NCBI GenBank assembly: GCA_030280995.1
Contig: JASXTE010000017.1
Coordinates: 23,264,498-23,328,497 of the forward strand
Source: Hemileia vastatrix
Taxonomy: Eukaryota > Basidiomycota > Pucciniomycetes > Pucciniales > Zaghouaniaceae
Reading direction: 5' to 3'
DNA: 64,000 nucleotides
This document shows positions 1 to 64,000 of this stretch, one piece after another. The notes beneath the pieces are model-generated. The model had not been told where the DNA came from, did not search any database, and saw only the letters and a program-made list of their open reading frames with translations. Position 1 is the first letter of the stretch. The number at the start of each line of letters is the position of its first letter. The position numbers were made by a program, and so were the translations under genes.

Positions 1-457
1 TTATTAGTTAATGTTTGGTCAGAAAGCTGTTCTACCAGTGGAATTGGAAGCTGTCTCTTATCTTGGAATATATTGGGATGAGGTGCACTCAACAGAAGAA
101 TTTCTCTGTGCCAGGATGCAACAGTTGGAATGTAGGGAAGAAAGTCAAGAGAGGGCATACTCTAGAATGATGAAGATTAGGAATCAATCAGTCAGATACT
201 GGGACAAGAAGTTGGCTCATAGACTCAGGAATCCCTTGAAACCTGGTTGTTTGGTTTTGGTTTATAATAGAAGTTTGGAGATTCAGTGGGGAAAAATGTT
301 TGCTGACAGATTTAACGGACCTTACAGAGTCATATCTCAGGTGTCTGGAGGTTATTATGTTTTGGAAGAGCTGGATGGTGCAGTCTTAAAGAAGAGAGTT
401 GCTTCAGATCAGGTGAAGAGTTTCTATCCCAGAGGCATTAGACATGAAGAAGATTGA
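1..457 (+). pseudogene. Ty3/gypsy integrase C-terminal fragment
   Basis: This is the tail of the Ty3/gypsy polyprotein. The visible landmark is the FGQKAVLPVEL block that follows the integrase catalytic core, then a basic stretch around RYWDKKLAHR. A chromodomain-proximal GPYRV...GGYYVLEELDG segment follows, and the protein ends at 457. The frame continues leftward out of the window but meets an in-frame TAG at 5-7, where the family usually has a Glu or Gln before LMFGQ, so this copy is dead or the stop is a recent mutation. Integrase inserts the cDNA copy into chromosomal DNA. It lies upstream of a polypurine tract and LTR on the same strand, so 1-5607 is the 3' part of one retroelement. Confidence 0.85.
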
Positions 458-537
458 CTCCGCAATGAGGATAAACTATGGAACGTTATTTGAATTTTGG
501 AATTTTTGGTGTTGCAGAGCAACTTTTGTGTTGGAAA

Positions 538-1060
538 TTGTTTTTTAGAAGGTACCCATGGGTGGGGCTTGTAGATTTTATTTTGGAAAGTGTAGGGGTA
601 ACTGATGGGCTGGCTGCTCTGTAGAACAGTTACCCCAGATTGTCTGTTTCCAACCCTTTCTCTTAATTTGTTTGAACCCTAGTTTTGGTTTCTTTTCACA
701 GGTTTTAGTCCTCTATGACTTTAAACTGGAATTTCCTTTTGTTTTCAAGTGCTGGACTCTTCACTCTTATTGGTTTTGGTTTATTTTGTTGGATGTTGTG
801 TTTTTGTTAGAAGGTACCCAGGGGGTGTTTCTAGTTTTTATTTTGGCAAGTGTGGGGGTAACTGATGAGCTGGCTGCTCTGTAGAACAGTTACCCCATAA
901 TTTCTGTCTCAAGTCTGTTGTTTTTCCTAGTTGAATTCTAGTTCTGTTGTTTATTATTCAGGTTTCAAGTCCACTATGACTTTAAACTGGTTTGGGACTG
1001 GCTTCTTTATCTTTGGTTTTTTTTTTTTTGGGTTGGTGGTCTCCCATCATTTTTACTTAT
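538..1060. repeat. Tandem duplication (about 262 bp) with conserved hairpin
   Basis: Two direct units of about 262 bp begin near GAAGGTACCCA (549 and 811). Each contains a short inverted repeat (595-636 and 855-896) with stems GGGGTAACTG and CAGTTACCCC, followed by a block ending ATGACTTTAAACTGG. A third, diverged hairpin is at 3581-3621. The region lies between the integrase stop and the antisense gene of the Ty3 element, and I see no coding potential. From 1130 to 1640 there is only T-rich sequence with two further diverged direct copies of a segment containing TCATCAATTGGC. Confidence 0.7.
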
Positions 1061-1683
1061 TGGAGGTAGCCCACCCAGTGATCATTTCTATGGACTGGAC
1101 TTTCTCTTACTGGACCTTCTCTTAATCTGGACCATCCATTGGGCTAGAATTTCCTTGATTTTTTTAGTTATGATTTTTCTAGATAGTAGTTTCAGATTAT
1201 TTTCTTTTTTCTCTTTTTTTCTTTTAATTTTTTATGGGGGTTGTTAAAATTATAAAATCAAAAATATAGGGTGTTGCCAAATCAGGGTCACCTGGATGTG
1301 GGAAAGGCTCATCAATTGGCCGGGCAATGCTATTTTATCATTTTATTTTTTTTTATTTTTTTATTTTTTATTCTCATTATTACCCTTAATTTATGTTTTT
1401 TATTTCAAATCATTTAAATTATTTAAGGTGTATTCACATCAAGGTGTACTTGCATGTGGGCAAGGTATCAGGGGATCAGCTCATCAATTGGCTGGGGGAT
1501 ACCATTTGTATTATTTTTTTATCTTTTATTTTATTTCATTTATTTTTTTATTTTATTTATCAATTTTTAACTTAGTATGTTAGTAGACTGTAAAAAAAAT
1601 AAAAATAAATAAATAAATAAATTTTTAGAATTTATAGTTATTAATTGTTTTTTATTATTATGTTTTTAATCTTTTTCAGGAGC

Positions 1684-3230
1684 TCATTGTCTGGATGATG
1701 AAGTTTCTGGAGGCTGGTCTGGATTATGATGTTGTTTTTGTTTTTTGTTGGGGTTGTGGGAAGCACTGTGTTCTTTGAAGTGCATCCTGCTGGAGAGAAT
1801 ATATGGATTATAATGGGCAGGAATGGGTTTGGATGGAAGTTCAGAAGAGGAAGAAGAAGAGGCAGGAATGGATTGTTGGAAGGGGTGCTTAATAATCCTA
1901 GACATCTTCTAGTGGTCATCCAATAGTTTCTTCCTCAAGGTTTTCTCAAAGTCATTTAAAGGTTCATGGAGGGCAAAGGCTTTCAGCATGTTTGAACACA
2001 TGGTGCTGAGGTGTTGTTTCATGTCTCCATAATCCAGGGTCAAAAAAGTTTATAGAGGTTGGCCAGCTCCAATAGTAGATTCAGGAGGAGTGGTGCCAAC
2101 TAGAAAAGAAGAATTGGATCAGTAATTATTGTTGTTGAAGAAATTGGATGAATTAATGTGGTACTTACAGATTGGAAGCTCATCAAATTTGTAAGCGCGG
2201 GAATTTGGACTTCTGAAGATTTTGGAATGGTGATAGTAGGTGGATTAATCAGGGAAAGATATGGATTCTCTTGATCTTCCTCTGAAAGTTTTTGAGAAGG
2301 TGAACTAGGAGGCTGATGTTCCTGGGGCCTAGTTGGAGTAGCAAGCCTGTTGTTGCTGTTGTTAATATTTCCGCTTGATTCAGTTGGATGAGGTGCTGGT
2401 GATGGAGTACCAGGGCTGTTATAAGATGGGGCAGGAGAGGGTGATCTGGAAGCGGATTGATCTCTTCTGGATGATGCTTTTCAAGGAATGGAACTGTCAG
2501 AAGAATAGTTGGCTGACAGAGGAGAGGTGTAGTTTTGTTGCCTTAACTGGGGGCAAAGTTGTTGCTTTGATGCAGTGTTGGGTGCTCTGGTTTCTTCCTG
2601 GGGTCCTCTGGAAGGTCTCCTAGAAGTTTGGGAAATTTTGGAGTTTTTGGACCTTGGAGAGGTTGGCTGCATTGCTCTGGGAGCAGTGGGAGGTGGCTGC
2701 ATGGAGTTGTTTTTGTTGATTGGAGGAATTTGGCTGTTTTCTGGTTGTTTTTGGAGGTTTTGAGCCTGTTTTTCACTCTCTAGTGAGGCGGGCGGGCCGC
2801 CCGACGTCAGCCGGGCTGCCTGGACGCGGTCTAGCAGCCTAGGAGCTAATTTAGCAGAGATAAAAGCTGTTTCTTGGGAAGTTAAAGCAGGCCTTTTTGG
2901 GAGAGTTTGGGAAACTGAGTTCTGTGATCTTCTGGATGGTCCTGAAGATGAAGATGAAGAGGCTGGACCAAGCTCTGGGGATCTGGTAGGGGATCTGGAG
3001 AGGTATTTATGAGAAGGTGAAGGAGGAGGAATAGGGTAGTTGGAATCTCTGTCACATTTCTTCTTCTTTGAGTAGCAAGAATCACATGCCCTGTTGTAGA
3101 ATTTGGCTTCAGGAGTTGGAAGAGTCAATGTGCAAGGTCTACACATGTGGATGCACTGTTTGCAGGCATAGTCCTTGGGAGCAGTGAAGCAAGGAAGATT
3201 GGAGGGGTCAAAATCAGGGGATCCAGCCAT
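1684..3230 (-). pseudogene. Antisense gene of the Ty3 element, Cys-rich zinc-cluster-like
   Basis: The gene runs opposite to the integrase. From ATG at 3230 the first 250 codons are open. Residues about 21-60 hold CKQCIHMCRPC and then ACDSCYSKKKKCD; the second half resembles the first half of a fungal Zn(II)2Cys6 cluster. A long Ser/Pro/Gln-rich region follows. An in-frame TGA at 2481-2483 interrupts it, after which the same frame stays open and coding-like to a GTAAGT donor near 2168. A probable second exon (about 2100-1684) ends in SSSRQ and has a TAA and a TAG. All three stops are one C-to-T change from CGA, CAA or CAG. Antisense genes between pol and the 3' LTR are known in some Ty3 lineages; DNA or RNA binding is inference from the Cys motifs. 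Confidence 0.6.
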
Positions 3231-3380
3231 GATCTGTGGTGAGAAAAGATGATGGAAAGAGATAAGAAGGAGATTTTTGTCAGTGATGGGTAGATGATGA
3301 AGTGAAGGTGGAAGCTCAGCAGGTTGGCTGTAGGCGTATTCTGTATGAAATTGGCTGCGTCTATTTTATGCAAAATTCTG

Positions 3381-3830
3381 TTAGTCCATCAATACTCTAA
3401 ACTGAAAAAAAACTATGGTTTCAAGAATAGTCCCCCAAGACTTTAAACTGAGGATTTTTTGATGGTGTAGTCCCCCAAGACTATAAACTGAGGAATGGGC
3501 TTTTGTTGTTGGAATGAGTTTGAAAGATTGGCAGAGGGTATCCACAGGGGGAGCCTCTGAATTTAGCAAAGGAAAGTTTGGGGGTAATTGATGGGCTGGC
3601 AGCTCTATTCACAATTACCCCAGAATGTTAGTTTTTTCTCTGTGTCTTAATGTGGTTGATCTCTGGTTCTGGGTTAATGATTTAGGTTTTTGAGTCTCCT
3701 AAGACTTTAAACTGAGGGTTTTTGAGTCCCCCAAGACTATAAAATGAGGATGGTCCCCCAAGACTTAAAACTGAGGGTTGTTTGTGGTTACATCTTATAG
3801 AGGGTGTGGTCAATTTTTCTTTTCTCAATC
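3381..3830. repeat. Repeat region with AGTCCCCCAAGACT motifs and third hairpin
   Basis: A motif of the form TCCCCCAAGACTTTAAACTG recurs about five times (near 3430, 3470, 3697, 3725 and 3753). It is related to the ATGACTTTAAACTGG blocks at 705 and 966. The region also holds the diverged hairpin at 3581-3621 with stems GGGGTAATTG and CAATTACCCC. It separates the two antisense genes and appears to be a second copy of the 538-1060 module. Confidence 0.6.
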
Positions 3831-3834
3831 AAAC

Positions 3835-4443
3835 TCAAGTACTAGTGGAACTACAGAGGGAATCAAGAGATGAAATGAAGTTTTCAGAATTAGCCTTGAA
3901 CTGGTGAATGAGGTGTCTTCTGTTCTCAACGTCCTGTGGATCTCTAGCAGGAGGGGATTGGAAGTAGTTTAGCAGAAGGTGTTTCTGTTGAGATGTGTGT
4001 TGTTGGAACTTGGCCTTAATTGTAGGCAAGTGGTTTTGTGTTGTTGGTTCAATGGATCCTACATTGTTATCATCACTTCCAGAAGATGAAGGAACTGAGA
4101 AGTTGTCAGTTTTATAAAATGGAAAGAAGAAATAGAAGTTTTTACCATCAGATGGACCAGGGATGATGGAACTTGTTGTTTTAGTGATTTTGGTACTCTT
4201 CTGGGAAGGTTTTAGCTTTTTGATTAATCTGGGAATCAAGATGGATGGCCTAGATCTCTTGGTGCTGGTAGAAGATGGACCAGGTTGAGTTGGATGTGAA
4301 GCTGTTGCAGAAGATAATGGACCAGGTCTGTGGCAGGTCTTCTTTCTGGATTGGCAGACATTACAGGACTTTCTTTATGGATGGACAGGAGGTGTGATGG
4401 TGCAGATTAGATTATTTTCAATGCAGTATTGGAAAGGACCCAT
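3835..4443 (-). pseudogene. Second antisense gene, paralogue of the 1684-3230 gene
   Basis: From ATG at 4443 the frame reads about 203 codons to a stop at 3835 with one interruption, a TAA at 4375-4377. Just after it comes CNVCQSRKKTC, which matches the CDSCYSKKKKC motif of the other antisense gene. A Ser/Pro-rich stretch and a charged C-terminal part (HLIHQFKANSENF) follow. Same orientation, same motif order and adjacent position suggest an old tandem duplication within the retroelement. Function is unknown. Confidence 0.5.
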
Positions 4444-4514
4444 TTCAGAGGCAGATTTGGGAAGAAGGTTGAACATGGTGGTTTGATGAAGAAAGAATGT
4501 GGACATTCTGAATT

Positions 4515-4524
4515 GGAGGGAGGA
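4515..4524 (+). promoter_or_regulatory. Polypurine tract of the Ty3 element
   Basis: GGAGGGAGGA sits directly against the TG that opens the LTR. That is the position where plus-strand DNA synthesis is primed in LTR retrotransposons. It fixes the orientation of the element as plus strand and marks 4525-5607 as a 3' LTR. Confidence 0.65.
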
Positions 4525-5607
4525 TGTGGCCTTCAAACATTGGCACGCTCCTTTGTTGTGTTGTTTGGTGCTGTTTGTGCATGTCTTAAATGGCATCCGT
4601 TGGAGAATTGGGTGTTTTTCTGGTTTTATATCGTGAATATTGGTACTGCGGGTATGTGGGTACTATCATTGGATAGCCCTGGTTTTACTATATATTTCAT
4701 GTCTTGATAATATTTTTCATATTCTAAGTTTTAAGGGGTCATTTCCTCATTCTTCAGTTACAAAGATAGCTGTTTAATTATGTTTTTGTGTTTTACGGGC
4801 TAACCTTAAGTCTTAGGGTTAAGTACTTAGTACCATTAGATAGGGCTAATTTAGCTCTATATTTAATGTCTCAATTTTGTTATAGCCTAATTCTGTGTTT
4901 TAAGGGTTTTAGTAGTTGTAGCTAATTTTTCTAAGTAGATTAGGTGTTTTTATTGGTTTTCTGGCTTCAGGGAGGCCAGGCTGCTTCAGGAGGCACCTCC
5001 AACGTCAGGCAGCCCGCCCGCCTCTGTTTTAGAAGGTTGGGGAGCACTTCTGGAAGTTTTTTTTATTCAATTTGGCTGGTACAGGCGCCAAATTTGTTGG
5101 TGTGCATGGGCTCTTAGATAGTGGTCTGTGTGTACATAGTGAATATGACAGTTTGGGGCAACTTTAATTATCATACAACTATCTAATGGTGATATCCTTG
5201 TTCCTCACTCAGTTTTCACTCTTTTTGGCCACAATTGGCTGTGTTTGTTGCAAGGTTAGCTCTTCATTTAACTCAACTTTGGCAACTTTTTCTCTGGTGT
5301 AGTCTTGCAAGCTATATCAAGTATTATTGCTGTCTCTGGTGTGGATTTGCAACCTACATCAAGTATCATTGCTTTCTCTCATAGGTCTACATTTCAGTTC
5401 TTTGGTCTGGTAGTCTGTATGGGGACTACTTTCTTGGCTTATCAAGCAGTCAAGTGTGTTTAAAAAGGGGCTTTAGCAAACAGGAACCAACTTACTTTAG
5501 CAAGTAAATCTCACTCAATTTTTCTAAAGGGACAGGGGATTTTCTCTCTGGTTTTTCTCCAACTCCCTTGGTCAAGGCCTATAGCTAGTACTATAGGATT
5601 GTCTACA
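4525..5607 (+). mobile_element. 3' LTR of the Ty3 element (LTR A)
   Basis: About 1083 bp, beginning TGTGG and ending TCTACA. It was delimited by similarity to 14189-15242, which starts and stops at the same points while the flanks differ. Shared blocks include GTCTTAAATGG, GGATAGCCCT, AAGTCTTAGG and TCTCCAACTCC. It contains a GC-rich tract near 5005-5037 unlike its AT-rich surroundings. No clear target-site duplication is visible. Confidence 0.7.
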
Positions 5608-5884
5608 CTGGGATCAGACATTATTAATTGTATAAAGTTGTTATCAACTAGCCCCAGGGATAGTCAATAAGGAATGCATGATAATGCACTATCCCGCCTC
5701 TTATACCCCAATTTCCATTCCTAATTTCTGATCCCAAACTCATCACATCCATGATGGAATTTTAAGAAATTCACATGACTTATAAGTGCTGATGCCATAC
5801 TTAAGTCTTTCCGCACTTTATGCTACTTAATTTTGGTGGCAAAAACTTAAAGTTTTTTTTTATCTACACACCCCAACCGCAAAT

Positions 5885-7198
5885 TTGGCAGTGAATTCCC
5901 ACTTCCCTCATCATGTAAGCCTTCCACAAACAAATATGAAGCACCTCTCTACTAGGAAGCTACTTCACTCAACTATGAATGCTATCACTTTACTTTTTGA
6001 TCTTTACTATAAATCTGACTCTGATTTGGAAGTTGCTTTAGCCCATATGTCTTTTCTTTCCAAAAAGCGTTACATAAACCCAAGGGGGCCAAATCTTCAT
6101 CATGATCGCAGATATGATCTCTGCTCCATTCTCAACATTCCTCAACTAAAATTCATTCAAATATTTTGAATTTCTCTTAATTATTTCTTCAAACTTTATC
6201 AACTCATCTCCAAAAATCCTATATTTCATAACAATTCTAAAAACAAAAAGTGTGTTCCTGCTATTCAACTTGCTGTTGCACTTTGTTGCTTTGGCTCAAA
6301 TGGAAATGGTGCTGCTGTAAGATGTTTGGAAAATCTCTTTACCATAGGATATGGGAAAGTGATATTATACATCAAGCGCTGTATGATTGCTATCCTTTCT
6401 CTCAAGTCTCAAACACTTTCTTGGCCAACTCCACAATAGCAACTTGAATCATCTCAAGTAATGCAAGCTGAAGGTTTCCCTGGATGTGTAGGTTTTTTTG
6501 ATGGCACAACTATAACTTTGAGTCAAAAGCCTGCTTATGATTGCAACCATTAATAAGATCGTAAAAAAAGGTTTCTTCAAAATGTTCTCCAATTTCTCAT
6601 CTTTCATAAACTAACTTTTTACCTTCTTTCTAGATACTCTATTGCTGTTCACTTTGTATGCGATGTCAATAAAAAATTTATTGATTTTCATAGATGCTGC
6701 CCCAGCTCATGTCATGACTCTTTGGTCTTCCAAGGAATGAGGATTTCTCAAACTCCTGACTCATACTTTGACAAATCTCAGTACCTCTTTGCAGACTCAG
6801 CTTATGCAAGTGGAAAGTACATTATACCTGCTTTCCATGGTGCAACTATAGAAAATGACCCCAAAACCATCTTGAATTATCACCTTTCCCAATCAAGAGT
6901 ACAGATTGAACATGCTATTGGGATTTTAAAGGGAAGATTTTCTAGTCTCCGAGAGCTCAGAATCCAATTTCAAAAAAGAATGGAAATAAAAACTGCAAAT
7001 CATTGCATAATGACTTGCGTTATACTCCACAATATTCTAGCTGATTTAAAGGATGAGTGGAATGATCTTTATGAAGAAGAGGATCCTGAACCAGCACCAG
7101 CTCTCCCCTCCCTTGAATCACAAAACATTCATTCAACCGGTATATGCTCTGTCATTATGCCTATTAATCTCCAACATTTCTCTTCACCACCCTTTTAA
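5885..7198 (+). pseudogene. Harbinger-type DDE transposase, element 1
   Basis: DDE_Tnp_4/HARBI1-like transposase that cuts and pastes the element. All three catalytic landmarks are readable across frames: GFFDGTT (first Asp, near 6495), CHDSLVFQ (second Asp, near 6715) and QIEHAIGILKGRF (Glu, near 6905), plus the family's ADSAY motif. The N-terminal part (5885-6169) has an acidic SDSDLE stretch and SFLSKKRY, matching element 2. Frameshifts or stops lie near 6168, 6445 and 6555, so the copy is inactive. The C-terminal 158 residues are intact and end at 7198. Confidence 0.85.
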
Positions 7199-7309
7199 AT
7201 TTTTTTTTTGTACTCTGCCAATTTTCAACTTCCTTTTTTTTTCATTTGTGTTATTTTCATGCTCCATGTTTTATTCACTTGTGTTGGTTTTTTTTTTTGC
7301 ATAACTAAA

Positions 7310-7520
7310 ATTTTGAATTTGCTGTCAACTCTCTTTTTTGGATGTCTCATTTATTTCATTTCATCAGCTCAACATGAAATCACATTTTTTCTGCAATTGC
7401 ATAATTTTTCACTGTTATATTTTTTCATTCATCACTCATATCCATTTCCTCCTCTCCTCAAACATCCATCAAATTTTTTCATTTCCTCTATTTCTTATCT
7501 CATCTCTCCAGGTAAGTCAT
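7310..7520 (+). other. Conserved non-coding block ending in a splice donor
   Basis: This block lies downstream of the transposase stop and recurs in element 2 (24128-24330, minus) and the mini-element (56276-56478, plus). Shared landmarks are CAGCTCAACATGAAATC near its start and CATCTCTCCAGGTAAGTCA at its end. The layout (AG, about 150 nt, then GTAAGT) suggests an untranslated first exon of the downstream Tet-like gene. If so, the palindrome lies in its first intron. This is inference. Confidence 0.4.
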
Positions 7521-7689
7521 TTTTTTTCTAATTTTTGATTATTTTACTCGATAATAATTTATTATTTCTCTTTTTTTTTGTCCTTTTTTTTTGTTTTTTT
7601 TCTGTCCTGTAAGTGCTTTTTTTTTATTTTCAAGGTTAGACTGATTTTGTTTTTTTTGTTTTTTGTTTTTTTCTTTTTTTTTCTTTTTT

Positions 7690-8400
7690 TTCACCCTCTA
7701 TCATCCTGCTTTCCCCCCTCCTTGTCTTCCTCAGTACCCCTCTTTCTCTCCTTCTTGGCCACTGCAACTCCCCCTTTAATCCCTCCTTGCCCACCTTAGC
7801 CCCCCCTTTACCCCCTCCTTGCCCACCTCAAAACCCCCCTTCACCCCCCTTTACCCCCTCCTTGCCCCCTTCAATCCCACATCAAACCCCCCTCAAACCC
7901 CTCGGCACCCCCCCCCCCCAGCACCTACTTATTGAATTGCTAACAATTTGATAAGTTAGTGAACAATTGTTAGCCATTGTTTACTAACTCATCAAATCAT
8001 TACTGATTCAATAAGTTAGGTGTAGGGGGTTTGTGCAGGGGTTTGAGGGGGGGGTTGAGGTGGGGCTTAAGGGGTTCAACAAGGGGGTAAAGGGGGGTGA
8101 AGGGAGGGTTTGAGGCGGGCAAGTAGGGGGTAAAGGGGGGGTAAAAGGGGACTAAAGGGGGGTTTGAGGCGGTTAAGGAGGGGTTAAAGGGGGGTAAAGG
8201 GGGGGTAAAGGGGGGGTAAAGGGGGGGTAAAGGGTGACTAAAGGGGGGTAAAGGGGGGAATGAGAGGGTAAAGAGGGGGTAATGGGGGGGTTTGAGGTGG
8301 GAAAGGAAGGGTTAAAGGGGGGATTGAGGGGGTAAAGGGGGGGATTGAAGGGGTAAAGGGGGAATTGAGGGGGTAATGGGGGGGACTTTTGGGGGGGCAT
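7690..8400. repeat. Pyrimidine/purine giant palindrome, element 1
   Basis: A C/T-rich tract (about 7690-7920) is followed by an AT-rich core (7922-8022) and a G/A-rich tract (to about 8400). The core is an inverted repeat with arms of about 49 bp around a TTAG loop: CACCTACTTATTGAAT on the left pairs with ATTCAATAAGTTAGGTG on the right, continuing inward with few mismatches. The flanking C- and G-rich tracts also pair roughly. The Pro-rich reading frame across 8173-8406 is an artefact of the G-rich repeats. Confidence 0.8.
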
Positions 8401-9049
8401 TTTCAAGCAAAAAAAAGACTAATCTCTGCTTTTTATTTTTTTTTTACAGAATTTTTTTTCTTCCCCTTATTTTCTGGACATTTCCCCCTGTTTTCAAAAT
8501 AAATCAGTTAATTTTTTTTTTATTTTTTTTTGTTTTTGCAAGTAATTAATTGTTTGAAATTTACTGAATTCAATTTTTTTTAATTATATTTTAATAAATT
8601 GGATTGAATGACATCAAGAGGTTTTCCAATAGCAGGTAAGTAATTTTTATTTTTATTTTTTTTTTTGCAATTAAATTTACTGAATTTATTTTAAATTTTT
8701 TTTTTTAATTTACTCTTTTTTTTGGTGAATTTGTTTGTTGTTTCAAGAACTTTATCTGGTATTTCAAAAACCATTCAGGATTTATTTTTATTTTTATTTT
8801 TTGGAAATTTATTTAAAAAAAATTTTTTTTAATTTTTTTTTCCAGGATATTACCTGGTATTTCAAACATAATTCAGGTTTTTTTTTTTATTTTTTATTTT
8901 TTTTCTAAATTTTATACTGATTTTTTTCCTTTTTTTTTTTTACCAAAAATTTTTTTCCCTTTCAATTATTTTACTGATAATTTTTTATTGTTAGGTTTTT
9001 GTTTAATATATATATATAATTCTTATATATATTTTTTTTCAAGACGTTA
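8401..9049. other. T/A-rich interval without gene
   Basis: Long T runs and TTATTTTT repeats, with a TATATATA stretch near 9009. I see no coding sequence. If the upstream block is an untranslated exon, this would be intron. Confidence 0.5.
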
Positions 9050-9299
9050 CACTACGCAATATAGGGGGTGGACTTGCTAGCAAGTCCTCAACCTGAACTC
9101 AGATGGAACTCAGACTGAACTCATACTGAACTCATGCTGAACTCTACTTGGACACCCACCTAAAACTGTTCTGCTGAGTGGTGTTCATCCCTGATTGTAT
9201 GGTTCCTTTATCAATAGCTCAATGTGTGCTCAATCTGTGGTGAGTTTGGGTCCAAGGTTGCGGACTCGCTAGCAAGTCCACCCCCCATATTGCGTGGTG
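9050..9299. mobile_element. CACTA-type MITE, copy a
   Basis: A 250-bp non-autonomous element. The left end is CACTACGCAATATAGGGGG and the right end is the inverse of CACCACGCAATATGGGGGG, giving imperfect terminal inverted repeats of about 38 bp. Each contains an internal palindrome (GGACTTGCTAGCAAGTCC on the left). It is flanked by a TTA target duplication (9047-9049 and 9300-9302). The interior has repeated GAACTCA motifs. CACTA-like ends and a 3-bp duplication fit the CACTA superfamily. Confidence 0.85.
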
Positions 9300-9304
9300 T
9301 TACT

Positions 9305-10585
9305 ATGGAAAATTTAACTCACTCATCTTCATTATAATCGATTTCTTCCGAACCATCTTTATCCTCTCTTTCTTCCTTGTCTTCAAATCTTGAAAGCTCC
9401 AAGAATAACCATCAAGTATATTCAACTTCTTCTTCTTTATATTTACTTTCTTCTATCTCATTAATGTCCTTCAATTCTATTCTTTCTCCCAATCAAACTG
9501 AGCTTTCCTTACCAGAAAATAAAAAGCAGAAAATCATGGAACCAGCTAAAGAATTAAGAAATTCAAAGACAAACTTTAATCAAAAAAGAAAATTGATTAG
9601 GATTAAGATATTTTGCAAAACATTCTTTGGACATTTAGATGATCTCAAATTTTATAAGACTTTAATATCAAATCTTAAGAAAAATATTTTTTTCTAAAAA
9701 CATCAAAAACCTTACAGAAGGCGGTATAGATCTCATTTTTGCAGTTGTCAATAATGGATACAAACCTAAATTCATCTTAGAAGTTCATTCATTTAATGGG
9801 AAAAAGGATGAATTTTTTTGCCAGCTTTAGGATTTATTTTCTACTCTCTATCTGATGGCTTTGGTTAGACAACCCTTATCAAATAGAAATATGATTTCTG
9901 GAGTCATGAAAGGTTTTGGTTGGCAACCAAGATATGATCATGGAGTTTTTTTTGGTATGTAAATATTTTTTATTATAAGTAATTTTTAATTTTGTCATGT
10001 ATTTCAGGAATTTATTCTTTATTGAACAATTTGAAACTGGAGGAAATGGAAGAAGATCTGAAAAGATGGAATTCTTTAGGATCATTTAATATTTTCTTGG
10101 AAAATTTATTTAAAAAATTATGTATTCAAACTTTTCAAAAAAACCATCAACATGCTTTAGAATATGGGTTACCAAATTGGTCTGAACCTGAATGGGAAGA
10201 AGCAATAAATGCTTATGTTTTTTGTTCTAATGTTATCATCAATTATCAAGGATTGTACAATAATGTTCATCTAGATAAACATGATAAGAATTTTCTAACA
10301 TTTGGAGTTTTCTCTTATATTAATCCAGATACTGGTATTCCTATTCCATTACCCTCTTATGATGAGGGACATGGCCTTTATTTTCCTGACCATAAATGTA
10401 TTATTGATTTTGGTAGTGCTAATGGAATATTTGAGGCTATATTGAATTCATCTCAACATCGGCATCAAACAACTAAAGCACCTCCAACTTTAGTTTCTTG
10501 TCAAGGATTTTCCTATTTTGGCTGTTCATCCCAAATAAATGAAGGTCTTATTAATTGTATTAATAATCAAAAAAAAAATAGCTAA
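9305..10585 (+). pseudogene. Tet-like 2OG-Fe(II) dioxygenase, element 1
   Basis: The family oxidises a substrate, methylated bases in characterised TET/JBP proteins, using Fe(II) and 2-oxoglutarate. Exon 1 has a Ser-rich N-terminus, a basic region (KRKLIRIKIF) and the FGWQPRYDHG motif. A 53-bp GT-AG intron (9955-10007) follows and joins to GIYSLL. Exon 2 (10008-10585) carries the core: NVIINYQGLYNNVHLDKHD with a HxD pair, FSYINPDTG, GHGLYFPDHKCIIDFG, a distal HRHQTTKAP and the C-terminal YFGCSSQIN. Damage: a stop near 9335, a frameshift at the A/T runs near 9690 and a TAG in CQL-DLF near 9829. Exon 2 is fully open, with the iron-binding HxD retained. Confidence 0.7.
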
Positions 10586-10789
10586 AAAAATTGTTCTTAG
10601 TAGATCTGTCAAGTATGGCAACTAATATATTATAAAAAATTTTCTATCATTAAATATTTTTTCCAATATTTTTTTCTTTTTTTTCTCTTTTATTAATTTT
10701 TTTATTTATTTTAATTTTTATCTTTTTTAATTTATTTAAATTTCCCTTTTTTTTTTCCTCTTTTTCAATTTTATTTATCCTTTTTAATT

Positions 10790-11125
10790 TTTTTCATTTA
10801 ATTTTGGATTTGTCTCTTCCAATTATTTTTTAAAGTTATGTCAAGATAGATTACTGTTTTTATATAATTGTGCATCTGGCCTTAGGTCCTTCTACTGGCT
10901 ATTACATAAAATAGGGAAACTTGATTGGGACCAGTGAAAATAATTGGTTCTAGAAATTTTCAATTTAAATTTTTTTCATTTAATTTTGGATTTGTCTCTT
11001 CCAATTATTTTTTAAAGTTACATCAAGATAGATTACTGTTTTTATATAATGGTGCATCTGGCCTTAGGTTGTTCTACTGTATTTTATACAAAATAGGAAA
11101 ACTTGATTGGGACTGGTGAAAATAA
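10790..11125. repeat. Tandem duplication, about 181 bp
   Basis: Two direct copies (about 10790-10945 and 10972-11125) share GGATTTGTCTCTTCCAATTA, GATAGATTACTG and GCATCTGGCCTTAGGT. It lies between the 3' ends of the convergent Tet-like and SANT-like genes. The frame at 10925-11119 is not a gene. Confidence 0.7.
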
Positions 11126-11185
11126 TTGGTTGTAAAAATTTTTAATTTTTTTTTCCATTTGATTTCTTTGATTCAATAAATTTCA

Positions 11186-11745
11186 GGGGGGTATTGCCAA
11201 ATTCTCATATCAGACTTTAAAAAAAATGACTTGAAAATTTGATGATACCCTTTCCTTAATTCAATAAAAAACAGGGGGGGTATTACCAAATTTTCATATC
11301 AGACTTTAAAAAAAATTTGACTTGAAAATTTGGTGATAACCTTTCCTTAATTCAATAAAATACAGGGGGGGGTATTGCCAAATTTTCATATCAGACTTTA
11401 AAAAAAATTTGACATGAAAACTTGGTGATTCCCTTCCCTTAATTCAATAAAATACAGGGGGGGTATTGACAAATTTGCATATCAGCCTTTAAAAAAAATT
11501 TAACTTGAAAATTTGGTGATACTCTTCCCTTCAATAAAATACAGGGGGGGGGGGGGGTATTGCCAAATTTTCATATGAGACTTTCAAAATAAAAATTGAT
11601 TTGAAATTTTGGTGATACCCATCCCTTACTTCAATAAAATTCAGGGGGAGTATTGCCAAAATTTCATATAAGACTTGCAAAATTCTTTACTTGAAAGAAT
11701 TTTGGTGATACCCACCCCTTAGTTCAATCAAATGCAGGGGTGGGA
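11186..11745. repeat. Inverted-repeat minisatellite, element 1
   Basis: Six to seven units of 86-99 bp start at about 11187, 11273, 11365, 11455, 11543, 11642 and 11736. Each opens with CAGGGGG and GTATTGCCAAATTTTCA and closes with TGAAAATTTGGTGATACCC, so each unit is itself a hairpin with arms of about 20 bp. Related arrays occupy the same intergenic position in elements 2 and 4. It sits between the convergent genes and may separate or terminate their transcripts (inference). Confidence 0.8.
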
Positions 11746-11958
11746 TTTTGAAATTTTCAAATGTGACTTGAAAATTTTATCTTAAAAAAAATTTTTAACA
11801 TTAAAAATTCTTGAAAAAAATTTTTGAAAAAGAATCTATAACATTAAAATATCAAAATTCAACAAATGATGGATAGAGTAAAGAAATACAGGAAATTAAG
11901 ATAAAATTTTTTGTGCAATTAAATTTGAACAGTTAAAGTTTGAGAGAAATAAAAAAAA

Positions 11959-13700
11959 CTAGTCATCAAACAATTTCTTTATATGTTCAATTTCCTCAAC
12001 AGAATTATTAGATTTAACACATTCTATCAAGAAATCTATCTTTTTGGAATTTTCTTTAAAGTCAAGCTTATATTTCATCTGTTCCGTGAGGTTTTTATGC
12101 TCAAGTGATTTCTCCTCTTTACATGATTTTTCAATACTTAAATATAACTTGAATTTCTTCTCCTTCAATTCTTGTACCCTCTCATCCTTCTGTAAAGAGA
12201 GTTTGTACTTCCTCTCCTCCAAGACTTGTGCCTTATCATCCTTCCGTGAAGAGATTTTGAACTTCTTCTCTTCCAAATCATGTACCCTGTCATCCCTCCT
12301 TGAAGAGAGCTCAAATTTTTGCTTTTCAAAATTAAGAGTCTCTTTAGCAACTTTCACTTGTTCTAGAGTGATAATAAATATTAACAAAAAGTAGAAGAAA
12401 AGCAGAGTAAACACTACGCAATATAGGGGGTGGACTTGCTAGCAAGTCCCCAACCTGAACTCAGGCACAACTCAGATGGAACTCAGACTGAACTCATACT
12501 GAACTCATATTGAACTCTACTTGAAGACCCACCTAAAACTGTTCTGCTGAGTGGTGTTTATCCCTGATTGTATGGTTCCTTTGTCAATAGCTCAATGTGT
12601 GTTCAATCTGTGGTGAACTTGAGTCCAAGGTTGCGGACTTGCTAACAAGTCCGCCCCCCATATTGCGTGGTGAAAGTATTAAGAGGTTTGGTATCACTTA
12701 CCAACATCATGTTTCTCCAAAAATTCTTCAATAGATGAAAAAGGGGTTTGAGATGAAGTATCACTTTTTCTTCTTCTTTGAGAGTGGAAATTAAGACTAC
12801 TTGAAGCCCTTTGATTTTTTTTCAAGGTCACAATTTCCTCTTCATCATTGTTGCTGGCTTTTGACTCAGTTGATTGTGGCTCCTGTGTTTGTTCTTCAGC
12901 CTATTTGGAAATAAGAAAATGTAAATAATGATAAAAATTTGTACTTTAGTTAGATCAGGTTGGTTTATATTGCCATTAGGATCTATTGAAATAATATCTT
13001 GATTTGTGGAAGTTAAATGAGGCAAGGCTTGAGTAGAGGAAGAAGGAAAAAGATTTCTTTTGACATCATGTTTGGAGATAGAATATTCACCATCAAAAAT
13101 GATTGCAGGATTAACATCAGCTCTCTCTCTGAAAATAGCATCCATATATTTAAAGTAAGGACATAAAGAATCAATTTTATCCTCTATGGATTTGATGCCC
13201 TTACTGATATTGAGGTCAGTAATACCAAAAACAGTAGAAGATGAAAGAGGTGTTGCCTTCTTGTATTTGGATCAATAATTCTTGAAGCATTCATACATCT
13301 TTTTGGTTAAAGATCTATTTTTCCCTTGGTCTTATGCCATATTTTGTTGGCCATTAGAAGATAACCATTAAATTTCGATGCTGGGAGCTGTCCTACTTTA
13401 GTCGCATTTTTGGTACCAAAACAAGAATCATAGTTAGATTTAGTTTTCAGCCAGTTGATAAGAATGAGATGATCATCTTTTTTTAATTGAATGGTCTTTG
13501 ATTTCTCAGCTGAGCGGGGGAAAGAGGGAGTAGTCTGATTTGAAGAACAACTGGGGTAAGGCTGCCTTTGAGAAGATCTATGATGAAGGGGAATGTTAAG
13601 ATAATAGAAGATGAAAAGAGAAAAAACAAGTAGATGAGATGGCAAGGTGTTCTGAATGGAGAGAATAGACTGGATAAGATGAGAATGGGAGTGCACAGCA
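11959..13700 (-). pseudogene. SANT/Myb-like gene with coiled-coil tail, element 1
   Basis: Harbinger elements normally pair the transposase with a Myb/SANT-like protein that helps bind the ends. Visible here on the minus strand: LKKDDHLILINWLKTKSNYDSCFG (SANT helix region, near 13470-13400), NGYLLMANKIWHKTKGKID, then YMDAIFRERADVNP (13145 downward). A middle part follows with SQTPFSSIEEFL. The last exon (12414-11959) is strongly charged coiled coil built on repeated LEEKKFK units. It ends FLIECVKSNNSVEEIEHIKKLFDD. Stops break it near 13310 and 13180. A MITE (12412-12672) lies in the intron before the coiled-coil exon. Confidence 0.7.
12412..12672. mobile_element. CACTA-type MITE, copy b
   Basis: 261 bp, closely similar to the element at 9050-9299, with the same terminal repeats (CACTACGCAATATAGGGGG and the inverse of CACCACGCAATATGGGGGG). 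It is flanked by AAA on both sides (12409-12411 and 12673-12675). It lies inside an intron of the SANT-like gene. Confidence 0.85.
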
Positions 13701-13935
13701 AGGTAGAAGGCATATCCAGAGAGTAGTCAAAGATTTGTTTATGAATGAAAGTAGGCCAAGATGTGGTTATGAAAAATTGAGTAGAAAAATGTTGGATAAG
13801 AGGTCAACTTTGACATGTAAAGTTTCTAATAACTCAATTATTAGAAAAAATAATTGCGGAAGATAATTGTGGTATAAGGATTTTTATCCACAATTAATTT
13901 AATTTCAGATTGGTCAACTTTGTTACCCCCCATGA

Positions 13936-14188
13936 AGTAAATATGCCTAATATCCTACAACAAATATTTCTTGGGCATTTTTTTGACTTGCAATTGTTTC
14001 ATCAAAGTAATTAAGCAAGTGAAACACATTATTTAATAAAATTTTAATTTTTTATTTTAAAAATTAGTGATTCCATAAAAACAATTAATTGTTTGATTTA
14101 AAATAAATATTATACTAGTAAATTAGTTTAAATAATTTAATTACTCAAGTTTGATACTTAATTAATTATTTACATTAATTCTTTGCAT
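13936..14188. other. AT-rich interval without gene
   Basis: Sequence between the putative right end of element 1 and LTR B. I see only AT-rich sequence and no reading frame of note. Confidence 0.5.
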
Positions 14189-15242
14189 TGTGGTCATCCA
14201 AAATTGGCTGGGGCCCTTGTTGTGTAGTTTGCTACTGTTTGGTGATGTCTTAAATGGAATTGATTTCTGTTAATGGTATTTTTCTACATTCAGGGGCTTA
14301 ATATTGAATTTAAAGGGATTGGCTACTATCATAGGATAGCCCTAGTTTTTTTCTATATTTTATGTTTTTTTGATTTTTTCATATTCTAAGTTTTAAGGGC
14401 TCTTCTGTTCACTTTTCACTTTTTACTACAACTGTTTAATTTTGTTTTTTAAGTTTTTTGGGCTAAAATTAAGTCTTAGGTTTAAGTGCTTAGTACCATT
14501 GGATAGACCTAATTTAGCTCTATCTTTCATGTATTGATGACTTTTAGCTTAATTTTGTCTTTTAAAGGTTTTTGTGGTGTGCTGTGATTTTTTAATTGTA
14601 ATTTAGTGTTTTTTGACTTCAGGGAGGTCCTCTGCCTCTAGGAGGACCACTTGACGTCTTGTGAACTACGCCCCTCAGCCATGGAATTTCAAGGAGCGTT
14701 TCTAGAGGGTTTTTATGCAATTTGACTGTCAGAATCACCAAATTTATTGCTGTAGCATTGATTTTTAGATGGTGGTCTCTGTGTACATACTGAATAGGAC
14801 AGTTTGGGGCATCTTTAATTATCATAAAACTATCTGGTAATTAGATCACTGTATCTCACTTTGTTTTCAATGTTTTTTTGCCACAATTGGTCTTGTTTTT
14901 TGCAAGTTGAGTTCTTCATTTAACTTAACTTTGGCAACTGTTTTCTATGGTGTAGCTTTGCAACCTGCATCAAGTATTATTGCTGTTTTCTGTGAAATAA
15001 ATGCACAGTGTTTTGGTTTTCTGATGTGGATCTTTCTGCATTTCAGGTTTTCTATCTAGGCTAATGTTTTTACTTGTTAAGAAGTCATGAAGTATGTTGG
15101 AAGGGATATTGTAACAGTCTTTAATTTTCTGTATCATGTTAATCTAACCTGGTAGTTCTAAAATGGAAAGGGGTTTTTCTCTGTGGTTTTTCTCCAACTC
15201 CATTGGTCAAGGCCTATATCTAGTACTAAAAGATTTTCTACA
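14189..15242 (+). mobile_element. LTR B, homologous to LTR A
   Basis: About 1054 bp, beginning TGTGG and ending TCTACA, in the same orientation as LTR A. No polypurine tract precedes it (ATTCTTTGCAT), and no recognisable primer-binding site or gag follows. A solo LTR, or the partner of LTR A after loss of the interior, both fit. It contains a decayed version of the GC-rich tract (14620-14690). Confidence 0.65.
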
Positions 15243-15634
15243 GTATCAAAATGGTATAATATTTATGTTTCATTTAAACTAATGATTATTTAAATAACTC
15301 TGAAACCTTTTTTAGAATTAAAATAGTTACATTCTTCTGTTTCATACCAAATTAATGTCCTGCTTAGTTTTATTAAATTGTTTGAGGTTTTAATGGGTGG
15401 AAACATTGGGTTTTAACTCCTGTTTTAGTGAATGGTTTCATTTCAACCTCATATTCTTATTAAACTTATTTTTAATTTGTTTTATGTTATTTTTACATTG
15501 TACCTACATCTGAATGGCGCTTCTGAAGGCCTTTTTGCCCATATAAAGTCCTTGCTTACTTCCTTACTTACTTTATTTACAATTTTCTAGAATATTTTAT
15601 CTTCAGTTTTGTTTTTAGCTTCAACTCAGCCAAC

Positions 15635-18600
15635 ATGTTTTCTAAGAAAAATTTATCTCACTTCAAATTTTTGACTCTCTCAGAAACCATGTCTTCTAAT
15701 CAAGGCTTTGTTTTCAAATGCACCAAGTTCAACTGTTTTGATAATAACTACATTGATGAAGATGGAAAAGAAGAAAGAGGAAAATATTTTACAAGATATA
15801 TCTGATATGGGTAGAACTTAAGAAAAGAGCTACTGATTGAGGCATGTAAAAAGCAAATGTTGAAAGTTTTGATTCTTCTTTGGAACAGAAATCATCAGAT
15901 GTAATTGTATGCAATGTGATGAAATTATTTTGTACAATGTTTAAGTCAAAATTTATTAATCTGAAAATTATATGATCTTGACTCACCAACTTTGCAAAAT
16001 TTTACAAGTTATTCTGATGATAATCAACTCACTTCTTCCAATTCTGCACCACAAAAATCTTCAGCAAATAATGCTGATATTCTATTTGTTGATACTCATT
16101 ATTTTGAGCCACCAAAAATCAACCAATACTCATCTGATATGACACTATCATTAATCGATATTGCTCATAGCTGCATTATTTTAAAAATTTCAAACAAAAA
16201 ATTACTATAAAACTAAAGGTTGAGAGGTATTGGCTTTGTAAACTATCTTTTCAGCCTCATTATTTATTACCTAACTCCAATACCAACCCAATTATTCCAA
16301 AATCAATACCAACAGTTCTATATATACTTAATCTCATACTACCCATCAAAAAATTTCTGTGTTTCCCTACCTGATTCCATCATCCTTTAAAAATGCATCC
16401 AAATACAGCTTATTACATTTAAAGTGTGAATAATTTATTTTAGACAGTTTTGAAGCTAGAAGCAATGAGACCCCTCAATCCAACACCTTGCTTTTTTTTG
16501 AAAACCCAAAAAATAAAAATATCCTCAAATTAATGAAGACATTTAGTCAACAGTCATTCATTGACTGTATTTTATGGCTCTTGAAATTGCCAAATTTTGA
16601 GAATGATCTTTATGCCCCACTTTGACACTTTCAGAAAGATGAGGATACATACACTGATGTTTGGGATGGATCAATTTGTAAAGAAATGGCTGATGATGAT
16701 GAGAATAATTTTACTGGTGAGAGTGGAAATCTTGTGTTTAGTTTCTATATTGACTGGTTTAACCCTTTTTCAAACAATAAGGGACATGGTATTGTATCTT
16801 TTGGAGAAAATATGCTGGCTTTTCTCAACCTTGATCCTTGTATACAATATAAGAAGAGCATATATTTCTTGTTGGAACAACACCGGTCCCTCATGAGCCA
16901 AACTTAGATCATTGAAACAACATAATTGAGCCATTGATTCAAGAGCTGATAAAATTATAGAAAGGCTGTTTTTTCTCAAAAACTCACCAACACTATGAAG
17001 GATAATTGATTAAGGTAGTTATTTTTCCTCTTATTTCTGATTTACCAGCAGTAAGAAAGGTATCTGGATTCTCCTCTAATTCATCAAATCTTTCTTGTTC
17101 TTTCTGTTTAATCACACAAAAACAATTAGCAAAGGAATATGAATCTACATCTATATAATCTCTTTCAAAGAAAAAAAAATTATTTTGCAGCTGAAAAGTG
17201 GAGAACAGCTTCAAATCCTCACAAACAGTTTTCAATATTTAAGTCAGACAGTGTTTGCTACTCAAAATTCTTAGAGCTTCTGTATTGCAAGCCTATAGAT
17301 TTTATAAGTATTGAATTGATGTATTTCTTGCTTCTGGGAATGGCTAAGTACTTTAGTCATAATTATATTAAAGTCAAAACAGTAGGAAAACAATTATCCA
17401 CCCTGTCATTAAAAAAAAGGCTCATCTTATAATCAAGAGTCTCAAAAGAAAAGAAAGGATACTGTATACTTCTCTGATGATAATTCAAAACAATTATCCT
17501 CCTTTTCTTTATCTTCCATTTCTCCATATAATCTATGATCATCTTCTGTTTCCCTAAATAATTTAGCACCCTCCATTTCTTTTGATAATTCAAAATCATC
17601 CTCTATAACCCCTTAAAATCTACAATCCTCTTCTATTCCCCCAAAAAATATATGATATTCCTATTTTTCCTTCCATGTTTCACAGTCCTCCTCTTCCAAA
17701 ATCACTCAAAAAAACTAGGAGTAACCCTACTAAAACAACAAAGATGTCCATTCTACCTTCTGATGATAAATCAGAATTAAGCTCAACATTAAAAACTCTT
17801 AAGCGAAAAAATGTCAAGGAAGATAGAAATATAAGAAAATTTCAAAATACAGCCCACTCATCCTCAGATTCTTCTGAGGATGAGTGGTCCTTGAAAGAGA
17901 AGGAAAAGTAAGATGAAATTTATTCAAATAAATCAAGTCCATTATCTTGTTTAATATCTGCTGAAGAATTAGAAAATAAGGAAATTGTTTACAAATCAGA
18001 TTCTGATGATATGATTTGGCAAAAAAATTTTCAACAACAACTAGCTCACAATCATGCTACAGATAATGAGGAAAACAAATGTGAAAATTAATCAATGAAT
18101 CTGGAGGAAATTTTCTATTTTTTAGAGAGTTATTTTTCAAACTGATCTTCCAATATGAATTTCATAGGTTCTTGAATGCTTTTGTCAGCCAGCTTTTACC
18201 TTAAACGCTTCTAAATGGCTCATAATTTATAAAGTATTTTTTGTCCAATTGCTCATACCTCATTGGTCATTACCATCAGCTGGAAAGAGAGAGAAAAAAC
18301 TTAAGGGAATGTTGGAGTGTCTAAATAAGTTTATCAATATTCTCACTTTGTTACAAATTGATAGAAAAAATCTTAGTAGCTTATCACAGCTTTTAAATGA
18401 ATATGAAGCTCATTTGAAAGAAAATTACATATCAATTAATATGAAGCCAAATGTCCATCTTGCCCAGCACTATCCAGAAGTTATTATGCGTTATGAACCA
18501 CCATCATCTACAGCAGCTCGGGCGCAGGAAAGAATGAATGGATTCTTAGGCTCAATAAAAGATAATAATAAAATTGGTTTGTTTTAAAAAATTTAAATTT

Positions 18601-18956
18601 CACTTGAATGTATTTTTTATACTTAACTTATAAAATAAAATTTGGGTCAAATGGATAAAATAATGATGAAAAATTTTGGAGAGATCTGTCACTTTAATTC
18701 ATTTATGGAATGGGCTATTTTTGGTAGTCATGAATGCGTAAGAAATTTATTTTTAAATAAAAAAGAAGCTAATGATAGAATTCATAAAGAAGTTGTTTTG
18801 GATGAAAGTACTTTAAAATTGTGGAATTCTTATTTTGCAAATTCAATGGTCATTAGAGCACATTTTTTTTTAAATATTTTGAGTGTTAAAAATTTATGGA
18901 TTTCAGGTCTTGAGAAAAAGTGTCAACACAATCAAAACCTTTTTTATAAAAAATAG
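15635..18956 (+). pseudogene. Tnp2-type (CACTA-like) transposase, degenerate copy
   Basis: Pieces appear in the order expected for the basidiomycete Tnp2 family. The N-terminal Cys-containing segment KCTKFNCFDNNYIDEDG is near 15718. A middle block near 16686-16900 reads VWDGSICKEM, then NLVFSFYIDWFNPF and KGHGIVSFGENMLAFLNL. An acidic linker (17675-18090) has SSDSSEDEW. A C-terminal block (18249-18587) reads KPNVHLAQHYPEVIMRYEPP and ERMNGFLGSIKDNNKIG. A trailing part (18642-18956) resembles the family's C-terminus. Many stops and frameshifts separate the blocks. Element 2 lies just downstream at 19607 and may have inserted into the remains. 15243-15634 shows no gene. Confidence 0.65.
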
Positions 18957-19606
18957 AAGCTATAGCTGTTATGGCCATCATCAGGGAAACTCAATGATTG
19001 AAATTCATCATTTGGGTTAATTATGAATGGAGTGATTATGAGAATTCGGTATGATAGAAATATTTCAAAAGATACTTTTTTACTCATTGTTATCTTCAAA
19101 AATATAGAGGATATCAAATTTAATAATTTTTTTTCTCCTGGTCTTGAAGCCATTCTTTGTTACAACAACTTGGAGAAGGAAGTTGTGATTTAAATAAATG
19201 AAATAAAAGGACATATATCTAGATTATTCAACCCATCAATTTTTTTAGGAATCAGACATGAACCTTAAACATTTATATCTTTTTCTACTTTATCTGGTAG
19301 TTACAATGATTCATAAAAATGATATGTCAACAAATTTGTAATTTAGTTCTTTAAAAAAATGAGAATCTTATTTTTTTCCAAATTTCAAGAAATATAGTTT
19401 GGCTACAGTTGAATTTGATTTTTCCTATTCATCTTTACCAAGTAGCCTACATGCAAGAAAATTTTCTCAGGTGTTTTTTGGGGAATCAACATTTCTCAGG
19501 TATTTATGTAAAATTAAATCACCTATGGATAATATTTTAAATGAATTTTTTTTAATTCATCTGGAAAAGAAATATCAATTGTGTTTTTCACATCATTAAA
19601 ATTTAT
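18957..19606. other. Decayed transposase 3' flank, no gene
   Basis: AT-rich sequence with short broken frames (for example 19399-19599) that could be the eroded end of the Tnp2 copy. I cannot assign a function. Confidence 0.4.
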
Positions 19607-19660
19607 TAGGGGGTGTCAGTTCTGGAAAATCCGCACTTAACTTAAGTGCGGATTTCAAAC
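19607..19660 (+). repeat. Left terminal inverted repeat, element 2
   Basis: GGGGGTGTCAGTTCTGG followed by a 29-bp palindrome (19627-19655) with 13-bp arms around ACT. It matches the inverse of 25922-25976 and the ends of the element at 55764-57580. Confidence 0.85.
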
Positions 19661-19978
19661 CAAATCAGCACTTACAAATCAGTACTTAAATTTTGCAAAA
19701 AAGTCACTTATTTCAAAAATGGGTGTCAGTTATGACCTCAAATCAGCACTTTTTTCCCTTTTTTTTTCACAACAACATGTTGGCCACAAAACATCCCTTT
19801 CTTTCTTACCCCATCCCTGTCACATGTGACACACTGAACTTCCTCGCTACCTACCCATCAATCCTCGGCACACACCCCTTCCTGAAATTTTCAACATTTT
19901 GACCAGGCATGTTTACATTCTTTTTTACTTATTTCTTCTACCTCTTAATCTTTTTTCTTGTTATGTTCCAGTTTCATA

Positions 19979-21289
19979 ATGCCTCCTAGACATTCCAAAT
20001 CTCAAAAAGTAACTCAAAAATCTTCTTCCTCACAAAAGTCTCCTCGTAAAGCAAGCCCTACACCTGAAAAATCAAAGGCAGGTTCAGGTCAGCTTAAAAA
20101 GGATGATTATCTCATCATAATCAACTTCCTTAAAATAAAATCAAATTTTGAAGCATGTTTTGGATGTGAAAAGTCCACTTGTATTGGACTTCCACCTTCT
20201 TCAAAGGTTAATGGCTACTTATTGATGGCCAATGAAGTAAGGAAGAAAACAAGGGGGAGAATCGATATCAATCCTAAACAAATGAAGGAGAGATTTAAGA
20301 GTTACCATTCAAAATATAAAAAGACCCATCATGCTGCAAATGAAACTCGCTTTGGTATTGACGATGATGATTTGGAGATTGGAATTACTACTGTTTCCGA
20401 AAAGCTCAATGTCATGTGTCCTTTCTATGAGGAAATGGATAATCTTTTTGGCTCCCAAGTTGATGTAAACCCTTGTTTTCTACACGATACTACTAAGCAT
20501 ATACCCTCTGGATCTCAACCATCAATTAATCCTCCTGAAATACCTGTACATCAACAGGATCAATCCCCTCCACCTTCTAACCATAGTTCAGCTGAAGTAA
20601 ATCCCGACTATCAAGCAGAACAATTATATCACAGCAGATCTGAATCCTCAGAGGCCCAAAATTTAAATGTATGTTTACTTTTTGTTTTTTCTTCAATTCT
20701 TCTCTGAATTTCTCTTTCTTTCTAGTCTCCTCCTACTCAAACTCAATCTCCATTAAATTATCTCAATTCTGAACATGTGAATCCCACTTTAGAAGCTGCT
20801 TTAGATGAACTTCCTGAAGCCTCTTGTTCAAACTCCAAACTAAAGCGTCGAGCCTCAACTTAAATGAACTTGAACCATCTATTAAAACGTGGTAATACTT
20901 CAACAAGCTCATTTGGCTCCCTTGAGGATTATTTTGAAAAAAAAGATATAAGTAAGTTTCATTTACTATATATCTTAATCATTAACTCATTTATTTATTT
21001 CAATTTAATTTTCTCAGCAAAATCAACTATTGCGAATAATGCCCTTGACTTTGAGAAGATGAAGTTTGATCATATGCTAAGGAAAGATCAGCAAGCCTTA
21101 GATTTGGAAGAAAAAAAATTTGAGGCAGAGAAGATGGAAAGAGTAAATGACTGTCAATTTTAAAGAGAAATGGCTTCTTGTGAATTGGAAAAACAAGAGA
21201 GTTTTAAAAAAAAAGATTTCATTATGGAATGTGTTAAAAATGGCCAATCTTATGAGGACATTAAAAAATTACTTGACCTTTTCAATTGA
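19979..21289 (+). pseudogene. SANT/Myb-like gene with coiled-coil tail, element 2
   Basis: Three exons: 19979-20668, 20726-20951 and 21018-21289 (introns GT-AG, 57 and 66 bp), together 396 codons. Start at MPPRHSK, preceded by an upstream splice-like pair in the 5' leader. Residues about 45-135 form the DNA-binding region: LKKDDYLIIINFLKIKSNF, VNGYLLMANEVRKKTRGRID, KQMKERFKSYHSKYKKTH. A Ser/Pro-rich middle follows, then exon 3 with ALDFEKMKFDHMLRKDQ and LDLEEKKFEAEKM coiled coil, ending MECVKNGQSYEDIKKLLDLFN. Two in-frame TAA stops (20861-20863, 21161-21163) are the only damage. It is the likely end-binding partner of the transposase. The gene converges on the Tet-like gene. Confidence 0.75.
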
Positions 21290-21554
21290 TAAATTGTTTT
21301 TCTAGTTAATTTAATTTTGTTTGATTTCTTTTTGGTAATATTTTCTTATATGCTGACTTATAAAAGGTCTTGAATATAGTATGTTATTTTTGACAAATTT
21401 TTGAAAATATCATACATTTTTTCTATCTTTACATTCAAGTCAATAAGTTTGCTTATACTTAAAATTTGAAAATATAATAAAAAATTTCTATCTTTACTTT
21501 CATGTCAATAATTTTGCTTATCTAAATACTTCTAAGTCAATAAAATTCAATATC

Positions 21555-21720
21555 TCTTTTAAAAATTTGGCAATACCCTCCCCTGCATTTCATTGAAACA
21601 AGGGGTGGGTACCACCAAATTTTTCTAAGTCATCAATTTCACATGTCAGATTTAAAAAATTGGCAATACCCTCCTCTGCATTTTATTGAAGTAAAGGGTG
21701 AAAGTCATCAAAATTTAATA
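21555..21720. repeat. Inverted-repeat minisatellite, element 2
   Basis: Two units of about 85 bp with TTTGGCAATACCCTCCCCTGC, then AAGGGGTGGGTACCACCAAA. This is the same family and same position as the arrays at 11186-11745 and 59270-59790, here contracted to two copies. Confidence 0.7.
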
Positions 21721-22080
21721 TAATTACATAAATTAATTAATATATAAATAAGATATGTCAAATGTACTACTTTTAAAGTAATGACAATTACTCTAGCCAA
21801 AATTCAGACCAAATCGAGAAACAAAAGTTTGGGACTTTACACAGGTATAGGCTAGAGGAACCCCATGAAACAAATTAATGTTATCATTATTACCATTTAT
21901 ACAACACAAGGTTGTTGGCCCATTACTTTAATTTCATAAATTGAAATATAATATTTATTTATTATAAATTTATGGAAGAATATTAAATATTTGGTGACTC
22001 TACGAATCCCCATACTTTTTAGATCTACCTAAAGAATGTTTGAATTTATCACCTTTTTCTTATTTTTTTAACTTGTTTAT

Positions 22081-23182
22081 TCATTGGATTAACTTTTGAC
22101 TGATCTGGAAAGAGCAACCAAAATGCGTGAAGTCTTGACAAGACTCCAAACCTGGAGGAGCCTTTGTGGTTTGGTGATTATCATAAGAAGAATTCCAAAC
22201 TGTTTCAATGATTCCATTTCCTAATCCAAAATCAATTATACATCTATGATCCGGGAAATATAATCCATGTCCTTTAATTTTTGCAGGTGATGGAATAGGT
22301 TGTCCAGTGATAGGATCAATATATGTTAAAATTCCATAAGTGAGGTAATTGGTATAATTTGAGTCGGTGTGAATTCAGTTATGAAATCCAGAATGAGTGA
22401 TTATAACATTTGAAAACATTAGATCATTACTAATATCTTCCCATTCAGAGTCACACCAATTTGGTATTCCAAATCTCGTAGCAACTTCATGATTTTTTTG
22501 AAAAGCTTTATTGAAGAGTTTTTTAAGTCAAAGAGCAAGAAATGAATTAAATGAAGGTAATGTATTCCATTTTTGAAAATCATTATCTAATTCAGCTTTA
22601 GATAAAGATCTGAGTAAAGAATATATGCCTATTTGAATTAAATTCAGTAAAATGATATTAAAAAATCCAGAAAAATTTTTAAACATACCAAGAGAAAAAC
22701 CTTTTTCAAATCCTGGTCTCCATCCAATTCCAATCATGATTCCACCCAACAAATTCTTATTCCTTAAAGATAAGCGAACCAAAGCCATTTGATAGAGTGT
22801 TATGATGAGATCACAGAGTTGATTAAATGATTCATCTTTTAAACCATTAAAAGAATGGTTTTCGTAAATAAGTTGAGGTTTGAAACTATTATTAATAACA
22901 GCTTTAACTTCATCACCTCCAGTTTCAGTTAAATAATGTATATTTTCAGGTAATGTTTTCGGATATTTTTTTTTTCAACTTTAGTTTTATAGTATTGATT
23001 TTTGAGATATGGCCAAATATTTGATCCAAGTGAATTTCTTTTTTTAAATTTCTTTTATATTGATACTGTTCATTTTTTGTCAATGTTTTAGATGATGATC
23101 GAAAAGAAGTTGAATTTGAAGATGATAATGAAGTTAAAGAAGATGAGAGTGAGGTAAGTGGTGAATCTGAAGTTAAAGACAT
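22081..23182 (-). pseudogene. Tet-like 2OG-Fe(II) dioxygenase, element 2
   Basis: Start at 23182 with a Ser/Thr-rich N-terminus (MSLTSDSPLTSL), then a basic stretch and FGHISKI. A frameshift lies in the A-run near 22970. The frame resumes with YENHSFNGLKDES and GGIMIGIGWRPGFEKG. A 60-bp GT-AG intron (22629-22688) sits at the same place as in elements 1 and 4. Exon 2 holds NVIITHSGFHN, IHTD (HxD pair), YGILTYIDPITGQP, GHGLYFPDHRCIIDFG, NGIIETVWNSS and FTHFGCSFQIS. Two further TGA stops (22528-22530; 22375-22377, just before the HxD) interrupt it. The gene is read in the same direction as the transposase, across the palindrome. Confidence 0.7.
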
Positions 23183-23406
23183 GTATTTTTCTACTTAAAA
23201 AGTTGTTACTTTTCAAACACCCAAAATTACACATTAAAAAAAACTCACTTAATTTAAAATAAAAAAATAAAAAATCCTCAAAAGACTAATAAGAATTTTT
23301 TTTATTTCACTTGAACTTGATGAATATTTTTCTCTAAAATTAAAAAAAAAAAAAAAAAAAAACAAAAAAAAAAAAAACAAAAAACTGTTAAATTTTTTTA
23401 TCACTT

Positions 23407-24000
23407 CCCCATTCCCCTAAATTCCCCTCTCCAAACCCCTCTCCCACCTCCCCAAAACCCTTGTAAAACCCCCCCTCCAACCCCCCCTCCAAATCCCCCT
23501 CAAAACCCCCCCAATACCTCCCTCTAAACCCCCCTAACCTCCCCTCCAACTTACTTAACGATTCGTTAGCGAATTGTTAAGTTAATGAACGAATTGCTGC
23601 AATCGTTCATTAAATTAACGATTTGTTACCAAATCGTTAAGTGATGTTTAAGGGGGGGTAGGAGGGATTTGAGGGTGGATTTGGGGGTGTTTTGAGGGGG
23701 ATAGGAGGGGGGTTAGAGGCGGATTTGGAGGGGATTTGGAGGGGGGATTTGGTGGATTTGGTGGGGGGATTTGGGGGATTTGGTGGGGGTGGAGTGGAAT
23801 GAGGGGAGGAAATGAGGAGACCAACAAGGGGGAGAAAGGGAGAGATGAGACCGAAGAGGGAGAGAAGGGAGGTTAGAGTGAGCCAAGGAGGGGGGAATAA
23901 GGCAGCCAAAGGGGGGGGAAGGGGGATGTATCCATTCCAAGGAGAGGGTAAAGGTGGGAAAAAGCCCAGGCCAAGGGGGGATAAAGAGAGAAAAGAGGGA
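23407..24000. repeat. Pyrimidine/purine giant palindrome, element 2
   Basis: A C-rich tract (23407-23548), an AT-rich inverted-repeat core (23549-23647) and a G-rich tract (to about 24000). Core arms are about 47 bp: ACTTAACGATTCGTTAGCGA on the left pairs with TACCAAATCGTTAAGT on the right, and the inner TTAATGAACGA pairs with TCGTTCATTAA, around a CTG loop. The core sequence is unrelated to that of element 1. A long A-run (23340-23390) lies beside it. Confidence 0.8.
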
Positions 24001-24127
24001 GAGAGAGAGAGAGAAAAAAAAAAGGTTAATTTTACCTATAAATTTAAAAACAACCACTTACAAAAAAAAACCAAAACCAAAAAACCAAAAAACCAAAAAA
24101 CCAAAAAAAAAAAATTAGCAAAAAATT

Positions 24128-24330
24128 AAGTAAAAAAATAAAATGACTTACCTGGAGAGATGAGTTGAGAAAAAAGAAATATAAGTGAAATTGATTGAGT
24201 GATGTAGGAAGAGAGGAGAAAATGGATATGAGTGAAGAAAAAAATGAGAGTGACTGAAAAAATATGCATTTGCTGAAAATATGTGATTTCATGTTGAGTT
24301 GATGAAAGAAAACACAGAGAGAAAAAAAAT
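24128..24330 (-). other. Conserved block with splice donor, element 2
   Basis: Minus-strand counterpart of 7310-7520: CTCAACATGAAATCACAT, then about 150 nt, then CATCTCTCCAGGTAAGTCAT. It could be an untranslated first exon of the Tet-like gene. Confidence 0.4.
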
Positions 24331-24436
24331 AAGACTTTAACAGCAAATTCAAAAACCAAAAAAATATGCAAAAAAATTTACCATTCTCAGTGAATAACAT
24401 ATGCAAATTGATCATTTGAAGAGAAAGAAAAAAAAA

Positions 24437-25702
24437 TTAAAATTGCGTTGAAAAATGTTGGAGTGTTATTGGAAGAATTTTTGCCCTTATACTAGTTGAT
24501 TGAGAAATAGAAGTGTTGGATATAGTCGGAGGTGAATCAACTTGTTCATCTTCATACAGCTCTAACCATTGATCTTTGAGGTCAGCAAGTAGGTTATGAA
24601 GTATAGTGCAACACAGAATCCAGTTGATCACCGCATCCATTTCAGATTTATTTCTAAGAGGACTTCTTAATTCCCTTAAACTAGAAAAACGGCCTTTCAA
24701 GATTCCAATAGAATGTTCAATATGTACTCTTGACTTTGCCAAATGATTGTTGAATTTGGCATTTTGACTGTCTTCTGAAGCTGCTCCCCAAAAAGCAGGA
24801 AGTACATACTTTCCATTCACATAAGCAGAATCTGCAAGAAGATACTGATCTTCATCAAAGAATTTTTCAGGTTCATTTGAAATTTGCATTCTTTGGAAGA
24901 TGTAGGAGTCATGACATGAGCCAGGATAGCCAGCGAAGAATGATATAAATTTTTTGTTTACATCACATATAAGCTGAAATTTAATTGAATATCTATAAAG
25001 AAGATATATTTGTTTGTGTTAGTTTCAAAGAGAATGAAAGGAGTTAAAAATAATCTACCTCTTTTTACAGTCAAAGTAATTGTTTCCACCTTGAGCAGGT
25101 TTCTGGCTCAAAGGAATAGTAGTACCATCAACAAAACCAATACATCCTGGGAAGCCCTCTGCTTGCATAACCTGAGATGATTCAAGTCGCTCTTCTTTTT
25201 TTGGCCAGGTGAGAAGTTGAGATTCCAAGGAGTTGATGGCAGTGATACATTGTTTGGTATAAGTGTTAACTGAACCATACCCTAAATCAAAGACATTTTA
25301 TAAACGTTTCAAAGCGGCTCCATTACCATTTGAACCCAAACGACATAGTGTGATGGCCAATTGAATTGAAGGATGTCGTTGTTCTTTTTGAGAATTATTG
25401 TGAAATATGGGATGATCTTGAATAAGCTCAAGCAATTTAAGGAAACATTCCTGAGAAGTCCTGAACAGCTGTCTAAAACTGGGCGTAGATAGGTTAAGAA
25501 GTGTTTGGATGGTGTACTTGGGGGTATGAAGTACTTGAGGCTTTCTGGGAAGAAGGTAACGTTTCGTGGCCATTTTTGATAAAAAGACAAAATCTTCTTC
25601 TAGATCAAAATCAGAATCAGAATCAGAGTCCAAGAGCAGTTCAAGAGCCATGAAAGTCATTGCTTTATGTAATTTATCACGATTTGAAAGTGAGGAAGGC
25701 AT
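24437..25702 (-). pseudogene. Harbinger-type DDE transposase, element 2 (one stop)
   Basis: Exons 25059-25702 and 24437-24992 (66-bp GT-AG intron) give 400 codons. The start (MPSSLSN) is supported by the same start in the copy at 57271. Order: acidic SDSDSDFDLEED near residue 30, FVFLSKMATKRYLLPRKPQ, a helical middle, GFVDGTTIPLSQKPA (first Asp), PGSCHDSYIFQRM (second Asp), LADSAYVNGKYVLPAF, then RVHIEHSIGILKGRF (Glu). All DDE residues are present. The only visible lesion is a TAA at 25298-25300, where the copy at 56819-57271 has GAA and element 1 has Glu. Confidence 0.85.
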
Positions 25703-25921
25703 AACTCTTATATGATATGATATGAAGATGTAAATGATGTACGATGTTTTGAGTTATGAAGTGTTATGCTGTGGAGTGATGCGTATGAATGGGATGATGC
25801 TGACAAATCAGTGAAATGGGACTTGATGGTGAAATCAGCACTTTTGGTTGAGAAAGTGCGGATTTGAGTGAAATAAGTGACTTTTTTCACTTTTGAAATC
25901 CACCAGTATTGGGGCTAGTGT

Positions 25922-25976
25922 GTTTTGGAAATCTGCACTTAGATAAGTGCGGATTTGCCAGAACTGACACCCCCTA
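25922..25976 (-). repeat. Right terminal inverted repeat, element 2
   Basis: GCACTTAGATAAGTGCGGATTTG followed by CCAGAACTGACACCCCCTA, the inverse of the left end, with the same internal hairpin. Confidence 0.85.
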
Positions 25977-25977
25977 A

Positions 25978-26400
25978 TATATGAGAAAAGGTATGAAATG
26001 TAATACTAAACAATAGAAGAGAGAAGAGGTGGAATAAGATATTATAGTGTATAAGGGTGAATTTATGAAATGCAATACTGAATAGTAGAAGGGAGAAGAG
26101 GTGAAATGAGATTGTAAATGATATATGAGGAAAGGAGCGAAATGTGATACTAAACGATAGAAGGGAGAAGAGGTGGAATAAGATTTTGAAAGTTATAAGG
26201 GTGAATCTATGAGATGCAATACTGAATAGTGGAAGGGAGAAGAGGTAGAATGAGATTGTAAACAATATATGAGGAAAGGTGTGAAATGTGATATTGAACA
26301 AAAGAAGATAGATGGGGTAGAATGTGATAGTAAACAATATAAAGGGTAATTTATGAAATGCAAAACTGAATGGTGGAAACAGGGGGAAGTCATGAATGGA
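25978..26400. repeat. 71-bp minisatellite
   Basis: Six head-to-tail units, about 71 bp each, carrying GAAATGYAATACTRAA and AGAAGGGAGAAGAGGT. Alternate units resemble each other more, so a dimeric unit of about 142 bp is likely. The array abuts the right end of element 2. The hydrophobic minus-strand frames here are by-products of the repeat. Confidence 0.75.
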
Positions 26401-26679
26401 ACTAAAAAAAATTGTGAGGTGTAAAGGGGAAAAATAAATTTAATTGGGCTCAGACAGGGTCACAACCTGAAACCAAAAAAACAACTAGACATCTAGTTCA
26501 CTGTTTTTTTCTCCTGTGTTAGGTGTGAGATTTCATTGTCAATCTGAACCTACTAAAACTCAACGATAAACTACATAGGCTAAAAGACTGAGTCTTTCAT
26601 CAACCTTTGAATTGATAAGTTTTACAAGCAATAAAAAAAAAGGTTTATTTTCTAGTGAAAGCGAGAGGCTTAAAAAATT

Positions 26680-26900
26680 AATATTGGTAAGATGGTTATC
26701 CCACAGAAGAAGGATGTGTTAAATTTACCAATCGGTGTCTGGAAAATTGTGTGTCCACTAATCTACACACCTGGATATGAATCCTGGCCCTACCGCCAGA
26801 AAAAAAAACCTGGGAGCTGCTAGCAGATGCCTATCCCTAATAGAACTATGGTAGTTCCTTTCGGGGAAGGCACCTGCTAGAAGGTGCCAGCATTTTTTTT
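26680..26900 (+). ncRNA. Possible tRNA-derived SINE
   Basis: TGGTAAGATGGTTA (26686-26699) resembles a pol III A box, and GGATATGAATCCTGG (26772-26786) resembles a B box with the spacing of a tRNA with a long variable arm. CCTACCGCCA follows. A body with GGAGCTGCTAGCAGATGCC, a near-inverse GGCACCTGCTAGAAGGTGCC and a T-run completes it. I could not fold a convincing cloverleaf. The rest of 26401-27280 shows no gene; a 31-nt T-run is at 27117-27147. Confidence 0.3.
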
Positions 26901-27115
26901 CCTGGTGCACAAAGTGGACATCCTTTCTAATCATCTACACTTCTCAAAATAAATCAGTAGCGAGTAAACAACCAAAATATGTAGATAGATGGATAGATAG
27001 ATAGAATTGGCCAAAAAAAGTGCACCAGCAGGTCCACCAACTTGATGTGGATTTTTGCTAATCCTCATCTTTTGGCACGCCATGTAAGACCTTCATTTTC
27101 ATTTTCATTTCATTG

Positions 27116-27147
<32 letters not shown>

Positions 27148-27280
27148 CCTTCACTCAAACCTGACTCAAAACCTTACTAAAACCATGTTACCATTTCAGA
27201 AACAAAGTCCAGATGTTTGAAAAAAGGTACGTGGGAAAAAGCTCATGTTCACGTTAACATTTACATTTTACGATTATAGG

Positions 27281-27777
27281 TCACTTTTCGCGTTCAATTT
27301 TAGACAACAGATGAGAGATTTTTTGACCAAGATTAGGTTGCCCTTTGGAATTGAGTTTTCTATATTTTGAATTTTGACGTTTCGCACCGTTTGACGGGTT
27401 CTTGTTATCGGTGGCAGACGGAGGACGATTGTCGGGTAATGGAAGACTCTGATGAGGGTGTTTAGATTTAGGGATAGGGTCAGAGCTGGAGGGAAGTGGG
27501 TTGAGAGACTGAGAAAGATTATTCTGAGGACAGGAAAAAGAAGGAGAAGGGAATTCAGAAGAAGAGTAGCCGGCAGATTTGAGTTCGTTTGCACGATTTT
27601 TTTTCCACTTGGCCTTGTGGATGAGGGAGAGTTTAATTTTCTTAGCTGTGGATATGGAGAGAAGGGAGTGTGAGTGGGGATGGAAAGATGATTAATTGGT
27701 CCGTTGACTGAGGGCTTGCCTTTGCCCAGATAGCGATGTTCAGAATGGGAGCGACGGCCGATGTGAAAGCCAGCCAT
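27281..27777 (-). CDS. FYV7: Fyv7-like rRNA-processing protein
   Basis: Nucleolar factor of the 40S pre-ribosome pathway, by family. Exons 27720-27777 and 27281-27645 encode 140 residues (yeast Fyv7 has about 150). The N-terminal GFHIGRRSHSEHRYLGKAKK leads into LSLIHKAKWKKNRANELKSA, aligning with the basic helix of Fyv7. A variable Ser/Pro-rich middle follows. The C-terminus KLNSKGQPNLGQKISHLLSK matches the family's GQP-hGxKIxxLLxKI signature. The intron has a GC donor (AAAG/GCAAGC) and an AG acceptor. Only this splice keeps the YLGK-AKK junction and the frame, and the unspliced frame gives a meaningless hydrophobic tail. The gene is divergent from eIF1, with starts 209 bp apart. Identification rests on remembered family motifs. 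Confidence 0.8.
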
Positions 27778-27985
27778 GGTGGGATTGGAACGAGCGTTCG
27801 GAAGATGAAGAAAGACATAGACATAACCCCTAGGGACATAGACATAGCACTTAAAGCGTTTCCCTTCATCGCTCTTTCTCGCCCACTTCGCCTTCATCTT
27901 CCATTTCTCCTCTTTTCTTCTTCTTCTTCCTTTTCCTCTCTGCCTTGCTCGTCTAAGTTCGTCCTCTGTGAACGATCATCGTTTC
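27778..27985. promoter_or_regulatory. Bidirectional promoter between FYV7 and eIF1
   Basis: 208 bp separate the two start codons, so both genes must use this interval. It is markedly richer in G+C and CpG than the surrounding transposon sequence. A pyrimidine-rich tract (27898-27957, CTTCTTCTTC) precedes the eIF1 start, as is common before fungal translation genes. No TATA box is obvious. Confidence 0.55.
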
Positions 27986-28590
27986 ATGTCCATTCAGAAC
28001 CTTACCAACCGCGGTCCGTCTCTCTTTTTTTTTTTTTCTATCTTTTCTCTTTCTTCCCTCCTTCTGCCCTTCTCACTCTTTTCTTTCTTAGATCCCTTCG
28101 CCGACGTCGGTGAAGAAACTTCCATCACTCAAAGTGCTTCAAAAGCTCCTGACAAAGTCCACATTCGTATCCAACAACGAAACGGGAGGAAAACTCTCAC
28201 TACCTTGCAAGGTCTCCCCCTAGAATATGATCCTTTGAAGTTTTTAAAAGCTTTCAAGAAAGATTTCGCATGTAATGGAACCCTGGTTCGTGACCAAGAG
28301 CTTGGTCAAGTCATTCAACTACAAGGAGATCAAAGAATTAAAGTCTCCAACATGTTGGTTGAAGCTGGAATTCGTTGAGTCTTTTTCTCTTCCTCCCCCT
28401 CCCCCTCCTCCTTTTTTTTAAAAAAAAAAAATATTAAAAAGAACTTACATTTTGTTGCTTTGTCGTTTTTGTTACTCTGTCATTTTCAGCAAAAGCCAAT
28501 ATCAAGGTTAATAATTCATTCATTCTTATCATCTTTCTGTTTAATTAACATCATGAACATTTTTTCTTTAAATAGATTCACGGTTTCTAG
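27986..28590 (+). CDS. SUI1: Translation initiation factor eIF1 (SUI1)
   Basis: eIF1 binds the 40S subunit near the P site and enforces AUG selection. Four exons, 27986-28013, 28092-28373, 28490-28506 and 28576-28590, all with GT-AG introns, give 113 residues, close to the usual 108-113. Landmarks: MSIQNLTNRDPFADVGE at the N-terminus (joined across intron 1), HIRIQQRNGRKTLTT, FKKDFACNGTLV, GQVIQLQGDQR, then LVEAGIPKANIKIHGF. The last nine residues come from exons of 17 and 15 nt, and without them the protein would stop at GIR. It is complete and undamaged, unlike the transposon genes around it. After 28590 to about 29050 I see only 3' flank. Confidence 0.95.
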
Positions 28591-29057
28591 TCCATATTCT
28601 CACATTTATGCTCCCGTTATCATTTATTCTTTTCTTTATTTTTCCTGTACTTTTTCATCCCTCCCCTTAGAGCATGTCAACAGCATTTTTTTGCCTCGTC
28701 TATGTGTTCAATCAAATAGATTACTAATTGTGTGGTGTCAATTGAAGTTGAAAGCAGTGATATTTTGGTGGATTGGGTGCTTTAATGTAACAAATTGCTT
28801 GTTTTTTTGTGAGAGCGTCGGTCTTATATACCTTGCGCAAGTCAATGAGAGAGTGGAAGTACCAGATCATGATATTCCATTACCATGGGTCCAATGGTTT
28901 GATTTAATTGGGTATTAGTTCCATTTATTAATTCAATCTAGATAACGCCATGAGAAAATACTCAAAGATAGTTTCTCATTGTGGAAACTGTTGCTCGGTA
29001 GCAGCCAAAAAAAACTACGAGAAAAATCCGGGCACACTGCGGCGGAAGCTGTTTAGA

Positions 29058-30530
29058 CACTATGCACCAAGTAAGATATCCCTGTTGGGGATATCCAGGG
29101 CGAGTTAAGGATATTTTAGGGAAGGACATAAGGTCAGAAAAATAAATGTAAGAAAAGTAAGTGCAAGAAAATAAGTGCGAGAAAAGTAAGTGTAAGAAAA
29201 ATCATTTGCAACCATGAGAAAAAAATTTGTTAAAAAACAGAAAAAAATAAAAAAGGAAATAAAAAATCACTCTTTGGAGAAAAAAAAATTAAAAAGCAAA
29301 ATTTCCCATGGTTGCAAGATATTTTTCTTACACTTATTTTTTCTCACATATTTTTTTTTTGCACATATTTTCCTTACACATATTTTTCTGACACATATTA
29401 TTCTATCCTTATGTCCCTCCCCAAAATATCCCCAACTCGCGCTGGATATCCCCATCAGGGATATCACACTTGGTGCGTAGTGGGATATTGCAGGCAGAGA
29501 CATAAGGATAGAAAAATATGTGTAAGAAAAATACGTGCGAGAAAATACGTGCAAGGAAAATATGAGCCAAAAAAATGTGAGAAAAATAAGTGTAAGAAAA
29601 ATATCTTGCACTCATGGGAAATTTTGTTTTTTAATTATTTTTTTTCTCTAGAAAATGGTTTTTTACTTCACTTTTGGTTTTTCTCTGTTATTTTAAAAAA
29701 AAATTTTGAAAAAAATAATTCTCATTGTTGCAAATGATTTTTCTTGCACTTACTTTTCTCGCACTTATTTTCCTTGCACTTACTTTTCATACATTTATTT
29801 TTCCGACCTTATGTCCCTCCCTAAAATATCCCCAAATCGCGCTAGATATCCCTATCAGGGATATCTTACTTGGTGCGTAGTGATAGGACATCTTGTTTTT
29901 TAACTTTTATTTTCCCCGAAAAAAATGATTTTTTATTTCGTTTTTCATTTTTTTCTGTGTTTTAACAATTTCTTTTTAAAAAAAAATTTCTCATGGTTGC
30001 AAATGATTTTTCTTACACTTACTTTCCTCACACATACTTTTCTTGTACGTACTTGTCTTACATTTATTTTTCTGACCTTATGTCCCTCCCTAAAATATCC
30101 TTAACTCGCGCTGGATATCCCCATCAGGGATATCTTACTTGGTCCGTAGTGTAAGGGAGTGACATAAGGATAGAAAAATATGTGTAAGAAAAATATGTGC
30201 AAGAAAAATATGTGTAAGGAAATTATGTGCAAAAAAAATATGTGAGAGAAATAAGTGTAAGAATAATATCTTGCAACCATGGGAAATTTTGTTTTTTAAT
30301 TTTTTTTTCTCCAAAGAGTGATTTTTTATTTCCTTTTTTATTTTTTTCTGTTTTTTAACAAATTTTTTTCTCATGGTTGCAAATGATTTTTCTTACACTT
30401 ACTTTTCTCGCACTTATTTTCTTGCACTTACTTTTCTTACATTTATTTTTCTGACCTTATGTCCTTCCCTAAAATATCCTTAACTCGCCCTGGATATCCC
30501 CAACAGGGATATCTTACTTGGTGCGTAGCG
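29058..30530. mobile_element. Fold-back / CACTA-ended inverted-repeat cluster
   Basis: Outer arms of about 270 bp (29058-29330 and 30262-30530) are near-perfect inverted repeats beginning CACTATGCACCAAGTAAG. Between them are further inverted ends with GGATATCCC and CTTGGTGCGTAGTG (29404-29495, 29807-29885, 30075-30160). All are built of the same AAAAATANGTGYAAGAAAAA tracts. This looks like several copies of one MITE nested or fused head to head. No coding sequence; the hydrophobic frames are by-products. No target duplication is visible. Confidence 0.7.
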
Positions 30531-30849
30531 CTACCGGATTTTGTCTCTTGGGAGAATGAACCTTATTTAAATTAATGCCTTGGGTACTTAATGACAAAAT
30601 GTGAATAGTCTAATGATCACCAATAGCACAGCTAGAACTAGAAGACTAGTCTTAGATATTCAAATTATCCAGAAGTTTTTACCTTGAAACTTTTTGACAA
30701 TAGCAAGTCAAGGTACAGCTAGACCAAGAAAGCTTTGTGAAAATACAAATTTTTTTACAACTTTTTGCATTTACCCGCACTACTTTTGGACACAACGTGA
30801 GCACGCAATGGACCAATTGATCATGTAAACAGCCATTCACAATATCTGT

Positions 30850-31760
30850 CAGGCTGAGTTCAAGTACAGAGATGTGAATAGCTTGAATAGTAAGTTTTTC
30901 AGAATATTTTCATGGTCCTATATGAATACTGCAGTGCAAATCAAATAAGTATTAAAATATAACTCAATATAAGGGTCTCAGTAATTTTAATCTCAATATT
31001 TATAAATGGGTTACAATCTTATAATTGGTAGAAAAATAGAGAATATAATTCAAATACTACTCAAAGACTTTAAAAGTACTAATGTAATGTATTGTAATTT
31101 TTATGGTTATATGTTTTTGATGTAATGATAAAGAATGTTGAAAATAAGACAAAAAAGCCATTGCTTTTATACCCAATAATCCTCCAATGTGTCCCCCTGA
31201 TTTACCAATCCTATACAGGGCCAATGATGCCTCAATCTAGCTAATACACCTGTCCATCAACCTAAGGAATGACCAATAATAAAGTTAGAATGGTATCACC
31301 TGCCAAAATCCTGAAGTAATAGGGATAATCCATCAAAATTAATGAATAAGAAAAAAAAAGAGTGTATGTGTGTAATTCCTTAAAATAAAAGACTAAAAAA
31401 AGAAAGAATAACACTAAATATTACACAATATTAAGGGTGATTAACAGTAGAAACTAATGGCTTAATTATTCCAAATTATCATGTGAAATCCCCATCCAAT
31501 TATGACCAATACTGACTGAAGAACCTCTGAGAAACCCAAAAAAGGACATGAGAAGTGGAGTAACTGAATTAAGTCCATGGCAGGCACTTGCACATGTAAA
31601 TCCTTCACTAATTTAGTCAAGTTTAAGTGTGGTAGTGAATTAAAGGCACCAATCTTGAGGCTGTTAACAAAATTAGTGCATATAATGACGTCAATGAACT
31701 TATAATTAAATTAGGACACTAAATAAGTGCCTGTTGCCTATTTTAGCATGTTTCCTCATG
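30850..31760 (+). repeat. Unclassified dispersed repeat, copy A
   Basis: About 910 bp, similar along its whole length to the inverse of 63058-63972. Shared landmarks are AGGCTGAGTTCAAGTACAGA, TATAACTCAATATAAGGGTC, AATAGGGATAATCCAT and GACACTAAATAAGTGCCTG. I see no intact gene. 30531-30849 and 31761-32632 contain nothing I can identify. Confidence 0.7.
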
Positions 31761-32999
31761 GTGAGCATTTTAAAAGAAAAAAGTTCTATAATACTAAGCT
31801 ATAGAGATCATCCAAGATGGGTTGGTTATCCTTTCTAAAACTAATTTATAAAGAAGCCCAGGCCACTGTAATATTTAAAGACAGTGAAGGCACATATTAT
31901 AAGTGTCAGTGTATCTAGTATATAAGTATGATTTAATAGTATTTATTAATGGTCCTATTACTTATTTATAAATTATTTAGTGATTAAACCTCAGGGGAAG
32001 ACTAATAAAATAATTATACTCAAATAAAACTCACAATACTTGGATTTAAATGCATGCTAGTGGTGGAAAATAGATAAATAGAATATAGTTATAGCTTATA
32101 TAATGATAATATCAATTTATAAAGGCATTATAATATATTTTTAAATGATAATAATTGTGTTTAAATGTTTAATTGATTTGTAGTAAGTAAGTGATGTCCA
32201 ATAACCGTCAAAATCCTCCCTTACTTATACCAAAATCCACTGGAGTGCACAGACCTTCAATCCAGATGATGTCACTGCTATCCCCAGCAATTACAGCACT
32301 GTGAGGGCCCATCACCTCCCCATGGCGTCCAGTTCAAGCAGATTCAACACACAGACCTCCAGTAAGGACCCTCCATCACAATTAATGATACCACAGACCC
32401 ATACCATAAATAGAAAATCCAGATATAAGCTGATACCATGAAGAAACTGGTAAAATAACTAATCCAAAAGGAATAAAATGAAACAAAAAGCATATAAAGG
32501 AAAAAAATTAAATTTCCAAGCCCCCAATAACATCCCCAAGCATCCATATTAACCCAGAAATGACCTCCCAACCCATAAATCCATGAATATCCATCCAAGG
32601 AAACAGATTAAGTTGTCCAAACTGAGTGCATGCACCACGGGAAATCTGGTGGTGAACTGCTAGCAGTTCCCTCTTTTTGAAACTATCAGGAATTTGTCAG
32701 GAAACTGTTGGGAAAACATCCTGAAACTTTCAGAAAGATGTTTTTAAATCTGATGAAAAAACATTGAAAAAATAAACTGTCACAGATTGAATCCAGAACA
32801 ATCCCTCCTTGAGCAGAGCTTAAGAACCACATTGAACATCAGTTAATCTCAGGTTTGGCAAAAGGTTGAACAACATCACTTAGCATACCTTAATATTCAA
32901 ATATTAAACTTGAATATATGTTGCGTGTATGATATAGATGCATATGCATTTGAATTTGCATGGTGGATACTTATTGCATGCTAAAAATTGATGTGAAAT

Positions 33000-33300
33000 G
33001 CCTATCCAAAGTGTATGCATAATGACTATGAAGAATAAATATGCATAAAAAATATGCATAAAAATATGCATAAAAAATATGCATAGTGATTATGCATAAA
33101 AATATGCATAAAAATATGCATATTGAATATGCAAAAAAAAGGTGCATATATGTATATGAATAGAATATATTAATATGCATATAAATCAGTATAATGAATA
33201 TGCATATGAATATGCATAAATATGCATAATGATTGAAAAATGCAAAAAAAATGATGCTTAACGAGTATATTTTATGCATAAATAGAAATATGCAATATAA
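33000..33300. repeat. ATGCAT-rich simple repeat
   Basis: Dense repeats of TATGCATAAAAA and ATATGCATA. The minus-strand frame 32971-33351, rich in Ile/Cys/Tyr/Phe, is an artefact of it. 33301-33880 shows no gene. Confidence 0.7.
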
Positions 33301-33879
33301 ATTCATATTGCATACAGATAACACTGGCAAACCATTTTGACCAAAACTCATACTAAATTTTCATTGTGGACTAAAGGTGTGAGGGAAGGAAGAAAAACAG
33401 TCCAACGTTAGAAAAATGCTACATGCACTCATTTTGTAGCAGAGCAAATGAGAAGTGCTGAATTATGGTTGGTGCCCATAATATCATAATTTTATTTAAT
33501 TGTCTTCAATATTGAAAAGACTTTAGGTCGGTCGGTATGGATCTAGCTGTGCCAGGGTCTAATCTAATTATTTTAACAATTTCTTAATAATTAACGGGCT
33601 TTAATACAAAAACAGGTTGTATTTTTTGTGGGATATTGGATATGATAAGGTCTTTTGTAAAAAAACTTATATTGTTTAAAAATATTCCTGAATCAGATGT
33701 GGGATAATCACTACAAAAAATTGTAGTACTGTGGGCAATAAAATATATGCACAAGCAGTAAAGAAAAGACCAAGTGAACCCTTTTTGTGCAGTGGGAATC
33801 ATTAGAGTGGAATTGTGGATGAAAAATATAATTCATTATTACCATTTTATTTAATCAAAAAATTTATAATATTAAAAAG

Positions 33880-36800
33880 AACTATTGATTAATTGGTATT
33901 TGACCTTTGTGCCTCACTCATATTTATCATTTGATTGATTTTTGTCACCATTATGTTATTAATATTATAAGTATAGCAAAAACGCATGTGCCAAATGCAT
34001 ACCGGGTGATGTTACACCTTTTATAATATTATTAAATAAAGGTAAAAAAATTTGAAAATGATTTGTTTTACAAAAAATAAATTGATATCCAAAAGCAATA
34101 TGAGGGATAAAAAGGTAAAATTAAAGGGATCAAATATGAAATAAAAAATTAAAGTGAAATTCCTCCCATCAAGAGCAAGTAGACATGATGGGGTGAACGC
34201 CCACCTGTGGCACTAAACTTAGACTATAATTTCTTTTCTGTAAAAATAAAAAAAAATCCACTGGAGCTTTACCAAAACTTCAGGATGACAATTTTGCCAT
34301 ATCAAACAACTTCTAGTGCAATTATTGAAGAAAAATTCATTTTCATTGCAATAGAGAGAATTGATCACATCAGACTGCATGTGACCAAAAGTGTCCAGCA
34401 CAAGTTTGGCCAAACTTGTGCTGGGCACTTTTATGATGGAGGTTAACTAGGGTGGAATTTTTCTTCAGTTCATCTGGTATTTCTTATAAACATGTCCACT
34501 GGTATTTGATCTTTGTGCCTCACTCATATTTATCATTTGATTGATTTTTTGTCATTATTATGTTTTAATATTATAAGTATAGCAGAAACTCGTGTGCCCA
34601 ACACATACCGGGTGATGTTACACCTTTTATAATATTATTAAATAAAGGTAATAAAATATGAAAATGATTTGTTTTACAAAAAATAAATTGATATACAAAA
34701 GCAATATGAGGGATAAAAAGGTAAAATTAATCTCAAAGAGATCAATTATGAAAAACAAAATACTAGTAAAATTCTTGCTCTCAAGAGCCAGTAGAAGTGT
34801 TGAAAAAAATGGGAGCCATCAGGGCTAAATTGTAATAAGTGACCTTTTTTTTAAAGATAAAAAATTATACACCTGAGGTTGGGAAGAACAACAGGTGGAT
34901 GATTCAGCTAAACAAAACTGCTTGTAGTGAAGTTTAATAAAAAAATGTTTTTTTGTTGCAATATAGAGAATTGATCCCATCTGACTGCACGTGACTAAAA
35001 GTGTCCAGCACAAGTTCGGCCAAACTTGTGCTGGACACTTTTATGATGGAGAGTAGCTTGGGTGGAAATTTACTTCAGTTCCTTCATCTTGTATCTCTCA
35101 TAAACATGTCTACTGGTATTTAATCAGTCTGTATCTTTCATATTTATCATTCGATTAATATTTTATCACCATTATATTATTAATGTTATTAGTATAGCAA
35201 AAACTTGTGTGCCAAATGCATACCATGTGAAGTTATACCTTCAATACTTTTTTAAAATAGACGTAAATAAATATGGAAAGGATTAGTTTTACAAAAATTA
35301 AATAGAAATTTAAAAGTAAAAAGAGGAATAAAAGAGTAAAATAAAAGTCAAAGAGTTAAAATATGAAAAAAATACTGGTAAAAATCCTGCTAACAAGAGC
35401 CAGTAGAGGTATTAAAGCAAATGAGAGCCATCAGGGCTTAATTGTAATAAGTGACCTTTTCTTTAAAGATAAAAAATTATACACCTGATATTGGGCAGAA
35501 CAGCAGGTGGATGATTCAGCTAAACCAAACTACTTCTAGTGAAATTTGATAAAAAAAAATTTTTTTTGCCATACAGAGAATTGATCCCATCTGACTGCAC
35601 ATGACCAAAAGTGTCCAGCACAAGTTCGGCCGAACTTGTGCTGGACACTTCTATGATGGAGAGCGGCTGGGGTAGAATTTTTCTTCAGTTCATCTGGAAT
35701 TTCTTACAAAGATGTCTACTGGTATTTTATCTTTGTGCCTCACTCATACATATTGTTTGATTATTTTTTTGTCTTAATTATATTATTAATTATATAAGTA
35801 TAGCAAAAAATTGTGTTCCAAATGCATACTGAGTGATGTTACACCTTTTATAATATTATTAAAAAAATGTATAAAAATATTAAAATAATTTATTTTAAAT
35901 ATTATTATTTGATATCCAAGAGCAATATGAGGAATAAAAAATTAATTTAAAGCGATCAAATATGAAAAACGAACTCCAAGTATTATTGCTAATATCAAAG
36001 GACAGTAGAGATGTTGAAGCAAATGAGAGCCATCAGGGATAAATTGTACTTAATTGATTGTTTTTTAAAGATAAAAAATTGTGTACCTGTGGTTTGGATG
36101 AACTCTAGGTGGATAATTCAGCTATATCAAACTACATCTAGTGAAGTTTCTTATCAAATAATTTTTTTCATTTCCATAGAGAGAATTTATCCCATCTAAC
36201 TGCACCTGACCAAAAGTGTCCAGCACAAGTTCGGCAGAACTTGTGCTGGACACTTTTATGATGGAGAGTAGCTAGGGTGCAGGTCTTCTTCAGTGCAACT
36301 GTTATTTTTTTAAAACATGTCAAATGGTATTTGATCTTTCTGTGTTATTCATATTTTATTATCTGATTAATTTTTTGTCATTAGAATTTTATTAATTTTA
36401 TTAGTATAAAAAAAACTTGTGCGCCAAATGCATGCCATGTTATATTACACCTTTTATAATATTATTAAAAAATGTTAAAAAAATATGAAAATGATTTCTT
36501 CTCCAAAATTATAAATTAATATCCAAATGTAACATGAGTGATAAAAAAGTAAAGTAAAAGAGATCAAATATGAAAAAGAAAAATTCAAGAAAAATTCCTG
36601 CCTTCAAGAGCCAGTAGAGGTGTTGAAACAAATGGGTGCCATCACAGCTAAATTTGATAAAACTTAATTTTTTTTAAAGATAAAAAATTTTTCACCTGAG
36701 GTTTGGAAAAACTCAAGGTGGATAATTCAGCCATACCAAACTACTTCTAATGTAATTATTTATCATTTTTTTAATTTAATTTCCACAGAGAGAATTGATC

Positions 36801-39800
36801 CCATCTGACTGCACCTGAAAAAAAGTGTCCAGCACAAGTTCGGCCAAACTTGTGCTGGACACTTTTATGATGGAGAGTAGCTAGGGTGGAAGTGTTTCTC
36901 AGTACATCAGTTTTTTGTTTTTCACATTTCTATTGGGTTTTTAACTTTTTTTTATCATTCATATTTATCTTATAATTAATTTTTTGTCACCATATATATT
37001 ATTAATGTTTCTAGTATAGCAAAAACCTGCATGCCTAATGCAAAATTGATGATGTTACAACTTTAATAATATTATTATATAAAGTTAAAAAAATATGAAT
37101 ATGTTTAGTTTTTAAAAAAATAAATTGATATTTAAAATTAAAAAGAGTAATAGAAAAGTAAAATGAAAATAAATGGGATCAAATACAAAATAAAAAATAC
37201 AAGTAAAATTTTTACTATCAAGAGCCAGAAGTGGTGTTGGGACAGTTGGGGACCCCTAGGTCAAGACTTGGTCTAAACTTACTTTTATGTATAGCTAACA
37301 AATTTTGAAATGAGGTTTGGAAAGACTTCCAGGGGATAATTTTACAATATTAAACATTCTTTACTTCAATAATTGAGTGAAATATCATTTTTATTGCCAT
37401 AGAGAGAATTTATCTCATATGACTTCATGCAACCAAAAGTGTCCAGCACAAGTTTGGCTGAACTTGTGCTGGACACTTTTATAATTAAGAGTAGGCATAC
37501 AGAAAATCTTCTTAAACTCAAAAGGGATTTCTTATAAACATTTCCACTGGAATTTGATCTTCCTGTGTCATTTAAATTTACCATTTGATTAATTTTTTGT
37601 CATCATTATATTGTTAACATTATTACTATAGTAATAACTTGTGTGAAAAATGCATACCAGGTGGTGTTCCACCTTTAATCATATATTATTAAATAAAGGT
37701 ATAAGAGTATGAAAATTATTTATTTTAAAAATTAAAAATTGATATCCAAAGCAATATGAGCAATAAAAAAGTAAAATAAAAGGGATAAAATAAGAAAAAA
37801 AAATCTAAGGAAAATTCCCACTATCAATAACAAGTAGAGGTGTTAGATCAAATGTGCACCACCAGGGCTAAACTTGCACTATATTTTCTTTTTTGTTAAA
37901 CCAAAGAAAGTGTCCTGATGAGTTTTGAAAATTCATCAGGAGGAAATTTTGGCAATATCAAACTACTTATTGTGCAATGATTGAGAAAAATGTCATTTTC
38001 ATTTCCATAGAGTAAATTTATCGTATCTGACTGCATGAAACCAAAAGTGTCCAGCACAAGTTCAGCCAAACTTATGATGGACACTTTTATGATGGTGAGT
38101 ATCTAGGGTGCAGGTCTTCTTCAGTTCATCAGGTATTCCTTATAAACAAATCCACTTGTATATGATCTTTCTGTGTCATTCATATTTATCATTTGATTCA
38201 TTGTTTTTCACCATTATAATATTAATGTTATTAGTATTGAAAAAATTTGTAAGCCAAATGCATACTGGGAGATGCTACATCTTTCCTAATCTTATTAAAT
38301 AAACGTAAAAAAAATATGAAAATTATTAGTTTTACAATAAATAAATTGATATTTGAAAGCAAAAACAGGAATAAAAAAGTAAAATAAAAGTGATTAAATA
38401 TGAAATTAAACATTCAAATAAAATTTCTGCCATCAAAGATAATTTGAGTTTTCAAACCAAATTTTCACCACCAGTTCTAGATTTGGAATATGTTTTCTTT
38501 TTTTAAAAATTAATAAAAGTGTCCACCTGATGTTTTCCAAAAAATCAGGAGGATAGTATAGCAGTATAAAGATACTTCTTGTGCAATGATTGAGCAAAAA
38601 TTCATTTTAACTTCCATTGAGTAAATTTATCCCATCTGACTGCATGCAACCAAAAGTGTCCAGCACAAGCTCAGCTGAAATTGTGCTGGACACTTTTATG
38701 ATGGAGAGTAGCTAGGGTGCAAGTCTTCTTCAGTTAATATTATATTAATTTTAAAAATGTCTATGGGTATTTGATCTTTCTGTGTCATCCATATTTATTA
38801 TTTGATTATTTTTTAGTCACCATTATATTATTAATGTTTTTAGTATAGCAAAAAAATGTGTAATGGATGTACACTGGATGATTTTACAACTTTAATAATA
38901 TAATATAATAAATATAAAAAAATGTGAAAGTTATCAGTTTTACCAAAATAAAATTGATATTTAAAAGCTAAAGGATAAATAAAAGGGTAAGATTAAAATT
39001 AAAGAGATCAAACATGAAATAAAGATATTAAGTATAATTTCTGCTATCATGAGCCAGTAGAGGCTTCAAAAAAAATGGGCACCATCATAGATTAACATGG
39101 ATCAAATTTACTTTTTACCAATGGAAAAAATTGTCTACCTTAGGTTTGGACAAACTTCCAGGGGACAATTTGTCTATATAAAACTACTTTCAGTGCAATG
39201 ATGGAGTGATAATTAAGTCTCATTTCCATAAAAAGAATTGATTGCGTCTGATGGCATGCAACCAACAGTGTCCAGCACAAGTTTGGCCAAACTTGTGCTG
39301 GACACTTTTATCATGAAGAGTAGCCAGGGTGCACGTCATTTTTAATCATCTGAAATTTCTTATAAACATTTCCACTGTTATTAAATCTTTGTGTCTCACT
39401 CATATTTATCAATTGATTAATTTTTTGTCACCATTATATTATTAATATTATCAGTATAGCCAAAAATTGTGTGCCAAATGAATACTGGGTGATGTTACAC
39501 CTTTTATAATATTATTAAATAAAGGTAAAAAAATATTAAAATGATTTATTTTACAAAAAATAAACTTCTATCCAAAAGCAATATGAGAGGAATAAAGTAA
39601 AATAAAAGAAATCAAAGATGAAAATTAAAATCCAAGTTAAATTCCTTCCATAAACAGAAAAAAGAGATGTTGAATTAAATTAGAACAATCAGGGCTAAAC
39701 TTGCACTAAATTTTCTTTTTTGTAAAAATAAAAAAAAATCCACTTGAGCTTTACCAAAACTTCAGCATGAATATTTTGTGATATCAAACTACTTCTAGTG

Positions 39801-41930
39801 TAATTTTATATCAAAAATTTATCTTCATTTCCATAGAGAGAATCGCTCCCATCTGACTTCACCTGACCATAAGTGTCCAGCACAAGTTTGGCCGAACTTG
39901 TGCTGGACACTTTTATAATGCAGAGTAGCTAGGGTAGAATTTTTCTTCAGTTCATCTAGTATTTCTTACAAACATGTCTACTGGTATTTTATATTTGTTC
40001 CTCACTCATTAATATCATTTGATTAATTTTTGGTCGCCATTATATTATTAATTTTATAAGTATATAAAAAACTCATGTGCCAAATGCATACCAGGTGATG
40101 TTATGCTATTTATAATATTATTAAATAAATGTATAAAAATATGAAAATAGTTTATTTTAAAAATTATTAATTGATATCCAAAAGCAATATTAGGAATAAA
40201 AAATTAAGTTAAAGGGATCAAATATGAAAAAAGAAATCCAAGTAATATTCCTACTATCAAAGGCCAGTAGAGGTGTTGAAGCGAATGAGAGCCATCAGGG
40301 ATAAATTGTACTAAATTGACTTTTTTTCAAAGATAAAAAATTGTGCACCTGTGGTTTGGATAAAATCTAGGTAGAAAATTTTGCTATGTAAAACTACTTC
40401 TAGTGAAGTTTTTTATCCAAAAAAATTTTTTCATTGCCATAGCAAGAATTGATCTCATATGACTGCAACTGACCAAAAGTGTCCAGCACAAGTTTGGCCA
40501 AACTTGTGCTGGACACTTTTTTGATGGTGAGTATCTAGGATGCAGCTCTTCTTCAGTGCAACTGGTATTTTTTTAAAACATATCCACTGGTATTTGATCT
40601 TTCTGTTTTATTAATATTTTATCATTCGATCAATTTTTTGTTACCAGTATATTATTATTTTTATTAGTATAGCAAAAAAACATGTGCCAAATGCTTACAG
40701 GGTGATGTTAAACCTTTAATAATTCTATTAAATACAGGTAAAAAATTATGAAAATTATTTGTTTTACATAAAATTAATTGATATCTAAAAGAAAAAAAAG
40801 GGATAAAAAGAAATAGGTTGAATAATAGGGATTTTATATGAAATTCAAAATTCAAGCTAAATGCCTACTTTTAAGGCTCAGAAGAAGTGTTGGATAAAAT
40901 GGTCATCATCAGGAATAAAATTTTACTTAATTTGATTTTTTGAAAAACTAAATGAAGTTTTCAACTGATTTTTTTCCAATATTTAGTTGGACACTTTATC
41001 TATATCAAATTACTTCTAGTACCATGATTGACCAAATTAAATCCTCATTTCCATATGCGGAATTGATCCCATATGGCTGGACCAGGCCAAAGGTGTTAAC
41101 CACAAGTTTGAGAATTCTTCTGGTGGACACTTTTATTATGGACAGTAGTAGGGTGCAAGTCTTCTTTAGTTAATCTAGTATTCCTCATAAACATTTCCAA
41201 CTTATTTTTGGCCAAAAATAAGGTGGAAAGTTTTTCCATATAAAATTACTTCTAATGCCATGATTGACTAAAAATTGATTCTCATTGCCATATAGAGAGT
41301 TGATCCCATATGACTGGATCTGGCAAAAGTGTCACCACAATTTTTGATAAACTTAAGTTTGAAAATTTTATGATGGAAAGTAATTGCAAGTCTTCTTCAT
41401 TTCATCAAGTAATCCTCCTAAAAATTTCCACCTGTATTTTGGCCAAACTTCAGGTGGACACTTTGGCCATATTAAATTAATTCTAGTTCCATGTTGATAA
41501 AAAACTGATACTTATTGCCATTTATAGATATTAAACCCATCAGACTGTGGCTTTCCAAAAGTGTCTACATGAATTATGGCTAAACCTCAGTTGGACACTT
41601 TTATGATGCAGAGTAGCTAGGGCAAAAGTATTCTTCAGTTAATTTGGTATTCATAATAAATTTATCCTTCTGAAGTTTATCCTAACTTGAGGTGGACAAT
41701 TTCGGAAAGCACCAGTTAGTCATTATCCATCAAAAAAGTGTTCACCAAAATTTTGGCTAAACTTGTGGTGGACCCCTTTGATAAGCCACAGTCAGATGAG
41801 ATCAACTCTTTAGATGGGAATGAGGATGATGTTTTGGTCAATCATGGAAATAGAAGTAGTGTGATGTGGCCAAATTACCCCCCTGAAGGTCAGACAAACC
41901 TCAGAAGGACAATTTTTAGCAGGTAGTAAC
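33880..41930 (+). repeat. 610-bp satellite array with 42-bp palindromic core
   Basis: Core palindromes start at 34389, 34999, 35609, 36214, 36823, 37437, 38045, 38654, 39266, 39871 and 40477, with a decayed one at about 41089, giving periods of 605-614 bp. The core is AAGTGTCCAGCACAAGTT, then YGGCCR, then AACTTGTGCTGGACACTT. The remainder of each unit is AT-rich with landmarks TGCATACCGGGTGATGTTAC and CCCATCTGACTGCA. From 41089 the spacing shrinks to about 235 bp (41327, 41559, 41736), and the final part (41736-41930) is in reverse orientation. No coding capacity. A transposon-internal or centromere-type satellite are both possible. Confidence 0.9.
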
Positions 41931-42547
41931 TGATAAAAATCCATTTATCAGAAGGAAAATCTTTTATTGGATAGATGCCAAGGTTTCATACTTGTGTATT
42001 ATGGTCAGTATTAATTTTGAAAGTGTCTGTCCAAGCAATTTCATTGCCCATCATGACTCATTTTGTTTTAAATGTTTCAAACTGCGTGATACAGTATTAA
42101 GGTGTCACATAGTATAATTAAGTTCTATTACGTACCCTCCTATGATGCCTAAATTTATAATTTAATATCTTACATAATAATTTTTTTTATATAAATTCAT
42201 CAATATTTTTTTTGATTATCAAATTTAATAGAGCAAGTATCCTGAATTATTATATATGCAAAAGCTTAGGTTAGATCAATTTGTGCTCAATTTGTTCTCA
42301 TCAGAGGAACAAAATCAAGTTCTGGAGGATTAACTTGTTCATAATTTGGAATCAGTTGATATTCTGTCTATAATCAATCTGAGAATAAATGTAAATCTAA
42401 CTCTAATTTACTTATGTTTATAAAGTATTCATAAACCTGGCATATTTAAGGGACACTCTAAATTTCAAGAGAGGGGATTGCTAGCAATTCACCCCTAGAT
42501 TTCCTGTGGTGAATTATTTTTCAAATAACTAATTTCTTCAATTTTAG

Positions 42548-44512
42548 CTGTTGCTAGTGGAAAACATCTTCCACCAAATGATCAAATTGTCATCATTGAT
42601 CTCACAAACGAACCTAAAAGAAGGGCTTCAAAAAGAAAACAGGCCATTAAGGTTTCCAGCCATCCTGTTCTATCTGACTCAGAGGATGACTCCCAGCCTC
42701 ACTCAAAGCTACGTTCACTATACAAAAAGGATGCACCCAAGAGGCAAAGGTTATCAGCTAATCTAGATTCTTCACTACCACAAGCCTCAACCTCCGAGAT
42801 ACCTCCTCCCCCAGAGGAAACTTCATCAGCTCCCTGTATCCCCAATCCTTCTGTCTCTATTCCTGAACCTGCTAATAATATTAAAGCTCCATCACTCCCT
42901 TCAAAGAAACCTGCTGGTTCTAAAGCAACTTTTACCAAATCTATCATCCAATTAACCCCTTCTAAAACTCCCACTTCTAAAACTCCCCCTGCTAAATCTC
43001 CCACTTCTACATCTCCCCCTGCTCCATCTCCCCCTGTTCAATCTCCTGCTCAGTCCCCCTCAACTCAAACTCCTGTTAATGCTCCAGCTAAAAAATCTAT
43101 CCCTGATGAATCCTCAAGACCCTTATCTGCTTCAACTTCATTGAAACTGGCTGGCCCTCCAGAATCTTCTTCAACTTCAAAAGAACAAATTTCTATCCCT
43201 GCTTCAGTTCATACACCTGCTTCCTCTACATCTTTCCCTCCCGAACCCACTTCAGCTCCCATTGCCTCATCTTCAACTGCTGTTCCTTCCACTGCCCCAG
43301 CTTCTACATCCAATCCAGATAATGAGGCATCATCATCTACTGCTAAATCAAATTACTGCTTTGTCTTGGCCCAGCATAGAGAATCTGTGGAAAAAATTTG
43401 TTCCACATTTTCAGGTAGAATGGATCGAGATGCCTGGAGGAAAATAGCATTAAATTCTTACAGTATATAGGAGTATCATCACTCTATCAAGGTTGATTCC
43501 TCTAGTGAGACAAATAATTCAAAAAACTGTGCATGGCAGCAAGAAAGCTGCTCTATAGGGAAATGGCTTCAGCAGGTTTTGAATTTAGGTATGTTATTTC
43601 ATATTTTCATCTGAATTATAATAGCAGTGGTTGACGTTTTTTACAGCACCTTCTTGCCTCCTTCCCTAAGAATCTGAACTATGGTATCGATGTGACATCT
43701 TCCATACAGGCTTTATCAACAGTAAATTCAAGAATTCAACCTACTTATTTACTGCTCTTCTCCAGCTAAATGAGCCATCAAAGGGTCAGAAGAATTCTTG
43801 GGCTCATCTTATAATGGAAGCAATCAGTTTATCCGGACCCCAATTAAATTCTTCAAGAGAAACTTTTCAGACTGGCAGCACTGAAGATAGTGTCCTAGAT
43901 GCTATCTCATACTTGGAGAGCTTGAAGATACAGAAAGATGTCAAAAATGAAGAGAAATCAGATGCACTGTCAACTAGTAAGAAGGTTTCTATTGGACATC
44001 TCACTCTTCTTCATGACTGAATCCTTGATATGCTTCAATTTTTGACTATGTTGAAGGGATACTCCAAAAAACCTGACTTTTTGTTGGAAGAAAAAACTGG
44101 GGATACTTTGGTTAAATCAAAAACAAACACAGAACTTCTGTCAGAAAACTAGGATAAAAACTATTCTTGTCTAGCTTTTTTCTTTGCTGGTGGGGTAAGA
44201 GGTTTGTTTTTGTGCAAGGATGATATCAGGAAGGAAAGATATGTTTTTTTTGCTGAGCTAATTGAGGTCACCGATTGGCTCAAGAAGAGTCACAAAAACA
44301 GGGATAGAGTCAAGTGGCCCAGGACACATAAATACATTGTTGATATTATTTTTACCTGTCTGGGTTCTGAAAATTTTTTCAATAAGTTTAGTATGAGTAT
44401 TGAAGACATTTCAATGGCTATTGTTTTAGATTTTTTAGAGCAATGGTCTGTAGATACTAAAAACCAGGAACTTCCATGGATTGGAAAGGGGGGAAAAAGA
44501 TCAGCCTCCTAG
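42548..44512 (+). pseudogene. Accessory protein A of the large Tnp2 element
   Basis: The frame is open from about 42548 to 43470 with no ATG near its start, so the first exon lies upstream or was lost. It begins VIIDLTNEPKRRASKRKQ (nuclear-localisation-like). About 250 residues of Ser/Thr/Pro-rich disorder with PPAKSPTS-type repeats follow, then a more ordered part CFVLAQHRESVEKICSTF. A TAG at 43468-43470 interrupts it, but the frame continues to a GTATGT donor near 43590. The later frame (about 43740-44512, with TGA at 44018 and TAG near 44150) ends in RYVFFAELIEVTDWLKKSH and VKWPRTHKYIVDIIFTCLG. I do not recognise the family. It lies upstream of two other accessory-type genes and a Tnp2 transposase. 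Confidence 0.45.
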
Positions 44513-45023
44513 TATATGCTTGTAAAAACATTGCTTTATTTTTTTAAATAAATATGATCTGATTATCTTTTTCATGTTTGCTTGCTTGAATCTAAAATTT
44601 TTTCCATCCTAATATATTTTATAAAAAGATCAATTGATGGCTATGAATTACTAATTTCCATTTCCATGGAAGAGTGAAATATATTTTACAAATTAATAAT
44701 ATTGAGTAAAAGTTCATATTTTTGACCAGAAAGAATCAATTGCAATTTTTTTTACCTAATGGCTATCTTATTATGGATGTTTTAGAATTCTTACTATAAA
44801 TTTATTTCTTCTTGTCAGATATAATGAATAATGCATATTATAATTATTTTGTTCTAAGAAGGTTCTATGATATTTCAAAACTTGCCTTATTTCCTAATAA
44901 CAACCACATTCAACATCTACCTTCAAGATTATCAAATCTTTTTTTTTTTACTAAGCCAAGTTATCCTCAGAAATGGACATCAGTACAGATGATAATTATT
45001 TTTCATGTTTGTGATCTCAACTC

Positions 45024-46872
45024 TTGTACTCACAGGAAAAAAAAGTTCCAATGGTTGATTCTCCAAGAGATAGTAGAGACAATTCCCCCCAAACCAACTC
45101 ATCACATGCATCACCAAATAGACAAGAAGAGGAGAGTCCGGCACCCCCACCTGCTTCACCCTTGCGTGAGAAGTCACAAGGACCCAATCCTGAACCTGGA
45201 GAGAGTGAAAGAAGTAACCCTTCTGCAGGTAAATAGCTCTACCTTATAACAACATGATATTAAATGTTTTATACTCACAATTTCATCAATATTTTTTTTT
45301 CAAATCAATTTTGTGGTGGTTGTAGCAGGTAAGTAAATGGGAAATCCAAAATTTTCATTTGCTTATTTCAAATGATTTTTATTTAACCAGAAAAAGAAAA
45401 AAGGAACATCAATGATTTTCTTCAAGGTTCATCTAGTGATGATGATGGTAAGTACAAATTCATATATTTATTGTTTCATTTTATCTTTATTAATTGAATT
45501 TACAGTGGAATCAGCTTTGGATCCGGAGTCTTATATTCAATGGCATCAGCACAAAGAATCACAGGCAAAGAAGAGAAAGTCTGAAAATTCCTCCAGGAGA
45601 CAAGTCACTTCTTTAGCCAAGAAGAATCAAATTCCATCTGCATCCTCTCCCTTAGAACAATCTGTCATCATGTTTGCAAGATTTCTTTTAGGCTTTGACA
45701 CCTCAAAGCAAAAATTTCTGCCGTGCCCTGAACCAGGGCTTGTCAACGAATGGAGAAGCCTGCACCAGAAAAGGGAAAAAATGATTCAAGAGATTCGAAA
45801 TAAGCCCCGTCCTAGCCTGGATTTTTCTCAAAAAAAGTTATTATCAAATCTGAACTTGATCAGCTTGTTTCTACCTTCAAAAATCCTACATTTACACCCA
45901 CTTCTGACTACCCCCTTCCACCAGGCCAGAGCATTAAAGTTTTTTGGAAACTTCAAGCTGAAGCTAAATTGGCTCAAACTGGGATCTTTTGCTTCTTGTA
46001 TGACTGGGGAAAAAGGTGATGATGATTGGAACTCAACCATCCTCACTCAAATTGTCTCTGGATGGATGGCTTTTTATCAGGGCAAAGGTTTCCAAAATTT
46101 TCTGATTTCTCAAGACATTGTCAGTAATGAAGCAGTTTTAAGCATTCTTCAGCGATGGATATCTGGACAGGCCAAAATTTTCAGGGATAAAGCCAAAAAA
46201 AAAAATCTGATTCTGATCTTGCCCAAGTGCAGAAGATAAAAAGTGTGAAACACCAGACAGCTAAAATGAGAAGAGAGGTAAGTGAACTACTTTATCACAG
46301 TAGTATATAAATAAGTTGATTCTTGACTCATATAGTTGCGTGACAATTGAATTGAGATTGCTGCTTCATTCTTGGTTCCTGATAAGGCTGGGCTTTTCAA
46401 AGATGCTGAGCTTCATTCAGACACAGAGGTAAGTGCTAGTGGAACTCACAATAAGAGAGTAATTCCTTGGCAAAGTACAGCACTTGTCCGATGTTTAGAT
46501 TCACTTGATGAAGGCTGGGTCAAGAAATTAATGATGAAAGCAAAATCATCAACAGCCAAAGCTTCTGTGAGGGCCAAGGTCACTCGTCCTCTAAAACAAG
46601 TTTTACCACCAACAACTGAGGGAAATAAACCTGAAGCAGGGCCTAGCAATTGTCCCATTAAATATGAAATTGATGATATACCTCTTCCCAATGGTATTTC
46701 AAAAGCTTATGTTGATGATGAATATTATAGCAAACTCAGTGTAATAGAAAAATTGTGTGTAGATAATAAAAGTGATATTGATTTGAAGGAGTTAGCTGAA
46801 GTTATTGAGTATTACTGTTCTGGTAGTGAGATTATGTTAACTCCTAAGCAAATAGAATATCTGAAAAAATGA
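45024..46872 (+). pseudogene. Accessory protein B of the large Tnp2 element
   Basis: Ser/Pro-rich start (VDSPRDSRDNSPQTN, 45052-45230), a short acidic exon (NDFLQGSSSDDD, about 45395-45445), then a long exon from 45505 with ESALDPESYIQWHQHKES and FARFLLGFDTSKQKFLP. A frameshift in the A-run at about 45830 leads to ELDQLVSTFKNPTFTPTSD and SIKVFWKLQAEAKLAQ. The original frame then resumes with IVSGWMAFYQGKGFQNFL. A second A-run frameshift lies at about 46200, followed by an intron. The last exon (46372-46872) has ELHSDTEVSASGTHNKRV, ALVRCLDSLDEGW and an acidic C-terminus ending QIEYLKK. The HSDxE...LDxL module resembles one in accessory gene C. Function unknown. Confidence 0.45.
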
Positions 46873-49401
46873 TTTTTTTATTTTAGTGATATTTGAATAT
46901 TTTTTACTGCATTGGAAATGTGCTATTTAAAATTTTGTTTTTTATTTTTTGAAAAAGATGGATATATAGTATATACAAGGGCTAGAGACATTAGTTTGAA
47001 GAAATACAAACATGGATATCACCAATATACAATTTCTTTTACTATCTCAATCATCCCTCATTAGGCTCCAATCATTTTCCATTCTCTATTTACAATCATT
47101 TTCTCCCCATCTCTTAATTTTTTTTATATCTATATTCCACTATATAATCTATGGTGGGTTAAAATTGCTCTCCATTATTTTGTTAAATTTTTTTGAATTT
47201 TTAAATTAACTTTTTTCAGTCTTCTACAATTTACTTTCACTGCCTCTATTGTTTTTCCCAGCCTCAACTATCTTTCACAGCCCTAAAAATTCAAATTTTA
47301 TTTCACAACCATCATTATCACTCCTTTCACTGTCACTAGTAATTCACTATTTTTTTCCAAATTGTTAAAAATTATATCTTTGTAATTTGAACAAGCAGTT
47401 GAGTTGTTTTTGTCCCCATGATATTTTTAAACACACTACATCAACAATAGTACATCTACATAAATGGTTTTACAATAATATTCCACGTAAAATGGAAATT
47501 TCCTATTTAAAAAAGTAGAACTGATCATAAGAGAATTACATAGTTGTAAACCATAATAGATTTTTTTTTCTTTTTCTACTTTTGTGAAAAAGTCAAAATC
47601 TACCTGGTGTAGGTTTCATAAGATTTTACTGATGTGATCTTTAATTTTGTTAATTCTTCAAAATAAATAATACATTTAAATTTTTCAATAAAAAAAATCT
47701 GATTATGTGAGCCAAAATCAATTTTTTGTAGTTGCAAAATCTAATGATAAGAAAATATAGCTCAAAATTTTGTACAAAATTTTACTGGAGCTTTATTCAG
47801 AGTATTTAGCTACGCTTGAATTTTCAAGAGCTATTTTATTAATATTTGATTTATCAGAAAAACAAATATATGTAAAATTAAGTTATTTCCTAATCTAAAT
47901 CTGAAATATATTTTAACTTCAAAAAAAATTAACCAGTTGCAAACATAGCCTGATGGGTAAACATGAATGATTTACAAAAAATAAAAAAAATAAAAAATAA
48001 CTACGTAATTCCAAAAATAGTTGAAGCTTAGAAGAATTATTGCTGAGAGAAAGGTGAAAAAAAGATGATTATTTTTTCCAGGTCTGAGTGAGGTAATAAA
48101 GAGGAGAATTATCCAAGCACTAAGGAGAGTGATATGAAAAAAAGTTTTAGATCAAAAAAAAAGTCTATAATAGGAGCATCTATGAAGAAGAGGAAGAATT
48201 GTTCTTATTTCAAAGCCATTAGTCTTTATATGAAATAGTGCATCAATTTCCATATCAAAATCATTTCTGCTTTTGATATTTTATATTTTGGAAATTTTTT
48301 TCTGAGCTTCTGATGTTTCTGTAATCTGTTTGTGGAAGAAATGCTTTTTTTAAAAAAATTGTTATATTTCATATATTATAAGTGAAAAAAGGAAAAATAA
48401 ATCATAAAAAATAATATTCCTAACATGAATTTTGAGTTTCATATTAATAATGATAAAGACTAATCTATATCTATATTAAAAGTGCAAACACTTTTCAGTT
48501 TTATTATTAATCTTACAAAACAAAACAAAAAAAAAAAACTTCTGAAGTAGGAGAAATAATGATATCAAAAAATTGATAATATCATTTGACTGAGGAAACA
48601 TAAAAAATTTCTAACCTTTTGACATTAGCTGAAGGCAAATTTTCTTGATTAGAATAAGAAAATTAATCTTGATCAAAATTATAAAATAGCTCTTGGATTA
48701 TGCTTGCTAGTTTGCAATTTGAAAATACTTCAAATATTACTTAACACCAAATAAACTTTAGAAAAGATGTAGACATTGTCATTTTTATGGCTCAGATATA
48801 GTAAATTCAGTGCACAAGAATCTCTACCTTAATAAATGTAATCCATTTGTTTAATGAAAAAATAATATTAGTGAAAAATACATTATGACAGGTTATAATA
48901 TTTGACTTTTTTTTCTAATAAATCATAGCATGGCACTTTTTCTTGTTATTGGTCTTTTGATAGAAATAATTTGTGTTTTTCATGAAGAAAGTGCAGAATA
49001 TTATTTGAACTTGTCTGAAATTTGATGATATCTGTTTTTTAGAGTTCCAAAGATTTTTCCATTCAAAAATCTGTATCCAAGAAAAAAAGTTTGGTTGTAG
49101 AGATTTCCCATAAATTATCAGATATTGATAACAAATTATACACCTATATCTAGACATCAAATTTAGCATCAAGAGATTACTCCACAGATTACTCCAGGAA
49201 ACCTGAAAAACGACTTGCCTACAAGTCCTCACTTTTTCCCCCCTGTGATTATTTCAAAGACGCCTCCCGTGCAATTAAGGATCCTCCTCAATTTACTCAA
49301 AGCTGCAAGACACCAAAAAACTTGTCAAAAGAACCTTGTTTTCCTTATTTAATGTTTGCTATTCAGAAAATATCAACTTGGCTTTGATGGCTCTTAAGTA
49401 G
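46873..49401. other. AT-rich interval without recognisable gene
   Basis: About 2.5 kb with only short, low-complexity frames on either strand. Near its right end, 49212-49247 reads GACTTGCCTACAAGTC and ends in CCCCCCTGTG, which resembles the inverted end of a CACTA-type element (see findings). Confidence 0.5.
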
Positions 49402-51622
49402 GTCAGATGTTGAGGAGGCAATAGAAAACTGGGCTCAAGAAGTCAATAGCAGCAATAGCTCTCTCTCCGATGTGCAGCATGGTATGGCATTTAAGAATAT
49501 GAAATGGAACAATCAACTCGACTCATTGAACTTGGCACTATCAATTTTTATTGACTGGTTTAACTCTAAGGGAAATAAAATTGCTGGTAAGGTAAAGTCA
49601 ATGGGAATAATTTCTCTCAGCTGTCTAAATCTCCCACCTGGACTCCGAAACAAGATTGGTAAGATCTGTATTGCAGGAATAACGCCTGGACCTGAGGCCC
49701 AAGATACTGATACTATTAATCATATTTTGAAGCCATTTGTTGATGAGTTGATCACGCTTGAAAGTGGGATTGTGATTCCAAAATTTCTGAAACCTGAAGG
49801 ACGTATTGTGCAAGTCAAACTTCTATGCTTAGTTGGTGACCTGCCTGAAACAAAAAAGGCAGCTGGCTTTGCATCACACTCTGCAACACAGTTTTTCACA
49901 TGGTGCATGGAAAAGTGTGATGCAATTCCATTTTTAGAATGTGGAAAAAAGAGGCTTAAAAATCAAGTTATTGAAATCGCAAAAAAATCACGAGATTCTA
50001 AATTTCAACACACTAGAGACAAGCATCTGAAGGAAAGTGGTGTACGATGGTCTGAACTCAACCTGCTAAGCTACTGGGATCCGACACAACATGTTGTGCT
50101 AGGTGTGATGCACAATTGGCTGGAAGGTGTTCTTAGCCACCATTTTTGATACTGTTGGAGATTTCAGAGTGTTCCACGATATATAACCCGTAAAAGAAGC
50201 CTGCCACAGAGTCTTAGTCAAGCTATGAAACGTATACAACTTGATAGCAATATAGAAGTTACAATTACGGATTTAAGCTTGGACAATGATGATGATGATG
50301 ATGACGGTGGTGGTGAGGAGGAGGAGGAGGAGGAGGAGGAGAAGGAGGAGGAGGAGGGAGGAATGGCAAAGTGGAATTAATGAGAAGTTCTTTTCTCAGA
50401 GTGGAATTGAAAAGTTTTGGTAGATTATGAAAGGTGTGGTTCTACCAAGTGGTCTAGCTAAACTCCCCCCCAATCTTGGTGAAGAAAGACATGGACAACT
50501 CACTGCATATCAGTGGTACACACTTTTTTCTTATGTTATATCTCTAGTTATCTTTGAAATTGTTGTAAATAAGGTTAACAAACTGCGGCCAGGGTCAAAC
50601 CAAACACAATTACTGTACAATACAGGTCACTTACTCATGTGTACACATATTTTGTTCTCAAGAAGTCTTGATAACAATTTAATCCACAGATTTCAGACTC
50701 AGTATGAAAAAAATATTAAATAATCCAAAACGCTCTTTCCTGACTCTAAAATAAAACCCAATCACCACTTTTCACTCCACCTGCCTGAACAAATGAAGAT
50801 TTGGGGACCTCTAAGTGGGATTCCAGAGTTTCCAGGTGAATGACTCATTGGTTTTTGACAAAAAATTAACACAAATAACAAAATTGGTGAGAGCTATATA
50901 TTAAACATTTGATTTTCTTTTTGAATGAAGTATTGATCAAGTTTTAAATTCATGAAACAGATAAGATGAACATTACATTGATGAGGCGAGGTTTTGAATT
51001 ACAAAGGCTCATGGCCAAAAAAGAATATCACGATTAAACAAATGAAAAAAAAGAATTATGTAGTTGTGAAAAAGCAAGAGAAATTGAATTTACCGTTAAT
51101 TTTTACAATCTTTTGTGGGAATTCATCAAAAAGGAAGATAATACTTTTCAACACCGACACACAATTCCTGCTCCAATTGGGTCAAAAATCTTTTTAGGAT
51201 TTGGATTATCAACTCAATATTTGCCACTTGACAATCTCTTAATCTCGGTCACCAAACACAACAACTGCATAATCTGGAAAGATGCAAAGGGTAACATCCA
51301 ATATGGTTTAATCAAAAAGATTTACAAGCTCAGAGATCATTTGATAAATTTACAAGAAATCATATTGATTGCACCAATCACAAACAAATACACAAAAAAA
51401 TTGAATACCCCATCATCTGCATTCAGATACCTTTTATTCCTTCACAAATTGGTAGTTGGGCAAGTAGAGTATACAAAAATATTCCTTGTTGAACCTGCTA
51501 ATATTATATCTGTAGCTTCTTATCGGTTTTTGCCCAAAAACACTTTCTCTATATCTCACAATGGAATCATTCTTATTCCCCATGATCACTGTCCCCTTAT
51601 TGATATCTCCAGTAATCTTTGA
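49402..51622 (+). pseudogene. Tnp2-type (CACTA-like) transposase
   Basis: Family transposase of basidiomycete CACTA-like elements, longer and better preserved than the copy at 15635. An acceptor before 49402 opens a frame with DVEEAIENWAQEV, then LNLALSIFIDWFNSKGNK, GIISLSCLNLPPGLR, KICIAGITPGPEAQDTD, DLPETKKAAGFASHSATQFF, VRWSELNLLSYWDPTQHVV and MHNWLEGVLSHHF. A TGA (50147-50149) interrupts before YCWRF; a CGA-to-TGA change would explain it. An acidic Asp/Glu linker (50280-50360) follows. Next come LPSGLAKLPPNLGEERHGQL (50427-50723) and a C-terminal block to 51622. At least two more breaks separate these blocks. Confidence 0.8.
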
Positions 51623-52154
51623 CTTGATTTTAATATCCTTTTTGACTACATCTTTTTTCCTTTTAAAATTTTTTGCTAGTTTTTGTTGCTGATATGGGCA
51701 TCTCATAGTTCAAGAAATAAAATTATACCACGAAAAACACTGGGAACCTTTTTGTTTTGAAACATACTTAGACTTTGTGTCATGTAAGTTCCCATTCACA
51801 TTGTTAATTTTTCAGGCTTTTCAGAAGGTGATCATGAAAAGATATTAAATACATTTTTGGCACTTGTCAATAATCTGTAGCTCTTTTCAAGTGTTTATGG
51901 CAATTTCAAGTCATATTTATTTTTAAAAACCTAATGAGAAATTATTGTTTAGAATTACTTGCATTGACCGAGTGGAGAATGTATTAAACAGTTGTATGCA
52001 TTTCTCATGTATCACATAAACCAAGTTAATATCTCAGAACAAAAAAAGCAATAAAAAGTAATATCATATTCTTGTGTTTCAATTTTTATATCTTAATCCC
52101 CAATAAAATGAGCTATGAATAAAATAAAATATATGATATTTAACACTAGCATCA

Positions 52155-54273
52155 AAGGTTTTCATGCTGTACTCCCTCCATTTTGTCATCATCCCTACCA
52201 TTTTCCTCATCATCCTCATTCTCGTCATCATCATTCTCATCCTCCTCATTCTCCTCATTCTCCTCATCTTCCCCATCATCCCCATCATCATCCCCATCAT
52301 CATCCCCCTCCTCAGCCTCCTCACCCTTGTCTTCCACATCTGCATCTTGAGTGTAGTCATGATAAAAATGAGCTTACCCTTTTTATTCCCATTAGGTACC
52401 TTTTTATTGTTAGAAAACTTATTTTGAGAAACAAAAACATAACCTTTATCTTCATAAAACATGCCAGCGTCACCTTCTGGATACTCATCATCAGAGTTAT
52501 CAATGCTTCAATCCTCAGTGTGTATTGAATCACTCCCTGCATCTTCATCTGAACTATCTCCAGGTTCAGACTTGCTTAATAATCCGTATTGTGCAGCATG
52601 AAAATGCCAATATTTGGCAGTAAACTTTTAATCACAGTCTTTTTCGTCAGGATGAGTTTGACCTTTGGGGAGGAGTGAGTCATTACCATTGGGAAGGAAA
52701 GCAACCTTACCGGTATCAACAATTGTTTGGTGTTGAACTGGAGAAAGCTTCAAAAACCATTCAGGGTCCAAAAATCAAAGGGAAGACACTTTGGGGCCAA
52801 TTTGAAAGTGGATTCTATTGGGATCTTTGGTAATTGACAAACTCTTCAATGAGAGGTTGGGTTTTGTTCACTGGCTTGAATTATCCTGATGTCCAGACGA
52901 CGCATGAACCGACTAGCATTTGTTGAGCAATAAGCCAATTTCTTTATAACAAAATAGCCTTTACTTGGAATATATTCATCATCACTATGGGCTGTCACTT
53001 TGTTAAGAATTTGTATATATCTTTTTGGAAACTTATGTTGTTTCGCAAACTCAACTTGAGCATCTCGTAGCTTTCAGGTCAAAATCAGCTTCAAATTTAA
53101 AAAAAAGCACTAAAGACACACTTACTCACTCTCGATTCTTTTGGAATTTTTGTTTAGATTAATCCTGTAAGTTTTTTCCAGCCTGCTTCTTTTCTTTTTG
53201 ATATCTTACAAGCATTAAAAAATGAACAAAATGGTTGTAAGCTTGAATAAGCAAAGGAATATTCTCAAGGTATTCGGGATTTATGTTGAGAAATGCATAA
53301 GCTTTTGACGCAGCAACTTCACAGAAGGTTGTGATGGCAGAAATTCGGCAAGCAGCATTGTACAACGATGACAGATCTTCTTCAAGGTTTGGGCACCAAA
53401 TACATATCCCCAAACAAGTTAAAAGTCCTTTTGCATATTTGACAAAGTTCTGATAAATATGAACTATGGAAGGGCCAACTTTCACTTGGACCACTTTAAT
53501 ATTGTCAAGTGTCTTTACTTCTTTAAGTGGAACAAGTGCAGGTGATGATACAATTTTGACAACCTGTTCAACTGATTTAAGATTTGAGAATTGATCATAA
53601 AAAATTTTAATTCCTCAGGCTGGGGAGCAGAAGGGACATAATCTTGTTTCAATAATCCCCAAAGTATTTTGATATGGACAAACAAGGCATTCTGAAAATA
53701 AAGGATCACTAAATTTTTGTAATTATACAAGATAAAAAAACATACCTTTGTTGTAGCAAAGTCTTGAGGAAAGTCTCCAGTCTGCATTTGGGCCGGGTTA
53801 CGCCTAGGGGATGGGACAGGAGGAACTTAAAAGGTATTTTTGGCCTGCGTTGAGGGCTTTTGAGGGCTTTTTGGCGGAAAATCATGAGTCAGAAGAGGGG
53901 CAGAGGCAGCACGAAAATGTCTTCTAGTTGTAGGTGCTGATTTTGAGGAGGCAGGGGTTTGTGGCTTGCCATTTGATTTATTTTTTGATGGTTTTTTGAC
54001 AGAACTATTACCACCAACCTGCTTCTTTGATGAATTGAGATTTTTTTGTGATTTTTTTACGTCCCTAGAATTTAATGCAGATAGTTTTTCAGACAATTCA
54101 CCAATAACAGCATCATATTTTGATGTCTGTTCACAAGCAAAATTTTTTAGAAAATCTTCAAATCGTGCTGCTTGCCCAGCTAAAGCACAAGAAATCTTGT
54201 GGGCAATATTGAGACCTTCAGAATTTACAATAGATTGCATCTTACTACAATAATGATAATAATAAATACTCAA
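52155..54273 (-). pseudogene. Accessory protein C of the large Tnp2 element
   Basis: Multi-exon minus-strand gene. The first exon (54273-53827, start at 54273 or 54240) has GQAARFEDFLKNFACEQ and GELSEKLSALNSRDVKK coiled coil, then Lys/Ser/Pro-rich sequence. The frame continues into MQTGDFPQDFATTK and, after an intron, ILWGLLKQDYVPSAPQP. The block at 53494-53159 is open and helical: NFVKYAKGLLTCLGICIWC and PEYLENIPLLIQAYNHFVHF. Further on come HKFPKRYIQILNKVTAHSDD, YFVIKKLAYCSTNASRF and RRLD (about 53050-52870), then broken frames, GDSSDEDAGSDS and a highly acidic tail (52337-52155). In-frame stops occur near 52840, 52760 and 52510. It is divergent from nothing nearby and points toward the transposase. 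Function unknown. Confidence 0.45.
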
Positions 54274-55763
54274 TCAGTAGCAAGTCAATTGATGCAATGG
54301 TTAAATTTGATAAAGCAGAAAAATAAAAAAGTAGTGTAAAATAAAGCAATGAACTGAAAAGAGAAGAACACTTACAGATAATGAGTTATCAAGAGATTCT
54401 CTATACAGGACAGAGAAATTGATCAAAAAAAATATGACAATATATAATAATTTGTGAGTATTGGTCAAAAGAAAAAGAAAAAATTAACCAAAAGAGGCCT
54501 TGGATATGTGATTGTTCCACATGGTTTTGACATATGGTAGAATAAATTGAATTGCAGAATAAAAGAAAAGGAAGGATATTTTTGGTATCTCTAATTGAAT
54601 CAATAGAAAGGCGGAAAACCAAGGAAGAAATGAATAATAGTAAAAGATAAAAGAAATTGAGGCAGAAAAACAATAAAAGAAAAATGAAAAGAAAAAATTA
54701 AATGTGCAAAGAGGCTTAAAAAGAAATAAAAGAAATTCCAAGAGAGATAAGGATATTTTTAAAAGAAAAAAAGTGGTTTAAAAAATTGATAGATGTATAT
54801 TGAGAAGTGAAAACAAAGAGGAGAAATGATGATGACCAAAAAAAAGAGAGATAGAACATGTTGGAAGATGATGACGAGAGAGTAGAAAATATGATAATAG
54901 AATATAAGGATATAATAATAGAATATAAAGATGTAATAATAAAATATAAGGATATAATAATAAGCTACAAAGATATAATAAGAGTAGCATGAAAGGAATC
55001 TTCAAGAAGAAACTGAGAATACAATGAAAGAATGAAACATTATATATAAGCATGGCTGAAGTAATCACAAAGAAAATTTTTGCACATTTACATGGTTGCA
55101 GTTGTTGCTTCCTCAAATGGTGCGACTGGACATACCATACAATTTCTGCAACAGGTGCTTGCCTGTTGTGTATATGACGTTTAGTCAATATATGAACCTA
55201 AGTTTTGGAGCGCGGTTCGATTCCCATTTGCAGCAAAAATTTTTTTCATGTGATCTATGACATTTGTCATTTTGTTGTTCACATGTCCTTACAGGTACCT
55301 CAATGGGGATGGTCCCACAGCCTCCGGTCCTCAAGATATCAATGCGCCATCAACAATTTGGAAATGCTCCCAATTTTCAAGGGGTCTTTTGGTCTAGAAG
55401 AATTATTTGAGGTTTATACGAGGATTTTTAGTGGATTATTAGACTTTAAAAGGCAAGGTACATATTTTCTTAATCTACTTGATTGTTTTACTCAAATTAA
55501 TAAGAGGAAAATTTTAATATTATTATAATTTATATCTTTTAGAGTTATGGTGATGTAAATACAAATGTTTATAAATAATAAAAATAAATTTATTTAACTA
55601 ATGTGTTGTAAAAAATTTGTAAGGTAAGTAAGGAATGAATCAAAAGGACAAAAATGAAGGGCCTTTTATAGGCAATATGTGAGATAAAAGAACACGGAAT
55701 TTACATATCCTAATACAAGAGTGAGAGAGGAAAAAACTTAATTAAAGAGAGTATGTGAAATAA
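54274..55763. other. AT-rich interval; short repeats and a tRNA-like fragment
   Basis: 54880-54990 carries a short repeat of AATATAAGGATATAATAATA type. 55203-55240 (GGAGCGCGGTTCGATTCCCA) looks like the T-arm or B-box of a tRNA-derived sequence, but the T stem does not pair properly and no A box is evident. No gene is supported. Confidence 0.4.
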
Positions 55764-57580
55764 TAGGGGGTGTCAGTTCTGGCAAATCCGCACTTAACTT
55801 AAGTGCAGATTTCAAACCAAATCAGCACTTAAATTTTGAAAAAAAGTCACTTATTTCAAAAAAGGGTGTCAGTATGACCTCAAATCAGCACTTTTTTCCC
55901 ATTTTTTTTCACAACCACATTTTGGCCACAAAACATCCCTTCCTTTCTTACCCCATCCCTGTCACATGTGACACACTGACCTTCCTCGCTACCTACCCAT
56001 CAATCCTCGGCACACACCCCTTCCTGACATTTTCAATATTTTGGCCAGGTATGTTTACATTCTTTTTTACTTATTTCTTCTACTTCTTAATCTTTTTTCT
56101 ATGGGTGTCAGTTCTGACCTCAAATCAGCACTTTTTTTGTGATTTTTTTTTTCAAAACCACATGTTGGCCACATCATCCCTTTCTTTCCTATACCATTTT
56201 GTACTCTCCAAATGTCCTCTTTGTGTACTTCATTCACTTGGGTTGGTATTTTGGTTTGTTGCATATTCATTTTTTTTGGAATTTACGGTGAATTTTTTTT
56301 TTGGATGGCTCATTGGTTTTCTTTCACCAGCTCAACATGAAATCGCATATTTTCTGAAATCGCATATTTTGTCAGTGATATTTTTTTTCATTCATCCCTC
56401 ATTTACTTTTCCTATTCTCCTCCAACATCCCTCAAACAATTTGGTTTCATTCATTTTGTCATCTCATCTCTCCAGGTAAGTCACTTTATTCTTTTTTTTT
56501 GATTTTTTGATTACTAATTATAATGTTTTTTGTTTTTTTCTGTTTATTTTATTTTTTTTATCTAAATTTTTTTTGTAAGCGGTTATTTTGGATTTCAATG
56601 GTATAATTAACCTTTTTTTTCTCTCCCTCTTTACTTTCTTTTTTAGCTCCATCACCCTACTCTTCATCCCTCCTTGTCATGGTCATTATCCCCCCTTTCC
56701 CTTATTTCACTTTTTTTTAGCTCCATTTCATTGAAACACATACATTGCACATTCTTTATGCATTTCACTTACTCCATATTCAATTTCACCACAATTCCAA
56801 CATCAATCTTTCTCACTCTTGTTTGGTATAAGTGTTAACTGAACAATACCTTAAATCAAAGACATTTTCTAAACATTTCAAAGTGGCTCAATTACCATTT
56901 GAACCCAAACGACATAGTGTGATGGCCAATTGAATTGAAGGATGTCGTTGTTCTTTTTGAGAATTATTGTGAAATATGGAATGATCCTGAATAAGCTCAA
57001 GAAATTTAAGGAAACATTCCTGAGAAGTCCTGAACAGCTGTCTAAAACTGGGTGTAGATAGTTTAAGAAGTGTTTGGATGGTGTACTTGGGGGTATGAAG
57101 TACTTGAGGCTTTCTGGGAAGAAGGTAACTTTTCGTGGCCATTTTTGATAAAAAGACAAAATCTTCTTCTAGATCAGAATCAGAATTGCAATCAGAGTCC
57201 AAGAGCAGTTCAAGAGCCATGAAAGTCATTGCTTTATGTAATTTATCACAATTTGAAAGTGAGGAAGGCATAACTCTTATATGATATGATATGAAGATGT
57301 AAGTGATGTACGATGTTTTGAGTTATGAAGTGTCATGCTGCGGAGTGCTGCCTATGAATGGGATGATGCTGACAAATCAGTGAAATGGGACTTGATGGTG
57401 AAATCAGCATTTTTGGTTGAGAAAGTGCGGATTTGAGTGAAATAAGTGACTTATTTCATTTTGAAATCCACCAGTATTGGGGCTAGTGTGTTTTGGAAAT
57501 CCGCACTTATTTAAGTGCGGATTTGGTCAAATTTAAGTGCGAATTTGTAAGTGCGGATTTGCCAGAACTGACACCCCCTA
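55764..57580. mobile_element. Chimeric mini-element of the Harbinger/Tet family
   Basis: 1.8 kb, with terminal repeats TAGGGGGTGTCAGTTCTGG and its inverse, both with the AAATCCGCACTTA hairpin, flanked on each side by ATAA. The left part copies the SANT-gene end of element 2 (to about 56095). A second GGGTGTCAGTTCTGACCTC start follows at 56103, then the conserved CTCAACATGAAATC...CCAGGTAAGTCA block (56276-56478). The right part is the first transposase exon. It is a deletion and rearrangement derivative, movable only in trans. Confidence 0.8.
56819..57271 (-). pseudogene. Truncated transposase first exon in mini-element
   Basis: Very similar to the first part of the element 2 transposase: MPSSLSNCDKLHKAMTFMAL, an acidic DCNSDSDLEED stretch and FVFLSKMATKSYLLPRKPQ. 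A TGA follows GSNGN. Similarity ends at about 56819, just after SVNTYTKQ, so the catalytic domain is absent. Confidence 0.85.
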
Positions 57581-57989
57581 ATAAGAGTAAGACTAAATAG
57601 TGCGTAAATAAAAGTATTTATTTTATTTGCAATAAAACTCTGAACCCTTTTGTCCATCACATTTTAGTGTAAGAACATTTGATTTGAAATATTGAATAAA
57701 TAAAATTTAATTAAAGGAATTTGAAAAAGTTTTTTTTTCTTTTTAAAATTTTATATATTTTTTTAATACTAATTTTTATTCCCATCTCATCTGTATTATT
57801 GAGCATGGTGTTTAGGAGTAAAAATATATATGGGACAAGTACTTATTTTTATTAATTATCTAAATTACTTAGTGTACTTAGCTATTTAATTGTAAGTCAT
57901 ACATAAGTATTTAATAAATAATTAATTATTAATAAGGATCTAAAATGCGTGGCTTCACCTCAGTAAGATAATCAATTATTTTACTGGGT

Positions 57990-59121
57990 AAGTCTAGTAG
58001 CCTGGCTGACAGTTATCTACTAATGGCCAATAAATTATGGAATAAGACAAAGGGAAGGATAGATTTTTTACCTAAAAAGATTTCTGAAAGTTTCAAGAAC
58101 TACTGAGACAATTACAAGAAGGCAAAGACTCTTTCATCTTCCACTGGTTTTGGTATTACCAAAATTGATATCAATAAGGGCATAAAATCCATATATGATA
58201 AACTTGAATATTTATACCCTTACTTAAAAGAGATAGATGCTATTTTTGGAGAGAAAGCTGATGTTAATCCTTCAAGCATGTTGAATGTTGAAGATTCTAT
58301 CTCTAAACATGATTTTAAAACAAATCTTTTCCCATCCTTTTCCTCCACTCAAGCCTCCTCTGTTCTAAATTCAACAAATTTGAATAGATTTTCTATAGAT
58401 CCTTATGGTAATTTAACCAAACCAAATCTAACTCAAGTTTTTTTTTCTTTTATCTTACCAATTCTTTTTTTATTTAAATTTTCTAATTTCTGAAAAGACT
58501 GAAGAACAAATGCAGGAGCCACAATCAACTGAGTACAAAGCCAGCAACAATAATGAGGAGGAAAATGTGACCTTTAAAAAAAAGCAAAGGGCTTCAAGTA
58601 GTCTAAATTTCTACTCTCAAAGAAGAATAAAAAGTGATACTTCATCACAAACCCCTCTTTCTTCTATTGAAGAATTTTTGAGAAATTTGATGCTGGTAAG
58701 TGATACCATACCTCTTAATAATTTAATCTGCTTTTCTTCTAATTTTTGTTAATATTTATTATCACTCTAGAAAAAGTGGAAGTTTCTAAAGAGGCTCTTA
58801 AGTTTGAAAAGCAAAAATAAGAGCTCTCTTTATGAAGGGATCATAGGGAGCACGACTTGGAGGAGAGGAAGTTCAAGATCTCTTTACAGATGGATGATAG
58901 GGCACAAGACTTGGAGGAGAAGAAATTTGAGCTGACTCTTAGTATTTAAAAATCAAAGAAAGAGGAGAAAACACTCAAGAATGAAAACTTAATGGAACAG
59001 ATGAAATTTAAGTATGATCTTGAAGAAAATTCAAAGAAAAAAAATTTTTTTAATGGAATGTGTTAAAGTCAATAAATCTTATGAGAAAATTGAATGTCTA
59101 ATAAAAATTTTTAATTACTAG
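57990..59121 (+). pseudogene. SANT/Myb-like gene with coiled-coil tail, element 4
   Basis: Readable blocks: SYLLMANKLWNKTKGRIDF, GFGITKIDINKGIKSIYDKL, LKEIDAIFGEKADVNPSSM, EEQMQEPQSTEYKASNN (58501 onward), SQTPLSSIEEFL, then LKFEKQK and repeated LEERKFK/LEEKKFE coiled coil to about 59121. It is closer to the element 1 copy than to the element 2 copy. The N-terminal SANT half is missing or scrambled before 57990, and several stops are present (for example after SFKNY near 58104 and within the coiled coil). Confidence 0.65.
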
Positions 59122-59269
59122 TGTGTTTTATTTCATTCATACTTCAACCGTCCATAATTATTTTTACATAAAATTTTACAATAATTTCCTGTATTTCATT
59201 ACTCTATCCATCATTAGTTGAATTTTTGTATTTTAATGCTAAAAATTCTTTTTTAAATAAATTCTTAAA

Positions 59270-59790
59270 GTCTCATTTGAAAATTTGCCAATCACCCCCC
59301 ACTGCATTTTCTTGAAGTAAGGGGTGGGTATAACCAAAATTCTGTCAAGTCAAGAAACTTTAAAGTCTTATATGAAAATTTGGCATTACTACCCCCTGCA
59401 TTTTACAGGTATCACCAAAATTCTTTCAAGTCAAGAATTTTGCAAGTCTTATAAGAAATTTTGGCAATAATCCCCCCTGCAATTTATTGAAGTAAGGGGC
59501 AGGTATCACCAAAATTTCAAGTCAAAAAATTTTGCAAGTCTGATATGAAAATTTGACAATACCCCCCTGCTGTATTTTATTGGATTAAGGGATGGGTATC
59601 ACCAAAATTTTTACAAGTCAAAAAATTTACATGTCAGATTTGAAAATTTGGTAATACCCACCCCTGCATTTTATTGAAGTAAGGGGTGGGTATCACCAAA
59701 ATTATTATAATTCATCAATTTTGCATGTCAGATTTGAAAATTTGGAAATACCCCCCCTGAATTTTATTAAACTAAGAGGTGGGAATCACC
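59270..59790. repeat. Inverted-repeat minisatellite, element 4
   Basis: About six units of 80-100 bp with ATTTGGCAATACCCCCC, TGCATTTTATTGAAGTAAGG and GGTGGGTATCACCAAAATT. Each unit folds on itself through TTTGGYAATACCC against GGGTATCACCAAA. Same position between convergent genes as in elements 1 and 2. Confidence 0.8.
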
Positions 59791-60096
59791 AAAATTTAAT
59801 ATAATTACATAAATTAATATATAAACAACTAATATATATCAATTTTCCTAGTTTTGAAGTAATGACAATTCCTCTAGCCAAAATGTGGATACATATAGAA
59901 ACAAATGTTTTGGACTTTTCACAAGTGTAGGCAGAGGAACCTCATGAAACAAAGAAAAGTTTTCATGATTCCCATTTATGCAAAAAAAGGTTGTTGGCCC
60001 ATTGCTTTAAATTAGGAATTTGAAATATAAGAGTTATTTATAAAAAATTTATGAAAAAAAAAAATATTTGATGACTCTACTCATCCCCATACTTTT

Positions 60097-61270
60097 TTAA
60101 TATACATAAATTTTTTTATAATTTTTTAATTTACCATCTTTTTTTACAATGTTTATTTGGTGGATTGATTTTTGACTGATTTGAAATGAACAGCTAAAAT
60201 GTGTGAACTCTTGACAAGAATCCAAGCCAGGTGGAGCTTTGATCATTTGATTATGATCATGATAAGAGTTCCAAATTGTTTCAATCACACAATTTCCCAA
60301 AAAAAAATCCATGAGGCACCTATAATCTAGAAAATAAAGGCCATGCTCTTTGATTTTAGCTGGAAATGGTATTGGTTGGACAGTTATTGGATTGATATAT
60401 GAGAAATTTTCCAAAGGAAGGTAATTTCCATCATTCATATTACTATTAATCTTGTTGTGGAATCCTGAATGAGTAATCATTACATTTGAGAATTAAAGAT
60501 ATTGGTTGCTCATGGATATCCAATTGGAGTCACACCAATTTGGTATTCCAACTTTGGTAGCAAGTTGATGATTCTTTTTGAAAGCTTTATTGCAGAGTTT
60601 TTTGAGGAAAAGAGCAAGAAAAGTATTAAAAGAAGGTAAGCTGTCCCATAAGCAAAAATAATCATCTTTTTCAGCTTTAGATAATTATTTAAGTAAATAA
60701 TAGATGCCTATGGAAATAAAATTGGAGACATGATTTTAAGAAAGAAACATATATTATCAGACATACCAAGATAATAGCCTCTATCAAATCCTGGTCTCCA
60801 ACCAAATCCAATCATAATACCACCCAAAATATTTGTATTCCTTATTTGTAAGCAAACCAAAACCATTTGATATAGTGTCATTATAAAATTGGATTCTTTA
60901 TTATAGCTTTTATCTTTTGAAGCATTAAAAGAATTATTTTCATAAATAAATTGTGGTATAAAAGAACTACTGATAACTTCTTTAATTTTGTCATATCCTG
61001 ATTCAGTTAAATAGATTAAATCTTCTGGTAACTCATTCGGATAAGAATATTTTTTAACAACTTTAGTTTTATAGTACACAATATTTGATATATGGCCAAA
61101 TAAGCAACTCAAATGAATTTTCTTTTTTAAATTTCTTTTATTCTTCTAACATTGTTTATCATTACTATTATTATTTTTTTGGATGATGAATGAAATGAAG
61201 TTGAATTTGAAGAAGATAATAAAGAGGGTAAAGAGGATGATTATAGAGAAGTAAGGGGTGATTCTGACAA
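60097..61270 (-). pseudogene. Tet-like 2OG-Fe(II) dioxygenase, element 4
   Basis: Readable from a Ser-rich N-terminus (about 61270) through RNLKKKIHLSCLFGHIS, the ELPEDLIYLTESGYDKI region and GGIMIGFGWRPGFDRGYYLG. A 59-bp GT-AG intron (60708-60766) at the conserved site joins to GIYYLL. Exon 2 has GIPNWCDSNW, NVMITHSGFHNKINSN, FSYINPITVQPIPFPAKIKE, HGLYFLDYRCLMDFF, ETIWNSYHDHNQ and FTHFSCSFQIS, ending at 60097. Stops near 60690 and 60497. The HxD pair seen in copies 1 and 2 reads N-S-N here, so the iron site is lost. Confidence 0.7.
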
Positions 61271-61824
61271 AACGTACATTTTTTTCTCTTAAAAAAAATT
61301 GTGTCAAAAATCCAAAAAATAAATGGAAAAAATAAAACTTAAAAACCTTAGTATGTTTATTCAACCTTAAGAATTTTATTGATAAAAAATAATCCAAATA
61401 ATTTTTTTTAAAAGGGATCAATTACTAAAACTGTCCTTGAAAAAAAATTGAACTAGAAAAAAAAGTTCAACTAAAAAAAAAAGAGTAACCAAAAAATAAA
61501 ATTAAAACATAAAAAAAATCAGTGGAATTAATTCCCAAAAAAAGATATTTAAAGCTTTTTTGTGTTAGATATACCACCTAAACTCCTTGAAAAAAAGAAA
61601 TAAAAAAATTATAATCAAAAATTTAAACCAATAAAAAAAATTTTATCTAAAAAATTATTCCCAAAAATAAAAATAGAAATTATAAACACACAAAATTAAT
61701 CTTTGATTTAGCTTGAACCATAAAAAAATTTTTTTAATAATATTCTGTAAAAAATAAACAAACTAAAATACAAAATAATTTTAATAAAAGTAATAAAAAA
61801 ATTTCTTTTACATACTCCCATACT

Positions 61825-62480
61825 ACCCCTCCTTTTCTACCTCATTTACCTCTTTTTAGTGTTCTCAAACCCCCCTCCCCATTTTTGATCTCCTCAAAAC
61901 CCCCTTACCCCCTTTTTCACCAAGTCCTCCCCCTTGAGGCACCTTTTCCCTCTTTAGGCACCACTTTTCCCCCCTTTAGGCTGCCTCACAACACTCTCCC
62001 CCCCTCATTCCCTAATCCCCTACAGCACTTCCCCCCCCTCCTCCCCTCCACCACTCCCCCCCTCCTCCCTCATCCCCTCCAGCACTCCCCCCTCCCCCCC
62101 TCATCTCCTCCACTGCTTCCCCCCCTCTCCCCCTCATGACCTCCACTGCTTCCACCCCTCTCCCCCTCATCCCCTCCACTTCTTCCCCCCCTCCCTCCTC
62201 CCCTCTTACCTTACCTCCTCCCCCCTTTAACTATCTAATAAATCACATAGTGATTTGTCAGCTAGTTAAAGGGGGGAGGAGGAAAGGTGAGAGGGAAGGG
62301 GGGGAAGAAGTGGTGGGGATGAGGGGAGGGTGGAGGGGGGAGAGTGTTTTTAGGAGATCTAAAGGGGGTAAAGGGGGAAAATTGGGGCCTAAAAGGGGAA
62401 GACGGGGTGCCTAAAGGGGATAAAAGGGGGGAAATGTGAGAAATGAGGGGTGAGGAAGAGAATAAGGGGGAATGGAGGTT
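61825..62480. repeat. Pyrimidine/purine giant palindrome, element 4
   Basis: C/T-rich tract (61825-62218), core (62219-62277) and G/A-rich tract (to about 62480). The core arms CCCCTTTAACTATCTAATAA and the inverse TTTGTCAGCTAGTTAAAGGG pair over about 27 bp with three mismatches around an ATA loop. The core sequence differs from both other copies. The Pro-rich frames at 61885-62139, 62136-62414 and 62262-62621 are by-products. Confidence 0.8.
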
Positions 62481-63057
62481 ATCAGCCAAGATATCTCCAG
62501 GACTGAGTAAATAGTACTTATAAATTATTTTAAACACATGGACTATACATGGGAACAATAAATAAAAGTACACAAGTTGTATACAAAAGTAAAAATTATG
62601 ATAAAATACAATATATGCCATTATAACACCTTATATACATGCATATATTCACCTTTTTTAAGTCTTATGTACTTAATATTAAGTTAAAATATGCTTGGGT
62701 AATCTTAAGAGCCTTAACTATAAGGCTACATAATTTTTAAGAAGACTTAAAGCTGTTTTTTTTATTATTTTATGTAAAAATTAATAAATGCTCTTTAAAT
62801 TACTTAAAAGTTGAGTATATGCACTATAAATTTAATAATGTTGAGAATTCTCTTTGACAGATCAATTTGTATTAATAAGAACTATTTATTTGGCTTCTCA
62901 AATGCATAAAAATAATTTTTGTTTTAATTTTGGTGTTTTTTATGTCAGAAATGGCTTCTGTGTACTGGCCACATACTGCCTGCATTTTTCCCTTGTGAAT
63001 AGCTTCATTTTAAGAGAATTTAGATTTTTCACACTATAATTACACCAAATTCTATGC

Positions 63058-63972
63058 CAACTGTGGGGAAACACACTAAAATAGGCGGCAGGCGCTTATT
63101 TAGTGTCATAATTTAATTATAGGTGCATTGAGCCTTATTATATGCACTAATTTCATTAATAACCTCAAGCTTGGAACTTTAATTCAATACCAAGAATAAA
63201 TTTTCTTAAATTGGTTGAGGATTTACTTGTGAAAGCGCCTTCCAAGGATTGCATGTAGTTACCTCACATGTCATGCCTTTTTTTGGGTTTTTAAGTGGTT
63301 TCTCAGTCAATTTTGGTTATTTTTGAATGGAGATTTCACGTGGTTTAATTTCATGATTAGACAAATAATTTTTACTTTTAATCCCCCTTAATAATTAGGA
63401 ATAATTAGTCTTAATTTTCCCTTTTAAGTCTTTCATTTTAATGTATTACAGGCATATACTCTATTTTTTGCTTATTCTTTATTTTTAATGGATTATCCCT
63501 ATTACTGAAGGATTTTAGTGGGCGATATCATTCTAATTATGTTACTGATCACACTTTATGTTGTTGGAAATTTCTATTAGCTGGAATGAGGCTTCATTAA
63601 CCATGTATAGAGCTGGTAAATTAAGGGGTTCATTGGGGAAATTATTGTTTATAGAAGGAGGGGTTTTTTGGTCTTTTTTTCTACATTCTTTATCATTACA
63701 ATCAAATATATAACCAATAAAGTTACAATACATATCAATAGCACTTATAAAGTCTTTGAATAGTATATGAATAATTACATCTATTTTTCTAACAAATATA
63801 AGATTGTAAACCATTTATAATTAGTGAGATTAAAATTTCTGAGACCCTTATATTGAGTTATATTTTAATACTTATTGGATTTGTACTACAGTATTCATAT
63901 AGGACCATTAAAATCTTCTATATAACTGACCATTCAAGCTAGTTCATGTCTCTGTACTTGACCTCAGCCTGA
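63058..63972 (-). repeat. Unclassified dispersed repeat, copy B
   Basis: Inverse of copy A (30850-31760) over about 910 bp. On the minus strand it holds a 90-codon frame (63814-63542, starting MVYNLIFVRK). In copy A the equivalent frame is shifted, so coding is doubtful. 62481-63057 has no recognisable gene. Confidence 0.65.
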
Positions 63973-64000
63973 CTGAGGCAGTCAAGAAGGGCTGAAAGGA

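What the first reader, a model, noticed from the sequence alone, without database searches (positions are those of the whole stretch)
19607..25976. Harbinger-type transposon carrying a Tet-like dioxygenase and a SANT gene
Seen: one pair of terminal inverted repeats encloses a DDE transposase, a Tet-like 2OG-Fe(II) dioxygenase and a SANT/Myb-like coiled-coil protein. The same three-gene plan, with the same intron positions, recurs at 5608-13935 and (minus transposase) at 57950-62480. Known: TET/JBP expansion in basidiomycetes is associated with KDZ transposons, while Harbinger elements normally have only transposase plus a Myb/SANT protein. Inference: the element brings its own DNA-base oxidase, perhaps to counter or erase cytosine methylation on itself or its target.
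Basis: partly seen in the sequence, partly recalled or inferred. Interest (0 to 1): 0.88.

Follow-up and report, generated by a model that had tools for sequence, protein, structure and literature searches.

The report
Rust transposon carrying a TET gene
A jumping gene in what appears to be a rust-fungus genome carries, besides the enzyme that moves it, a gene resembling those that strip methyl marks from DNA; copies with that gene jump as whole units, yet a version that spread very recently has lost it, so one genome offers a natural test of what the extra gene is for.

Summary
Confirmed in the main. 19608-25975 is a Harbinger-type (PHIS) element with matching terminal inverted repeats, a DDE_Tnp_4 transposase, a Tet-like PF20515 gene and a third gene; all three are broken in this copy. 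The kind is published: TET+ "PHISTA" elements of rust fungi (Kojima 2025, PMC12730594).

New here: (1) in the window's own 748-Mb genome, 8 of 10 sampled open Tet genes lie between both repeats, 7 of those 8 with matching 3-bp duplications, so Tet moves with the element; (2) the duplication is AWT (30 of 32 copies read), not only TA; (3) a 2,554-bp derivative with open transposase but neither Tet nor third gene is identical at 19 of 19 fetched sites, a recent Tet-free burst; (4) element 3 (57972-62460) is a mosaic whose switch lies in a palindromic array beside Tet; (5) a C-to-G skew switch lies between Tet and transposase in 5 of 5 copies examined.

That Tet erases methylation to help the element is inference. 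The SANT call is weak (Pfam E 0.001-0.007, below cut-off). No terminal repeats were recognised for elements 2 and 3.

The parts
19608..25975 (.). Element 1, PHIS/Harbinger-type transposon with three broken genes
   Evidence: Matching ends, gene content, coordinates
19605..19607 (.). Left flanking triplet ATT (right one, 25976-25978, is AAT; the 3-bp duplication does not match in this copy, TA does)
19608..19634 (+). Left terminal inverted repeat; imperfect match continues to about 19669
   Evidence: (pair I24)
25949..25975 (-). Right terminal inverted repeat; imperfect match from about 25914
   Evidence: (pair I24)
19979..21288 (+). Third gene: exon 1 19979-20668 open; later exons with stops; weak Myb/SANT-like match in exon 1
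21534..21715 (.). Palindromic repeat array between the convergent 3' ends of third and Tet genes
   Evidence: (family D13)
22084..23187 (-). Tet-like 2OG-Fe(II) oxygenase gene, two in-frame stops and a frame change; HxD and distal H present
23413..23778 (.). Palindrome with C-rich then G-rich arm, with G-quadruplex-type motifs, upstream of Tet
24440..25702 (-). DDE_Tnp_4 transposase, two exons, one in-frame stop; three acidic residues present by eye
55765..57579 (.). Element 4: same ends, matching AAT duplication, most of the interior lost, filler with an inverted stretch; no Tet gene
5933..13580 (-). Element 2 (relic): transposase, Tet, third gene in the same order, reversed; ends not recognised
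57972..62460 (+). Element 3 (relic): third gene and Tet gene, no transposase found; mosaic; Tet metal ligands lost
59390..59687 (.). Interval of the switch from element-2-like to element-1-like sequence in element 3, within its palindromic array (59233-59815)
7691..8237 (.). C/G-skewed palindrome of element 2
61870..62460 (.). C/G-skewed stretch of element 3; palindrome 62163-62326

Best explanation
Shown: 19608-25975 is a decayed copy of a PHIS/Harbinger-type cut-and-paste transposon whose full-length form carries three genes (transposase, Tet-like oxygenase, third protein) and duplicates AWT on insertion. Tet travels inside the element. A 2,554-bp descendant that lost third and Tet genes but kept ends and an open transposase multiplied very recently. 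Inferred: the Tet enzyme oxidises methylated cytosine on the element (its ends hold CpG sites in a CpG-poor genome), which helps full-length copies to be expressed and to move; it is a helper kept by selection, not part of cutting and joining. Inferred: the short form succeeds because it is small and because whatever third-protein or Tet activity it needs comes in trans from full-length copies.
For: Tet-first sample: 8 of 10 between both ends, the other 2 with one end in the 1-kb windows; 7 of 8 with matching triplets. L030 and L031, 2 of 3 copies fetched, contain third, Tet and transposase sequence at 95-96% identity to element 1; L031 has an open 347-residue Tet frame, PF20515 E 2.7e-31. Same gene order in three diverged elements. 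Codon-position bias in Tet in all three pairs, dN/dS 0.22-0.26. 88 of 150 scored Tet matches without a stop in the match (hand count). CpG observed/expected 0.22 in the window, CpG in both ends; CpG methylation of TEs in two other rusts (passages). Short form: 19 of 19 identical, all with matching triplets, transposase open. Smaller Harbinger-type elements move more in yeast (passages).
Against: No methylation, expression or enzyme data. The form that spread most recently has no Tet, so Tet need not be carried by the mobile copy; whether it acts in trans is unknown. The third copy, L029, shows only the transposase half. Tet is broken in all three elements of the window. Neither Tet nor its profile matches a solved Tet structure by sequence, and the model of a relative was too poor to compare. 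The Tet sample was not random: I chose copies resembling the element-1 type, one already known to lie near a transposase hit.
Confidence: 0.6

Rival explanations
1. Passenger: Tet moves with the element but does nothing for it; size decides success, and the short form won by losing ballast.
For: A Tet-free form is identical at 19 of 19 sites while the left ends of 10 Tet-bearing copies average 97.8% identity; small Harbinger-type elements move more in yeast (passages).
Against: Purifying pattern in Tet codons in all three pairs, many open Tet frames (88 of 150), same gene order in three diverged elements.
Confidence: 0.2
2. Different chemistry: the enzyme makes another DNA modification (for example as algal CMD1 or kinetoplastid JBP do), which marks or protects the element rather than demethylating it.
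For: Sequence is far from solved Tet enzymes (no match); Kojima leaves this open for the PU type.
Against: No second enzyme for further modification was recognised in the element; nothing tested directly.
Confidence: 0.12
3. Accidental nesting: an unrelated Tet gene landed inside a Harbinger element.
For: Copies with the same ends but without Tet are abundant.
Against: Same order in three diverged elements and 8 of 10 sampled Tet genes between both ends at the predicted distance.
Confidence: 0.03

Closest known systems
TET+ PHISTA (Harbinger superfamily) of Puccinia and Austropuccinia, Kojima 2025 (PMC12730594; abstract, introduction, methods, results, discussion and figure legends read; not conclusions, figures or supplements)
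   Same: DDE transposase of the PHIS type, Tet/JBP gene, a third gene, TA on both sides, rust hosts, and the proposed escape from methylation.
   Different: The duplication reads as AWT, not TA alone; the third protein has a weak Myb/SANT-like match where Kojima states there is none; an abundant Tet-free derivative, a Tet mosaic and the palindromes are not mentioned in the parts read.
Pangu group of the PHIS superfamily (Han et al. 2015, PMC4482050; abstract, section 6 and passages read)
   Same: ANT duplications; ends beginning AG; second protein without a clear known motif.
   Different: Han et al. describe two genes and no Tet; Kojima's tree puts PHISTA near Nuwa, and I did not test the Pangu clade.
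Canonical PIF/Harbinger and Nuwa elements
   Same: DDE transposase plus, in Nuwa and PIF/Harbinger, a Myb/SANT protein.
   Different: An extra Tet gene; duplication AWT. The TWA duplication of canonical Harbinger is recalled, not from a call.
KDZ elements with Tet genes of basidiomycetes
   Same: Transposons that carry Tet/JBP genes.
   Different: Other transposases; Kojima gives 7-8 bp duplications for them.
mPing/Ping of rice (passages of PMC10288884)
   Same: A shortened form that spreads alongside longer relatives.
   Different: mPing encodes neither protein; the short form here keeps an open transposase.

Membership tests
PHISTA (TET+) | Transposase of the rust PHISTA lineage | tested here: inconclusive
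   PF13359; elements 1 and 2 group with 6 P. coronata / P. striiformis proteins (UFBoot 85, SH-aLRT 98) inside a 17-row clade whose other rows are all rust proteins (100/99) (39 of 120 listed hits used); Kojima's reference families were not at hand.
PHISTA (TET+) | TA on both sides of the insertion | tested here: met
   31 of 32 copies: 22 of 22, 7 of 8, elements 1 and 4. The repeated unit is longer: AWT in 30 of 32.
PHISTA (TET+) | Tet/JBP dioxygenase of PU type inside the element | tested here: met
   PF20515, HxD and distal H in elements 1 and 2; the two protein hits are A. psidii. The PU label itself follows from that resemblance; Kojima's PU alignment was not at hand.
PHISTA (TET+) | Third protein without Myb/SANT domain | tested here: inconclusive
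   Sub-threshold PF13837 in element 1, L030 and L031 (E 0.0038, 0.00099, 0.0067; cut-off 27 bits, scores 17-20), no match in the pieces of elements 2 and 3; model too poor.
Canonical PIF/Harbinger | 3-bp TWA duplication (recalled) | tested here: not met
   AWT in 30 of 32 copies.
Pangu | ANT duplication and ends beginning AG or GG | tested here: met
   AWT and A-GGGGG.
Pangu | Transposase within the Pangu clade | not tested
   No Pangu reference sequences at hand.
KDZ | KDZ transposase | tested here: not met
   The transposase is DDE_Tnp_4.
TET/JBP family | Oxidation of a methyl base in DNA | not testable with these tools
   Sequence only.

The most novel reading that the evidence does not exclude
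Tet as a public good: full-length elements carry Tet and third protein, a streamlined transposase-only form lives off both and has just swept through the genome, Tet modules are exchanged between element lineages by recombination in the palindromic array beside the gene, and the C/G-skewed palindrome upstream keeps the Tet promoter open when the element is methylated.
Probability: 0.2. Interest if true: 0.82.

Novelty: new member of a known kind. Interest (0 to 1): 0.6.

Why it matters
Whether transposon-borne Tet enzymes help their transposons is open; Kojima 2025 says the function is not experimentally validated. Here one genome holds Tet-bearing and Tet-free copies with the same ends and closely similar transposases, both young, so methylation, transcription and spread can be compared copy by copy. 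The AWT duplication bears on how the lineage is classed. The mosaic suggests a route by which Tet genes could be exchanged between related elements; for transfers between superfamilies Kojima found no repeats or palindromes at the borders.

Tried and rejected
Structures: both AlphaFold models too poor (mean pLDDT 46.1 for the third-gene exon, 35.4 for the A. psidii Tet relative). Foldseek with the first gave no match at E <= 0.001; I did not search with the second. PDB by sequence: no Tet match. Third protein: no homologue in the protein database. Terminal repeats of elements 2 and 3: none recognised. Idea that element 3 returns to element-2-like sequence upstream of Tet, which would make Tet a clean cassette: best match 48 bp, reached by 1 of 200 shuffles, and a 45-bp match to the element-1 spacer was reached by 0 of 200, so nothing is claimed. 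Special CpG poverty of the skewed stretch: 9 of 38.7, 3 of 51.3 and 1 of 45.0 expected, near the ratio of each element as a whole (0.29, 0.15, 0.04), so not special. Skewed GC-rich stretches also occur elsewhere in the window (13 of the 19 stretches lie outside the three pairs); what is confined to the three is the adjoining C-then-G pair and the G-quadruplex-type motifs. Genome-wide counts of the short form, of the ends and of the third gene were asked for and never answered. Host species not determined; A. psidii seems unlikely because the best A. psidii transposase is 45% identical. Two literature searches were malformed and gave nothing (one search was resent as 13).
Full report
What is there. 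The window holds an element of 6,368 bp at 19608-25975. Its ends are inverted copies of GGGGGTGTCAGTTCTGGMAAATCCGC, found in the window (up to 4 mismatches) only here and at the ends of a second copy, 55765-57579. Inside lie a third gene on the plus strand (19979-21288), a Tet-like gene on the minus strand (22084-23187) and a DDE_Tnp_4 transposase on the minus strand (24440-25702). Pfam gives PF13359 at 5.6e-27, PF20515 in three consecutive pieces of one frame (0.0092, 2.2e-05, 2.8e-10), and for the third gene only Myb_DNA-bind_4 at 0.0044 for the longer open frame and 0.0038 for exon 1. No gene is open throughout: Tet has two stops and a frame change, the transposase one stop, the third gene stops in its later exons. 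Element 1 is therefore a dead copy.

Relatives in the window. Element 2 (about 5.93-13.58 kb, reversed) has all three genes; nucleotide identity to element 1 is 53% (third), 62% (Tet) in the alignment and 67% over the transposase. Element 3 (57.97-62.46 kb) has the third and Tet genes only. Intron 2 of the third gene sits at the same place in all three (by eye). No ends were recognised for elements 2 and 3. The Tet metal ligands (HxD and distal H) are present in elements 1 and 2 and lost in element 3. Element 4 (55765-57579) has the same ends, is 91.5% and 96% identical to element 1 in its outer parts, keeps only the start of the transposase gene, and has a filler 71.5-85% identical to other parts of the element, one stretch inverted. 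Interrupted gap repair with template switching would explain it (inference).

The genome. The window lies in an unnamed assembly of 747.6 Mb in 791 contigs. That it is a rust fungus is inferred: 18 of the 20 best transposase hits are Puccinia or Austropuccinia proteins (one is Orobanche, one unnamed), and both Tet hits are Austropuccinia psidii, 35 and 39% identical. In a tree of 39 of the 120 listed hits (140 found), elements 1 and 2 group with 6 P. coronata and P. striiformis proteins (UFBoot 85, SH-aLRT 98) inside a 17-row clade of which the other 15 rows are all rust proteins (100/99). GC of the window is 33%, CpG observed/expected 0.22.

Does Tet move with the element? A Pfam search of the genome gave 10,849 first-look candidates, of which 150 were scored; 88 of the 150 have no stop in the match (hand count). 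From these 88 I chose 10 (nine resembling the element-1 type in match and frame length, one with a 393-residue frame; not random, and one of them was already known to lie near a transposase hit) and fetched 1-kb windows where the two ends should lie. All 10 show at least one end, 8 of 10 both, and 7 of those 8 have the same triplet on both sides, read by eye from the printed flanks; the exception is L048/L049. Of three further copies fetched by transposase score, L030 and L031 contain third, Tet and transposase sequence at 95-96% identity to element 1, with one end visible each because the fetched stretch was too short; L031 has an open 347-residue Tet frame; L029 shows only the transposase half. 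Chance nesting is thereby disfavoured.

Tet-free copies. A Pfam search for the transposase gave 7,945 candidates, 150 scored; 71 of the 150 (hand count) share E 3.2e-24 and 94.0 bits. I fetched 19 of these 71 plus one row of 94.6 bits. The 19 are one 2,554-bp element with no difference among them, on 9 contigs, each between matching triplets; the other is a 3,333-bp form. The short form consists of the first 449 and the last 1,729 bases of the long element at 95.5-97% identity to element 1, around about 350 bp of other sequence; the transposase is open in both exons, the third gene is cut off near its start and the Tet gene is gone. The sample was drawn by transposase score and says nothing about the proportion of Tet-bearing copies. 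The left 440 bp of the 10 sampled Tet-bearing copies are on average 97.8% identical to one another (94.5-99.3). The latest burst seen is thus Tet-free. The different flanks of the 19 speak against an assembly artefact.

Target site. Kojima gives TA. TA is on both sides in 31 of 32 copies read, and in 30 of 32 the next base outward agrees too, always A or T: 22 of 22, 7 of 8, element 4 but not element 1. The simplest reading is a 3-bp duplication AWT around an element that begins with A and ends with T. ANT is the duplication of Pangu and of bacterial IS5 (Han et al. 2015, section 6 read). Element 1 (ATT/AAT) abuts a minisatellite on its right, and a later change there is possible.

A mosaic. 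In the third gene element 3 is 81.9% identical to element 2 and 56.6% to element 1; in Tet it is 73.9% identical to element 1 and 59.4% to element 2. Of 1,070 sites that side with one or the other, 417 to 115 favour element 2 left of the best breakpoint and 138 to 400 right of it; the gain is 156.9 log units against at most 8.8 in 500 shuffles of the labels, and positions within 3 log units span 59390-59687. This interval lies within the palindromic array (59233-59815), related arrays of which stand at the same place in all three elements. Two broken elements joined at one site would look the same, and with three sequences the direction cannot be told.

Other non-coding features. Between Tet and transposase (or, in element 3, upstream of Tet) elements 1, 2 and 3 have a palindrome with a C-rich and a G-rich arm (3 of 3); L030 and L031 show the same skew switch (the palindrome itself was not tested there). 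All 19 G-quadruplex-type motifs of the window (11 plus, 8 minus) lie in these three stretches. The short form lacks it. Its function is unknown; a methylation-resistant Tet promoter is a speculation, and CpG poverty there is no greater than in the rest of each element.

Selection on Tet. Differences at codon positions 1, 2, 3 are 47, 38, 93 for elements 1 and 3 (244 codons, p 4e-7), 95, 66, 131 for 1 and 2 (273 codons, p 2e-5) and 90, 78, 129 for 2 and 3 (253 codons, p 8e-4); dN/dS 0.22-0.26. Transposase 1 v 2: 62, 39, 92 (154 codons; dS saturated). Third gene: biased for 1 v 2 and 1 v 3, not significantly for 2 v 3 (29, 20, 36; p 0.1). Pieces that did not align in one frame were left out, so these are partial.

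Third protein. The Myb/SANT label rests on sub-threshold matches to one Pfam family at the same place in element 1, L030 and L031 (0.0038, 0.00099, 0.0067; scores 17-20 against a cut-off of 27), with none in the pieces of elements 2 and 3, and on a weak hhalign match to plant GT-1 (P 0.048, probability 1.1%; 10 shuffles of GT-1 gave P 0.21-0.9). Kojima states that no PHISTA third protein has the domain. I think it likely but unproven.

Known or new. Kojima 2025 reports TET+ Harbinger elements named PHISTA in six rust species including A. psidii, proposes escape from methylation and describes transfers of Tet genes between superfamilies. My searches (open-licence PMC papers only) listed no second paper on PHISTA; I looked into five further papers by passages or sections. 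The element is a new member of a published kind. The identical Tet-free burst, the AWT reading, the mosaic and the palindromes were not in what I read; Kojima's figures and supplements were not available to me.

Mechanism. Shown: mobility of the full-length form with Tet inside, a purifying pattern in Tet, and spread of a Tet-free form. Inferred: that Tet acts on methylcytosine, that CpG sites in the ends (19632, 19649, 25859, 25950) matter, and that the short form borrows the third protein. In A. psidii and P. graminis TEs are CpG-methylated, young ones more so (passages). In yeast smaller Harbinger-type elements excise and insert more (passages), so size alone could explain the short form. 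Confidence in the helper role was set at 0.6 for the whole statement, since its structural part is firm and its functional part is not.

Noticed in passing
own genome: 10,849 first-look candidates for the Tet-like family, 150 scored, with several frame-length classes (for example 218, 325-352, 393 residues); this suggests several Tet-bearing families and a large Tet expansion. Tet-like fragments also turned up in 4 of 20 fetched 9.5-kb stretches.
   Followed up: partly
33860-41660: AT-rich tandem array with a period of about 606 bp, a dozen diverged copies.
   Followed up: no
9036-9312 and 12411-12672: Two copies of a small element with inverted arms, about 90% identical, the second inside intron 2 of the third gene of element 2.
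   Followed up: no
25977-26408: 36-bp minisatellite that begins at the right end of element 1.
   Followed up: no
4525-5607 and 14189-15242: Direct repeats, 72% identical, on either side of element 2; unexplained.
   Followed up: no
29058-30528: Nested inverted repeats, up to 99% complementary.
   Followed up: no
49388-50146: Open frame with a Transposase_21 match, E 5.8e-06, just below its cut-off.
   Followed up: no
30845-31758 and 63064-63976: Inverted pair about 80% identical.
   Followed up: no
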